NCBI GenBank assembly: GCA_031308135.1
Contig: JAHLJT010008756.1
Span: 62,982,317 to 63,046,316 of the forward strand
DNA from: Acheta domesticus
Lineage: Eukaryota; Arthropoda; Insecta; Orthoptera; Gryllidae
Length of the DNA stretch: 64,000 nucleotides
Reading direction: 5' to 3'
Shown: positions 1 through 64,000 of the stretch, piece after piece
How the letters are laid out: the number at the start of each line of letters is the position of its first letter
Numbering within the stretch: position 1 is the first letter of the stretch
Notes under the pieces: model-generated
What the model was told of the DNA's origin: nothing
Seen by the model: the letters and a program-made list of their open reading frames with translations, nothing else
Database searches by the model: none
Position numbers and translations under genes: made by a program

Positions 1-449
1 CTTTGTGCGTCAACGATCCAAAAGCGTTGCTGTCCTATTCTTTCGAAGCCAGGGTGTTGAACTCCCGCCTTCACCCAACGCCCGCCCTCCTCCCCCACAA
101 ACTCGTAGATGGCAGCACCTGGCTGATGAATGCGAGTGCTTAAGGCAGCCGCGAGATAGCCGCTCCCATTTAGGTGCTGCCCGCTTCGTGGTGGGCTCCG
201 CTTTGTCCCGGGTGTTATCACGTGCTTATCTCCGCGGGATAAACTCGTGTGTTGACCAATCACCTCATTGTCACGTCACGGACGCGACGCGCATAAAGCA
301 TCGAGGGGAGAGTCGGGTTGCGAGGAGGGAGGGGGAAGAGGAGGGGAAGACAGTGAGGAAGTGGTTTCTGTAGGTCGGAGATGTTGGGTAGGGCGGGATG
401 CTGAAGGAGATAGAATTGCAAGAAGTGTATAAATTTTGAAGAAGAGAGA
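1..449. other. Unassigned single-copy-looking DNA
   Basis: Moderately GC-rich DNA before the first SINE. A 122-codon open frame runs on the plus strand from position 5, but its product has no motif I recognise and its composition follows the local GC content. There are purine-rich stretches near 310-360. I see no RNA gene or regulatory element I can support. Confidence 0.4.
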
Positions 450-988
450 GACCCATACCACTTTGTATTCGCTCCATTGATTAGTGATTCCGTGCACTTC
501 ATCTGCTAAGGTCATTAGTGTAGTTTTTCCTCCGCAGATGGCGGTGGTCTTCTTTCGCTGGATGGTGACCTCTTCCGGCGCTAATCTACATGCCAAATAA
601 CGGGATTTCCCTCAACCAGGTATCTCCCACCCGCGTGGCACCACCACAGCCGAGACAAGCTCTCAGCTCTCGACTGGTATCCCGTCATGTGTGGTAGTGT
701 AGTGCATGTGAGCGACTGTTTGGTAGTAGAGGTAAGACAGAACAAGGAATGGGAAAGAAACATCGCGCGCGGTTCGTGGTCTGTTTCGCCTGGTATTGAT
801 CGGAGAAACCACGGAAAACTACTGATCAGAGCAGCCGGCCGCTGGAATTCTCCTCCTGATTAATAGAACTCGGCCCAGCAATCTAGCTAGAGTCGAAAAT
901 CCTGCCACCGTGGGGACTCGAACTCGGGACCTCCCAATCAGAGGCAATGAAGTGATATCAGTTGATGCCCTGAGCCACCTATCCCGGT
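450..988 (-). mobile_element. tRNA-derived SINE, copy A
   Basis: Member of a family of about 540 bp seen repeatedly in this window. Read on the minus strand it starts with a tRNA-like head: box A-like TGGCTCAGGGC (around 968-980) and box B-like GAGTTCGAGTCC (around 915-926). These would be the internal RNA polymerase III promoter. A long unrelated body follows, containing the shared core GGTTTCTCCGATCAATACC, and the tail lies on the left. A short match TTTGAAGA at about 435-442 and 988-995 may be a decayed target-site duplication, so the left border is uncertain. The open frames inside it are not genes. Confidence 0.85.
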
Positions 989-1079
989 TTGAAGATAAAG
1001 AGGAACATGCCACTTCTCTCCAGTTCGAAGTTAGACAACGAGGGGAAATTTCTTGAGAATAGGTAAGAAAAAAAACATG

Positions 1080-1142
1080 ATTTAAAGTGTCAACGCCCGT
1101 CACACGCGTACGTACGCACGCACGCACACAAACACGAACTAC

Positions 1143-1197
<55 letters not shown>

Positions 1198-1235
1198 CGA
1201 GACTTACACATACACACACACACACGAAAACACTT
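1080..1235. repeat. Compound microsatellite with CT and CG blocks
   Basis: An ACGC/ACAC-rich stretch runs into roughly 18-20 CT dinucleotides (about 1,146-1,181), then an uninterrupted alternating CG run (about 1,182-1,199), then CA repeats (about 1,207-1,225). The CT block is homopyrimidine and the CG block is a classic Z-DNA-prone sequence. The minus-strand open frame through it, rich in alternating Arg and Glu, is a product of the repeat. Confidence 0.95.
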
Positions 1236-1427
1236 TTATGCCAAGGAGAAATAGGAGGGAGACGATCTGCAAACACAGTGGAATATTTTAAAAACGAAAC
1301 TCAAGAAATCGGATACGAGAGATCGAATCTTTCGTATTTTCTTGCGTAATAGTTTAGTTTTCCTTAGAATTCGTACCGAGGTACGCATGGGAGGGAAGGA
1401 TGAGCACTGATTCGACACAATGGTAAA

Positions 1428-1985
1428 CATTGATTGATTAATATTGATTCGTGTTTCCGGACGCGACAGCAGCTGTGGGCATGGACCCTTAAGTGTAGTG
1501 CATGTTTTATCAAGGGAGCTGGGGGTGTTCTTCCTCCGCTGAATGACGAGATCCGGGGCCGATCTTAATGTAGGCTTGCTAGGTTTTCCCCATCCAGGTA
1601 TCTCCCACCAGAGAGCATCTCGCTCAGCCTGGTCAAGCTCTAAGCTTCCGTCTCGTCTCCCGACATAAGTAGTAGCGTAGTGCATGTAAGTGTAAACGTG
1701 TGTAAGTAAGGGATGAGAATAGGACAAGGAAGAGAGAGGGAAGATCGCGAGCGCTTCAGTCGCCCATTTGTTAGGGTTATGCTCCGACATTCGTCCTGGT
1801 GTAATCGGAGGAACTACGGAGAACTACCGATCAGCACGCCGATCGCTAGAATTCCCCCAGACGGTGATGAATTCGATCTAGCTATGTAGGTAGTTTCGAA
1901 AATCCTGCCACCGTCGGGGCTCGAACCGCAGGACCTTCCGGGTAGAGACATTGCAAAGACATCAGTTGATGCCTTGAGCTTTTCA
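1428..1985 (-). mobile_element. tRNA-derived SINE, copy B
   Basis: Diverged copy of the same SINE. The left end retains the GATTGATTAATATTGATTC tail remnant of an AATC-type repeat (reverse orientation). The body and core follow, then the tRNA-like head with a box B-like segment near 1,917-1,929. Box A at the right end is damaged: the usual GAGCCACC is replaced by GAGCTTTT. The copy is therefore probably old and unlikely to be transcribed from its own promoter. Confidence 0.8.
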
Positions 1986-2017
1986 GTCGGTAAATCTTGA
2001 AATCTGATGGCGTCTGA

Positions 2018-2088
2018 ATTTAATTAGTGTCGAAAAATCCTGCGTCGGGATTCCCTGGCGGGGGCTCTACAGTGACATCAGGTAAGCC
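2018..2088 (-). mobile_element. Head fragment of the same SINE
   Basis: The plus strand reads GTGTCGAAAAATCCTGCGTC, then a degraded box B region, then CAGTGACATCAG. This matches the tRNA-proximal part of the SINE and lies just beyond copy B. It is too short to date or orient beyond the minus direction. Confidence 0.6.
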
Positions 2089-3529
2089 AGAAAGAATAAA
2101 TAAAAAGCTAAGGATGAACGATAACGTAATGAGATGGGAAACATTGCATCTGTGTTACGAGTAATGAGATTTAGTGAATTGATACAGGTTCAAGAATGAA
2201 ATGAGTTCGTCCAAAGCAAGAATTAGAACAGAGATTGAAAGTTTAGAGAGAAAAATACCGGAAAGAGAAGAAAACAAACAGGAGATGATCGCTATGATGA
2301 ACCTGCCAAGGGGAAGAGACATAATGGGGAAATTACTAGAAGACACGAAGAAAGCGAAGTGAAAAATATTAGGAAATTGAGGTTAAAGGAACTGACTGAA
2401 AACTATATAGGAAGATGTAACGGTGAATGCAACTCTTAAGAAAATGCCGGAAGAATGTTAGAGGAGACGTTACTAATAATGTATGTTTACAGGAAACTTC
2501 GTTAGTGGAAGCAGAAACAAGTGGCAGGAAGATGTAAGGAATAACGGAGCTGTGTTGCCATCACGGATTTCGGGCAAGATCGCAGCGCAGCATCACGAAC
2601 AATAGCGAGGTTGGTAGTCACAAACAACCGGGTGTGACATTTCCGGAAGATGCATTTGCTGTGCTTGGCCACTTGAGCAGGGTCGTCTGTTAACACGCCA
2701 GAACGTACAGGATGATAAAGATGCAACATAAACGAGAAATTTTATAAAAATAGGAAGGATGTATTTTTCAGAACGATTCAAGGAAATGAAGAAGTTAATA
2801 TTTTTATAATTGTGCTGTTTTTATTATCTAACGTTGTACAACACTAACGCTTAAGATTGAAAAATATTCAAAGTCACTGTTAGCTGAAAATATATAATAA
2901 TAATAATACAATAAAAATTCAGTCATTTAGAACACTGTATTCATTAATTTGATAATATACAGTTTGCCTAATGATATTCGATTAGATATAACTTACGATC
3001 TATGATTTTTTATCATGTCAATTGTGAACATAAGGTATAACGAAAAATTTGCCAGAAAGATTGTTATTGGACAAACCTCATGCAGAACAAGTTGTTATTG
3101 AAACCAACACTTAACTCACCTAAATAGTTTTTAATTTTTTTATAGTAATTTAATAGTAGTAATTAATTTATAGTAGTTTAATTTTTTTAATAGTTCTATA
3201 TTATCTAGTAATATACAATCTAATATTTTCATCTCGTGCCTTTGCAAGCAATATACAATACAATTTTTGATCTGATTGCTGAATTGATGGAATTTTGCGA
3301 TTTTAAATTATTTTTTAAATACTTTATTCTAAATATTGAATTTTCATTCCGTTAGATTACTTAAGCTTAAATTTGATTCTATTTAAGCGTTCTTTCGTAT
3401 TATGAATTTTTTTACTTGCAGAGTTCTTGACTTGCAGAGTTGTAAATTGGAATCATTCTGAATTTCATAAAGTGAATGTGTGACACTGGTGTTTCTCAAG
3501 GGGGAATATTGAGACCCTAATAACATGGG
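2089..3529. other. AT-rich DNA with one small charged open frame
   Basis: Mostly AT-rich, especially 2,780-3,480. A 53-codon plus-strand frame at 2,201-2,362 encodes a charged, coiled-coil-like peptide rich in Glu, Lys and Arg. It resembles ORF1 fragments of retroelements in composition only, and I cannot assign it. Nothing else is identifiable. Confidence 0.4.
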
Positions 3530-3815
3530 CGTCTGTTAGCTGCGCGTGGGGAGTGGGATGGGGGCGGGGAGGGCCGAAGCGATGAGGGGCGGGGAGTGAA
3601 AGGGAGGGTCGTAGACGCGCGGGCGGTCGGCCGTGGAATCACGCTCACAATGCAATCAGCGGCCATTGTCCTAGCGACCACATACATCACCTCGCTAACC
3701 GGTCATCTCGATCTATTTGAAACACTTGTCGTCGGGCGAGTGGGTGGGCGAGCAACGAATGGTCATTCGGACGAAGTGAGGTGGCTCGATGGACAGGAGG
3801 CGGTTGAAATGAATA
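3530..3815. other. GC-rich island in AT-rich surroundings
   Basis: GC-rich with many CpG dinucleotides, sharply bounded by AT-rich DNA. A 129-codon plus-strand frame (3,596-3,985) starts here, but its product resembles nothing I know. The island could be a conserved non-coding element or a 5' exon. The sequence alone does not decide. Confidence 0.4.
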
Positions 3816-4571
3816 ATGGAAATTTAATTACTCAATATCTTCGTTTGCCAACGTTTTGGAGATGCAAAGGATTTTCATCTTTGAGGACTGCCACTGTAAA
3901 AACGGGTAGTATCCTCCTAATACAACTGACATTGAAAGAATACTTGCGAAAGCTTTGCAGATTCGTCAGTTCTAAACAATCCTGAAGCAATGATTTTGTA
4001 CCGTTTATTCACGGTTTAGTGACTTTTTCGTTTGAAAGAAAGGAATTTCATTGAAAGAGACAGTAACCTGTTTGTACTAAAAATGTTAAGATAATTAGTA
4101 TTTCTGTACTACATCTTCAGGAACTAGACATGCTCTACAAAATCGAGAGAAATTTATATTTAGTTTATTAAAATTAGTAAATTCTACAAAACATAATTAA
4201 TACAAACCGTTAAGAGACTACAGAATTATATTTTTTGACCGAATTCGCAGTAACTGGTATCTTCCCATAATCTTTCTTTTTTCTCTCATGGGAATATCCA
4301 TGTTAATTTTGAACTCGAGAGTCAAATGTACTCGCCAACAACCTGCAGTGACGCAGTGAAACAATCAAATAACTTCTAAAACATCGTCTTTTATCTTTTT
4401 AATATTATGTAATCTATCATGTAATGTTTGTCAGTGCAGTCCGCAATTTTGGGGATAATGCATTTTAATGAAGTGTCATCAATTGAGTTATCCACTCAAG
4501 TACAATTTCAAACTATATAGATTTGCCAAATGTTCCTCTAAGAACAAATTGAGAAAAACGTATACGATGTG
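3816..4571. other. Featureless AT-rich DNA
   Basis: Low-GC sequence with no repeat match to the rest of the window and no convincing frame. I see nothing identifiable. Confidence 0.4.
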
Positions 4572-4690
4572 TTCATTTGGCAGCTACTTTTTCTTGGCTC
4601 ATCAAATTCAAATAGGTGGCGCTTCCTTCTTGCCTGATGGATGAACTTCGTGAGAGAACCGGACTTCATCGCTTCTCGAGAATTATTTTC
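4572..4690 (+). repeat. Diverged direct repeat, left copy
   Basis: Shares TTCTTGGCTCATCAAATTCA and following blocks with 5,319-5,480. The matching order is a TTCATT start, the core, GGTGGC, GATGGATGAAC and CCGGACTTCATCGC. This copy lacks the GC-rich insert of the right copy, as if decayed and shortened. Confidence 0.75.
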
Positions 4691-5318
4691 AGAATATTTC
4701 AATTTCAATATTTCAATTCACAATATTTCAAGTTTCACCGCTGACAGTTTCTGAGGAAAATGTACCTATGTTGAGAACAATGATTCTCCGGGAAAATGAA
4801 ACTAATCTTATGAAGACTTATTCAGGCCTCACTTCACTTTGCCCCTCTACATTACTATTCGTCAGTCTTAGGTGGCCCTTCTAGTTTCCTCTTTAATTTC
4901 ATCTGCAAAGCAAATTGAGTCATTTTTCCACAGCACCGTCAGCCACAATATTATTAATCGGTCATCGACATTTTAAAAAATATTCAACATGAGTAAACCA
5001 GGAGAAAGGGGGGGTGATCTTTTAAATTGTGAAGTATTTTCTCAGAAAAATGTCATAAAATTCGGAAAATACACCCAAGATTCCAAACTAATCCACTACA
5101 TTAAAAACCGAAAACCGAAATTTCGGCAATTGCCTCTTATCATCCGCTTAAACTGGCAAATTACATTTTAGGATGACACGACATTACACACGGATGACAT
5201 TATTACATTACACGACATTACACACGGATTACATTAGGATGGCACGACTTTAGGATGACACGACCTGTTAATATTCTTGGTCTTCTTTTTACGGAATTCA
5301 AGGATTAACTTTACGCAC
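4691..5318. other. Featureless spacer with a short ACACGACATTACA duplication
   Basis: AT-rich DNA. Around 5,170-5,265 a motif containing GGATGACACGAC and ACATTACACACGGAT is repeated imperfectly in tandem. A 60-codon frame at 4,989-5,171 has no recognisable product. Confidence 0.4.
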
Positions 5319-5560
5319 TTCATTCAGCAGCCACTTGTTCTTGGCTCATCAAATTCAAATCGGTGGCTCCTGCGTCCTTTCGCCCGGCGTTGACGATGTC
5401 CGAGGCGAGCGACCCGAGTGCTTGATGGATGAACGGGCCCGAGGCGCCGTCCGCGCCGGACCCCGACTTCATCGCCAAGTCAGCGCTGCCCCTCAGAAAT
5501 TAATTTCACCGCCGTGCGCGCCTTTCGGGGAACACGTGGTGGCAGCAGTGGCCGGGAGGG
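5319..5560 (+). repeat. Diverged direct repeat, right copy, and GC island
   Basis: The fuller version of the 4,572-4,690 repeat. It contains a CpG-rich insert between the shared blocks. The GC-rich state here and the AT-shifted state of the left copy suggest that a duplicated element decayed on one side. Whether the ancestral element was coding or regulatory is not visible. Confidence 0.65.
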
Positions 5561-5622
5561 GTTGAATTCGGCGATGGTAGGAGTGATGTGGAAGAAGGGA
5601 GAGATTGTACTGTTTGCCTGGA

Positions 5623-6184
5623 TTTGGTTCATAGATTAGTGAATCCGGGCGCGTCAACTGGTAAGGTTATTGGTCCTGTAAGAGTAATCCATGGTTTTTC
5701 CTCGGGAGGTGGCGGTGATCTTCTCCCACTAGATGGTGAGGTCCGCTGCGGACCTGCCCGTCGGCTAGCGAGGTTTTCCTCAACCAGGTATCTCCCACCA
5801 GCGCAACATCGCCCCACCCGGGACAAGATCTAAGCTCCCGAGCGGTCTCTCAGCATATGTGGTAGTGTACTGCACGCAAGTGTAAGACTGAGTAAGTAAG
5901 GGGTAAGGCTAGGACAAGGAGGAGGAAGGAAAGATTGCGCGCTGTCCGTGGCCCGTTTGTTAAGATATTGTTCCGGTATTAGCCCTGTGTTTTTCGGAAA
6001 AAACACGGATAACTACCGATCCGAGCAGCTGGTCGCTAGAAGTTTCCTCCAAACAGCGTCTGATTTCCATTTTGTCTCTAGCTAGTCTCTAAAATCCTGC
6101 CACTGTCGGAAATCGAACCTGGGACCTCCCGGTGAGAGGCTCTGCAGTGGCATCAACTGATACCTTGAGCCACCTCTTCCGACG
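5623..6184 (-). mobile_element. tRNA-derived SINE, copy C, near full length
   Basis: About 562 bp, flanked by a 12-bp target-site duplication with one mismatch: TGTTTGCCTGGA at 5,611-5,622 and TGTTTGTCTGGA at 6,185-6,196. On the minus strand the head includes the GGTGGCTCAAGG box A region and a GGTTCGATTTCC box B region. The body core and a degraded tail follow. This copy supports the borders of the family. Confidence 0.88.
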
Positions 6185-6302
6185 TGTTTGTCTGGAGAAT
6201 GAAGAAACATGAGAAAACCAAACCGACAGTGAATAGAACCTAAGTGTTTGGAACTAGAAAATTGTTAATCAGAGAAGTACAGAAGAAATAAATTATTAAA
6301 CG

Positions 6303-6335
6303 GAAGTTGTTTCTCCGATCAATACCAAGCGAACA
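6303..6335 (+). mobile_element. Short SINE core fragment
   Basis: GTTTCTCCGATCAATACCA followed by GCGAACAGG matches the conserved body of the SINE in the opposite orientation to copies A-C. It directly abuts the mariner relic. Confidence 0.55.
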
Positions 6336-6364
6336 GGACAAAGGTGAATGGTCATTTGGTCGAC

Positions 6365-6650
6365 TACACAGCTGGTCTCACAACAGAGCTCTGCAGCTGT
6401 TCCACTGGGAGTTGTTTGACCATTCACTCTGTAGTCCGGATGTCACCCCCTACAATATCCATCTTCATTTACACATCAAGAAATACCTCTTCGGTCAGCA
6501 TTGTGATTTTGCTGTCGCAGAGTTACAGGAGGCTGTCAGGAGAACTTCTTCAATACAAGGATACAATTATTGATCCCAAAGTATGAAAAATGTTTCAATT
6601 CTTGTGGTGATTGTCTGGAAAAATAATGCAATGTACGTTGTATCTATTAC
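6365..6650 (+). pseudogene. Mariner-like transposase C-terminal relic
   Basis: The plus strand encodes the end of a mariner/Tc1-type DDE transposase. One frame (to about 6,570) reads FHWELFDHSLCSPDVTPYN, with the SPD motif carrying the third catalytic aspartate. It is followed by a HLHIKKYLFG block and an EAV helix. A shifted frame at about 6,570-6,625 then reads KYEKCFNSCGDCLEK and a stop, matching the usual mariner C-terminus. The N-terminal helix-turn-helix, the first two catalytic positions and both terminal repeats are absent or unrecognisable. The element is 5' truncated, frameshifted and dead. Confidence 0.85.
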
Positions 6651-6784
6651 AAATAAGACTTTACAAGAAACTGTGTTTTATTTTTGTTGATACGTAGGGA
6701 ACCTTTCTTTCTCTGGGCCTCCAACGAATTCTATCCCGGCAAGCGCCACAAAATCTCCGATGAACACACCAAATAAATTTCCCT

Positions 6785-6865
6785 CATTCATCTGGATCTG
6801 AATTCGCGATCTTCCGGCCACCGATTCTACGAAAACTAAACGTTGTCTTAACCGTGGCATTCACC
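6785..6865 (-). mobile_element. Possible second tRNA-derived SINE head
   Basis: On the minus strand a segment ending near GGTGGCCGGAAGATCGCGAA, followed by TTCAGATCC, resembles a tRNA-derived head with a degraded box B. It differs from the main SINE family. The evidence is weak and it may be chance. Confidence 0.3.
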
Positions 6866-7146
6866 GATGAGAAAACGAGTTTGAGAGCGGAACGTGGAAA
6901 TGTCTTGAGGCGTGGCTTCTTGAGGATACGCAACAGCCAACTGTTGCCACGCCAGTGGTGTTTGATGCACGTGACGCAATCTTGCTACCACAGCGTCAAC
7001 TGTCACCGATACCAAACGCGTGGCGACATTACGTTGAGACGAAAGAAAAGTTGTTCACCGACAGACGATGGTTATGGTGGGGTCTACAAGCCTACCAACA
7101 TTTTACCGCACACGCAGAGGAATTTTTTTTCTGCGCGGTTCACATA

Positions 7147-7405
7147 TATACTGCGATTTTTCTAACTGCGACCCTCCAAGCCACTCAAATCCCATCTTCG
7201 CGATGGAATATGTCACGGCATTTCGCGTCTTTTCTCGGTCTTGCTGGTAGAAGTCGCATGATCGCAAGCACTGCTTCATACGGTCGCGATCGGGCGAAAT
7301 CTAGCGGAACGACTGAGAAAGACGTGAAATGCCGTGACGTATATTCCATCGCGAAGATGGGATTTGAGTGGCCTTGAGGGTCGCAGTTAGAAAAATCGCA
7401 GTATA
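7147..7405. repeat. Long inverted repeat, hairpin or foldback element
   Basis: The left arm at 7,147-7,240 and the right arm at 7,311-7,405 are reverse complements over about 94 bp with only a few mismatches and short indels. For example, ACTGCGATTTTTCTAACTGC in the left arm is matched exactly by its complement in the right arm. The loop is about 70 bp. Both outer ends read TATACTGCG inward, so a TA target duplication is possible. It could be a palindromic MITE or, if transcribed, a long hairpin RNA feeding the Dicer-2 siRNA pathway. No coding capacity. Confidence 0.92.
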
Positions 7406-7479
7406 GTAAAAGTGAAGGCGTCGACGGTGATACACGGGATGAAGGAGCACTAGATGACACGACCCAAGCGCGATGTGGC

Positions 7480-7745
7480 AGGTGTTAAGGACCGCGCGCG
7501 TGCGCAGCTGCGTGGGCAGCCGCGTGCGAGACGGGAGGTGGCGACGACTTGGCGCTCGCGCCGGACAAGCGCGCCAATTAGCGAGGGGCGGCCGTGAAAT
7601 ATGGAGGCGCCCGGGCAGCTCCCGAAAGGCCCGGCTGCGGGGCTCCACGTCACTCGGCCGTCGCCGCCCTCCGCCCGGGATGAGCGACGAGTGTCTCAGG
7701 CTGGCGCGCGGCTCCCGACCACCCGTGAGAGAGACGACGCTCGTA
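7480..7745. other. GC-rich island
   Basis: CpG-rich stretch with blocks such as CCAATTAGCGAGGGGCGGCC embedded in lower-GC DNA. All frames are stop-poor because of composition, so the overlapping frames are not evidence of a gene. It is a candidate regulatory or promoter-proximal element. Confidence 0.45.
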
Positions 7746-7849
7746 TGGAGGACCCCTGGCTTCTCGATTCACATTTCCTTTCCCTTGCTCCTTCTGATCC
7801 TCCTTCCCGCACGTCTTCGCTTACCTAATATTCCTATTAATCTTCTTTT

Positions 7850-9425
7850 CTCTTGTTGATTGTTCTCCTATTCCATCTATTCCTACTTTCTTCCCTCCTC
7901 ATCCTTTCTTCTCCCCACTTCCTACTTTCCGCTCACTTCCGAATTTCTCCCCTTATCTTTTTCCTTTTCTCCGTTCATTTTTCTTTTCTCCCTTCATCTT
8001 CCTTTGAACCTTTTATCTTCCTTTTCTACCCTCATATTATTTTTCTACCTTCCCCTTATTTTTTTCCTTTCTCCTTTTTTTCTAACCTCTCCTTATTTTC
8101 CTACACTCCGCTTCATTTTATACTCTCCGATTCTTTTTCTACCCTTGCATGGTTTTCTCCCATGGTTTCCTTCCATTTCTTCCCATTCTTTTTTACCTTC
8201 CTCATTTTCACCCCTACTCTTTTTCACTCCTCCTCTTTTCTTCCCCACCTTGTTTATCCTTCTCATCCTCCCTCCTCCTTCCCAAATCATCCCCTCCCAC
8301 TCATCATCTTTATTTCTTCCGTTTCTCTTATTTCTCGGCTTCCTCTTTATTACCCTCTCTTTATTCCTCTCATTTCCACCTTTTTATCTTTTTCCTCTCT
8401 TTACCTTTTTTCCCCTCTTTACCTTTTTCTTCTCTTACCTCTTTCCTCTCTATACGCTTTTCCCCTATCTTTTTCCTCTCTTTACCTTTTTTCCTCTGCC
8501 TTTTTCTTCTCTTTACCTGGTTCCTCTCTTTGCCATTTTCCTCTCTTTACCTTTTTCCTTTCTTTACCTTTTCCTCTCCTTACCCTTTTCCTCTCTTTAC
8601 CTTTTTCCTTTCTTTACCTTTTCCTCTCCTTACCCTTTTCCTCTCTTTACCTTTTTCCTTTCTTTACCTTTTCCTCTCCTTACCCTTTTCCTCTCTTTAC
8701 CTTTTCCCTCTACCTTTTTCTCTCTTTACCTTTCTCCTCTCTTTAATTTTTTCCTTTCTTTACTTTTTCCCTCTCTTTACCTTTTTCTTCTCTTTATCTG
8801 TTTCCTCTCTTTACCTTTTCCTCTCTTTATCTTTTTCCTCTATCTTTCCCTTTCTTGATCTTTTCCCTCTCCGTCTTTTTCTTCTCTTTTTATATTTCCT
8901 CCCTTTATCTTTTTCCTCTCTTTCCTTTTTCCTCCCCTTTCTCTTCTCCTCCCCTTCCTCTTTTCCTCCCCTTTCTCATTTCTTCCTCTTTGCCTTTTCC
9001 TCCCCTTTCTTTTTCCTCCCCTTTCTTTTTCCTCCCTTTTCTCTTATTCCTCCCCTTTTTCTTATTGCTCCTCTTCCCCTTATTCCTAAACTTTCTCTTA
9101 TACCTCCTATTCCCCTTATTCCACCCCTCATTCTTCTTCTTTCTCCTTCCATTCCTCTCCTTCTTCCTTCCCGTCTTGCCCTCCTCCTTCCCAAGTCAAC
9201 CCTTCCCACTCATCATCTTTATTTTTTCCCTTCCTCTTATTCATCACCTTCATCTTTATTACTTCCTCTTTATTCCCCCCTTCCTCTTGTTCCCTTTCGC
9301 TTATTCCTACCTTTCTCTTATTCCTCCTCTTCCTCTACTTCTTAACCTTCGTCCCTTCCCTCGTATTACTCCTCTTACTCTTTTCCTCCCCTGCCCCTTC
9401 TCCTCATCATTTCTCACCTCTTAAT
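7850..9425. repeat. Polypyrimidine tract of 1.6 kb
   Basis: The plus strand is almost entirely C and T for about 1,570 bases. The basic motif is a 16-17-bp CTCTTTACCTTTTTCCT-like unit. A larger duplication places TCATCATCTTTATTT-containing blocks about 909 bp apart (near 8,301 and 9,210). Frames of up to 398 codons, rich in Phe, Leu and Ser, are artefacts of the missing purines. Such mirror-like homopyrimidine DNA can form triplex (H-DNA). Confidence 0.97.
8525..8705. repeat. Exact 50-bp higher-order tandem repeat
   Basis: Within the polypyrimidine tract, the block TCTTTACCTTTTCCTCTCCT recurs at 8,561, 8,611 and 8,661, an exact 50-bp period. Each period is built of three 16-17-bp sub-units. 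Confidence 0.92.
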
Positions 9426-10834
9426 TTGCTCCCTCCTTTCATCCTCAGTCAACTTCTTCGTATTCTTCACAATGCATTGTGTGTTCACAGAAATCTGTTA
9501 TTTTTCTGGATTGTTCCAGGGAACGAGAAAAATTACTCATCTCTAGAACTCCGTTTTCGTTTTTTCCTTTTGCATTTACTTTATTACTTTTCCTGCTCAT
9601 TTTGTCCCCATTCCTACTTTTTATAACTTTTTCTTTCTCTTCTTATACTCATCTATTTCTTCTTCTTTTCATTTTCGCTTCTTGTCTTCTTCACGTGAAA
9701 TTTCTCTCTGAGACACACCAGTACTCTGACAAAACCAAGTTTAGTTTTTCTTGGCGAGAGTACAATTAGCTGTGTAATTAACGATTGCTAGGAAATTTGA
9801 ATATGTGCATACATTTATAATATTCTGGGATTCATAAGTTGTAAATTACTAAAATCCCAGAATTTAAAAAATATTTAAACATAATTTTCTTCTTAAATGA
9901 TGATCATTCACTATTGTTCTAGAATAAACATTTCGAATCTGAATCATAATTTTGTATCAGTTGCAACAAATAAATGTGATGTTACTGTTTACCATTTGTA
10001 GAACATATTTCGCGTCATCTTACCAACAATAGGGAGTTAAGAACAAATTTAATGATGGCCATTAATTTTCTTTCCGAGATTACTGTTCCGTAAGAACATC
10101 TGCACCCTACCTGGTGTATTGCAGATCCAAAACAACCAAATAGCTATTCTGCCGCTCCCGAGTATTACTCTTCGCGACGTCGATTATATCGAATTGCAAT
10201 CCAATGGCCACATTCGAAACTTTAATCGGCAACTCCTGCATAAATACACGCTTACGCTTCACGCGTTTCTAAAACAGCGACTCATATTTACACAGGCCGC
10301 AAGCAACCGCCGGAATGAAAACAAACTGCTCCATACCCGGCACCATAACCACACAACATTAACGTTCGTTTCTTAGCAAACAATAGAGCCGAACGCCAAA
10401 ATTGAAAAAATGAAGTTAATTTACGTACGTTTTACGCACATCTAAAACGATGCTTGAATTTAGTACATCACAAATAAGGTTTTATAACTCTCAATGGATG
10501 TTGGGTAGCCTTTTTTAAGGTTGCAGCGTTTCGCCTACAGCGCTCTCTTAATATTGCAATATTTCACACCATTTGTACTTTTTTTCCCAGAAAAAAGTGT
10601 CCCCCCTCAGAACGAGTCGCGTCTCTGAAATATAGACCTTTCCGGGGGTGTATTACTTTATTTATGTGTACGGCATTTCCGAGCAGCAGAATCCCATTAG
10701 GGAAATGGACCCACCGTCATAAATCGGAATGGATTCCCAATCACCTGGGATTAGTTAAAAATAATCGAAGTCGGGAGAGGCGGCTCGATGACTGATGGCT
10801 CCTGGTCAGCGGTGATTTAACCGACAGGGCTTCG
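9426..10834. other. AT-rich DNA with a possible conserved non-coding block at 10,660-10,770
   Basis: No gene seen. The interval near 10,660-10,770 changes composition and contains AATCCCATTAGG and CCTGGGATTAG. These carry TAATCC/GGATTA cores, the type bound by Bicoid/Otx-class homeodomains. Such short sites are common by chance, so this is only a pointer. Confidence 0.3.
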
Positions 10835-11110
10835 TTGTGGAGTGGCTCACTCCTGCAGGCCGGAGGTGGAAGTGGCGTTGGAGGAGGAGGAGGCGTTGTG
10901 GAATGGGCGCGGACGGCGGAGCGCTGCGGCGTGGGCGGGGACGGCGACGCCGAGGTGGTGGGGGAAGGTGGCGGCGTCGGTGGCGACGGCTGCGGCGGGG
11001 GCGGCGGCGATGGCGGGGGCCGTGACGGCGGGGAAGGAGGTGGAGGAGGCTGTGGTTCCGGCGACCGGAATGGAGGGGGACCTTGGTGACTGGTGGGGAC
11101 AACCGTCACG
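10835..11110. repeat. GGC/GGT triplet-rich, G-quadruplex-prone stretch
   Basis: The plus strand is strongly G-rich with repeated GGN triplets (GGAGGAGGAGGAGG, then GGCGGGGGCGGCGGCGATGG-like runs). All three minus frames give Pro-rich and plus frames Gly- or Arg-rich peptides, as expected of a triplet repeat. Many adjacent G-runs make quadruplex formation likely on this strand. Confidence 0.8.
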
Positions 11111-11302
11111 TTGCAGAGGTCCCTACTCGTAAAGCCTGTATTGACTGACTGCCGCGCGTATACGGACGCGTAGAGGATTTCGGGCGGGATTGGGTAATGG
11201 AGGAAGAGAAAATTCCGATTAATCTCGGCTGTTTTGATGAGGATGGATCGGAAAACACTGCATCGCAGAGAAAGACGTTACAAATTTGTTAACAATTATT
11301 AT

Positions 11303-11550
11303 AATTTAAATCATACTTCTTTTAAAGTATTATTTAACAAAATCCTCAGAAACATCACATAATAATTTTTCTCGGACTTCACACTTCTCAGAATTTAGTA
11401 TAAAGAAATTGTTTATATTTTATTATAATATAAATCATACTCCTTTTAAAGTATTATTTAACAAAATCCTCAGAAACATCACATGATATTTTTTCTCGAA
11501 CTTCACTCTTCTCAGAATTTAGTATAAAGAAATTGTTTATATTTTATAGG
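11303..11550 (+). repeat. Tandem duplication, period 124 bp
   Basis: Two adjacent copies share CTTTTAAAGTATTATTTAAC and CAGAATTTAGTATAAAGAAA. TCATACTTCT at 11,311 and TCATACTCCT at 11,435 mark the 124-bp period. Divergence is low (a few substitutions), suggesting a fairly recent duplication. Confidence 0.92.
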
Positions 11551-11601
11551 AAGCTTCCGCGGCCAGAGCCAATAACTACTTGACTGTCTAAGGGAAGCTG
11601 T

Positions 11602-11725
11602 GTCGTAGGCACAGTTGTCAACGTTTCGTCGTACTGTGACCTTCCTCAGGGCGAAATGCTTTTGCATTGACATTTCAGAAAGGTCGCAGTATGACGGCGG
11701 AAAAGTTGACAACTGTGCCTTCGAC
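11602..11725. repeat. Imperfect inverted repeat
   Basis: The left arm (11,602-11,657) starts GTCGTAGGCACAGTTGTCAAC. The right arm (11,664-11,725), reverse-complemented, starts GTCGAAGGCACAGTTGTCAAC. Both contain the GACAACTGTGCC block and an AGGTCRCAGTA block. The arms are about 58 bp with several mismatches and a very short loop. This may be two inverted copies of a repeat unit meeting head to head. Confidence 0.8.
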
Positions 11726-13359
11726 ATGGCATCTCTCGGACAGACAAGTACAGACCCTTCTAGCACTCTCACTCAAACTTGTGAACGGATGAATACGTTT
11801 GGCTGAAAAACTGCAGGAATAAATATATCGCGTCTCATGTATTTTGTAAATGAGACGATATATTTATTTATAATTAAAAATGAATAGACGAATAATTTAT
11901 TAGAGACATTGAATCGTATTCAGAAAAAACATGAGTAAATGGTAATGGCGTGTGAACTATTCCATTCGTAAAATAGGAAGGACTTAAGAATAAAAAGATA
12001 AGCAGATAAGTCACATCAATTTAGACGTTCTTCACTTACCGATTGAAATAAAATCGTTCAGTATCATCACTGTTTCCTACAACCAAACCAGTTTGGTGAA
12101 ATAATGATTTGTCTTCGGATAACTAATCACATGAACAAACAAAAGCTAATGGTAACATTGTAAAAATTGCAATATCATCTAATAAATGAACAAGTGTTCT
12201 CTCTATTCCTTCGTGAGAAGGATCAATGATAGAAACAAGCGCGGTAATCTAAATTAATGGTCTCACATTCTTGCTCAGTCATGTTGTTGAACCACAGACT
12301 ACTGTCGTGGAGGTTGGCTGTGTCGATATTTAACATCACAATACCCATGCACAGAGCCTGCAGGTTAGAGAGACACGCAAGTACGTACAATGAATTATTT
12401 ACAAGCTTATCACGATTACAAACAATGAGATTACAAATTGTACCATGGTTTTTTATATTACGTAATTGGATTTACTGACTTATCACTCTTTTTAATGTAG
12501 AAATGATGCATATAGTTTTTCTTCTCGGAGAGAATTAATATATTTGTGTCTTCCCATTTTCCAGATAATCATTCTCACGTTATATAAGATAAAATGCATC
12601 ATAACATTGGAAAAATAATTAAAAATTGAAGAATATTTTGTCATTTATGTGAGAGTACTTTTACAAACATTTTAAGTTGCAATTCTCGCACCTTAAGCTC
12701 CTCTGCGTCAATGGTCGTCAATTCTCTGCGGGGTACTCTGGGGTTATAAGAGACTTTAAACTACGTATCACTTACGCGAGATCTCATTAATTAATGTCTG
12801 TAGAGAAAACAGCTTTCTTATTTTTCACATTAACACATACGATTATCTAATGTTACGTTTATTGAGATTCACTTCGTTTTGTTCTTTAAAGAAGTTACTT
12901 TACATTTCATTCATACTTAAAATACAGTCATAAAATTGTCGAATATCAATGAGCAATATCTTCAAGTGAAATAATCAAGCTAATAAATTCTGGTAATTAT
13001 TTGCTGATCGTAATTTATTACAATATAATAGATGCTCTCTGCTCCGTGATATTTCATTCAATATTGTTTTCTCTCCACCTATAAAAGAGTACGATATGTC
13101 GTAGGGTTTTATCTTAGTGAATATAACATTCATGTTAATTTCTTGAGATATATAATTACTAGATTAATTGAAGATTTAATAACAATTGAACATTGGTGAA
13201 TTTGGGGTCACATACACAAATTACGTGTATTACATAAAATAACTAACACGCGCGCTAAATACAAACACAACAACGTATTCATAAATGCTTAATCAGTGAT
13301 CAACTTGAGTGCGTATTTCTCCGTCGAGAAGACAGATCACTGTTTGAAACAAGCTCGGT
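11726..13359. other. AT-rich DNA without recognisable features
   Basis: No tandem repeat, SINE or convincing frame. A 73-codon frame at 12,257-12,478 has no recognisable product. Confidence 0.4.
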
Positions 13360-13880
13360 GGTCTCCGGCGCGCGTCAAGCGACAAATTCCCGCGTAGTCA
13401 TGCCATCGAATCTCGTAATACGCGCTCATCTCCAATTCACCCATTTATCTTGGGGGGCGTCGGGGCCCGCCGCGGCGCCGGCTCCGCCGCCGGTGGCGAC
13501 TCCGCAACGGAGAGACGCCCAAGCGATCGGCCGACACGGCGGCAGCGGCGGCGGCTTCGGGAAGTTTTATTAATGCCGGCAGCCGGGGACATCTGGGAGT
13601 GATATCATTTATCTTTCTCTCCATTTCCTAAACAGCATTTCGTAATTTTTCCGACAGACTTCCATGTCGATGCTTTTTGTCCGAACGTCACCTGCTGGCC
13701 GGAAAGGCCGTGCGGGCGATAGCCATCCCGAAATTACAGGCTTCGAAGATGGCGGGCGGCTCCGCTCGCGGTGGCGGGCTGTGATTGGGCGAAGTGATGC
13801 ATGGAAGTGAGATCGTTTAGACATGGCTTGTATCTTGGTGTGTTCATCTGGCGCTATCTGATGGAGAATTGTAACATGTG
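13360..13880. other. GC-rich island with AT-rich homeobox-like motifs at its edges
   Basis: Strongly CpG-rich core (about 13,440-13,560) with GGCGTCGGGGCCCGCCGCGG. It is flanked by CATTTATCTTGG and GTTTTATTAATGCC, which resemble GATA and Caudal/Abd-B-type sites. A second moderately GC-rich block lies at 13,680-13,880. Frames through it reflect composition. A developmental cis-regulatory module is one reading; a first exon of an unknown gene is another. Confidence 0.4.
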
Positions 13881-14925
13881 CACGCGCGGCCAGAAAGAAA
13901 TATAGGTTTTGGAGGATCGTGGCCTCTCCCCCCGTTGGCGAGGCTGATACACGCGCTCCGATTGTTACGTAAGGATATGGAGCGTGTCATCTGGTACGGT
14001 TGACGTACGCGATAAAGTAATGGATCGTTTCTCACGAACGAAAGCTGAAACGTAATTTTTCTGATACGGCTAAATGCTCTGCAAATTTATATTTTGTTTG
14101 CCAGAGTAAACACTGAGAAACTGTAGTATTTACTTTTATATTACCTCATTAAACCAAACAATATTTGATTACTGACGTGTTTATTAATGCGTTTCAATAT
14201 TTAGTTTCAAATCAGCGAATAAACTATATATATTCTTTTTACATAACTTTCAATTATAATTTTGTAAAATTTGCATAACCGCTACGATCCTTTCAGGTTT
14301 CTCTTTGATTTCAAAAACAAAATGCATTATCATGCCAAACAAAGAGATGAAAAGAACACACTTTAAAAAAATTGAACTTTGCAATTAAATGTTATACTGA
14401 TTATTTCTTTTTTGCCGAATTTTGTGACAAGAAAAGGAATGTTGAAAGAACTCAATCAATGAACATACTACATATCGAAACATATTTCAGCACTGAATGT
14501 TTCCTTATTACGTATCAATAGTATTAAATTCATATGATTCTTGATCATTTTTTTAAAAATGTTGTGTCATTATTGACTAAAAAATAAAAGAGAAAATATG
14601 TTTTCAGAGCCAATAGGTTCTTTTGCGCGCAAATATCAAATCATTCTTTCATATCTAAGAATAAATATTTTGTTGTTAAAACGAATATAAAAAATCATTG
14701 TACACGGAATATATTGACGTTGATGGAATACGTACAATAATAATACACATTTCATCGACATGAAGGTATTCGTACCATGCATAAAATTATAGTTAATTTT
14801 CAAGTCAATTTTTTGTGGTTGGCTACAACGACACTGAATTTTCATAGTGGTTGTCAAAGAATTAATCACCCGAGAATGACCAACTCGTGTACATCATGTC
14901 TCATTCCTAGTGACTCACGGATCAC
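13881..14925. other. AT-rich DNA without recognisable features
   Basis: Low-GC sequence. I see no gene, repeat or RNA. Confidence 0.4.
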
Positions 14926-15340
14926 CATTTCAGCGGTACTCGACGACTGGTGGAGTCGTCGCATACCGTATCCTCTCGGGCAGGGGAGCATGTCAAGGAG
15001 ACGAACGGTTGACCGAGTGCGGTGATGGAGGGAGCGGCCAGCGGTAGCCACGGGAGCAGCGGGGCCGCACCTCTGCCCCCGCCGCCCACGCCCGCGCCCC
15101 CAGACCCGTCGCGGCCCCCGTAGCGCCGGATTTTCAATCAGGAGGCACTCGTGCGGTCTCCGAAGAGATATACAGTCCCTGGCAGCCTGTGGGCGCGGTC
15201 TCCAAAATAAGCCTGACGCGGGGAGGGCAGAGCATACACGTTCGGTACATGTGGGGGACAAGCGGGAGACAATCGGGGGACACGCAGGGAATATGCGGGT
15301 ACACGCGGGGGACAGCTGAGAGCTCATGATTGAATGGTTA
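14926..15340. other. GC-rich island with short GGGGGACA-type repeats
   Basis: CpG-rich core at about 15,020-15,130. It is followed at 15,240-15,315 by an imperfect tandem motif of about 15-16 bp (GGGGGACA..CGGG, GGGGACACGCAGGG, GGGTACACGCGGGGGACA). The open minus-strand frame of 163 codons spans this composition and has no recognisable domain. Confidence 0.5.
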
Positions 15341-16864
15341 ACGCAAATGCTTTCCACCCCGACAGACTAAGTTTGATCCCTTTACTCTTATTCCGTCATT
15401 TTTCCATCATCAATCAATCATTATCATCTACTTATTAGATCGTTACTTATGGATCGCAATGACATTCAGCCGTTGAAGGATCCCAAAACTTCAATAAAGA
15501 AATGCTAGAGTCTTATCCGTCCTGGTAAATACGAGCGTATGTTTCAATACTATTCCTTATGCTGATATGTGCAACAGTATAACCCTGAATTCATTCAGTT
15601 TCCATGTAGCCTTCATTTCCTCTGCTAATCGATAGACTTTTTTGTCATCATATCAATTGATTCTTTACGTTTTGAGCTAGGGGTTCAGCAACATCAATAA
15701 AAATCTCTTTTCATGTATTTGTTCAGAAACTCTAGCCTATGTCCAGTCGTTTATGTGGAACTGTGCAGTTTATGGTAATTTTCCTGTTCTAGTACATACG
15801 AGTTTACTACTACGTCTTCAATTTTGCACAGGCATCATAAGTCCTTCCTGTAAACAGGACCACACATTTCTGAGTCTTGCTGAGCTATGTCAGTTGGATT
15901 ATTACAAGTGTGACGGCTCAGTTATTGCTTGGGAGCTGGAACATAGCATTAAGATATTACGTACTCTATAGTCTCGTTGCTCCGCTAACATGGCAGGTAT
16001 GATTTTCAGCCACCTTACCTATTTAGGAATTTTCCTTAATCTTTAATCGCGATTACATTGCATTGGCATAACTTGGCATGAGTTGACCAGCATAAATCAT
16101 TCGGCTTCTCTTAAGATGATTCCAATTATCAGCCAAATATTAGATGCCTCCATTTTAAAATTTTCTACATGAATTATGATTATCCAGTGATTATCATGAA
16201 TAGTTGTAGACGCCCATTCAGCAGATATTTTCATCTATGGAGGTCTGTGATGGGACATCTTGCTTATTTAATTACAGAGGGCTCCTAGTGTAACATCTCA
16301 ATCTTTTGAACGTTATTTATTGTTGACTTCTCCAACCAGTTGACTTCTCCAACCCCTCTTGAGAAATCATATTTTTTCCCCCAAAAGTAACTTTTTTAGA
16401 ACAGTCATATATTTTTACATGTTATATATTAACTAACAACTTTTACATGTCTTGTATTAACTATTACAACTTTTACAGTGTCATATATTAACCCAAAATT
16501 ACCGAGACATTCCACTCCACATAAAAATGTATCATAATCCAATCCACAACTCATAGATCTGACCACCTTTTCGATCCAATCTACTTGACCTCTCAAATCC
16601 TTCTGCTTGTTTACTCATAGTATTCTACGAAAAGCGCCACGTTGTTAGGCCGGGGAACAAATGACTACATAATCCTGGCATTTACTTTTACAATAGTGTC
16701 AAGGAGAAAGATTATTTACTTCATTTTTTAAATATTATTTTAAAACATTTTGTTTTAAAATGTATTAAGAATACAATATAAATATAATTTATCTTAATAC
16801 TGCATTCTCGTAATATTTTAACTGCCGTTTTTTTATTGTTAATATTTCCCGCATGTTTTTTGCC
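15341..16864. other. AT-rich DNA with a short degenerate tandem repeat
   Basis: At 16,395-16,500 units containing CTTTTACATGT and TATATTAAC recur three times. The same motif (TTTTACATATTAACC) reappears twice at 17,050-17,095. Otherwise I see nothing identifiable. Confidence 0.5.
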
Positions 16865-17040
16865 GCGTCTTCTCGCCTCGTGAGCAGCTCCCACCGTGCG
16901 CCCCTCCGCTCGCCCATTGTTTCCCGGCGGCCAGAGATTCCTCATCGCCCATCCGCGCCGTCGCAGCTGGCGCAGGCGCCGCCACAGTGGGTCGGAACAC
17001 GCTAGTTCAGGGCGAAATTCCAGTCTGCAGAGCAGTATCT
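16865..17040. other. GC-rich island
   Basis: Short CpG-rich block (GCGCCCCTCCGCTCGCCC, CGGCGGCCAGAG) flanked on both sides by AT-rich DNA and by related TTTTACATATTAAC motifs. Function is not visible. Confidence 0.4.
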
Positions 17041-17517
17041 GCTTGGTTAAAAACTTTTACATATTAACCCAAAGGTTTTACATATTAACCAAAATTATTA
17101 ATTCAAGGAAACGTTCAGTGGTTTGTACTGAAACTACCATACAATGTTTTTCTTATTTTCTGCCCACTATTGTGTAAAAGGAACGCAAACATACGCGATT
17201 TTTAAGAAGCCGGGCGGTCCTAAATTTATACGATTTTGGGATTCATGTTTCCAGTAATTGTTAAAGTTCTAATGTTGCGCGTTTCTCCTCATTCATTTCT
17301 ATACATAAAATATGCTTTTTAGTTTCATATTTGTTGTAAATAATTTTTAAACCAAAAATATATGAATAACGTTTTTTGGCTTGCAAAAATATATTTACAT
17401 ATCATGGAACATGTGGTAGCAGTAAAAAGAACTGGAAAATTTGTTCGGGAATGCTTCCTTTCCTATTCTCGATAACTATGCAACTGCATATTAACAATTA
17501 ATGTAGGGTTCTAGATT

Positions 17518-17775
17518 AAGGTAACGAGGTTGCGAACTGTAAGTGGCCCGTTGTTGAAAGTATTTCTCTACCATTCACGGAGAACTGATCTGAAGAAACC
17601 ACGGAGACCACTGATCAGTGCAACCGACCTTTAGAATTTCAATGTATATGTATGTAATGTATGCAATGTAATGCATTCAATGAATTGAATGTATTCTGCA
17701 ACAGATCTGCAATGACTCAACTAACTTGTGCTGAAAATCCTGCCCCCATCGTGATGCTAACTTGGTACCTGCCAG
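17518..17775 (-). mobile_element. Degraded SINE fragment
   Basis: Retains GAAACCACGGAGACCACTGA from the body and GAAAATCCTGCCCCCATCG from the head-proximal part, separated by an ATGTA-rich insertion or divergence. An old copy of the main SINE family. Confidence 0.65.
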
Positions 17776-17864
17776 TCTACAATGCTGTAATTGAGAATTT
17801 TGTTTTATTGAAGAAAAATTCGCTGTTACTATTCTTGTCGAATGGCCCTGGAATCATTCTTTAT

Positions 17865-18262
17865 CTCATTCCCGAGGGATTTTCCTGCTCAAGATATCTC
17901 CTGCAGCGGGGCACCGCCGAAACAAACTCTAAGCTTCCGACTGGTCTCCCGAAATGTGCAACTGTGTAGTGCATGTAAGTGTAAGAGTGCATGTAAGATT
18001 AATCGTAAGAGAGAGAGAGAGAAGTGAGGAAAAGGATGAGGAAGGAAAGATCGCAAGCGTCCATAGGCCGTTCGGTAAGATACTGCTCCGCCATCCGCCG
18101 GGTACAGATTGGAGAAATCGCGGAAAACCTAGAGTTCTATACAATTCTTCTCCAGACAGAGGCTGATCTCGGTGGAGCTATTTAGTTTGTGTCGAAAATC
18201 CTGCCCTCGTCGGGACCCAAACCATAGGACCACCCAGACAGAGGATCTGCAGTGACATCTAT
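17865..18262 (-). mobile_element. Partial tRNA-derived SINE, copy D
   Basis: Matches the family from the GATTTTCCTGCTCAAGATAT segment through the AAGCTTCCGACTGGTCTCCC block, a GA-rich run (about 18,008-18,025) and the body core to the box B region (CGGGACCCAAACCATAGGAC). The box A end is replaced by CTATCCCCAGCC. The tail side (left) is missing. Confidence 0.75.
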
Positions 18263-18339
18263 CCCCAGCCGGGGACACGTGTGGCATTACAGTGCAACAC
18301 AGTGCACAATACAGAAACACGCTGAAAGATTTTTTTGCC

Positions 18340-18660
18340 CCGCTTGTCGTCCGCATCCGGACCACAGCGCGCCGCCGCGCCGCGCCGGTGTGGCAGGCGC
18401 GCCATTGTGTTGCGGCAGCTCGGCCGCAGGGCGGAGGTGCCGCGCGTTGGTTCTCGCGGGCGCGCGCGCGCCCATCCAACATCTCAACGAGTGGCATTAG
18501 TCCACGTCCCGGGGCTAAGTGCGCGCCTGACAGTCGTCGCTTAGAGCCCCGGCCGAAGCTAAGCGCGGCATTTGATATTTCAATACCCACCGCTGCAGGC
18601 GACGCTCGCTAGGTAAGGGGCTTGAGGCGGGTTGCCAGGGTGAGGTGGAGTGAGCGGATG
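18340..18660. other. GC-rich island
   Basis: Very CpG-rich (GCGCGCCGCCGCGCCGCGCC, then CGGGCGCGCGCGCGCCC), with overlapping open frames on both strands that are explained by composition. It ends abruptly at AT-rich DNA near 18,670. No recognisable protein. Confidence 0.45.
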
Positions 18661-19095
18661 TTGTCTCTTGCGTGGCAAATTTAGTTATTTGGAGATCTCA
18701 TAACAAAATTTACCTTGGTGCAATGTAAAAAATAATAAATATTGATTTCATTTTAAGTAATGTTATTTCTGCAATGAAATATTTTCCCCCTCAATTAATA
18801 AATAATAATAATATAACAGGGTTAAAGTTCTTAAGTCAATTTTTGGCGAAAATGGGTTAAGTACCGAAACTACAAGTCAAGTATATATATTTTAATTTTG
18901 TAAAACAACCAAATTCAAAAGCTGCCTTAACGAAAAAGCTTTGGGAAATAGCGTTGAGCGTAGAAAAAGCGTTGGCTTAAGAATCTAACCCTCGTTTTCT
19001 CCAAACTAAGATTTTAGTCGTAAGAACTTTTACCCCGTGACCACCGATATAATAACGGTGGAGATAAATGAATGTGAGACGATAAATTATGAAAA
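18661..19095. other. AT-rich DNA without recognisable features
   Basis: Nothing identifiable. Confidence 0.4.
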
Positions 19096-19419
19096 ATGAA
19101 AAATACAGATATGAAGAGGCATAAGAAAGAGAGAATTGAGATCAGTATGTTCCCATACGGAAGCGAAAGTTGGACTTTATTAAAAGGAGACAACCAGAAG
19201 CTGCAGACATATATAAATATTACAGATAATATTACGGATATGCTGGCCAAAATTCACGCTAATATAAAAATATTGAAGAAGTACGTTCAAAAAAGAAAGT
19301 TACAGGACGTCTCCAAGAATATGAGAATTAAATACTTGGAGTACAGGTTAAGACACTCCTATATTTTTAATAGGCGTTTTCGAAAACAAAATTTGAAAAA
19401 AGGAAGAGAACTTCAATAA
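19096..19419 (+). pseudogene. Non-LTR reverse-transcriptase C-terminal relic
   Basis: A 107-codon plus-strand frame contains YGSESWTLLKGDNQKLQT. This is the conserved block that follows the reverse-transcriptase thumb in several non-LTR retrotransposon clades (usual form YGSETWTLTKKD..KL). Downstream residues are Lys- and Arg-rich, and the catalytic YADD region is not present upstream. It is a short, dead fragment, and the clade cannot be fixed from this block alone. Confidence 0.65.
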
Positions 19420-19774
19420 TTCAAATTACAGTAGTAAGGAGGAAGAAAAGGAGAGAGAACTTGAAGGAAGAAGCTTCTAGTTGTAGTGACAAAGGAGATA
19501 TTTTGATACTATTCCGCGATCGAAAAAGTATGTATTTGGCATTTTTGAGCCGATTGGCCGACTTCTGGACGCCTAATGGTTCCCCCGTGCCTGGGCCTAG
19601 TTCATTCCCACGCTTGGAGGGTAAGAGAGGTATTTTACAAACATATGGTTGCAAGCTTGGCATGTAAGTAAGACCTTCGCTTCTCTGTAACTAGCAAACG
19701 CCGCCTCCCTGAGCTTTTTTCTTCGTCACACACCTACAGAATTGAGACTATTTTAAAAGAATTTCTCTAAACTC

Positions 19775-19850
19775 GGCCTCGACAGGGAATCAAACTCGGG
19801 ATCGCTCCACGGGAAGCTAGTACGCTGCCAACGAGACATCCTAGGACCAA
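19775..19850 (-). mobile_element. tRNA-like sequence, SINE head or tRNA pseudogene
   Basis: On the minus strand a box A-like TGTCTCGTTGGCAGCGTAC and box B-like CCCGAGTTTGATTCCC are correctly ordered about 30-35 bases apart. Between them AGCTTCCCGTGGAGC sits where an anticodon arm would. Pairing of the acceptor ends is poor, so a functional tRNA is unlikely. It is distinct from the main SINE head. Confidence 0.5.
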
Positions 19851-22045
19851 ACAAAAAATAATAATTAAAATCTATTATTTTATTTTGTACTATATTTAAC
19901 TCATAACCACTATTATAATATATTAGTGAAATGAAAAGTATTTTTTTCTTCTTCAAGAATCTGTATTATCCTAAGAGTCACGCTTTTCTTGACCGTTTTC
20001 ACGTGGAATTACCCGTTTACATACACTAATGATTTCCAATTAATAAATAGATGCATTCGATGAAAGAAAATAAATTTCTTCCGCGATAGTGAAACCTGAT
20101 TTCTAGGCCAATAAAGAGTGCTTGTACCTTTAAGGATAATTACACTTTTTCACTTCCCACTTCGAGTCTGGATGATGATCAAGAAATATCTTTTTGGGGG
20201 CAAAGATGAACTAAAGAAAATATTTCTTGGCCACAATAATACGTGAAATTATTCATATTCATTATCGAAAAGAAAGCTAGAAAACCACTTTCAGCAATGA
20301 TAACTTAAAAGATGCTCTAGCTGCCAAGTTACCCCATGCCTTTATTTCTAATCAATGTTAAGTGAAACTTTCTTATTACGTAACAATAATTTCAATTTAT
20401 ATCCTACATCTAGATATTCAAGTAATCTGCGTCATTCCGACCGTCAATTCAGGAAGATAAGCAACCAAATTTTGTATGAAACATAAACGTTAAAAAGTAT
20501 CGATACGTTTTCATTATTTATGTTCAAAGATGGACAAGTTGGGTCACTGTATTATACACAAAATGTCTTTTTAGACAGTCATTAGTAAAGGCGGTGACTG
20601 TCTAAAAGTACTTAAAAGTGATCCTTAAGTGTTTAGCTGTGAAAACAACAAAAAAACTTTTGTTTCACCGCATGAGCTATTACTGACCATAATGTATCAT
20701 TAATTGATTTGTCTGCTTGAATAAAAATAAAATGAAAATGAGAAAGGCTGTCTAAAATATAGTGTGTGACTCACGTGGTGATTTTATTTTGTTTGTAGGA
20801 TTGAGCCACTCGGCTTATCAGCCTCGTGTCGTCATCTTTCCCTCTCGCTAAATAAAATGCCACTTTGATCACTCTCATCATAAATAACTATTTTATTATG
20901 AACTTGCATAGCATAATTTTCAGCATGAAAATACCTGTCAAAGGCGCTAACCTAAGGTAGTGCACGGGGTATTCCAAATCCTCACTTGCTATCCATGTGG
21001 TGAGAAAATGTCAAGTTCAGCATGAAAAGTCCCTTCGATCTGAATGGACTTTCAATATCCAGTTATACATTTGTGTGAAAATCATAATATCTAAAAAGAA
21101 GGAACGTCGAATACATGATTGCTTTATCATACAATGTGTAGGGACACAAATTTATTGTGCTTTGCATAAATGAATAAGAGAATTTCCAATTGCACGACGT
21201 ATTTCAAAGAACCCAGGTTCAATTTTGAAGTACATATGTTTTTAATCTCCATTTCTACGCATGTTTTAGCATCAATTATCTTTCTCTCGATAGATCACAT
21301 TTTGCAAAGACGGCAGGTGAAATCGATCTTTTAGTTTTGAAGTATTATGAAATGCTTACTTTAATATGTTCAAATTTTATGTACTTCAACAAATAACATT
21401 GAACCACGTGCAGAGACATTTAATATTTATATAAATTTACATTTGTGTAGACATAGGTTTATACGTATACTAGTACATTATATGCAGTAAAGCTGGTGTG
21501 TGCTTGATTAATCACATCTATTTATGAGAATTAAAAAAAATGAAAAATTATGCTTTAGCATTCACATTTACATCAATCCCTGGAAGTAGAAACTCTGCCA
21601 AATAAAGCCGGTAAAGCTCCAATCAGAGCACTACAATTAGAACGAAACGAAGAAATATCTGAAGTTACTACGGATAAAAGGTAAATGCAAACAACTTACA
21701 AAAGGAGTATTTCCTTTGGAAAGCACTGTACCTTGAAATGAAACCATTGCGAAAAATGTAATAAAACAGGCTGAATTTGCAAGATAAATAGCGCCATCTC
21801 TGTACTTTGAATGAGATAGTGAGCTACATTATTATTTAAAATTGGTACCTTTGAATACCATCTTATCAATATTTTCGTAAACGGTCATAATTGACAACAT
21901 AATTAAAAAATAGGCAAAATGATTTAAATAGATTTACTTTTGCAAAATTTATGGATTAAGGAAAATAAAATAATATACATTCCACGAATTAAGTAGCATC
22001 TTTTTATTGAAGTTAGTTAAAATATACCGGACATTTTGGTGACGT
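19851..22045. other. AT-rich DNA; one short hairpin
   Basis: No gene or known repeat. A hairpin at 20,567-20,609 pairs CTTTTTAGACAGTCA with TGACTGTCTAAAAG across a 13-base loop. The rest is featureless. Confidence 0.4.
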
Positions 22046-22330
22046 AATTTAAGCACAGGATCCGCGCCAAATATTTTGAATCCGTGGGTTTCGATCTCCC
22101 TCTAAGCGCAGCACGAACACACAACACACAGCTTTCCCCTCTCCGGGCTGCCACGGACAAACTGGTCGTTGCGGATTTAGGTAAGGCAGATCACGTCTCG
22201 ACCAGAGCGCTTGCCCGGATATTAATCTTAATTTGGCTTCCAACTAGGGACGGAGCTAACGATTCTCGCTGATTTATTTTCATCCCTTGTTCTTTGTAAT
22301 GAGAATCGAATAAGGGCCACCATTTCACGT
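22046..22330. other. Moderately GC-rich block
   Basis: Raised GC compared with its neighbours, containing GGATATTAATCTTAATTTGG among other AT cores. A possible non-coding conserved block. No coding or RNA signature. Confidence 0.3.
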
Positions 22331-22827
22331 TCGTTTGCAGAATTACGTTTCGGTTCTTCCGTTTAAAAAAACGGCAGTGTTACTTGCCATATAAATGATT
22401 TCATATTAGTAATGGCATTTCCGTGTTTGATTCAGGATGTTGGAGAACGGGGGGAAAATGTAAATGTGAAATATGAATCTGAGACTTTCACTGAAAACTA
22501 AACACGCTCATTGGTTCAAAAACGCATCCTGGTTTTCAGTAGATTTGTAAGTTGAAATGAATGTTCGGGCTCGCATTCTACGAGAATGTATGCATGAACG
22601 TGCTTCGAAAGAAATCGGCTGCTTGGCATAGCGAATTCAAACAGGGGAAATATATGCGAAGTTGAAACATTAACAATGGAACAGTTCCACATTTAGGACA
22701 TTTATTATGTAAATTCTATTCATTTGTTCTGAATTTTAATGAAAACGATAAATACAGAGAAAATAATAAGGGATATAACAAAAATGGAGTCACGAAAATT
22801 AATACATCGAAAATTAAATCTAGAAAC

Positions 22828-24800
22828 TAGTGGTGCTAAAACAGCACGTACTCTCTCGCCCGTAGAAAAAAATACTCAAATTTTCGAAAAATTGTACATG
22901 ATCTCATTTCAAAATCTATTTTTAAGGAACAGATTTCATTAAGACAAAAATCGCTATCTTTAATATTTTAGTTGTAGGAAGACTCTGAAAAAATTTTGAA
23001 CTTTTGCAATTTTCGAAAAATCAAGGTTTTTAAGGAACATGTGTGATAAGACAGAAATCTACGGTTTTATTTGAACAGAAAAATCGGCATCAAAACTTTA
23101 TAAATATCATCTAAATTAGTGCATATAGTATGCTTATAGTCAAAGAACAAACGTTTTCAGGGCGACCGATAAAAAAAATGTTCTATGATCGCAAGCATCA
23201 CGCTCATTAATTGCAGGAAGGGTAGCAGGACCCCGTAGGAGTATACAAAAATGTATGGAGAAGGCGGTACAAGCCGTAATCTTGTAAAAAAATACAATAC
23301 TCACTCTCTTGCGTGACACCGACCAGAGCAGATTCTTTAGACTACAACGGTACGAGTATTTTCAGTTAGAATCGGGTTTAATGTTTCAATTACAGGAAAG
23401 TGAATGATACGTAATTAGTTTTGAAATGCTTAAGAGTTGAATAGATTAAGAAGTTAAAAATGTTTTTTTAATTTAACAGATTTAAATTGAAAATTAAATC
23501 TAAATAGACTTTGTGTTTGACAGGAACTTATGATCGGATAGATTTCGTAGACGGTTGTGATATTTTAGCAATTTGAATATAGACACTCGCGAGTAGGTGT
23601 ACACCTGAGACATAGTACAGGGAAAGTCGCGATTCCGGAATAATTTATTTGTAGTTTTTTATGAAACTACTAAATAACTTATAATACTCCGGGAACATTT
23701 ACAAACCGCTTTTGCCATTTGGGAAGATTGCGGTAGGATGAACGTCATCAGGAACATCTAATGGACGGAAGATTTGGAGTTTGTCCGAAAACTTGGTGTT
23801 GCGCGCTACGTAATTACAATTATTGTATACTGGAAGAATAAGATCAGATAGTTGAGCTCATTGATTAAGTGTAACAATTTTGTAATAAATGTGAAGTTAT
23901 TATTTTGAAGAAGATTTTGATAATTTGTAGCTAGTGGCAGTCAATTCAAATAACCAGGTTCGAATCAACAGAACTTCCAGGAATCGTAATTCTGTATAGA
24001 AGTGTACGTCCACATACGCCAGGTAAGAAGGTAGCATGTTGTATGTTGAAACCCACAAGCAAACATGGAAGTAGATTCAAGACAATAACGTTTCAATACT
24101 GGGTAAATTTATGAGCATAGTAGGATCAATAAATAAATAGTAACATCAATAAAAGGAAAGAGGTTGATGCTATCATGATAGTTTGGAATTAGTAAGAAAG
24201 ATTTATTTATTTATTTATTAGTATTATTATTATACATTCATATCAATGCGTATTTCACACACGAGACCTACACCATTCTCTTAAACGTCCTTCAGCTCTA
24301 TTCAAAAACAAATTTTAATAAAAAATGATAGAGCAATTTCTTTAATTCGGAAAGTGTCCCAGAGGCTTCATATAAAGTACCTCTCAAAATCCAAATATCG
24401 TTTTCAAATTCATGGGGCCGCGAAATCAGACAGGATTAAAAAATATAAAATCTGGAGAAAATTGGCTGAATGCTTTAGCCGCTAGCGTTGTTCATAGACA
24501 GAGGGATAGACGGGTGGACAGATGGACGGACAGTCAGTCGTTAGCTGTCATTCGATTTTTCGGTATCAAGGACCCATGAAACATGGATTCTGGCACTTCG
24601 TGTAAGAGGATTTTTTTTCTAAATTTATCAATGAATTTATCCAATTTTTCGTTATCAGGGCCCTGTAATACGAGTTTTTATTCCAAACATTCTCCGTTTT
24701 ATTTTGCGCAGCATTACATAATTTTCTCTCTACTCCGTAGCGAGAAAATAAAACGACAGTGTACCCGCTTCAAAAACGTTCACAAAATCAATTAAAACGT
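22828..24800 (+). repeat. Interspersed repeat family R2, diverged copy
   Basis: Shares ordered blocks with 39,920-40,940 and with 45,150-45,460. These include ACAGCACGTACTCTCTCGCCC, CAGATTTCATTAAGACAAAA, the TGTAGGAAGACTCTGAAAAA block, CATGAAACATGGATTCTGG and CTCTACTCCGTAGCGAGA. It also carries a GGACAGATGGACGGACAG minisatellite at 24,502-24,540. Middle parts (about 23,220-24,290) are not matched, so this may be two pieces. I do not recognise the family and see no coding domain. Confidence 0.6.
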
Positions 24801-25089
24801 AACATACCAACACCTTTCCTTACCTTGTAGGGGGAGACTGAAATTTATCCAACGTTTGTTCGTAATTTGATATAGTTATACTATCTACCTCTATCTTTCT
24901 TAGGTGCAACATACATGAACTATTAAGTTTCAGGTGCTATAAACAATTAGACATCTAAAACATTCAATAGATAAAGTCCTGAGAATACAATGAAGCAGCC
25001 TATCGTACAAATATATTCTCGCAAGAGATACAGTCGATGCTTGTGTGAAGCTATTTCTAACATTCATTTCTCGCTTTCTGTTGAGGCTG

Positions 25090-25790
25090 CCACTCATCTT
25101 GTGGCAACGAAATCGCCGTTCCCACAACGCCCATGTATCCTCGCCGATATCTTTTCGCTACCATCTCCCCGCCGCAGTTGCACCCACACCACTGTCCTCC
25201 ACTGTTGTCTTCCACTGTGACCTTACCACCATTGAACTCGCCCTTCCCGCCTTCCACTTTATATCGCGACAGTTACCCCATTCCTTGTGCTCCTCTCCTC
25301 ACCCCCCCTTGTTATCCCTCCATTTCTGTCTCTATAGGTTACCCCTCATTGCCGTCTCTCTTAATAGTCCCGCCAATGTTGTACTGCCACTGATGTCCCA
25401 CTACTGTTGTCCCGCCTACAATTGTCCCGCCAACATAGTCCCGCCCCTGTTGTTGTCCCGCTACTGCTATTCTGCCACAGCTGACCCTCAAATGATGTCC
25501 CTCCAATGATTTACCTCCAATGTTTGCTCCATTATTTGCCATCTACTGTTGTTTCTCGATTATTGACGTTCAAATGTCGTCCCTCTACTGATGCCCCGTT
25601 ATTGAGGTCCCGCCACTGTTTCGCCTGCCACTGATGCTCCATCACTACTGTCTCACCTCTGTCGCCCCACGACTACAGTTGTCCTTCGAATGTCCCTCTT
25701 CTGTCACCCCATCATCAGTATCCCTCCACCCACGTAATGTCTGCGCCACCGACGCAAGGTCCTGGCCTCCGATACAGTTCCCGTGCAACG
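25090..25790. repeat. Degenerate minisatellite of CCCGCCACTGTT-like units
   Basis: The plus strand repeats variants of GTCCCGCCACTGTT, GTCCCTCCAATGAT and similar at 13-17-bp spacing, strongest at 25,370-25,700. Overlapping frames in all phases are stop-poor because of the repeat and are not genes. Confidence 0.75.
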
Positions 25791-27889
25791 GTTGCTCTCT
25801 CGCCGTTGCCCTGCCGCCTCGGACCCACCACTCACGCCTCGCGACGCCGCTGCCGGCCAGTAAACTTTTGCTCTCGTTATCTCAAGTTGTCGCACGAAAC
25901 AACCAGACAATGCGTCGCGCAACGTTATAAATCACATTCGACTCGCTACTATAAATTTTGCTTGATTAGGAGCCACTTGGTGGGTAAGTCAGTAAAAACG
26001 GTGAGCAATAAATTCGCTACGTACCGTTTTTATCGAGGATGTTTTATAAGAACTGTAAGTTTGTGCCTGCGAGTGGGATCGGCGTGACCAATTGAGTTGA
26101 TTATAATCTATCAAACTGGTTTCATTTGGTTTATAAAGATACATTTGATGTTGATATGCAAAGGTATGCCAATGAATATTTCTAACGATATCACTTGAAT
26201 TTTAATTTGTAGCATTACAGTTTGTAGAATTACAATTGTACGAGTATGATATGAAGGAATGAAAAGATAGTAAAGCACGCGTTACAACTTATGTTTGTGT
26301 ATTGTATCAAAAGGAAATGTAATTAGATGACAATAAATTCCTTCGTTTGATGCAATATGAGATTGTTGATTCACTGTAGTTAGTTTCAAACAATTGTTGT
26401 TCTACAGAAGTAATAACTGATGTAAGGAAATAAATAATGTGATTTATAGCTTGAAATATTGCAAAGATTAAGTGAATATAAACGGGTGGGTGAAAGGGTA
26501 TGCGGTACACGTATGGGATTGCCAATGCAATCAGATGTGGATATAAATCGTATTTCGATAATTTCGAAAACTTTTCGAAAAATAGGTGTATGTGAAGATA
26601 AAAATAAAGTATTGAAATTAACTGAAGAAAATGAGTGGAATACACCAAGGTTACATTTTACTTTTTTTTCTAATTATTATTTTCTACATGGGGTTTTAAC
26701 ACAGTCTGGTCTAAACAAAAAGAGATGAATACTATATTTCAGATTACGAGAAATCCACACGAGTTGTGATCAAAATCGTAGTTAAAAGATTTTATTTGTT
26801 TAATGATCGGTGCCATGAAAGTAAAGAAATGAAAGGTGAGGTTGTTTTTTACGAATGCTGTAATATAAAAGACTCTGACGAATGTTTATTAGATACAATA
26901 AAAAAAGGCTTGTCGTCCAAATTTTTTGTAATTATCAAAATAGAATCAATAAACAATTATCAAGTCCATCTATTAATATAAATACTATAAATATGTTTGC
27001 GGAGGTGTCCCTCTAATTAAAACCAGTACTTTTTTAAACAAAAAAAATAAATATATAAATAAACCAAGCTCGGATATTGGAATATCTTTAGTCTGTTTTT
27101 TGCCACCCTTGGATAACAGTAATAGTCTAGAAAAGTACAGTTTTAATATTTAGCTATGAGAAAATATTGAGGATGTTTTAAAGAGTTATTCTTGTTTAAA
27201 TCTAATTGAAGTTGTGTTGAATTTGAAAATGCAAAATGAATCATCATTTAAATTAAAACAACAAATTTGTTAGTACATTAGATTCTAAAATGTGTAATTT
27301 TATATTGCCATGTATATTGCTCTACAAATTTGAAAAATAATACACATTATTAAAATTCCAATCAATTTCAGTTTCTACATTCAGTATTGAAAAATAAAAA
27401 TAAAATTGAGTATAAAAAATATTTTCTCTAATTGGATGCGTAGATGGTACGAATAAATATATATTTTGACCATAAGTTAATTTTGTTAGTTCTTTTTATT
27501 TCTGCAGGTTCAAATTGTATTAATTACTGAGATGCAAAAAAGAGGAGCATCATTTTCAAATTGAAGTGGGAAGGTGTGAAAAACTCGCTGTGAAAGATGT
27601 TACATGCATAAAATATATGGAAAAAGTGTGTATTTATTTGCTTAATTATTGTTCTATTCATTATTTACCAATTATTTTAGCATTAGCCAAGTTGTATGTT
27701 ACTACAAAGTGAATAGGAAATAAATTAATATAGAAAATTAATCGTAGGAAACTGTGCGGATAGGATCTTTAACAGTGTTAATGTGTCCAGCTGAAATATG
27801 AAGTGGAAGTGGTGCCGAAGAAAATGAACATTGCAGTTTATATATCAGTGAACTAACATAAGCTTCTTATGTGGTTTCGGGTTTATTGT
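25791..27889. other. AT-rich DNA without recognisable features
   Basis: Short frames at 26,459-26,728 and 26,766-26,981 have no recognisable products. The remainder is strongly AT-rich. Confidence 0.4.
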
Positions 27890-28232
27890 TATATAGTTTC
27901 TCTTTATATCCACAGCCGATAAGCCTCCTCCCCTGCCGTACCTACCAATCCTGCCCCTTGCACTACTCACTCTGTCACTGCTTTCCGCTTCTCTGCTCAA
28001 CAAAGCCCTTCTTTGATCCCTGCCGACTCCTCTCCTATCCGCCCCTGCGCCTTTCTATGCTTCTTTCTTCCATTTAGTTTTCTACCAGCCCTTATTATCT
28101 CCTTTTCTTCCTGCCTCAGTCCGTTCCCTACCTGCCCTTTACTACCTTACCCCTACTCTTCATTTCACTCCGAAACCGCCCCCTGCTCCACATGCTCTAA
28201 TCTGTTCATACCCCTTCCCCTCTAAATCAGTA
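27890..28232. repeat. Pyrimidine-rich block
   Basis: The plus strand is mainly C and T with short TGCC/CTGC interruptions. It is similar in texture to 28,620-30,010 and is separated from it by the Jockey-like relic. Confidence 0.8.
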
Positions 28233-28279
28233 ATGCATTGAATCCTTGAACCGTGACCCCTAACCTATCAAAATATTAA

Positions 28280-28610
28280 ATACACAGGACTAAATCTTGA
28301 CACAAAGTTACATTGGATAGATCATAAAATTGTACAAACACACCCCACTAAAATAAAGAACCTACAACTAATGGCGCTAATTATCATCAAAACCAAAATT
28401 TCTCAGAACAATGCAATAACTCTTTACAAAGATATTATCCAACCGATTATGATGTATGCATGCCATATCTCATTAAATGCTTTGAGAACTAACTTAAAGA
28501 AAATACAAACCATGCAAAATAATACCTCAGAACAATAACAAAGGCCGCGTGGTTTGTATCGAATTTACAGTTTATTAAGTTATTATTTAAAGAATTATTC
28601 CTGCTCTTTT
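28280..28610 (+). pseudogene. Jockey-like reverse-transcriptase C-terminal relic
   Basis: The plus strand encodes the region downstream of the reverse-transcriptase active site in Jockey-clade elements. LDTKLHWIDHK corresponds to the usual LD..L.W..H block, and LYKDIIQPIMMYACHI to the LYK..IRP...Y block. After a frame change near 28,525 there is LRTITKAAWFVSN, matching the LR.IT.A.WFV.N block. The same three blocks occur in the intact element at 50,079-54,544, but residues differ widely, so this is another lineage. No catalytic domain remains. Confidence 0.85.
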
Positions 28611-28619
28611 ACACTGCCA

Positions 28620-30010
28620 TATCACTGCCTAACCGATCTCCGCCACCTCGCCTCCTCCGCTCTCCTCTAAACGCCCCTTCCTCTACCCAGCTCGCTACCT
28701 ATCAGCATCCTTATCGCGCTATTTCCATGCTATCCGTCTGTTGCCTCCTCGTCCTTCCCCTCCGCCACGTTTTTCCCTATCCACCCCACCCTTGCCTGCC
28801 AACTTCTTCCAGCCGCTCCCTAGCTACCCCGCTCCCTCTTCGAATTCTCTTCCTATCTGCTCCCCCTCTGCCCAACCATCTCTTTCTCTTACCGCTCCTT
28901 TTTTCACTTACATCCCTCCCTTATCCGCCAGGGGCCTTCCTGTCCTCCTCTGTTACTTCTCTCCCTATTCGAGCACTCTCTTCTCGCCCCTCCCCACCTA
29001 CACATCACTTGCTGATCGCCCCGCCTCTCCCGTCACCTTAACCTTCCCGTACCTTCTGCGCATCCTCTTCTCTCCCTAATCGTCACGCCTGTCCTCGACC
29101 TTCCCTGATCCTTATCAGTCCCTTTCCCCTTCCACATCTTTCCCTATCCGCTCAGGCGTCTTTTCATTCGATACCCGCCCCTCCTCTCCCCAGCCATCAA
29201 CTCACTTCCTATTCCTCTCATCCCTTCTCCATCTTCTCTTCTCTCTGTCCGCCCCGACTCTCACCGACCCTCTCTGCCCCTTCTACATTTCACCCCTCCT
29301 TACCTTTACATTCGTCTTCTCTCCCCGTCACCTCCTGACCTTCTCCGTCTCTTCTCCGACTCCTTCTCTCCTCTCGCCATGTGTCTCCCCGACCCTCCCT
29401 GCCCCTAACCGCCCCTTCTCCCCCACCTGTTCTCCGCCTGTCCGCTCAGACGTCTTTCTCTGCCACCCTCCATAGTTCTCTCCCGCCCCTCCTCGACCCA
29501 TCCCTTCCTAGCTTTTCCAGCCCCTCCCCGTCTCCTTTCTCCCTGTCCGCCGCGTCTCTCCACGACACCCCTTTCCTCTCACCACTCCTCTTTCTTTCTA
29601 TTTCACTCCCTATCCGCTAGGAGCCTTCCCCTCCTGGTCTACCACTTATCTCTTTACTCATCTCATCACTCCCGCCCTTCCCCGCCATCACGTCGCTTGC
29701 TATTCCCCCCGTCTCTTCCTATCATCCCTGGCCTATTCTGTACCTTCTCCACCACCGCTTTACCTCATATTCGCTGTGAATCTCCTACCCTCCCTATCCC
29801 TCTCCCCCTCTTATCTCCCGCCACTTCTCACCGATCCGTTCAGACGTCTTCCTGTGGCACTTTTCTCCACACTCGCCCCACCTCTCCCCGTCACCAACTC
29901 ACTTCCTATTCGCCCCCCTTTCCCCATCCCTCCCTGACCTTCCCCGCCCACTTCCGCCTCCTTCACTCCCCCTATCCGCGCGTCCCTCCCTTCACTCCCC
30001 CTTCGCGCCC
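28620..30010. repeat. Degenerate pyrimidine-rich higher-order repeat
   Basis: C/T-rich on the plus strand with ordered landmarks. TATCCGCCAGGGGCCTTCC (about 28,922) and TATCCGCTAGGAGCCTTCC (about 29,609) are each followed 227-228 bp later by ATCCG(C/T)TCAG(A/G)CGTCTT (about 29,149 and 29,837). An extra copy of the second landmark lies at about 29,438. AACTCACTTCCTATTC also recurs near 29,205 and 29,898. The unit is about 688 bp. Stop-poor frames inside it are not genes. Confidence 0.8.
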
Positions 30011-30215
30011 GCGCCGCCCCCGCGCAATCGATCGGTGTCTGGCGCCTCCATTAACGGAGCCTGGCGCCGGTAAGCCGGCCCTAATTAGCGACATGCCGGG
30101 CGGTTATGGGGGGCTTAGCGCGAGCCCGTGAGCCCCGATGGTCGCCAGCCACGCGCGCAGCGAGCGTGGGCGGCGCGGGGGCGGCGTGGAGCATTCCGGC
30201 GAAGCAGGCAGATAC
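30011..30215. other. GC-rich island
   Basis: CpG-rich block containing GGCGCCTCCATTAACGGAGC and GGCCCTAATTAGCGACATGC, which carry TAAT cores inside GC-rich DNA. It is adjacent to, but different in texture from, the pyrimidine repeat. Candidate conserved non-coding element. Confidence 0.45.
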
Positions 30216-30860
30216 GTGCTGCTCGTGAAGGTGTAAGTGTAGTCGATAAAGAAACGTTCTTGCTAAATACTTTATTCATACTACGGAATAATTTGAAGGT
30301 TTACATGCTTCAAAATAGGAAACAAAATGAAACAGAACGGTATGCTTCCATTTCAGTCTTCCGTTCGTGATTTCTTTTCTAAATACTTGACCTTCACCAA
30401 CAGCCCAGCAAAAGGCAAGTTATTTTTCATTTACATTTACATATTTATTGTACTTCCAAAATGTCATTATGACTGTACTTGTGTTGAAATTGGGTCATAA
30501 CGTTCTCTTGCTAGTATTGACTCAAACAATTTTCCAGGTTAATGACGCAACTGACTCTAATCTGATAAATGTGACATAGTCTACATATGAATTAATTTAA
30601 CGGATAGTAGAAAACGTTAAGAACGATATATAGAATACGTGCATAATATACTTCCTTTTAATATTTTTAACCAACTTCAAAGTGCGAATGACGGTCTCAA
30701 TTCGACCTACAGGTAAGCGTTGAGCCTTGTTTCGATAGCTTGCAACGTTTTGTATTGGTGCGAAAGAAATGTAACAGGTAAGTTTTTATTATAAAATTTT
30801 CGTCTACATTTGATCACGTGTTCCGGACAAAGAGGCAACCCTGCATAAAGTATTGATATT
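30216..30860. other. AT-rich spacer
   Basis: Nothing identifiable. Confidence 0.4.
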
Positions 30861-31050
30861 TGAAAACACAAAATAGAAATAGAAAAAATAGAGAAAGACA
30901 GCAAAAGAGAGAGAGAAAGAGATAAATGGAGAGAGAAAGGGAGAGGAATCGAGAGAGAAAGAGAGGTAGAGAAAGAGACAGAAAGAGCGAGAGACTGAAA
31001 AAGAAAGAGGGAGAGCAGGAGAGAGAAGAGCAAAATCGAGAATCTGAAAC
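30861..31050. repeat. GA-rich simple repeat
   Basis: Almost pure purine on the plus strand with repeated GAGAGAAAGAGA motifs. The Arg/Glu-rich plus frame and Leu/Ser-rich minus frames are by-products. Confidence 0.93.
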
Positions 31051-32204
31051 TATGTTGGGTTTGATTCGAGAGTTGAGTGCAAAGCGGCGACGAAGGCGAA
31101 CCGCAACTTGTAATGTAGTAAGCACCGAAGGAGCAATATATACAGCCGTTACAAAATTGAAGATGCTAGAATCGACCTGAAGTTCCGGTCAGGGAGATAG
31201 GAAAGGGCGGAGATGCGTGAAGCCAGACGAAAGCGGAAACAAATGAGAGGGAGGAGGCTGCAACAAAGATCAGGATGGTAACGTAGATGCCGGTAAGTGA
31301 AGAAATAGAGAAAATGGAGGAATCGAAGCAATGATATGCAAACAACTTTGCATCTGACGAGGGAAGGGACAGAACGGCATAAGAGAGTTGGGGCGATTGA
31401 AGCGTGGCGGAGACGGGAGCCAATACGAGGGCAGAGGCGGAGAAGAGAGTGGAAGCGGTTAAGTACACGAGGGTTGCCTGTGCCGGAGAGACAAGGGTAG
31501 GAGCGCAAACCTGGTACGGAAATGAAAACGGTGGCTACAACCAAAGAGGTAAAGGTCGAATCGAAGAGGGGTGGGATTATAGACAGATATGTAAATGGCC
31601 AAGGGAATAGAGGCGGGTTTGGATTTTTGATGTGACAGCAAAATAAGATAAGGTGGACAATGAGAAAGAGGAATAGAAGACGGAGGAGAAGATAGAGACT
31701 GAGGAGAGGACGAATGTGAAGACAAAGATAAGTCAAAGAGGGGAGCAGCTAGAGGTTAAGTTTGGGGTAAACGAAGAAGCAAAGATGCTTTCGGAGGAGG
31801 AGCGGGTGTGATGTAACGTGGCGATGAATGGAGCCGAGATTGCGATCGAAGCGAATACACATGTGGTGAAAATGAGGGTGGGAGGGGAGGAAGATTAAAC
31901 TAGGGGTGAGGGTGGGCTGGGGGAGTTGTGTGGTGTGGAGGAGGAGGCGGAGAGGAATTTGGAGGCGAGAGCGGGTGGAAAAGGCACAGAGAAGATTGGA
32001 GCAGAGACCGGTGAGGCGGGAAACGAGAGGCTGGGAGAGCGGTGGGCAGAGGAGAGGATGAAGGTGGAGTCAAACATGAAGAGGGAGGCGGAATGGGGAA
32101 AGGTGGACGAGTTAGAGATGGAAGGCGGCTCCGGGAAAGAGGCGGGAACAGATAGTGGCAGATACAAGGAACGCAAATAAGGACCGAAGTGGGGAAAGAG
32201 ATGG
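31051..32204. repeat. Purine-rich degenerate tract
   Basis: A long G- and A-biased stretch with many GGAGGAGG, GGCGGAGA and GAGAGGA motifs and no clear fixed period. Minus-strand frames of 93-195 codons are Ser/Leu/Pro-rich and follow from the skew. Its strand bias is opposite to that of 28,620-30,010. Confidence 0.75.
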
Positions 32205-32216
32205 AGATGGATTTAG
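32205..32216. repeat. Target-site duplication of SINE E, left
   Basis: AGATGGATTTAG, matched by AGATGGATTCAG at 32,761-32,772 on the other side of the element (11 of 12 bases). Confidence 0.88.
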
Positions 32217-32760
32217 TTTGATTGATTAGAGCTTCCCGGGGCGTCAATTGCTAAGGTCATTAGTCCAGTAAGTGTAGTGCATACTCTTTTTCCTCGGGAG
32301 GTGGCGGTGAGCTTCCCTCACTAGATCGCAGAGAATCCGACCCTGACCTATCATCGGCTCGTGGGGATTTTCCCCAACCATGTACCTTCCACCAGCGGGA
32401 CACCGTCCCAGTCGGGACAAGCTTTCAGCTCCCGATCGGTCTCCCGGAATGTGTGCTAGTGTAGTGCATGTTCATGTAAGTAAAGGGGTGAGAATAGGAC
32501 AAGGAAGAGGAAGGAAAGATTGCGCGAGGTACGGGGTCCGTTTGTAAGGCATTCGGATTCACCTGGTATTGATCGGAGAAACCACAGAAAACTAACGATC
32601 AGAGCAGCCGACTAGAATTCCCCTCCAGACAGTGACTGAACTCGACCTAGCTATCTAGCTAGAGACGAAAACACTGCAACAATCGGGTCTCGAACCTACA
32701 ACCGCCTGGTCAGAGGCACTGGAGTGACATCAGTTAATGCCCTGAGCCACCGGCCCCGGT
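32217..32760 (-). mobile_element. tRNA-derived SINE, copy E, best full-length example
   Basis: 544 bp between 12-bp target-site duplications. On the minus strand it starts ACCGGGGCCGGTGGCTCAGG, with box A TGGCTCAGGGC and box B GGTTCGAGACC (32,686-32,696), which fits the consensus for an internal Pol III promoter. The body ends in CTAATCAATCAAA, the AATC-repeat tail. SINEs of this design move with the machinery of a partner LINE. The partner is not identifiable here: the Jockey-like element at 50 kb ends in an A-run, not AATC. Confidence 0.93.
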
Positions 32761-32772
32761 AGATGGATTCAG
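32761..32772. repeat. Target-site duplication of SINE E, right
   Basis: AGATGGATTCAG, the partner of 32,205-32,216. Confidence 0.88.
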
Positions 32773-33229
32773 AGGCGTGGGTTGTGAGAGATGACATTTC
32801 TACATTTTTTTCACCGAGAAGGTTTATGTGTTGTTAAATCTGTTTTAAGTCCACTACATGGCGCTGTAGAACAAAACAAAATATTTACGTCAAATGCAAC
32901 CCGCAACGCATTCGGCAGGATTTTGAATCTATAACTCCTAAACGATACGTTCTATGGACGCAAAAACAAAAATTTTGAGGCCGCAGGCCTTAAAGAAACG
33001 TTTCTTACACCGTAATCTACAGGATCAAACCTCTTGAAAATTTTTGTTGGTCCGGCGCTTCCCGATATTACCTCAACTGATCAGAAATGTGCAGAATCTG
33101 CAATTAAGTGTGAATGAGGACAGAGAGCAGCAGAGACAGACAGACAGGGACAGGGCAGGGAGAGGAGAGACAGAGAGAGGGTGATGGGAGGGGAAAGAGC
33201 GAGCTGAAGGGCAGAACAACGCCTGCCGG
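32773..33229. other. AT-rich spacer followed by a GA/CA-rich run
   Basis: No gene. 33,115-33,200 is a purine-rich simple repeat (GACAGACAGACAGGGACAGG, AGAGGAGAGACAGAGAGAGG). Confidence 0.6.
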
Positions 33230-33560
33230 GTTTTCCTAGCACGGGAATAAAGACGAAAGCGGCGGTCGGGGAGGCGCAGCGCGGAGCGATGGAGGGGCGG
33301 TGGAGGCAGAGGCGCCGGCAGAAGGCGCGTCCGGCATTCCCAATGGAATCCAATTTTTCACTCCATTCACCTCAGCGTTTTCAGCGGCGGCCCCGCGCGC
33401 GCTCCGCCGCCATCCGTCATGGCGCCGAGCACGAGGGGCGGGGGCGCCGGTCACGTGGAGGACCTTCTCACCCCCACCCCGCCTCCACGCCTGTCCCGCC
33501 AAGAGCCCTGCCGCCGTTGCAATTACTCTGGCACCCAAACCCATCGAACGTCATTGCTTT
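33230..33560. other. GC-rich island
   Basis: CpG-rich DNA with overlapping open frames on both strands (97-128 codons) that composition explains. An inner segment, TTCCCAATGGAATCCAATTT, is AT-richer and looks less random than the surrounding GC. No recognisable protein. Confidence 0.45.
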
Positions 33561-34261
33561 TCATTCTCTTCCACTTCTGTGATGTTGCCTACAGAGTATT
33601 TTACTCGAATGATTTTGCAGGTATGGAATACAATTCTGACAAGCAATGTAATGGGAAGAAGTTCTAAGACTGCGATTGATAAATGAATGAAACGAGAAAT
33701 GAAGCTTCTAAAAATATAAGATATTGCAAGCGGGAAATCTCACAGGTTTTATTTCAAGCATTCATTTTTCAGATTTATCTCAACCATACAGTAATGTGAA
33801 CGTAATAGAGTTCACAGGATAAAAAAGAAGGCTGTATTTCAAATAATAAACATAATTTCTTTTGATTTCCAAATTTCCAGAAAATAAGTTGTTTTTAGCC
33901 GAGGTTCAAACTTCAGTAATTCCACATACAATTTGTAATCAGATGAATTTATGAAATAAGTACTCGAGGTATTCAATGTTTCCGGCATTTCATTGCTCAC
34001 AAGTACTGTCATCATTCATCCGATTTTTGTTATCTCTTCATAGTGGAGGAGTACAGCTCGTGGACTTCGAGAGACATCGACAATCCTTTCCGTGCCTGGG
34101 TGAGTCGCTGATCGCAGATGGGAGCAGAGCGGGCGTTTCGGATCGCGGAGACTCCCAGGGACGCCACCCCCCTCCCTGGAGGCCCACCCGGAGGTGATTG
34201 CACGACGGGTGGGGCCTCCCTCAGAAACCCCATTATAACGCTACTCCCCCAGGGAAACAGA
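33561..34261. other. Mixed DNA without recognisable features
   Basis: An AT-rich part (33,590-33,980) is followed by moderately GC-rich DNA. 34,155-34,215 contains short inverted GGGAGG/CCTCCC-type matches (CCCTGGAGGCCCACCC and GGTGGGGCCTCCC). Nothing assignable. Confidence 0.4.
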
Positions 34262-35595
34262 CGATGCTCTCGCCTCGCCGCCGCACTCGCCTCGTCGCTG
34301 CTCTCGCTCTGGCGCTGCTTTCACACACGCTGCAGCTCTCGTCTCCGCTGTGGCTCTCGTTCCTCTTCTGTCCTCGCTCCTTCGTTTCTCTCGCCCTGGT
34401 CACCTCTCGCCTCTCATTATTGCTCTCGCCCTGGCGCTGCTCTCATATACGCCGCTGCTCTCGTTTCCACTTCTGTACTTGCTCCTTCGTTTACTCTCGC
34501 CCTGGTCACCTCTCGCCTCTCATCATTGCTCTCGCCCTGGCGCTGCTCTCATACACGCCGCTGCTCTCGTTTCCACTTCTGCCCTCGCTCCTTCGTTACT
34601 CTCGCCCTGGTCACCTCTCGCCTCTCATCATTGCTCTCGCCCTGGCGCTGCTCTCATACACGCCGCTGCTCTCGTTTCCACTTCTGCCCTCGCTCCTTCG
34701 TTACTCTCGCCCTGGTCACCTCTCGCCTCTCATCATTGCTCTCGCCCTGGCGCTGCTCTCATACACGCCGCTGCTCTCGTTTCCACTTCTGCCCTCGCTC
34801 CTTCGTTACTCTCGCCCTGGTCAACCTCTCGCCTCTCATCATTGCTCTCGCCCTGGCGCTGCTCTCATACACGCCGCTGCTCTCGTTTCCACTTCTGCCC
34901 TCGCTCCTTCGTTACTCTCGCCCTGGTCACCTCTCGCCTTCTCATCATGCTCTCGCCCTGGCCGCTGCTCTCATACACGCCGCTGCTCTCGTTTCCACTT
35001 CTGCCCTCGCTCCTTCGTTACTCTCGCCCTGGTCACCTCTCGCCTCTCATCATTGCTCTCGCCCTGGCGCTGCTCTCATACACGCCGCTGCTCTCGTTTC
35101 CACTTCTGCCCTCGCTTCTTCGTTACTCTCGCCCTGGTCACCTCTCGCCTCTCATCATTGCTCTCGCCCTGGCGCTGCCTCTCATACACGCCGCTGCTTC
35201 TCGTTTCCACTTCTGCCCTCGCTCCTTCGTACTCTCGCCCTGGTCACCTCTCGCCTCTCATCACTGCTCTCGCCCTGGCGCTGCTCTCATACACGGCCGC
35301 TGCTCCTCGCTCCGCCGCGGTTCTTGCTTCCGCCGCCGCACACGCCCCGTCGCTGCTCTCGTCTCCGCCGTGGCTCTCGCTTCCACTTCTGCCCTCGCTC
35401 CTTCGTTACTCTCGCCCCGACGCCGCACTTGCCTCCTCACTGCTCTCGCCCTGGCACTGCTCTCACACACGCCGCCGCTCTCGCCACGCCACAGTTCTCG
35501 CTTCCGCCACTGCTCTCGTCCCTCCACTGCTCTCGCTCTGCCATTACCCTCGCCTCAGCCGCGGTTCTCGCTTCCAATACTGCTCTCCGTCGAGT
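34262..35595 (+). repeat. 105-bp tandem minisatellite, nine core copies
   Basis: A CATCATTGCT-type marker recurs at 34,415, 34,521, 34,626, 34,731, 34,837, 34,943, 35,048, 35,153 and 35,258, giving periods of 105 or 106 bp. Copies in the core are nearly identical. The flanks (34,262-34,400 and 35,310-35,595) are degenerate versions with the same GCTCTCG motif. 105 is divisible by three and the unit lacks stops in all three plus frames, so three overlapping frames of 416-504 codons exist. That is expected of the repeat and is not evidence of a protein. Some copies carry 1-bp insertions or deletions. Confidence 0.97.
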
Positions 35596-36074
35596 CTTGA
35601 CGGTGGCAGGATTTTCTACACTAGCTAGATAGCTAGGTCGAGTTCAGACGATGCCTGGAGGAGAGTTCTTTCGGAAGGCGGGAATTTTCCGTGGTTTCTC
35701 CGATCAATACCAGGCAAATGCCGGAGCAGTACCCAAACAAACGGGCCACGGACAGCACGTAATCTTGCCTTTCTCTTCCTTGTCTTATCTATACTCCTTA
35801 CTTACACACCACTAGCATGCACTACACTACCACACATGACGGAAAATCTGTCGGGAGCGTAGAATTTATACCTGCTGGGGCGGTGCCCGGCTAGTGATAA
35901 ATCCCTGGCGGAGGAAACCACGTTAGCTGACGGTAGGCCGTCGCCGGACCTTACATCCAACGAGGGAAGATCACCTCCACTTCTCGAGGAAAGTCATTCA
36001 CTACACTAACGGGACCAATGAATTTTGCCTCTGACGCGCCCGGAATCACTAATCAATCAATCAATCAATCAATC
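35596..36074 (+). mobile_element. tRNA-derived SINE, copy F, 5' truncated with AATC tail
   Basis: The only large copy in plus orientation. It begins inside the head (GACGGTGGCAGGATTTTC), runs through GGTTTCTCCGATCAATACCA and the body, and ends in a clean tail of AATC repeats (about 36,051-36,074). The tRNA box A and most of box B are missing, and the minisatellite abuts the truncation point directly. This copy proves the tail type of the family. Confidence 0.9.
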
Positions 36075-36429
36075 TCCTCGGCTGCCTGAATCCTAAACTG
36101 GTCTATGGTACAATGTGACATAGACCACTTAAGAATTGAACATTAAAATTTAACATTAAAACCATCTGCCAATACTAAAGTGGTACTTTTATTATCCTAA
36201 ATCTACAATGACAAATGACACATAGACCACTTTAGAATGTATAAATGTTCATGGTTAGATCAAATTTACTGTACCCTGGATTTTAGTCAAAATGTTTCAC
36301 AAGACCACGTTAATTCCAGGACAACCAATTAGCATTTTTAGCTAGTCTAAAATTCCGCCAAGGAGGTGAGCCGAAAACTGAAGGATCTCTCAGTCAAAGT
36401 CCTGCAGCGGCAACTGTCGCTACCCTGCG
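36075..36429. other. AT-rich spacer with a short duplicated motif
   Basis: GACATAGACCACTT (about 36,116) recurs as GACACATAGACCACTT (about 36,215). Otherwise nothing identifiable. Confidence 0.5.
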
Positions 36430-37530
36430 CTAACTCAGCCGGTCTCCACTGCTAGAACAATCACGTCTATCGCCTCCCGTCGCCGCCAGCTCCACCTCTG
36501 GGGACCACGCCCCCTCCCAGCTCAAGGGGTTGCGCCCGATCGCCGGCCCGCGGGGCTGCGAAGCGTAACGCGTGACGCGGCGCGGGTGCGGCGTGGGACG
36601 ACGCGGCGCGGCGGTGCGTCGCGAGGAGGGCGGGGTCGTTCGAGGCGGGAGCGGGGCCACCGGAGAAAGGCGAGGTGTGGCGTTTGAAGGTGCGTGGCGG
36701 GTAGCATGGCGTGGCAGTATGTGGCGAGAGTGTGGCGGGGATAAGGAGGGTGGGAGGGGAGTGTGAGGACAGGCTGGTCCGTTCCGGGAGGCGGGGTTAG
36801 TCAAAGCGGGTGGGGGCGGAGTGTGGTGGAGAGGTGCAGGGTGGGAGTTTAAAGCGGTTTCTGACGTGGGGAGTGAAGGGGTGGACCGTGGGGGAGGGAC
36901 AGGGTGGAATGGGGAGGGGGGCTGGATATGATGGGAAATGGAGGGGAGGGGCTGTGTGAGGCGGCCCGTGGCAGCGGGCGGGGGCCGCCGGAGAAAGGCG
37001 AGTGTGGTGTGTGAAGGTGCGTGGTGGGAGGCGTGGCCATGTCAGTGTGTGGTGAGAGTGTAGCGGGGCCTTGAGAGGTGGTTCGTGGCACAAGGCAAGG
37101 AGGGGAAGGGCAAGGCGTGACCGGGGAACGTGTGGCTGGAAGTGCGGCGGGGTATGCATGGCGGGAGAGGGACGTGACGGTGTGTGGCGGGGAAATGGCG
37201 GGGTTGTGGCAGGGGATGAGGACGTGAGCGGAAAGAGTAGTCTGTTGCGGGAGGCGAGGCTAGTCGAAGTGGGTGAGGGTATAGTGCGGTGAAGAGGTGC
37301 AGGGAGAGGTTATGGTAGGTTAGGATGCAGGAAGTGAAAGTGGGGGGAGGTCCAGGGTGGGTGAGGAGGGGTAGAGTTAGCCTGGGAAGGGCGGGGAGGG
37401 ACGGGGTGGAGCGTGATTGGGCGGGGTGGGGCGGGGAGGGGTGGGGAGGTGCTCGGGTGGGGCGAGGTGGGGTGATGCGGGGTGGGACGGGGTCAGCCAG
37501 CCAGCTCGCTCGACTGCCTTCCTGATGGCA
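36430..37530. repeat. G-rich degenerate minisatellite / GC island
   Basis: The plus strand is dominated by G-runs. Blocks recur in order: GAAGGTGCGTGG(C/T)GGG near 36,687 and 37,011, and a GCGGGAGGCG..TAGTC.AAG.GGGTG block near 36,785 and 37,246 that continues to GAGAGGTGCAGGG. The spacings are about 324 and 462 bp. The right part (37,330-37,490) is a GGGTGGGG/GGGGAGGGG run with high quadruplex potential. Pro-rich minus frames of up to 177 codons are artefacts. Confidence 0.8.
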
Positions 37531-37994
37531 ATGGCGGACGGAAGTGCGGAGGGCCCGAGAATGATGACCCGGCAAGAGTTACCTTGCCGAAGGGAGGCAA
37601 GGGGTGAGTTCGAAAAGCCACCGCTCTAGGTACGAGGGTGAGATGGAAAATGCAATTTGGATGATCTGCCGGATAGTGCGATAAGGAACTGAAGAGAATT
37701 GGCTAGCATCTGCTAAGATACTGTATCTGCTAAGATACTTGCCAAGTTAGCAGCGTCCTATATGCCCAGCACATTCCTTGACTTTCACGAAGTAGTACAT
37801 TTAGTTTAGTAAATGAATTATAAATACCGTGCGTTGCTTTGAACAAGGATCTGAATCTAATAATAGACGACATATTTGAGTTAAAATTCAACTTAAGACA
37901 AAACATGAATTTGTTTCTCATTCAAATCGGTCAAATGAATCAATGTCTCTTTAGTCGGGTGTAGTTATAAATATGTGTGTAAAGTAACATTAGA
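37531..37994. other. Spacer before the duplicated segment
   Basis: Mixed then AT-rich DNA. Nothing identifiable. Confidence 0.4.
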
Positions 37995-38102
37995 AATACT
38001 TAACCCTTCTAAAATGTAACCAGTGTAATAAAATAACTTGTATACGTTATTTTATTAATATAAGTGTAATTGATACCACTCATTTTATTTTGGAAGGTAG
38101 TT

Positions 38103-38646
38103 TTGTTTAAGTTATTTCGGTCGCGTCAACTGCCAAGATCATTATTCCGGTAAGTGTAGAACATGTTTTATCGCGGGAGGTGGCGGTGATCTTTCCCCGC
38201 TGGATGGTGAGATGTGACGGCGAATTACCCGCCGGCTTGCGGGGTTTACCTCGACCAGGTATCTTCCCACTGGGGTACCGCCCCAGTCGTTTCAAGCTCT
38301 AAGCTCTCGACTGGTCTCATGGTATTTGGGGTAATGTAGTGCATGTACGTACAAGTGCGTGTAAGGGGAGGATAGGCCAGGGAAGAGGAGAGAAATATCG
38401 CGTGCAGTCCATGGCCCGTTTGTCAGGGTTCAGCTCCGGCCTTCGACTGGCGTTAATCCGAAGAACCACGGAAAACTACGCTCAGAGCAGCCGGACGATG
38501 GAATTCTCCTCCAGACAGCGGCTGAATACGACATAACTATCTAGCAAGTATCGAAAATCCTGCCACCGTCGAGATTCGAACCCAAAGGCCTCCCGTTACG
38601 CTGCACAGCAGTGACATGAATTGATGCTATGAGTCACCTAACCAGG
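38103..38646 (-). mobile_element. tRNA-derived SINE, copy G
   Basis: Near full-length family member. It has the body core, a box B-like CCTTTGGGTTCGAATCTCG on the minus strand, and box A as GTGACTCATAGC at the right end. No clear target-site duplication or AATC tail is visible at the left end. Confidence 0.85.
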
Positions 38647-39145
38647 TAAGATGTAGTCTCTTTAGTAAAAGTAAAAGCATTATGACCTTACGCTTTTATA
38701 AAAATATTTTTTTGTAATAACGTTATTTCATTCCCAAATGTGAAAGTAAAACGATCTGGCATTTATTAAATACTAACCTAAAAATTTCGAGGTAGACTAG
38801 CCTATACAAAAACAGAAAACTAGCATACAGCAAAGGCATTTAAGTAAACAGCACTGGGTACGACCATCTATCACTGTAAACGGGCAATATCACAAACAAA
38901 ATAATGACCCAATGGTAATTTATAGCCTTTGACGCTTCTGCATAAGAAGGGTGACATAAAAATCAATTAATATAATGGAAGATAAAGCGCCATTAATTAT
39001 CGGGAAGCGCCGTATCAATTCGACCTCACACCCTTTTCCAAAACCATAACGACTGAGCGCTGTGGGAGGGGTAGGGACCATGTGAAGGGGAGACAGTGGA
39101 TGAAGTAGGAGGTTGTTGATGCTTCCAACGAAGACTACCATGATT

Positions 39146-39667
39146 ATTTGATTGATGGACATTCCGGGCGTATCAATGGCTAAGGTCACTAGTCCCGTAA
39201 GCGTAGTGCATGCTTTTTCGCTCGGGAGGTGGCGGCTATCTTCCCCCGGTGAATGGCGGGATTCCGCCCGACCGACCATCGGCGGAGTTCTTGCCAACCA
39301 GGTATCGCCCCACCAGTGGAGCACCGCCCCAGCCTGGACAAGCTCTAAGCTCCCGACCGGCATTGTGGTAGTGTAGTGCTTTTTAATGTAAGTGTCTGTG
39401 AAATGGATAAGGATAGAATAAGGAAGAGAAAGGAAAGATCGCGCGCGGTCCGTGGATAGTTTGTTGGGCTACTGCTCCAGTATTCTCCTGGTGTTGATCG
39501 GAGAAACCACGAAGAAATACCCATCAGAGCAGCCGGCCGCTAGAATTCTTCTCCAGATGCGACTTAATTCGACCTAGCTGACAAGCTAGTGTCGAAAATT
39601 CGGCTTTCGTTGCGACTCGAACCTAGGATGTCCCGGTCAGAGCCACTGCAGTGACATCAGTTGATGT
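39146..39667 (-). mobile_element. tRNA-derived SINE, copy H
   Basis: The left end retains TTTGATTGATGG, a remnant of the AATC tail. The body and box B region (CCTAGGTTCGAGTCGC on the minus strand) are clear. The right end stops at CAGTTGATGTCC, so the box A segment is missing and the copy is 5' truncated by about 20 bases. Confidence 0.87.
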
Positions 39668-39919
39668 CCATGGAGTAGTGGGATAATCAATGGAAATAAA
39701 ATATAAGAGAGAGATTGAAAGAGTGAATAGTAATGAGGACGTAGAAGGAAAACAATATGTAGATGATCTCACATGGCAAATATAAGAACGGCGAGACTGA
39801 AGAATGGTGAATGGCAAAATAAGAAGTGAAGAAACTAGAACGATAGGGAATGTTTTTAAAGTAAGACTGTAAACTAAGTAATTCAGCAAAGAATGGAGAA
39901 AAACCAAGACTGTAACTGG

Positions 39920-40945
39920 TGAAGCCGCAACAGCACGTACTTTCTCCCATCATTTCTGACGGTTGCGTACAAATGTTTTAAAAAAGTTCAATATTTGCTT
40001 TTGAAATGTTTGAAAATTCAAAGATTTTAAATGAAATTATTTCAAGATTTCTATTTTGCAGAAAAAACATTAACTGAGAAATATTTGAATCCACTCTGTT
40101 GGCACTTATTATTTTCATCACACCCCTTAACTTTTTTCCTGATTTGGTCTCTAGCCCAATATGCACGTTTGAGTTGTGCACGATGCGTGTAATATGTCCA
40201 ATATCATACAAATAATACTTGAGTCATAACGTTTCTTAGGTAAATTAGTAGTGATACATCAGCTTAATGAAAAAAATGTACTGCCTAAAATTAAATACCT
40301 ACATGACCCCTTTAAAAATTTAATTTTATACAACAGATTTCATTAAGAAAAATATCTACTGTTGTAGCTGTAGAAAGATGCCGAAAAAATTAAACTACTG
40401 CAGTTTTCAAAAATTTAGAGTTCAACGAAAATCGAACCTACGCTATTTTTATAAGCGTACATTGCTCAATATGAGAATATATTGAAAGAAAAAAACTGGA
40501 GCCATTTCCTGAGAAAATTTTGAAAATGTCCCCGAAGCTTCATGTAAAATACATTACAAAATCAAATATCCTTTTGAAATTCAAGGCCCAGACATCAGAT
40601 CACACACATCGATCGATCGCGGAAGATGAATTGTGGTGAAAATCCTGCCTGTAAGTTTAACGCACACACATTGTTCACAGATAAACATGCAGGCAGAAAG
40701 ACGTTTTGGCAGAAACCAATTTTCCTCTATCAAGGACGCACGAATCGCGGATTGTGAGTACACAACGAATGAAAGGAAGTAATTTACATATACAAGAACA
40801 ATAATTATATCTTTTTGGGGTTTCAGCAATCCACAATACTAGTTATTCTGACGAACACGTTTTTTGCTGCAGCATTACAATACTTTCCTCTGTACTACGT
40901 AATAATATGCGAGAAAGTAAAAGAAATTTTGTAGAAATTGAGAAC
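39920..40945 (+). repeat. Interspersed repeat family R2, copy 1
   Basis: Matches the 22,828-24,800 copy in ordered blocks: CAACAGCACGTACTTTCTCCC, CAGATTTCATTAAGAAAAAT, TGTAGAAAGATGCCGAAAAA, GCAGCATTACAATACTTTCC, CTCTGTACTACGTAATAATA. Family unknown. No catalytic domain or terminal repeat is visible. Confidence 0.6.
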
Positions 40946-41005
40946 ATTATGTGATTGAAATAGTAAACACAAGCAAACAATTTCAACATTTTTCGGTACA
41001 AGTTG

Positions 41006-41110
41006 AATGAGCGTGCCACAAAACACCAATGCCATCTACACGCAGTTTATTGCATGTGGTGAGACTGACACGTCTACCATCAGGCCTGGGTGGTACATCA
41101 GATAGAAAGC
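41006..41110 (+). repeat. Diverged local direct repeat, left copy
   Basis: AATGAGCGTGCCACAAAACA with CCAATGCCATCT recurs 460 bp downstream at 41,466 as AATGAGCGAGCCACAAAACA with CCAATACCATCT. Homology continues to the CCATCAGGCCTGGGTGGTAC block. Confidence 0.85.
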
Positions 41111-41465
41111 ACTATTTTCACATTGTTTTAATGTGGCATCACAACAAACTGACTTTCTTCTTTTGTATAGAATATACAGGAATCGGCTATATATATCTTT
41201 TTAACAATATTGTGCGTGTTCTCGAAAAAAAATGCTTTCATAAAAAATGAATTTCCCTGTTGAAGTTCATTAATGCCATTACGACTTGAAACATATTTAA
41301 TGTCTACCTTGTTGACACTTTTTATGTCTAAGAAATACAAAATATATACATTGAGATAAAACACGATATTTAAAAAAATGCGGCAAGAATTCAGAACACT
41401 GAAAAATCAAAACCCAAAAAATCAAGTTCGACATTCTTCACACGCAAACCAGAGGTCGCAAGGTT

Positions 41466-41570
41466 AATGAGCGAGCCACAAAACACCAATACCATCTAAC
41501 CCCGCCGGGTGGAGAGGCAACCCACACATCCACCACCAGGCCGGGGTGACACATCGGGGAGAGAAACCCA
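41466..41570 (+). repeat. Diverged local direct repeat, right copy
   Basis: The GC-rich partner of 41,006-41,110, containing CCACCAGGCCGGGGTGACAC. The left copy looks like the AT-shifted, CpG-depleted version of the same sequence. Confidence 0.85.
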
Positions 41571-42075
41571 CACCGAGGGAGAAAGCGAAGCTCGGAGAGG
41601 GGGGCGCGTGATATGTCCGCTGCTGAGCGCGTATGCAGATTTTTGGAAATTTTTCATTTTTAATCGCGCCCGCGATGATAAATTTACAAACAAACGAAGC
41701 CGAGGACAAATTTGCTGGTGGGAGCGCGGGCGGGATTCGCCCGCGTTCAGTGGAAACGCGGACGCGTTCGCGGGCCGCCGATAGCATCTACAGAGCCGCG
41801 CTGGCGGACCGCCACCTATCTATTATGACACATTGTTAAAATTTCTATCAAACATTTTGTATTATCTCTGCGTAAATAAATGAATGATTGGGCGCGCTGC
41901 CTGGGCGAGCGGTGGGCCGACCGCTCGGCCGGGGCACTGCGAACCGGGAGGGCATCCCCTACCGCGCCCATTTGCATGAAAATTGCGGGACGTGGTTGCG
42001 GGGCGAACGGCAGGCGAGAGGCGTGTGTTTTATTGGAGGCTCGGTTTTGAGAAGCGATGCACGAGGCTGAGAAAG
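41571..42075. other. GC-rich island with forkhead- and POU-like sites
   Basis: CpG-rich blocks alternate with AT-rich motifs: AATTTACAAACAAACG (forkhead-like) and CCCATTTGCATGAAAATTGC (contains the octamer ATTTGCAT). Minus- and plus-strand frames of 60-107 codons reflect composition. The island is well preserved in the other copy (about 60,130-60,620). A cis-regulatory module is plausible but unproven. Confidence 0.45.
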
Positions 42076-42797
42076 TTTGTGCGAGGCCGTGCCAATTGTT
42101 GCTGGTTGATTGTGATGATGATGTGATCGTGATTCATTGTGAAATGAAAGGGTAATAATGCTCTGCTATAGTTAAAATGTGGATCAGTACATAAATAACC
42201 TTGGCAGGTGATTAGTCATAGACTGGTTAGAAACACACAATCATTTAAAAAATATCATTAGTTCATAAGTATTAACAAATATTTTAGCACTGAATTTTTA
42301 AATTGAAAGGTTGCAGATTCATTTTGATTTCATACGTTCCATATTCCAATAAGAGTAGCGGCCTCATCATTTGTTCATGTCCAGAACATTTTAAAGTATC
42401 TCTTTGGCCCTGGAGGTTGCAGTAACGTTTGGATATAAGTGAAACATTTTATCAATGAAATATCATTGAAGGATTTAATGGGGACACGAAATTGATTTTT
42501 CAGTCAAAATAGTTACTATTGGTATTTTATTTGTTTTAAGTCTTTATTATTCTCTTTTTTAAATTACGTGTTCGAAATATGTTGATAATCACCCTTACAA
42601 GTATTTTTTTATTATTTATAGACCTCGTCTCATTGGGCGTAGGTGCTGTCTCGAATACTTTTAGATACTCTTACACAATGCAGCACATAAAACTGAAAGT
42701 CTTCTAACATGCAGAAAGCAAATTAAAAACTTTATGTTCTGAAGCTCACACACATAAAAAGTCTTAAAAGGATGTATTTATTTGAAAATGTTGATTG
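42076..42797. other. AT-rich DNA without recognisable features
   Basis: No gene. Copy 2 differs here by substitutions and by a 12-bp insertion containing ATGAGTCCGTTA (about 60,970). Confidence 0.4.
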
Positions 42798-42805
42798 TGG
42801 ATGAG

Positions 42806-43476
42806 TAGAGACCGGAAAAATATGCAGCATTACACAATAAGTGCATAAACTATGTAATGAAAACCAGTAAGAATAGGTAATAAATATGTAAAATCTAAAA
42901 TAATATGTAATATTAAAATTCTCTAATTAAAAACTATTTACATAGCAAGAAATAACATTTACAAAAACTGCTCACTTTACATCATACAACTTTTCTCATC
43001 ATCAGCAATCTATTGTAATCCAGGACCGTAGTTTAGCAGCCAGACTAATCGCAATAGAAGCCGTCGCACAAACTGGTCAAATCTACGACCAGCAAACATA
43101 CACTGTAGCATCTTCATCGAAGTGTTACACGTTGGCGATCACAATTTTTTCTCGGACAAATGAAGGTTACAGATCACAAAACGAAGTGTCAATGATATTT
43201 TGGACAGCCATATTTCCTTAACAATATAGGGAAAAATGCTTATTTAAAAAAATACATCTTTTCATAAAAAAATATGAAATTAAATTGAAAAAAATGATTA
43301 AAATAAGAAATATATTGTGAAAGCAGCAAAGTATGTAATATAATACCAAATATGTAAAAATATGTAACAAAAAATTCGATATTGTATTAGGAGGGCTATG
43401 ATTCGTCAAGATTACAATTTTGAGAACGGTAAGTAGAAAGACAAAAATATGTAATTACATAAAAATTAGGTCTCTA
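42806..43476. mobile_element. hAT-like non-autonomous element (MITE), copy 1
   Basis: 671 bp with terminal inverted repeats starting TAGAGACC at both ends (left TAGAGACCGGAAAAATATG, right complement TAGAGACCTAATTTTTATG). It is flanked by 8-bp sequences TGGATGAG (42,798) and CTGATGAG (43,477). Copy 2 shows the left flank as CTGATGAG, so the ancestral target duplication was CTGATGAG, an 8-bp duplication of the nTnnnnAn type favoured by hAT elements. The interior is AT-rich with many AATATGTAA motifs, resembling subterminal transposase-binding repeats. No transposase. Confidence 0.82.
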
Positions 43477-43484
43477 CTGATGAG

Positions 43485-45149
43485 GCAAATTATGTTCCGA
43501 GGGTGGCATCTTTAAAGTCCATTTCCCGAAAGTTGATAATTTTAACACTAAATTTTCTATTTTTCCACCTTTCATTTGTAATAGGAAGCTGAAATTTTTA
43601 CTTGTTAATAAAGGTCTCCAAATTTTACTGAAACAATGTTTTTCTGCTTACCTTATTATTATTATGACTCATTCTGCAAAACTTTATTTACTTGAAAACG
43701 CGGTGAAAAAATTGCATTATGAAAAAATATCTACAAAAATGGTAAATATTTTTCAAAACAGTTGTTACAGTGATATTATGTGTGATATATCTGTAACCTG
43801 TAAAAATTTAGTAAACCGAATTTCAATGGCTTATGAGTTATTCAAACATTTAACACTTCCAGGACAGGGAATTCCGTGTCCCCTCCTCGCAGTAACTAGA
43901 CGAGCCACACCATTCTCAGAAAGCTTCGCGCTGATATTACATGTTAATATCTCGGTTTTGGAAAGTGTGGGTTATATTGTTACTATTGCATTGTATCATC
44001 AAAACTCTTATGTCTTTGCCAGATAACGGGAAAGATGAAGGTTGTTGATTACCGCAGCATACGCTAATGGCGTTCTCCAGGAAACAACTCTGAAAGTAAC
44101 TTTCTCTAAAGGAAAAGCACACAAGGAGGCTAAAAGATCAATCATTATTATAACGTCAAAAGCAAAACGTCACGATAAAAAACCCTCAGACATTATTAAA
44201 ACATTAATTTACTAATTATTAACCTCTTCTATCTACTTTAACTTAACAAAATTTCAATTATCTAAACCTAACAACTAACCTACCGTACAATACAAGATTT
44301 TCAATTCCATATTTCCCAAATAAATATTAAATGTCAATTAATGCTTGCGCACACATTTAAATGATTAAAAAACTTCACATCGCCTCACTACTAACACCAA
44401 GTATCTTGAATCCTCGACGTCGTAATATTCTCTTCGAAAACTTTATCATATTAAATTTTTCCATTAATTGCTTATGAAACCATCTCCCCTCCGAACGCTG
44501 CTAAAATATGCATCCATAACGCGGTCCGCACACATGCACCCTCTTTGGTATGATCGGAGCTCTCGATCTCTGATGTGCAAAGCAAGTGATCTAATTTATC
44601 AATAATTGTTTAATTTTCTCTACCGAGCAGTTCATTTGACTCCACGAAAACCCCCAGATATCCAGTGACACATGCTTGACATCCTGTTTTTTCCATCTTC
44701 TAAGCGTTCTCGGTCTTCACTTGTTTTTATCGGTCGCCCCGCAACAAATGCTTCTATTATGTCCATACACATTCTCCATGATTTCACACATTTTATTAAA
44801 TAAATTTCTTACTTTAAGTATCACGCATTCGAATTTGTCACACTATATATGTCTCGTTCGTATTTTATAAAATGCTTGGGGCAATAACTAGAAGAGATAC
44901 ACAATAACTGAAGGTTTGCTGTGGCTGAAGTAATTTATCTTGTTACTGATTCAACCCCTTCAATTTCTAACGTTATTTTTAATTATAAATATAATTATCA
45001 ATAAATTAACACTATCATTATAATATTTAACATCTCAATGCGGCAAAGAACATGATCGAAATTTTATGATAAAAGTTTAAGGAAGGCCATTATCATACAG
45101 GGCGTCCGGGGAGGAAATATCGAAACTTCGAACATAAGCTCTTAAGACA
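43485..45149. other. AT-rich DNA without recognisable genes
   Basis: Frames at 43,664-44,026 and elsewhere have no recognisable product and are broken in the second copy, arguing against coding function. A short ATT run (43,649-43,660) is strongly expanded in copy 2. Confidence 0.45.
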
Positions 45150-45460
45150 ATTCTAGGCATATTTTGTCTAATAATCTACGCGGATATTCCGAATGGTTGA
45201 GCCGTCTTTCGATTTTTCACTATCTGGGACCCACAAAACATGGATTCTGGCTACGCCACGTGTTAGAGTATTTTTTCTAAATTTAGCAACTGGATATATC
45301 CTTTTTTTGTTACTAAGGTCCTGTAATAAGGGTTTTTCTGTCGAAAATTTACCGTTTATTAATGCAGCATTAGATAACATTCTCTCTACTCCGTAGCGAG
45401 ACAGTAAACACAAGCATGGTCCCCGCCCGCAGTGATGCAGTTTCAGTTGGTGTCATCCGG
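45150..45460 (+). repeat. R2-family fragment
   Basis: Shares CACAAAACATGGATTCTGGC, the GTCCTGTAATA(A/C)G block and CTCTCTACTCCGTAGCGAGA with 24,570-24,750. It corresponds to the right part of the R2 copy at 22.8-24.8 kb. Confidence 0.7.
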
Positions 45461-45664
45461 AGCAAAACTAATGTATACCCTCATAAATTAATAATAAAAA
45501 TATCTTATATACATTAGTTAATAAAAATAAACATTTTTGCTCATAACATTGATTTACAATATATTAAAAACCGCATGTAATTCAGTATAATTGAAGTATT
45601 ATACTTAAAGAAATAATGAAATAATTCCAACTATAAAATTTTCTAATTGGTGTCAGCCCTAAAA
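45461..45664. other. AT-rich spacer
   Basis: Nothing identifiable. Confidence 0.4.
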
Positions 45665-45960
45665 TTGTAACACTCGGGGCGGACCGCGCCCTCCCGTAAC
45701 TACGCCACTGCCCGCCCGCACTCCTTAGCAGCGTGAGGTTGGCGGCACCACGCGGGAGACCGTTTGACGCTGTGGGGCTTCGAGCGTCCTAGCGCGGCGT
45801 CCCCGAGGCAAGACAAATCGGCAGGGATCCGTCTGTGTAATGGTGCCTCCGCCGCCACCGGCGTTCGAGCTCCGTGGGAAACCCGCGGGGAGACACCCGT
45901 GGGGATTAGCATCGGTGACAGCAACAGTGTGGTAGTGACGATTCGCCAGTTTGTTCCTTT
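45665..45960. other. GC-rich island
   Basis: CpG-rich block (CGGGGCGGACCGCGCCCTCC, GCCTCCGCCGCCACCGGCG) between AT-rich flanks. It carries open frames on both strands that are compositional. No recognisable product. Confidence 0.45.
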
Positions 45961-48869
45961 TCGAAATACTCTTTTGTTATATTGACTTAACGCAACGAAA
46001 CAGAGCAGTGAAAAACTATTTCTTAACAGACGGCATCCGTTAAACATTTTACAGTCAGCTTCCCGTTAGAGACAATGAAAACAAATGAGTTGTGGCTAAT
46101 GAAACGACACAAATACTCCTATTCCAAGAAAAGATAATTCTTATTTACATGACTTTTTTATAAGATGGTTTAATAAGAAGTGTTGAACGACATTGAGCCG
46201 ACAACACAAATAAGATGCTCTGTTCTTATAAACCTCGGCTATCGCTTTACAAACCAACTGCGACTTTTAGTTGTTTATCAGCCTAATAATGTTAATAACT
46301 GCATTACCATTCCTAATTGTAGCGTTTTTCACTCATTACTTTTACACACAATACGTTAAAGAAATATAACTATACCATTTGAAAGAAATCGTCGGCACAA
46401 ATATCAGTAAGAGAGCTACTTCTGGATAGGGAATCCCTCTCCCCGCCCCCAGTTCTGCATCAAACAATTTAAAGAATAATCAATTTAAGTTCTCTTGTTA
46501 TGATTAGAGAAAATAGGAGGCGCAAATGTAACTCGCAACACTCGTTACTCTGCAACTCACGTTACAATTGTTCATAACTTGGAAGCGATGTGTCCTGGTC
46601 ACTGGTTGTGTTTTATTCTGTCGTAATATACAAAATTACATTTTTGCGCTTCCTATTATATTTAGTGAGAATATCCAATCCCAATAATAGGGATTGGGTT
46701 CTCTCACTAAATTGGAATCATTCGAAGTTGGGTTCCAGCACAAAGTTTTTTTTCACCTTTAAAATAATAATTTACTACGTGCGGAATGTTCGCACAATTC
46801 AAATAAGTTTTAAAATATTTTTAACTATAGAAAAATAAATTTGTTAACTATTTTATTACAGTACTAATTTAAACAATGATTCACTTTTCTTTGGAAAACA
46901 GATGTATTAATGTGTGTCCAATTCCCTGAGACTTCAGGTTAGTTCTGGTTGTTGATGCGAACGAATCAAAAACATTATTTCGTTGTCCAGCATGAAGAGA
47001 ACATTTGACCTACTACGCAGTGACGTAGCTAGATTTCTCGGAGACCCCAGTCAGAAGGTTCAAATGAGGTCCCTAACTGCGATAGACAACACGAAATCAG
47101 GGCTTTCAGTTCAAGTATATAAAGGTATATAAAATAGAACAGGGAACTATGCAGATTGAATTCATCTTGTAAAACAAAAACAACTCACACTTGTAAAGTA
47201 TTTTTATAGCTTGTAAAATACTTTTATCGACAAATTTATAAAAGAAAATTTTACAAATTCATTTTTGAATACGATCTCTGGTCGTGTAGTTGAAGTCGGA
47301 CGAGCTGTGAAAATCTTTTCGCTCAACCACAGGCCCTTCTCTACGTTATTTGTTATCGTTGTTGCTGTTTTTCTTGAAATAATTTTCCCGCATTCAGTTG
47401 CAATAATAATAAGGAATAATCTGAATTAAATATTCTGATGACTAGTAGTTTATTACAGATTGTTTTATCAGAAAGTTCCCTCAACACATTATGAACAGGA
47501 ACAGCACCTTTATGGAGCTAAAATGCTCGTCCAGCAAAAACGACGTATGACCCATGTACTTTCGCGTACAACCAAATTTTAATGTCACGTTCAGAAAGTA
47601 GAGAGTTAAATAAATTCATAATCTCGGAAGAAAAGCTTGTGAATGCAGGAGAAAGTAGAAAGAAAGATTCATATAATGGAAGAAAATCAAATGTCAAAAG
47701 AATTAAATTGAATAAACAAAGGTGGATAGCCAAGAATAGAAATAACTTTGTGTGTGAAGTCCAGGCACTAATTATAGCGTGAAATGTAGAAGAGGAAGAG
47801 AAAGAAGAAGAAGAAAGTATTGAAATAATAACATATACTATATTCATATCATTGAATTTATTATCCGACTGATCCCTTTGAAAAATTATCACATACCATC
47901 GTACCAAAGTTGAATAAAAAACGAGGGAAGAGTAAAATTAAAACATTGAAATTCTCTCGTATACCGCGGGTTTTTGTATCCTAGCGTGGTCTGACTGCGA
48001 AATTGTTATAAACGACAAATTAAAGCGACAACATTGCAATAAAAAGAGTATTTCCTCAAGAGTGGAAAAAGAGACAATTATTTTTCCTAAAGTCACGATC
48101 AATTCATTGAATATTTTCATGTGTAAGCGAAAGTTTTATTTGGAGATGAAAAAATAAAATATGGGTACACTTGTTAAGATCCATTGGCATTATCTTGCAA
48201 GATTAGAGCATAAACACAAGAGAACCAAAGAGACTTTAAACGAAACAGAAAAAAACATCTAGGAGATTTTACGATACCACCAAATACTGTTTTTGACGTT
48301 CGGAGCAACGCAGAAAGAAATCCATTGACGAAAACATTCTTAGCTCTTGAAGCAGTACAAACAACATGCCTAACCGCTAATAAAACATCAATGCCAACAA
48401 ATCAATTGTTTTCAATATATAGTTTTCAAACTCTTATGTCAGTTTCCTTACCAATGATGAATAAATTGCTTGAAATGGATCAAAAACACGAAAAATATGG
48501 CGCAGGTTAATTTGTGTGTGAAAAATGTACCAAAGGATTTTCCAAGCACATTTGACTTAACGAACATAAACCACAAATATGTACTTTGTAAGAAATTGAC
48601 ATAGAAAGATGATGATGACTATCGAGAGGGAAACGCAATTTCGTTATATTTGCAATTACAAGAAAAGGTGGTTTCTGAACTGAATAAATGATCGACCGGC
48701 TTCTCAAAAAATCCGTTTGCTGGTCTACACAATAATATATCAAATAACATAAAAAGATAGTATGGACTTCGTATTTGACATTTTTGTTTTTATACGTGCT
48801 TCAATTACATAAATTCTTCAACAACAACAACAACAAAAAACAAAAAATTTTCCCAAAAGAACCGAATCA
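45961..48869. other. AT-rich DNA with no supported gene
   Basis: A 129-codon minus frame (47,518-47,907) and a 61-codon plus frame (48,325-48,510) have no recognisable domains. At 48,511-48,580 one frame reads VCEKCTKGFSKHI, a stop, then LNEHK. This vaguely resembles a C2H2 zinc finger but lacks the second histidine. Confidence 0.4.
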
Positions 48870-49330
48870 CTCAGTCTCGTTACGCCGATGGTTGTCGATT
48901 ACGACAAGGCTGTTGGTCTGCGCCGTCGGGCGGCACCTAAGGTGTCTTCGGCGGCGAAAGTGATTGCGTCGAGTCTGTTTGTTTAGGCAGGACCTCCTGG
49001 GGGCGGGGCCGAGCCTCCGCGGCGCTTCTTGCGGCTGAGAACAGATGAGGCACGCGCGGCATGCGATCAATCCCCGCGCTAACGGCCTTCCAATAGCCCC
49101 CAACCACCCACTGCACTCGCTAGCAATAGGAGGCGAAGATACCTGGCCGCCTGGTCAACTAATTACGGCTGTAGTGAAATCGTATCGAGCAGTGTTGTCA
49201 AGGTCGATGCCACCAGCGGGAGTCCATGGCACGAATGCCACGACGAAATCGCCTCTCCACGCAGTTCATAACCGCGGCATCTCTATTGTGAAACGGTGCG
49301 GTTACTAATTTGTTTCCTATCCCGACGCTA
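48870..49330. other. GC-rich island with a TAATTA-containing block
   Basis: The CpG-rich part (about 48,900-49,080) is followed by GGTCAACTAATTACGGCTGT in balanced-GC DNA. Frames of 78-87 codons on both strands are unremarkable. Candidate conserved non-coding element. Confidence 0.4.
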
Positions 49331-50066
49331 GTGGCGCAGAGACGCTCGTGGCATGCCAGGGTGCTGTGAGACGTGCCACTGCTACCAGTAGGAGATCTTG
49401 ACACCATAGAGTGAATAGATGACATATAGAGTGAACTCTCGGTAATAGTGAACATAAGTTACTGGTCCCGTTTCACTTTCGTTTCAAATAAGCATAAGTA
49501 GGTTCGGTTATAGTGAACACTGAACCTTGGCTACAGTGAACGTAGGTAATACGTCCTGGAAATTGATGTGTTCCTGGGGGGAAAATATATCACTTAAGTG
49601 CCACAGATTCCCAAAGCTTGGCAGCTTCGAAAACATATCATCAGCCAAAGGTCATAATCCAAGAAGTCTCCCCTGAGGTAGAGGTAGCGGACCCACAATG
49701 TTTCATTCAGCGATCAGTTTTATTAGCCGCTTGCGCCATGCCGTTACCGAAAGAATCTCGTAAGTTATTAGGTGAGTAAATGAGTCTTCGGAGAGTAGGG
49801 CGGTATTCCAACAGTGCAAGAGGCATTGAAGGGTGTCAGGAGTGCAATACGATATAGAGACAGTGGACAATGCAGAATCAAGTGTGGAGACAGCACGAAC
49901 TCGAAAAGGTCCCAGAAAAAATACTAATGAAAAATGTACGCAGCAAACATTTGAAAATAATTGATTTCTTTCAGGTCAAGTAAAGATATTTAAATTTTCA
50001 GTTGACGTTATTAATGTATCTCTACATTAATAAAATTAATCATTATGGAGAAACTATTTATTTTTC

Positions 50067-50078
50067 ATACCATCGGAT
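50067..50078. repeat. Target-site duplication of the Jockey-like element, 3' side
   Basis: ATACCATCGGAT, identical in all 12 bases to 54,545-54,556. Confidence 0.95.
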
Positions 50079-50089
50079 TTTTTTTTATT
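50079..50089 (-). promoter_or_regulatory. Poly(A) signal merged with A-tail
   Basis: The minus strand reads AATAAAAAAAA directly at the target-site duplication. The hexamer AATAAA (50,084-50,089) overlaps the start of the A-run that marks the 3' end of the element. Confidence 0.8.
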
Positions 50090-50205
50090 AAAATGTTCTT
50101 GTTGGGTATTACATAGTTCAGTGGAACTTACACTATACATATGTTTTTGTTGCTTATAACTAACTTACATACTAAACTTAATCTAATACATAGGTGAGGA
50201 AACCA

Positions 50206-52930
50206 TCATTGGTACCTCTTAATTGTCAATTTCGGCGAATTTTGTAGGAAAATGTGGAATGGGTATTTATTTTTAATTCGGGTTGGTTGGGTTGGGTTAC
50301 GGCCGAGGTTGAGAGCTTTTAGGGTGGAGATTTGTGGGATGGTGTAGTAGAAATTAGTGGAGAGGTAGTTAATATGGTTGGCTATGGGTTCTATGGATAA
50401 TTCTTTATGTAGTTGATCGTTGGTGACAAACCAAGGGGCGTTAGTGATTATTCTGAGGAACTGGTTTTGGAAGATTTGAATTTTGTGGATATTGGTTTTT
50501 GCGGCGTTGATCCAGATGGGACATGCGTATAAAAGGAGGGGTCTTAAGATGCTTTTATATATTATAATAGCTGTGTTATATGGCAGTGAGGAGTTTCTAT
50601 TGATGATAGGTTTTAATTGTAGTAGTTTTACTTTTGCTTGATTAACTTTATTTTGTATGTGTTTTTTCCAGTTGAGTTTCGTGTCTATGTGCAATCCAAG
50701 ATATTTAATTGTGCTATTCTGTGGATGCCAGATTATTGGTTCATTATTTAATGTCAGAGGAGTGGGTGGAGAGTACGGTCTGAGGGTGAATATTTTAGCA
50801 GCGGTTTTGATGGGTTCAGTTGGATTTTCAGTTTAGTGGCCCAGCTATCGATTAGATTAAGATATAATTGCATTTTGTTGCGTATTTCGTGTAAGTCACG
50901 TCCTGAAGAAAATAGTGCCGTGTCGTCGGCAAATTGAGCGATTTTTATTGAATTTAGTGTTGGTAAGTCTGCTACATAGATATTGAAGAGTATGGGAGAG
51001 AATGGTGATCCTTGGGGGAGGCCAGCATTTATTTGCCTTGGGTTTGAGTGATGGTTATTGACATTAACTGAAAATGTTCTGTTGGATAGAAAACTGCGGA
51101 TAATTGAGGTGATGTAATGAGGGGTTCCTATTTTTTTGATTTTGTATAGTAGCGCCTGATGCCATGTTCTGTCAAAAGCTTGGGTTATGTCAATAAAAAT
51201 GCCTATTGTATGAAATTTTTTCTGGAATGAAGAGTATAAGTGTTCTGTGATTCTTAGTAACTGATGCTGAGTTGATATGTTTTTGGTGAATCCAAATTGT
51301 TCGCGGGGGATGGTTTTTGTGTCTCTTAAGAACTGGGTTAGACGTTTCAGAATTATTTTTTCAAATACTTTGGCTAACGTGGGCAGTAAGCTTATAGGAC
51401 GGTAACTATTTAGTGCTGTAGCAATTTTGTTAGGTTTGGGTACGGGGATAACTGTTGCGTGTTTCCATTGTTGGGGGAAGTATGAATTCCTGAAACAAGA
51501 ATTGTATATATTGGTTAGGAATGCAATTGCGGGAGGAGGTAAATTTTTTAATATGTTGTTATTAATGTTATCATGTCCAGGTGCTTTTTTACGTGGTAAC
51601 TTTTTTATTATTATATTTATTTCTGCTGGGGATGTATATTGTATTTTCGGGTGTGGATCATAGCAGGGTTCGATTTGATTTTTATTAATTGTGTTGTGTT
51701 CGGGATGGGGTTTGGTTACGTTTGTTTTAAATGTTGACGCGAAGTAATCAGCTAACTCTTCGGCTTTCTGAATAGAGGTGTATGCTTTGCCCGTTGTTGT
51801 GTTTAGTGTAGGTATAATTGTCTTTTTATTAAGTATTTTTTTTGTAAACTGCCATAGCGTATTATTTTTAGTGGTGAGTTGTTCTACTAACTTGTGATAT
51901 TGTTGATTGTTGTGGGTATTGATTAATCTTTTTACTACGTTTGTTATGATATTTAATTCTTTTTTAAGTTCAGGAGTTTTTAAGTGGGTCCATAGTCTTC
52001 TTGTTTTGTTTTTAACTTTGATTGCTTTGAGTATTTCGGGAGGGAGCTCTTGATTTTTAGTTTTTTTAGTTTCTTCAGTGTTTATATGAGACTCTTCTAC
52101 GGTAGTGTGAATTATTGTGTTGAAATGAGAGTGAGCATGTTCAATTTCGATAGGGCTATTGAGTATTTTGAAAGCGGGTATTTTTACACTAACGATTTTT
52201 TGGAATTGGTTCCAATTTATTCTGCCTATCTTAGATTTGGGTGCTGGGGCATGTTGTGGTGCAAGCTGCTGCGTGGTTATTAACACTGGGATGTGGTCAG
52301 AATCTAATTCGAATATAGGGGTAGAAAAGAATGTTATATTAGAGTTGGTAATGCCGATGTCGAGAATGTCTGGATTTTTATTGCGGTCGAATGGATAATA
52401 TGTAGGTTCAGCGGGAGTGATTAATTTGAGTTTTAGTATGTTAGCGATTTGTGATAGTATGAGTCCATTTTGATTGTTGTGTCGGCATCCCCAGTTAGTA
52501 TTCTTAGCATTGAAGTCGCCAATTAGTAATGTGTTGTTCGAAGATTGAAAAAGGTGTCTAAAATTGATATCCTTAATTTTCGAAGTTGGGGATTATATAC
52601 AGTTATTATGTTCCATATGCTGTTATTTATTATGGCGCGGATGGCTATGGATTCAGTTCTTGGGGAATTTAACACGTCAATTTGATGATGTATTATACTT
52701 GTTTTAATTGCTACTAGCACTCCGCCGCCTTTGCTTTCAGACCTGTCTGACCTGTAAATTGAATAATTGGGAATGTATAATTTGTTTTTCTTATTTAGGT
52801 GGGTTTCGGTAATGCCTGCAATATCTACATTGTATGCATGGAGAAATTGGGTTAGTTCAGTCTTTTTGTTAGATACGCCATTGGCGTTCCAATTTACTAG
52901 AACTAATCCTTTATGGGCCTGTATTGCCAT
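50206..52930 (-). CDS. Jockey-like ORF2: APE endonuclease and reverse transcriptase, two frameshifts
   Basis: Starts at ATG 52,930 and ends at TGA 50,206, about 908 residues if the frames are joined. It nicks target DNA and copies element RNA by target-primed reverse transcription. The N-terminal APE-type endonuclease shows NWNANG, ITETHL (catalytic Glu), RSDR..GGG, GDFNAKN..WG and SDHIPV. The reverse transcriptase shows SYRPISLLP, FGF, IFIDITQAFD, GLPQGSPFSP and FADD (near 50,925-50,940), then LYK..LRPLLLYACP and LRIITNAPWFV. Frame breaks fall at the T-run 52,548-52,552 and the A-run 50,805-50,808 (given in element sense). Each is explained by one missing base. No RNase H domain is visible. 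The three pieces have no internal stops, so the gene is recently intact or intact with sequence errors. Confidence 0.93.
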
Positions 52931-54406
52931 TATTATTATTACTTAAGTAAGCTGAGACTGAGTTTTGAATTGCATTTATTATGGTGGGGATTAGAGAATT
53001 TATGAAATTTACAATGCAGGATGAAATTGAGTTAATAATTGTATTTAGGAGTGGGTAATTTGAATTATTAGTACGAGTTGGTGGTTGATTAGGGTTATTA
53101 CGTGGATGTCTCGAAGTGATGGGTTGAGTTTGATTTTGAGGATTTGAGATATGAGTGAAATTATTGATTAAATTTCTTTCGGGTAGATTTGGGAAGTCTG
53201 AGAGGGATTGAGTAGAGGGTGGGGGTGTAGAGGCTTTCGTATTTTCATTATTGTTTTTCCTAGAATATCGCTGACTTTTTGTGTCACTAATTTCCTTATA
53301 ATATCTGCACGAATTGTCTCTAATGTCTGCTTTATGCTTCCCATGGCAGTTAGCACAAAGCGGATCTTCATTCTTGCGGGGCATGTTGCGGTGTAATGAT
53401 TACCTGCGCAAAATGCGCAGTGAATTTTGTGATTACAGTTGTTCTTAGTGTGACCATAATCTAAGCACCTTTGACACTGTATTGGACCTTTGGGTTTTCT
53501 TCTTTTTTCGGTGGTGACTCTGTGGTTGCAAATTGAGTTTATAGTTAATATTGATTCAATGGGTTCTGCGCCACTAAATTCTGCTGCTACTACTGGGATT
53601 GGTTTATTGTCCTTATTTAACCTAGTAATTTTTATAATTGAAGGGTGTTGCGATTTTAAATCTTCTTTTATGTCGTCTTCGGAAATTGATGTATGCAGAT
53701 TTTTGAAAACAACCGAGTATTTATTATTTGCGGGATCTTTATACGTGTGGAAGCTTCTTTGTGAATGTATTAAGTATTTTACAATGTTCCTATAGTCTGT
53801 TGCTGAACTTGAATTTATTTTAATTTTATTGTTTTTAACATCGGTAATGAAATTTTTGGTAACTTTGGTTTTGAGTTCATTTATGAAATTGCTGACGTTA
53901 GGAATGTTGGCTACATAAATGGGTGGAATTCTGTTAGCTGGAATTATCTGGTCGTTGCACGTTTCTTTGAGATAAGGAAATCTGTTGCTTTCAGGGCCTT
54001 CACCGACTTCACCAAGTTCGCCGAACATGTTTCTAGTGGGTACATTATATTCGTAATCAGTGGATGATTTGGAATTTTCACCCGCTCTTTCACTTGAACG
54101 ATTGATTTTCTTGTTTTCGGTTTCACTTTCACTGTCACTAACACTCACTGACCTTTTGTTTTGTTGATGTGGGGCAGGAGCTGGCGGTGGAGTCCCGTAG
54201 AACGCGTTGTGCTGAGTCAAGGCTTGGTTGACGATGCCCTCGCCATTGAGTAGAGCTGGCGAAGCTGCGTTGCTGGTGTCCATATCTACGCTGGTTTCCA
54301 AGGAGGTCAGCTCTGAATGCCCTTCTTGGTTGATGTCTGCATTGTGCAGGGTGTAAAGGGCTTGGCTAATTGCCTGCCCTGTGGATGAGTCTATGGCATA
54401 TGCCAT
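52911..54406 (-). CDS. Jockey-like ORF1: gag-like nucleic-acid-binding protein, one frameshift
   Basis: Starts at ATG 54,406 and ends at 52,911, about 498 residues if joined. It would coat element RNA and escort it to chromatin. The N-terminal 150 residues are polar, with a PPPAPAP run and an acidic/Ser-rich KRSVSVSDSESETENKK stretch. The middle (residues about 170-310) resembles the PRE/C2HC-associated domain of arthropod gag proteins. Zinc knuckles follow: CQRCLDYGHTKNNC (CX2CX4HX4C) and CAFCAGNHYTATC. A third, CANCHGKHKADIRDNSC, lies after a frame break in the C-run at 53,378-53,381, where one C appears missing. The C-terminal tail is Asn/Pro-rich. It overlaps the ORF2 start by 20 bases. 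Confidence 0.9.
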
Positions 54407-54510
54407 AGAAGCTTTGCACTGTTTGTTTGAGTAGAAACACTAGGTGTAATATCACTTATAACACGGTGTAAATTATAGCACGTTGTCGGTTTTGCGGAGC
54501 GCTAGAGAGC

Positions 54511-54544
54511 AGGTCCGCACCGCTCGGAGTCTCGTGCTGGAATG
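54511..54544 (-). promoter_or_regulatory. Internal Pol II promoter of the retrotransposon (Inr + DPE)
   Basis: On the minus strand the insertion junction reads TCATTC, matching the arthropod initiator TCAKTY with A at 54,543 as +1. GGACCT at 54,516-54,511 fits the downstream promoter element RGWYVT exactly at +28 to +33. The initiator T comes from the target-site duplication. This spacing is that of TATA-less arthropod promoters and of Jockey-type elements, which must carry their promoter inside the transcript. Confidence 0.85.
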
Positions 54545-54556
54545 ATACCATCGGAT
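54545..54556. repeat. Target-site duplication of the Jockey-like element, 5' side
   Basis: ATACCATCGGAT, identical to 50,067-50,078. Confidence 0.95.
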
Positions 54557-54628
54557 ATATTGAACCTCTGATACGGTGAACCAAAAACGTTAGTCCCCAG
54601 AGGTTTGCTATAGCCGAATTTTGCTGTA

Positions 54629-55581
54629 CTTCGTAAGCGTAGGTCTAGTTCGGGCTGCGACGGGTACGCCTGCATTCAGCCTAATAAAACTGTGAAAATC
54701 AACAAAAAACGAACAAAAGTTAGTAATGCGGGACTAACATACACTTATAATACCCTCTTATTACTAACTTTATTTTGCATATCTCTGAAGAGGTCGTCTT
54801 GTGATTGAATGTGAAATGTTTGCAATGTGAAAATAAAATCACACAATAGCTGAGGTAATCCTTGACTGACTCCGCCGACTTAAGGTCTTTCCTTCATAAA
54901 CTACCTCTGGATCAATCTGCGAAAATCAAATAGTAGTGTGTTAAAATTGTTTAATTCTATTTATTCTTTGATTCCGACGCAAGGCAGGGTATTTCAGCTA
55001 GTAATCCAATAAAATGAGAAAATAAAAATATTATAGTGAGAGATGGGGAGTATAATTTCCTTTGAGAGCATGAAAATGAAACATTCTGCCTATGCCTTCT
55101 CATTTTTTTAAGCAAAGAAATTCATTCAATAAACTAGTTTCTAATTAAAAATTGGGCTTTGCTTCAAAATAACCAACATCGATTTTTCCAATTCATTCTA
55201 TTAAAAAATCATTCAAGAAATATGGATTAATATTAAAATAATGACAAAACTCTCTGGAAACATACTGGCAATAAGAAAAATCTGAACCATAAAATTTTGC
55301 TACATAGTCTTATGGAACTGCTGATGGATCTCTTGTCGGAAACAAGCACCGTGAGACGGCAATTCATTCAATCATTGCCTTATTCTTACTCAGTTTGTTA
55401 ATTCATTAATTAATTCAGTCAATCAGAAAAATCATTCACTTGCTTACTCACCAAATCATTCAATCATTCCAGTCATTCATGTAGCAATTAAATCAGCAAC
55501 TTTTTCCGTCAGAAAATCATTGCGTCATCCAATCGCCGTGCACATCACTCTACATTTCCGCACTGTCAAAACATTTACATT
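54629..55581. other. AT-rich DNA with a degenerate ATTC/AATC run
   Basis: No gene. 55,355-55,490 contains many imperfect ATTCATTCAATCATT-type repeats just before the assembly gap. Confidence 0.5.
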
Positions 55582-56581
55582 NNNNNNNNNNNNNNNNNNN
55601 NNNNNNNNNNNNNNNNNNNNNNNNNNNNNNNNNNNNNNNNNNNNNNNNNNNNNNNNNNNNNNNNNNNNNNNNNNNNNNNNNNNNNNNNNNNNNNNNNNNN
55701 NNNNNNNNNNNNNNNNNNNNNNNNNNNNNNNNNNNNNNNNNNNNNNNNNNNNNNNNNNNNNNNNNNNNNNNNNNNNNNNNNNNNNNNNNNNNNNNNNNNN
55801 NNNNNNNNNNNNNNNNNNNNNNNNNNNNNNNNNNNNNNNNNNNNNNNNNNNNNNNNNNNNNNNNNNNNNNNNNNNNNNNNNNNNNNNNNNNNNNNNNNNN
55901 NNNNNNNNNNNNNNNNNNNNNNNNNNNNNNNNNNNNNNNNNNNNNNNNNNNNNNNNNNNNNNNNNNNNNNNNNNNNNNNNNNNNNNNNNNNNNNNNNNNN
56001 NNNNNNNNNNNNNNNNNNNNNNNNNNNNNNNNNNNNNNNNNNNNNNNNNNNNNNNNNNNNNNNNNNNNNNNNNNNNNNNNNNNNNNNNNNNNNNNNNNNN
56101 NNNNNNNNNNNNNNNNNNNNNNNNNNNNNNNNNNNNNNNNNNNNNNNNNNNNNNNNNNNNNNNNNNNNNNNNNNNNNNNNNNNNNNNNNNNNNNNNNNNN
56201 NNNNNNNNNNNNNNNNNNNNNNNNNNNNNNNNNNNNNNNNNNNNNNNNNNNNNNNNNNNNNNNNNNNNNNNNNNNNNNNNNNNNNNNNNNNNNNNNNNNN
56301 NNNNNNNNNNNNNNNNNNNNNNNNNNNNNNNNNNNNNNNNNNNNNNNNNNNNNNNNNNNNNNNNNNNNNNNNNNNNNNNNNNNNNNNNNNNNNNNNNNNN
56401 NNNNNNNNNNNNNNNNNNNNNNNNNNNNNNNNNNNNNNNNNNNNNNNNNNNNNNNNNNNNNNNNNNNNNNNNNNNNNNNNNNNNNNNNNNNNNNNNNNNN
56501 NNNNNNNNNNNNNNNNNNNNNNNNNNNNNNNNNNNNNNNNNNNNNNNNNNNNNNNNNNNNNNNNNNNNNNNNNNNNNNNNN
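55582..56581. other. Assembly gap of exactly 1,000 N
   Basis: One thousand unknown bases. The round length indicates a scaffolding placeholder and not a measured distance. The apparent frame across it is meaningless. Confidence 0.99.
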
Positions 56582-56693
56582 AATATTAACCCTTCTAAAA
56601 TGTAACCAGTGTAATAAAATAACTTGTATACGTTATTTTATTAATATAAGTGAATTGATACACTATTTATTTTCGGAAGGGTTAGTTTTGTTT

Positions 56694-57236
56694 AAGTTAT
56701 TTCGGTCGCCGTCAACTTGCCAAGATCATTATTCCCGGTAAGTGTAGAACATGTTTTTATCGCCGGAGGTTTGCGTGATCTTTCCCCGCTGGATGGTGAG
56801 ATGTGCCGGCGAATTACCCGCCGGCTTGCGGGGTTTACCTCGACCAGGTTCTCCCACTGGGGTACCGCCCCAGTCGTTTCAAGCTCTAAGCTCCGACTGG
56901 TCTCATGGTATTTGGGGTAATGTAGGGCATGTACGTACAAGTGCGTGTAAGGGAGGATAGGCCAGGGAAGAGGAGAGAAATATCGCGGCAGTCCATGGCC
57001 GTTTGTCAGGGTTCAGCTCCGGCCTTCGACTGGCGTTAATCCGAAGAACCACGGAAAACTACGCTCAGAGCAGCCGGACGATGGAATTCTCCTCCAGACA
57101 GCGGCTGAATACGACATAACTATCTAGCAAGTATCGAAAATCCTGCCACGTCGAGATTCGAACCAAAAGGCCTCCCGTTACGCTGCACAGCAGTGACATG
57201 AATTGATGCTATGAGTCACCTAACCAGGTAAGATGT
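56694..57236 (-). mobile_element. tRNA-derived SINE, second copy of G
   Basis: Same insertion as 38,103-38,646, with several single-base differences (for example an extra T in CAACTTGCCAAGATC). Confidence 0.85.
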
Positions 57237-57713
57237 AGTCTCTTTAGTAAAAGTAAAAGCATTATGACCTTACGCTTTTATAAAAATATTTTTTTGTAAT
57301 AACGTTATTTCATTCCCAATGTGAAAGTAAAACGATCTGGCATTTATTAAATACTAACTAAAAATTACGAGTATAGACTTGCCTATACAAAAACAGAAAA
57401 CTAGCATACAGCAAAGCATTTAAGTAAACAGCATGGGTACGACCATCTATCACTGTAAACGGGCAATATCACAAACAAATAATGACCAATGGTAATTTAG
57501 GACGCTTCTGCATAAGGAGGGTGACATAAAAATCAATTAATATAATGGAGATAAAGCGCCATTAATTATCGGGAAGCGCCGTATCAATTCGACCTCACAC
57601 CCTTTTCCAAAACCATAAGATGAGCGCTGTGGGAGGGGTATGGACCATGTGAAGGGGAGACAGTGGATGAAGTAGGAGGTTGTGATGCTTCAACGAAGAC
57701 TACCATGATTATT

Positions 57714-58225
57714 TGATTGATGGACATTCCGGGCATATCAATGGCTAAGGTCACTAGTCCCGTAAGCGTAGTGCATGCTTTTTCGCTCGGGAGGTGGCGG
57801 CTATCTTCCCCCGGTGAATGGCGGGATTCCGCCCGACCGACCATCGGCGGAGTTCTTGCCACCCAGGTATCGCCCCACCAGTGGAGCACCGCCCCAGCCT
57901 GGACAAGCTCTGAGCTCCGACCGGCATTGTGGTAGTGTAGTGCTTTTTAATGTAAGTGTCTGTGAAATGGATAAGGATAGAATAGGGAAGAGAAAGGAAA
58001 GATCGCGCGCGGTCGTGGACCCGTTTGTTGGGCTACGCTCAGTATTCTCCTGGTGTTGATCGGAAAACCACGAAGAAATACCCATCAGAGCAGCCGGCCG
58101 CTAGAATCTTACTCCAGATGCGACTTAATCGACCTAGCTGACAAGCTAGTGTCGAAAAATTCGGCTTTCGTGCGACTCGAACCTAGGATGTCCGGTCAGA
58201 GCCACTGCAGTGACATCAGTGATGT
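57714..58225 (-). mobile_element. tRNA-derived SINE, second copy of H
   Basis: Same insertion and same missing box A end as 39,146-39,667. About ten single-base losses make it slightly shorter. Confidence 0.87.
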
Positions 58226-58489
58226 CCATGGAGTAGTGGGATAATCCAATGGAAATAAAATATAAGAGAGAGATTGAAAGATGTGAATAGTAATGAGGAC
58301 GTAGAAGGAAAACAATATGTAGATGATCTCACATGGCAAATATAAGAACGGCGAGACTGAAGAATGGTGAATGGCAAAATAAGAAGTGAAGAAACTAGAA
58401 CGATAGGGAATGTTTTTAAGTAAGACTGTAAACTAAGTAATTCAGCAAAGAATGGAGAAAAACCAAGACTGTAACTGGTGAAGCCGCAA

Positions 58490-59550
58490 CAGCACGTACT
58501 TTCTCCCATCATTTCTGACGGTTGCGTACAAATGTTTTAAAAAAGTTCAATATTTGCTTTTGAAATGTTTGAAAATTCAAAGATTTTAAATGAAATTATT
58601 TCAAGATTTCTATTTTGCAGAAAAAAAACATTAACTGAGAAATATTTGAATCCACTCTGTTGGCACTTATTATTTTCATCACACCCTTAACTTTTTTCCT
58701 GATTTGGTCTCTAGCCCAATATGCACGTTTGAGTTGTGCACGATGCGTGTAATATGTCCAATATCATACAAATAATACTTGAGTCCATAACGTTTCTTAG
58801 GTAAATTAGTAGTGATACATCAGCTTAATGAAAAAAATGGTACTGCCTAAAATTAAATACCTACATGACCCTTTAAAAATTTAATTTTATACAACAGATT
58901 TCATTAAGAAAAATATCTACTGTTGTAGCTGTAGGAAAGATGCCGAAAAAATTAAACTACTGCAGTTTTCAAAAATTTAGAGTTCAACGAAAATCGAACC
59001 TACGCTATTTTTATAAGCGTACATTGCTCAATATGAGAATATATGAAAGAAAAAAAACTGGAGCCATTTCCTGAGAAAATTTGAAAATGTCCCCTGAAAG
59101 CTTCATGTAAAATGCATTACTAAATCAAATATCCTTGTGAAATTCAAGGCCCAGACATCAGATCACACACATCGATCGATCGCGGAAGCTGAATTGTGGT
59201 GAAAATCCTGCCTGTAAGTTTAACGCACACATTGTTCACAGATAAACATGCAGGCAGAAAGACGTTTGGCAGAAAACCAATTTTCCTCTATCAAGGACGC
59301 ACCGAATCGCGGATTGTGAGTACACAACGAATGAAAGGAAGTAATTTACATATACAAGAACAATAATTATATCTTTTTGGGGTTTCAGCAATCCACAATA
59401 CTAGTTATTCTGACGAACACGTTTTTTGCTGCAGCATTACAATACTTTCCTCTGTACTACGTAATAATATGCGAGAAAGTAAAAAAATTTTGTAGAAATT
59501 GAGAACATTATGTGATTGAAATAGTAAAACACAAGCAAACAATTTCAACA
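58490..59550 (+). repeat. R2-family repeat, second copy
   Basis: Corresponds to 39,920-40,945, sharing all its blocks. Small indels only. Confidence 0.6.
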
Positions 59551-59569
59551 TTTTTCGGTACAAGTGAAT

Positions 59570-60125
59570 GAGCGTGCCACAAAACACCAATGCCATCTAC
59601 ACGCAGTTTATTGCATGTGGTGAGACTGACACGTCTACCATCAGGCCTGGGTGGTACATCAGATAGAAAGCACTATTTTCACATTGTTTTAATGTGGCAT
59701 CACAACAAACTGACTCTTCTTTTGTATAGAATATACAGGAATCGGCTATATATATCTTTTTAACAATATTGTGCGTGTTCTCGAAAAAAAAATGCTTCAT
59801 AAAAAAGAATTTCCCTGTTGAAGTTCATAAATGCCATTACGACTTGAAACATATTTAATGTCTACCTTGTGACACTTTTTATGTCTAAGAAATACAAAAT
59901 ATATACATTGAGATAAAACACGATTTAAAAAAATGCGGCAAGAATTCAGAACACTGAAAAATCAAAACCCAAAAAATCAAGTTCGACATTCTTCACACGC
60001 AAACCAGAGGTCGCAAGGTTAATGAGCGAGCCACAAAACACCAATACCATCTAACCCCGCCGGGTGGAGAGGCAACCCACACATCCACCACCAGGCCGGG
60101 GTGACACATCGGGCGAGAAAACCCA
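59570..60125 (+). repeat. Local direct-repeat pair, second copy
   Basis: AATGAGCGTGCCACAAAACA near 59,568 and AATGAGCGAGCCACAAAACA near 60,021 repeat the pair seen at 41,006 and 41,466. Confidence 0.8.
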
Positions 60126-60625
60126 CACGAGGGAGAAAGCGAAGCTCGGAGAGGGGGGGCGCGTGATATGTCCGCTGCTGAGCGCGTATGCAGATTTTTG
60201 GAAATTTTCATTTTTAATCGCGCCCGCGATGATAAATTTACAAACAAACGAAAGCCGAGGACAAATTTGCTGGTGGAAGCGCGGGGGGGATTCGCCCGCG
60301 TTCAGTGGAAACGCGGACGCGTTCGCGGGCCGCCGATAGCATCTACAGAGCCGCGCTGGCGGACCGCCACCTATCTATTATGACACATTGTTAAAATTTC
60401 TATCAAACATTTTGTATTATCTCTGCGTAAATAAATGAATGATTGGGCGCGCTGCCTGGGCGAGCGGTGGGCCGACCGCTCGGCCGGGGCACTGCGACCG
60501 TGAGGCTTCCCCTACCGCGCCCATTTGCATGAAAATTGCGGGACGTGGTTGCGGGCGAACGGCAGGCGAGAGGCGTGTTGTTTTATTGGAGGCTCGGTTT
60601 TGAGAAGCGATGCACGAGGCTGAGA
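60126..60625. other. GC-rich island, second copy
   Basis: Corresponds to 41,571-42,075, with the forkhead-like and ATTTGCAT motifs preserved. Confidence 0.45.
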
Positions 60626-61368
60626 AAGTTTGTGGGAGGCCGTGCCAATTGTAGCTGGTTGATTGTGATGATGATGTGATCGTGATTCGTTGTTAAATGA
60701 AACGGGTAATAATGCTCTGCTGTAGTTAAAATGTGGGTCAGTACATAAATAACCTTAGCAGTGATTAGTCATAGCTGGTTAGAAACACACAATCATTTAA
60801 AAAAATACATTAGTTCATAAGTATTAACAAATATTTTAGCACTGAATTTTTAAATTGAAAGGTTGCAGATTCATTTTGATTTAATACGTTCCATATTCCA
60901 ATAAGAGTAGAGGCCTCATCATTTGATCACGTCCAGAACATTTTAAAGTATCTCTTCGGCTCTGGAGGTTATGAGTCCGTTACAGTAACGTTTTGGATAT
61001 AATGTGAAACATTTTATCGATGTAATATCATTGAAGGATTTAAGGGGACACGAAATTGATTTTCAGTCAAAAATAGTTTACTATTTGGTATTTTATTTGT
61101 TTTAAATCTTTATTATTCTCTTTTTAAATTAGTGTTCGAAATATGTTGTTATCACCCTTACAAGTATTTTTTTATTATTTATAGACCTCCTCTCATTGGG
61201 CGTAGGTGCTGTCTCGAATACTTTTAGATACTCTTACACAATGCAGCACATAAAAAACTGAAAGTCTTCTGACATGCAGAAAGCAAATTAAGAACTTTAT
61301 GTTCTGAAAACCCACGACATAAAAGTCTCAAAAGGATGTATTTATTTGAAAATGTTGATTCTGATGAG

Positions 61369-62041
61369 TAGAGACCGGAAAAATATGTAGTATTACACGT
61401 CAAAATATGGGCATAAATATTTAATGAAAACAGTAAGAATATGTAGTAAATATGTAAAATCTAAAATAATATGTAATATTAAAATTCTCTAACTAAAAAC
61501 TATTTACATAGCAAGAAGTAACATTTACAAAAAACTGCTCCCTTTACATCATACAACTTTCTCATCAGCAGCAATCTATTGGAATCCAGTAATCCGTAGT
61601 TTAAACAGCCAGACTAATCGCAATAGAAGCCGTTTCACAAACTGGCAGATCTACGACCAGCAAACACACACTGTAGCATCTTCATTGAAGTGTTACACCT
61701 TGGCGATCCCCAATTTTTTCTCGGAAAATGAAGGTTACAGATCACAAAACGAAGTGTCAATGATATTTTGGACAGGCATATTTCCCAAATAATGTAGGAA
61801 AAATGCTGATTTAAAAAATACATCTTTTCATAAAAAAATATGAAATTAAATGAGAAAATTGATAAAATAAGAAAATATATTGTGAAAACAGAAAAATATG
61901 TAATATAATACCAAATATGTAAAAATATGTAACGAAAAAATTCGATATGTATTAGGAGGGCTATGATTCGCCAGGATTACAACTTTGAGAACGGTAAGTA
62001 GAAAGACAAAAATATGTAATTACATAAAAATTTGGTCTCTA
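61369..62041. mobile_element. hAT-like non-autonomous element (MITE), second copy
   Basis: 673 bp with TAGAGACC termini. The 8-bp flanks are CTGATGAG (61,361-61,368) and CTGATGAA (62,042-62,049), one mismatch. Many AATATGTAA-like motifs inside. Allelic or duplicate partner of 42,806-43,476. Confidence 0.82.
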
Positions 62042-62225
62042 CTGATGAAGCAAATTATGTTCGGAGGGTTGCATCTTTAAATCTATTTCCCGAAAGTTGA
62101 TAATTTTAACACTAAATTTTCTATTTTCCACTTTCATTTATAATAGGAAACTGAAATTTGTAGGTCTCCTTTAAACTGAAATTAAGGTCTCCAAAATTTA
62201 CTGAAACAATGTTTTTCTGGTTACC

Positions 62226-62226
<1 letters not shown>

Positions 62227-62257
<31 letters not shown>

Positions 62258-62275
62258 TATTATTATTATTATGAC
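62227..62275. repeat. Expanded ATT microsatellite
   Basis: About 15-16 ATT units with one interruption, against about four in the matching place in copy 1 (near 43,650). Confidence 0.95.
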
Positions 62276-63769
62276 TCATTCTGCAAAACTTTATTTTACT
62301 TGAAAACGCGGTGAAAAAATTGCATTATGAAAAAATATCTTTATCTACAAAATGGTAAATATTTAGCAGTTGTAGGTAAAAAAAATAAACAGTTGTTACA
62401 GTGTGATATTATGTGTGATATATCTGTAACTTGTAAAAATTTAGTAAACCTAATTTCAATGGCTTCTGAGTTATTCAAACATTTAACACTGCCAGGACAG
62501 GGAATTCCGTGTCCCCTCCCGCAGTAACAAGACGAGCCACACCATTCTCAGAAAGCTTCGCGCTGATATTACATGTTAATATCTCGGTTTTGGTGAAAGT
62601 GTGGGTTATATTGTTACTTTGCATTGTATCATCAAAAACTCTTATGTCTTTGCCAGTTATAGGGAAAGATGAAGGTTGTTGATTACCGCAGCATACGCTA
62701 ATGGCGTTCTCCAGGAAAACTCTGAAAGTAACTTTCTCTAAAGGAAAAGCACACAAGGAGCTTAAAAGATCAATCATGTATTGTAACTTCAAAAGCAAAA
62801 CGACACTATACAAAAACCTCAGACATTAATAAAACCTTAATTTACTAATTACTAACCTCTTCTATCTACTTTAACTTAACAAAATTTTAATTATCTAAAC
62901 CTAACAACTAATCTACCGTACAATACAAGATTTTCAATTCCATATTTCCTAAATAAATATACAATGTCAATTAATGCTTGCGCACACATTTGAACGATTG
63001 AAAACCATCACATCGCCTTAATACTAACACCAAGTATCTTGAATCCTCGACGTCGTAATATTCTCTCCGAAACTTTTTCATATTAAATATACTCCAATTT
63101 TTCCATTAATTGTTTATGAAACCATCTCCCCTCTGAACGCTGCTAAAATATGCATCCATAACGCGGTCCGCACACTGGTGTGATCGGAGCTCTCGATCTC
63201 TGATGTGCAAAGCAAGTGATCTACTTTCTCAATAATTGTTTAATTTTCTCTACCGATCAGTTCATTTGACTCCACGAAAACGCTCCAAATATCCAGTGAC
63301 ACATGCTTGACATCCTGTTTTTTCCATCTTCTAAGCGTTCTCGGACTTCACTTGTTTTTATCGGTCGCCCCGCAACAAATGCTTCTATTATGTCCATACA
63401 CATTCTCCATGATTTCACACATTTTATTTTTTTCGAAATTTTTATTAATTATTTTCACGAAATTCTTTCTTTAAGTATCACGCATTCGAATTTGTCACAC
63501 TATATATGTCTCGTTCGTATTTTATAAAATGCTTGGGGCAATAACTAGAAGAGATACACAATAACTGAAGGTTTGCTGTGGCTGAAGTAATTTATCTTGT
63601 TACTGATTCAACCCCTTCAATTTCTAACGTTATTTTTATTTATAAATATAATTGTCAATAAATTAACACTATCATTATAATATTTAACAACTCAATGCGG
63701 CAAAGAACATCACCGAAATTTTATGATAAAAGTTTAAGTAAGGCCATTATCATACAGGGCGTCCGGGGA

Positions 63770-64000
63770 GGAAACATCGAAACTTCGAACATAAGCTCTT
63801 AAGACAATTCTAGGCATATTTTGTCTAATAATCTACGCGGATATTCCGAATGGTTGAGCCGTCTTTTGATTTTTCACTATCAGGGACCCACAAAACATGG
63901 ATTCTGGCTATGCCACGTGTTAGAGTATTTTTTCTAAATTAGCAACTGGATATATCCTTTTTTTGTTACTAAGGTCCTGTAATAAGGGTTTTTCTGTCGA
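63770..64000 (+). repeat. R2-family fragment, second copy, cut by window end
   Basis: Corresponds to 45,113-45,344. Contains CACAAAACATGGATTCTGGC and runs off the window. Confidence 0.7.

What the first reader, a model, noticed from the sequence alone, without database searches (positions are those of the whole stretch)
50079..54544. Nearly intact Jockey-like retrotransposon with perfect target-site duplication
Seen: identical 12-mers ATACCATCGGAT at both ends, an A-tail, two overlapping ORFs with the expected motifs, and no in-frame stops. Known: this is the architecture of Jockey-clade elements. Inference: a recent, possibly active family. The particular family may not be described.
Basis: partly seen in the sequence, partly recalled or inferred. 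Interest (0 to 1): 0.75.

Follow-up and report, generated by a model that had tools for sequence, protein, structure and literature searches.

The report
Recent Jockey LINE with empty allele
This is an almost complete copy of an ordinary Jockey-type jumping gene that landed here recently: dozens of near-identical copies sit elsewhere in the genome, and a second version of this same spot in the assembly still lacks it.

Summary
The element is real and full length. It lies on the minus strand at 50079-54544 between exact 12-bp target-site duplications (TSDs), with an initiator plus downstream promoter motif at its first base, ORF1 (two predicted RRM-like domains, three zinc knuckles), ORF2 (endonuclease, reverse transcriptase) and an 8-A tail. 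One stated detail is wrong: the frames are not open. As assembled, ORF1 has one frameshift and ORF2 three, with no substitution stop; three of the four are private to this copy among 30 aligned. The 2.33-Gb genome holds at least 33 further copies of the whole query or large parts of it, and 14 more 3' ends. The 29 copies aligned with it differ from it by 0.38-1.97% in substitutions; 30 of 34 copies have a TSD, all different. In the assembly 0 of 30 have a complete ORF2 and 10 of 30 a complete ORF1. Shared changes show purifying selection, private ones much less. Strongest evidence of recency: 4.6 kb beyond the window a second version of the locus carries the empty site. The layout suggests two overlapping haplotype contigs, hence a polymorphic insertion. 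Jockey rests on architecture; no tree with named CR1, L2 or I references could be made. Ordinary kind, recently amplified family.

The parts
50079..54544 (-). complete Jockey-type non-LTR retrotransposon, 4466 bp, 5' end at 54544
   Evidence: bounded by TSDs; empty site; 5' end CATTCC at the start of most other copies
50067..50078 (.). target-site duplication, copy at the element's 3' end
54545..54556 (.). target-site duplication, copy at the element's 5' end
54511..54545 (-). initiator (TCATTC, its first base in the TSD) and downstream promoter element (GGACCT) at the standard spacing
   Evidence: only match of TCAKTY-N23-RGWYVT in the window; consensus recalled
54407..54544 (-). 5' untranslated region, 138 nt
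   Evidence: 2-nt deletion private to this copy near 54465
53382..54406 (-). ORF1, first piece: two RRM-like domains, first zinc knuckles
   Evidence: frameshift near 53382
52911..53381 (-). ORF1, second piece: third zinc knuckle and C-terminal tail
52592..52930 (-). ORF2, first piece: start of the endonuclease
   Evidence: Exo_endo_phos; frameshift near 52592
50809..52591 (-). ORF2, second piece: rest of endonuclease and reverse transcriptase
   Evidence: Exo_endo_phos_2 and RVT_1; frameshift near 50809
50239..50808 (-). ORF2, third piece: C-terminal region
   Evidence: no Pfam match at 0.01; P0138 is 99% identical over 191 residues; frameshift near 50238
50087..50218 (-). 3' untranslated region (end of ORF2 taken from the frame of P0138), no strong RNA fold (z -1.07)
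50079..50086 (-). A-tail, 8 A, directly after AAT

Best explanation
A full-length copy of a recently amplified Jockey-type LINE family. Inferred from architecture and from known members of the group: RNA polymerase II starts at the first bases of the element through the Inr/DPE promoter; the RNA gives ORF1 protein (RNA binding by RRMs and zinc knuckles) and, from an overlapping start codon, ORF2 protein; the endonuclease nicks the target, and the reverse transcriptase copies the RNA from its A-tail into the nick (target-primed reverse transcription). Shown here: the insertion duplicated 12 bp and is missing from a second version of the same locus, so it is younger than the split of the two versions. 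The copy itself is frameshifted as assembled, so it is most likely a dead-on-arrival or early-decaying copy of a source element elsewhere, unless the frameshifts are assembly errors.
For: TSD; empty site with one target copy, 11 of 12 bases the same; 34 loci including the window, of which 31 near full length; 30 of 34 with TSDs of 9-16 nt, 30 different; window to 29 other copies 0.38-1.97% substitutions, median over all pairs 0.99%; 14 further 3' ends at 98-99% identity (40 of 907 candidates scored); substitutions shared by two or more copies 33 nonsynonymous to 36 synonymous, private ones 296 to 119, Fisher p = 2.4e-4; ORF2 domains and fold (LINE-1 ORF2p, then R2); ORF1 tandem RRM-like model; Inr+DPE exactly at the 5' end.
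Against: 0 of 30 aligned copies has ORF2 of 895 aa or more in the assembly, and 10 of 30 carry a stop by substitution, so present activity is not shown. The Inr+DPE pattern is expected 1.08 times in a window of this make-up, so only its position is telling. ORF1 model is of low mean confidence (pLDDT 59.3; 80-90 in the RRM part) and the Foldseek TM-scores are low (0.14-0.40). No named CR1, L2 or I reference in the tree. An A-tail does not exclude CR1: Bombyx CR1B has one (PMC1925062, passages).
Confidence: 0.88

Rival explanations
1. The two versions of the locus are a true tandem segmental duplication, and the element entered one of them afterwards; the insertion may then be fixed.
For: Both versions lie in one scaffold in the same orientation. 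Divergence reaches 4-5% in several kilobases.
Against: The duplicated stretch begins at the first base after the 1000-N gap (56582) and ends where the first contig ends (55581 matches 69608), as expected of two unmerged haplotype contigs. Divergence varies from 0.50 to 5.14% per kilobase, as between recombining haplotypes.
Confidence: 0.12
2. The frameshifts are indel errors of the assembly and this copy is in truth open.
For: All four lie at runs of four identical bases, which make up with longer runs 11% of the coding span. Over 30 copies 27 of 53 private 1-nt deletions lie in runs of four or more, background 10.7%. The second version of the locus has 13-23 single-base indels per kb in its first six kilobases and 0-4 after that, so error-rich stretches exist in this assembly. 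Near-identical proteins from other data sets read through three of the four places in frame (P0012, P0138).
Against: Real slippage also favours such runs. The frameshift near 50238 is shared with 2 of the other 29 copies. P0012 and P0121, from other data sets, carry frameshifts of their own. The error-rich stretch is in the other contig, not in this one.
Confidence: 0.35
3. The family is extinct: a burst of copies from a source that is now lost or broken.
For: 0 of 30 complete ORF2, 10 of 30 complete ORF1, 10 of 30 with a stop by substitution.
Against: Only the best 34 of 4077 candidates were scored, so a source copy may be unsampled; the insertion in the window is absent from the other version of the locus; assembly errors could hide open frames.
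Confidence: 0.25
4. The element is a CR1- or L2-lineage element with a Jockey-like ORF1.
For: Type I ORF1 also occurs in a few CR1 and L2 subgroups (PMC4120745, sections 6 and 7).
Against: The CR1 subgroup with this ORF1 type and one of the L2 subgroups carry a PHD domain; none was matched here. Proteins that sources call 'mobile element jockey' are among the relatives, though such names are automatic.
Confidence: 0.06

Closest known systems
Jockey lineage of non-LTR retrotransposons (Jockey, Juan, Doc, F, Helena, Amy and others; names partly recalled)
   Same: Two overlapping ORFs, ORF1 with two RRMs and three CCHC knuckles (type IB of PMC4120745), ORF2 with AP-type endonuclease and reverse transcriptase, no RNase H match, A-tail, variable TSDs, internal Inr/DPE promoter (reported for jockey, Doc, G, I and F in PMC4748587, passages).
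   Different: 4466 bp with ORF1 of about 498 and ORF2 of about 904 residues; PMC6829985 (passages) gives about 5 kb, 568 and 916 residues for Jockey. Placement against named references not made.
Unnamed ORF2 proteins P0001, P0002, P0003, P0004, P0007, P0015, P0074, P0097
   Same: Form one set of 9 rows with the window (SH-aLRT 99) in a 120-row tree; P0001 is 63% identical over 97% of the query.
   Different: 48-63% identical over their aligned parts, clearly other families; hosts not named.
P0012, P0121, P0138 (fragments from public data)
   Same: About 99% identical to the window's ORF2 start, ORF1 and ORF2 end: same family.
   Different: Break frame at other places than the window, or read through its breaks.
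LINE-1 ORF2p and R2 (solved structures)
   Same: Best sequence and fold matches of ORF2 in the PDB.
   Different: Other clades; about 20% identity; R2 has a different endonuclease (recalled).

Membership tests
Jockey lineage | ORF1 of type I: RRM domain(s) followed by CCHC knuckles, no PHD (all Jockey-lineage elements in PMC4120745) | tested here: met
   Two beta-alpha-beta-beta-alpha units at residues 163-287 of the model, Foldseek to tandem RRM proteins NONO and HuR at E 2.8e-4 to 1e-3; three knuckles by eye, the third beyond the frameshift; no PHD match in Pfam. PRE_C2HC in 14 of 18 alignment members at E up to 0.1, the window itself below the curated cut-off (E 0.015)
Jockey lineage | ORF2 with AP-type endonuclease and reverse transcriptase, no RNase H | tested here: met
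   Exo_endo_phos, Exo_endo_phos_2 and RVT_1; no match for the C-terminal piece at E 0.01
Jockey lineage | A-tail and variable target-site duplications, no fixed target | tested here: met
   30 of 34 copies with TSDs of 9-16 nt, all different; tails mostly A, some with T or C inside
Jockey lineage | Reverse transcriptase groups with named Jockey elements and apart from CR1, L2 and I | tested here: inconclusive
   Tree of 120 rows has no verified named reference of these clades; Araneus proteins that are called 'jockey' by automatic annotation are distant
Jockey lineage | Internal RNA polymerase II promoter with initiator and DPE | tested here: met
   Motifs at the right place; function not tested
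I clade | RNase H domain in ORF2 (recalled) | tested here: not met
CR1 or L2 lineage | Position in a reverse-transcriptase tree | not testable with these tools
Same family as the other genome copies (80% rule of Wicker, quoted in PMC6829985 and PMC4120745) | At least 80% DNA identity over at least 80% of the coding region | tested here: met
   29 copies at 0.38-1.97% substitutions over the full length

The most novel reading that the evidence does not exclude
A Jockey family, perhaps not described, that is still moving in this 2.3-Gb genome: this insertion is heterozygous in the sequenced material, both alleles were assembled end to end, and a source copy with open frames exists outside the 30 copies sampled or is hidden by assembly indels.
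Probability: 0.45. Interest if true: 0.35.

Novelty: new member of a known kind. Interest (0 to 1): 0.25.

Why it matters
It is a textbook element, but an unusually clean case: both the filled and the empty version of one locus are in the same scaffold, so insertion, target duplication and relative age can be read directly. It also warns that this scaffold holds the same locus twice across a gap, which would inflate gene and repeat counts, and that frameshifts in recent repeats of this assembly must be checked in reads before a family is called dead.

Tried and rejected
Considered and rejected: (1) Open, intact frames as first stated: four frameshifts. (2) A programmed frameshift as explanation: three of the four are private to this copy among 30, and near-identical proteins lack them. 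(3) My first thought that the whole second version of the locus is error-laden: the single-base indels are dense only in its first six kilobases, the rest looks like real divergence. (4) Poly(A) as proof against CR1: Bombyx CR1B has it too. (5) Relatives in prokaryote and viral contigs: pattern matches, none confirmed. (6) Naming the host: no named record; a guess from memory (a sharpshooter of similar genome size) was looked up in one paper search and not followed, listing only. (7) Rfam and tRNA scans of the window: nothing. (8) A shared 3' end between this LINE and other repeats in the window: no blastn match of the element elsewhere in the window.

Rows dropped: from the copy alignment L035, L039, L040 and L041 (truncated, interrupted or lacking one end), 4 of 34; P0012 was left out of the tree. 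Loci without a TSD of 9 nt or more: L032, L035, L038, L041. An earlier count said '31 of 33 with a TSD'; the count, 30 of 34 with the window, is the right one.

Full report
The observation. The 12-mer ATACCATCGGAT stands at 50067-50078 and 54545-54556 and nowhere else in the window (0.01 expected). Between the two copies lies a 4466-bp element on the minus strand, 5' end at 54544 and an 8-A tail at 50086-50079. The stop-to-stop frames give ORF1 from 54406 to 52911 in two frames and ORF2 from 52930 in three frames; against near-identical proteins a last break shows near 50238. So the statement 'no in-frame stops' fails: there are four frameshifts, near 53382, 52592, 50809 and 50238, and no stop by substitution in the 1344 codons examined. 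Each break lies at a run of four equal bases; runs of four or more make up 11% of the coding span.

What it is. The pieces of ORF2 match Exo_endo_phos (8.1e-8), Exo_endo_phos_2 (2.3e-13) and RVT_1 (6.7e-37); the C-terminal piece matches nothing at 0.01, in particular no RNase H. The ORF2 model (580 residues, pLDDT 87.7) is closest in the PDB to LINE-1 ORF2p and then R2, as is its sequence. ORF1 gave no Pfam match at 0.01; at 0.1 the window shows PRE_C2HC below its cut-off, and 14 of the 18 aligned ORF1 proteins show it. The ORF1 model (pLDDT 59.3 overall, about 80-90 in most of residues 161-290) has two beta-alpha-beta-beta-alpha units, and Foldseek finds tandem-RRM proteins (NONO 2.8e-4, HuR 4.3e-4; 8 matches at E up to 0.001; TM-scores low; one non-RRM fold among the first twelve). 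With three zinc knuckles this is the type IB ORF1 that PMC4120745 (abstract and two sections read) reports for the larger of its two Jockey subgroups; a few CR1 and L2 subgroups have related ORF1s. A pattern for initiator and DPE (consensus recalled) matches once in the window, exactly at the element's first base; since 1.08 matches are expected by chance, the position and not the count is the evidence. PMC4748587 (passages) lists jockey, Doc, G, I and F among insect elements with such a promoter.

Relatives. Of 926 related proteins the best 120 were listed. One fragment, P0012, is 99% identical over a third of the query; the next, P0001, is 63%. ORF1 (17 hits) and the end of ORF2 (18 hits) give one 99% fragment each, P0121 and P0138. 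In a quick tree of 120 rows the window pairs with P0001 (SH-aLRT 100) inside a set of 9 (99) and of 11 (99); none of the 11 has a named host.

Copies in the genome. The window's genome has 2,328,301,720 bases. A search with the element gave 35 matches at 34 loci (34 of 4077 candidates scored): the window, 30 near full length, one interrupted copy in two rows, and two 5'-truncated ones. A search with 314 bases of the 3' end gave 40 matches (40 of 907 candidates scored), all at 98-100%; 14 are new places. Both are lower bounds. I fetched the 33 other loci. Of 34 with the window, 30 have a TSD of 9-16 nt, mostly 11 or 12, and all 30 differ; the duplicated target begins with A in 29 of 30, preceded by T or C in 27 of 30, and 18 of 30 copies have 1-4 extra bases at the 5' junction. 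The A may be favoured by ambiguity with the tail. Four loci lack a clear TSD.

Age and decay. In the alignment of 30 near-full-length copies, pairwise substitution distance is 0.09-2.44%, median 0.99%; the window is 0.38-1.97% from the others and has 7 private substitutions. Three of its four coding frameshifts and a 2-nt deletion in the 5' UTR are private; the break near 50238 is shared with two copies. ORF1 of 490 aa or more: 10 of 30; ORF2 of 895 aa or more: 0 of 30. Ten of 30 copies have a stop by substitution. Substitutions shared by two or more copies are 33 nonsynonymous to 36 synonymous (0.25 per site), private ones 296 to 119 (0.68), p = 2.4e-4: the source lineage was under purifying selection and the copies much less. 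Assembly errors would also count as private. Of 53 private 1-nt deletions 27 lie in runs of four or more (background 10.7%); of 47 private 1-nt insertions 8 do. This fits sequencing error and real slippage alike, so whether the window copy is truly frameshifted is open.

The empty site. The window has a gap of exactly 1000 N at 55582-56581, and 56582-64000 repeats 37995-45344. Reading on, 64001-68582 continues to match up to 50077 and 68572-69608 matches 54545-55581: the second version has the flanks but not the element, with a single target copy that differs in its last base. The repeated stretch begins at the first base after the gap and ends at the last base before it, as two overlapping, unmerged haplotype contigs would. 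Substitution divergence per kilobase is 0.50-5.14%; single-base indels are 13-23 per kb in the first six kilobases and 0-4 after that, so the start of the second contig is of poor quality. A true tandem duplication is not excluded. Either way the element entered after the two versions split.

Mechanism. Shown: insertion with target duplication, many separate insertions with variable targets, A-tails, 5'-truncated copies, selection on the source lineage. Inferred from the Jockey group: transcription from the internal promoter, ORF2 translated from an overlapping start, target-primed reverse transcription. Not shown: transcription, present mobility, host identity. Verdict: an ordinary member of a known kind, recently amplified, most likely polymorphic at this locus.

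Noticed in passing
window 37995-55581 and 56582-64000, going on to L042/L043 (window coordinate 69608): The same locus stands twice in the scaffold on both sides of a 1000-N gap, with and without the element; most likely unmerged haplotype contigs.
   Followed up: yes
window 56582 to about 62600: 13-23 single-base indels per kb against the first version, 0-4 further on: a poor-quality contig start.
   Followed up: partly
window 923, 1927, 6119, 32696, 38581, 39622, 57163, 58182 (minus strand): Eight copies, two of them in the repeated locus, of a dispersed repeat with a tRNA-like B box (GTTCGA) followed by a conserved block: a probable tRNA-derived SINE family. No match to Rfam or ARAGORN.
   Followed up: partly
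window 34264-35540 and 8374-9023: Tandem arrays of about 105-bp units and of about 17-bp units, the latter giving long low-complexity open frames on the plus strand.
   Followed up: no
L032 and L035 (C1565, about 45 kb apart, opposite orientation): Two copies of the element with similar left flanks and no TSD: perhaps one insertion inside an inverted duplication or another assembly artefact.
   Followed up: no
L040: A copy interrupted by roughly 520 bp of foreign sequence near element position 2040 and lacking about 75 bp near 3133-3208.
   Followed up: no
30 TSDs: The target duplication starts with A in 29 of 30 copies, with T or C before it in 27 of 30 and T five bases before it in 18 of 30: a weak endonuclease preference, partly blurred by the A-tail.
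   Followed up: partly
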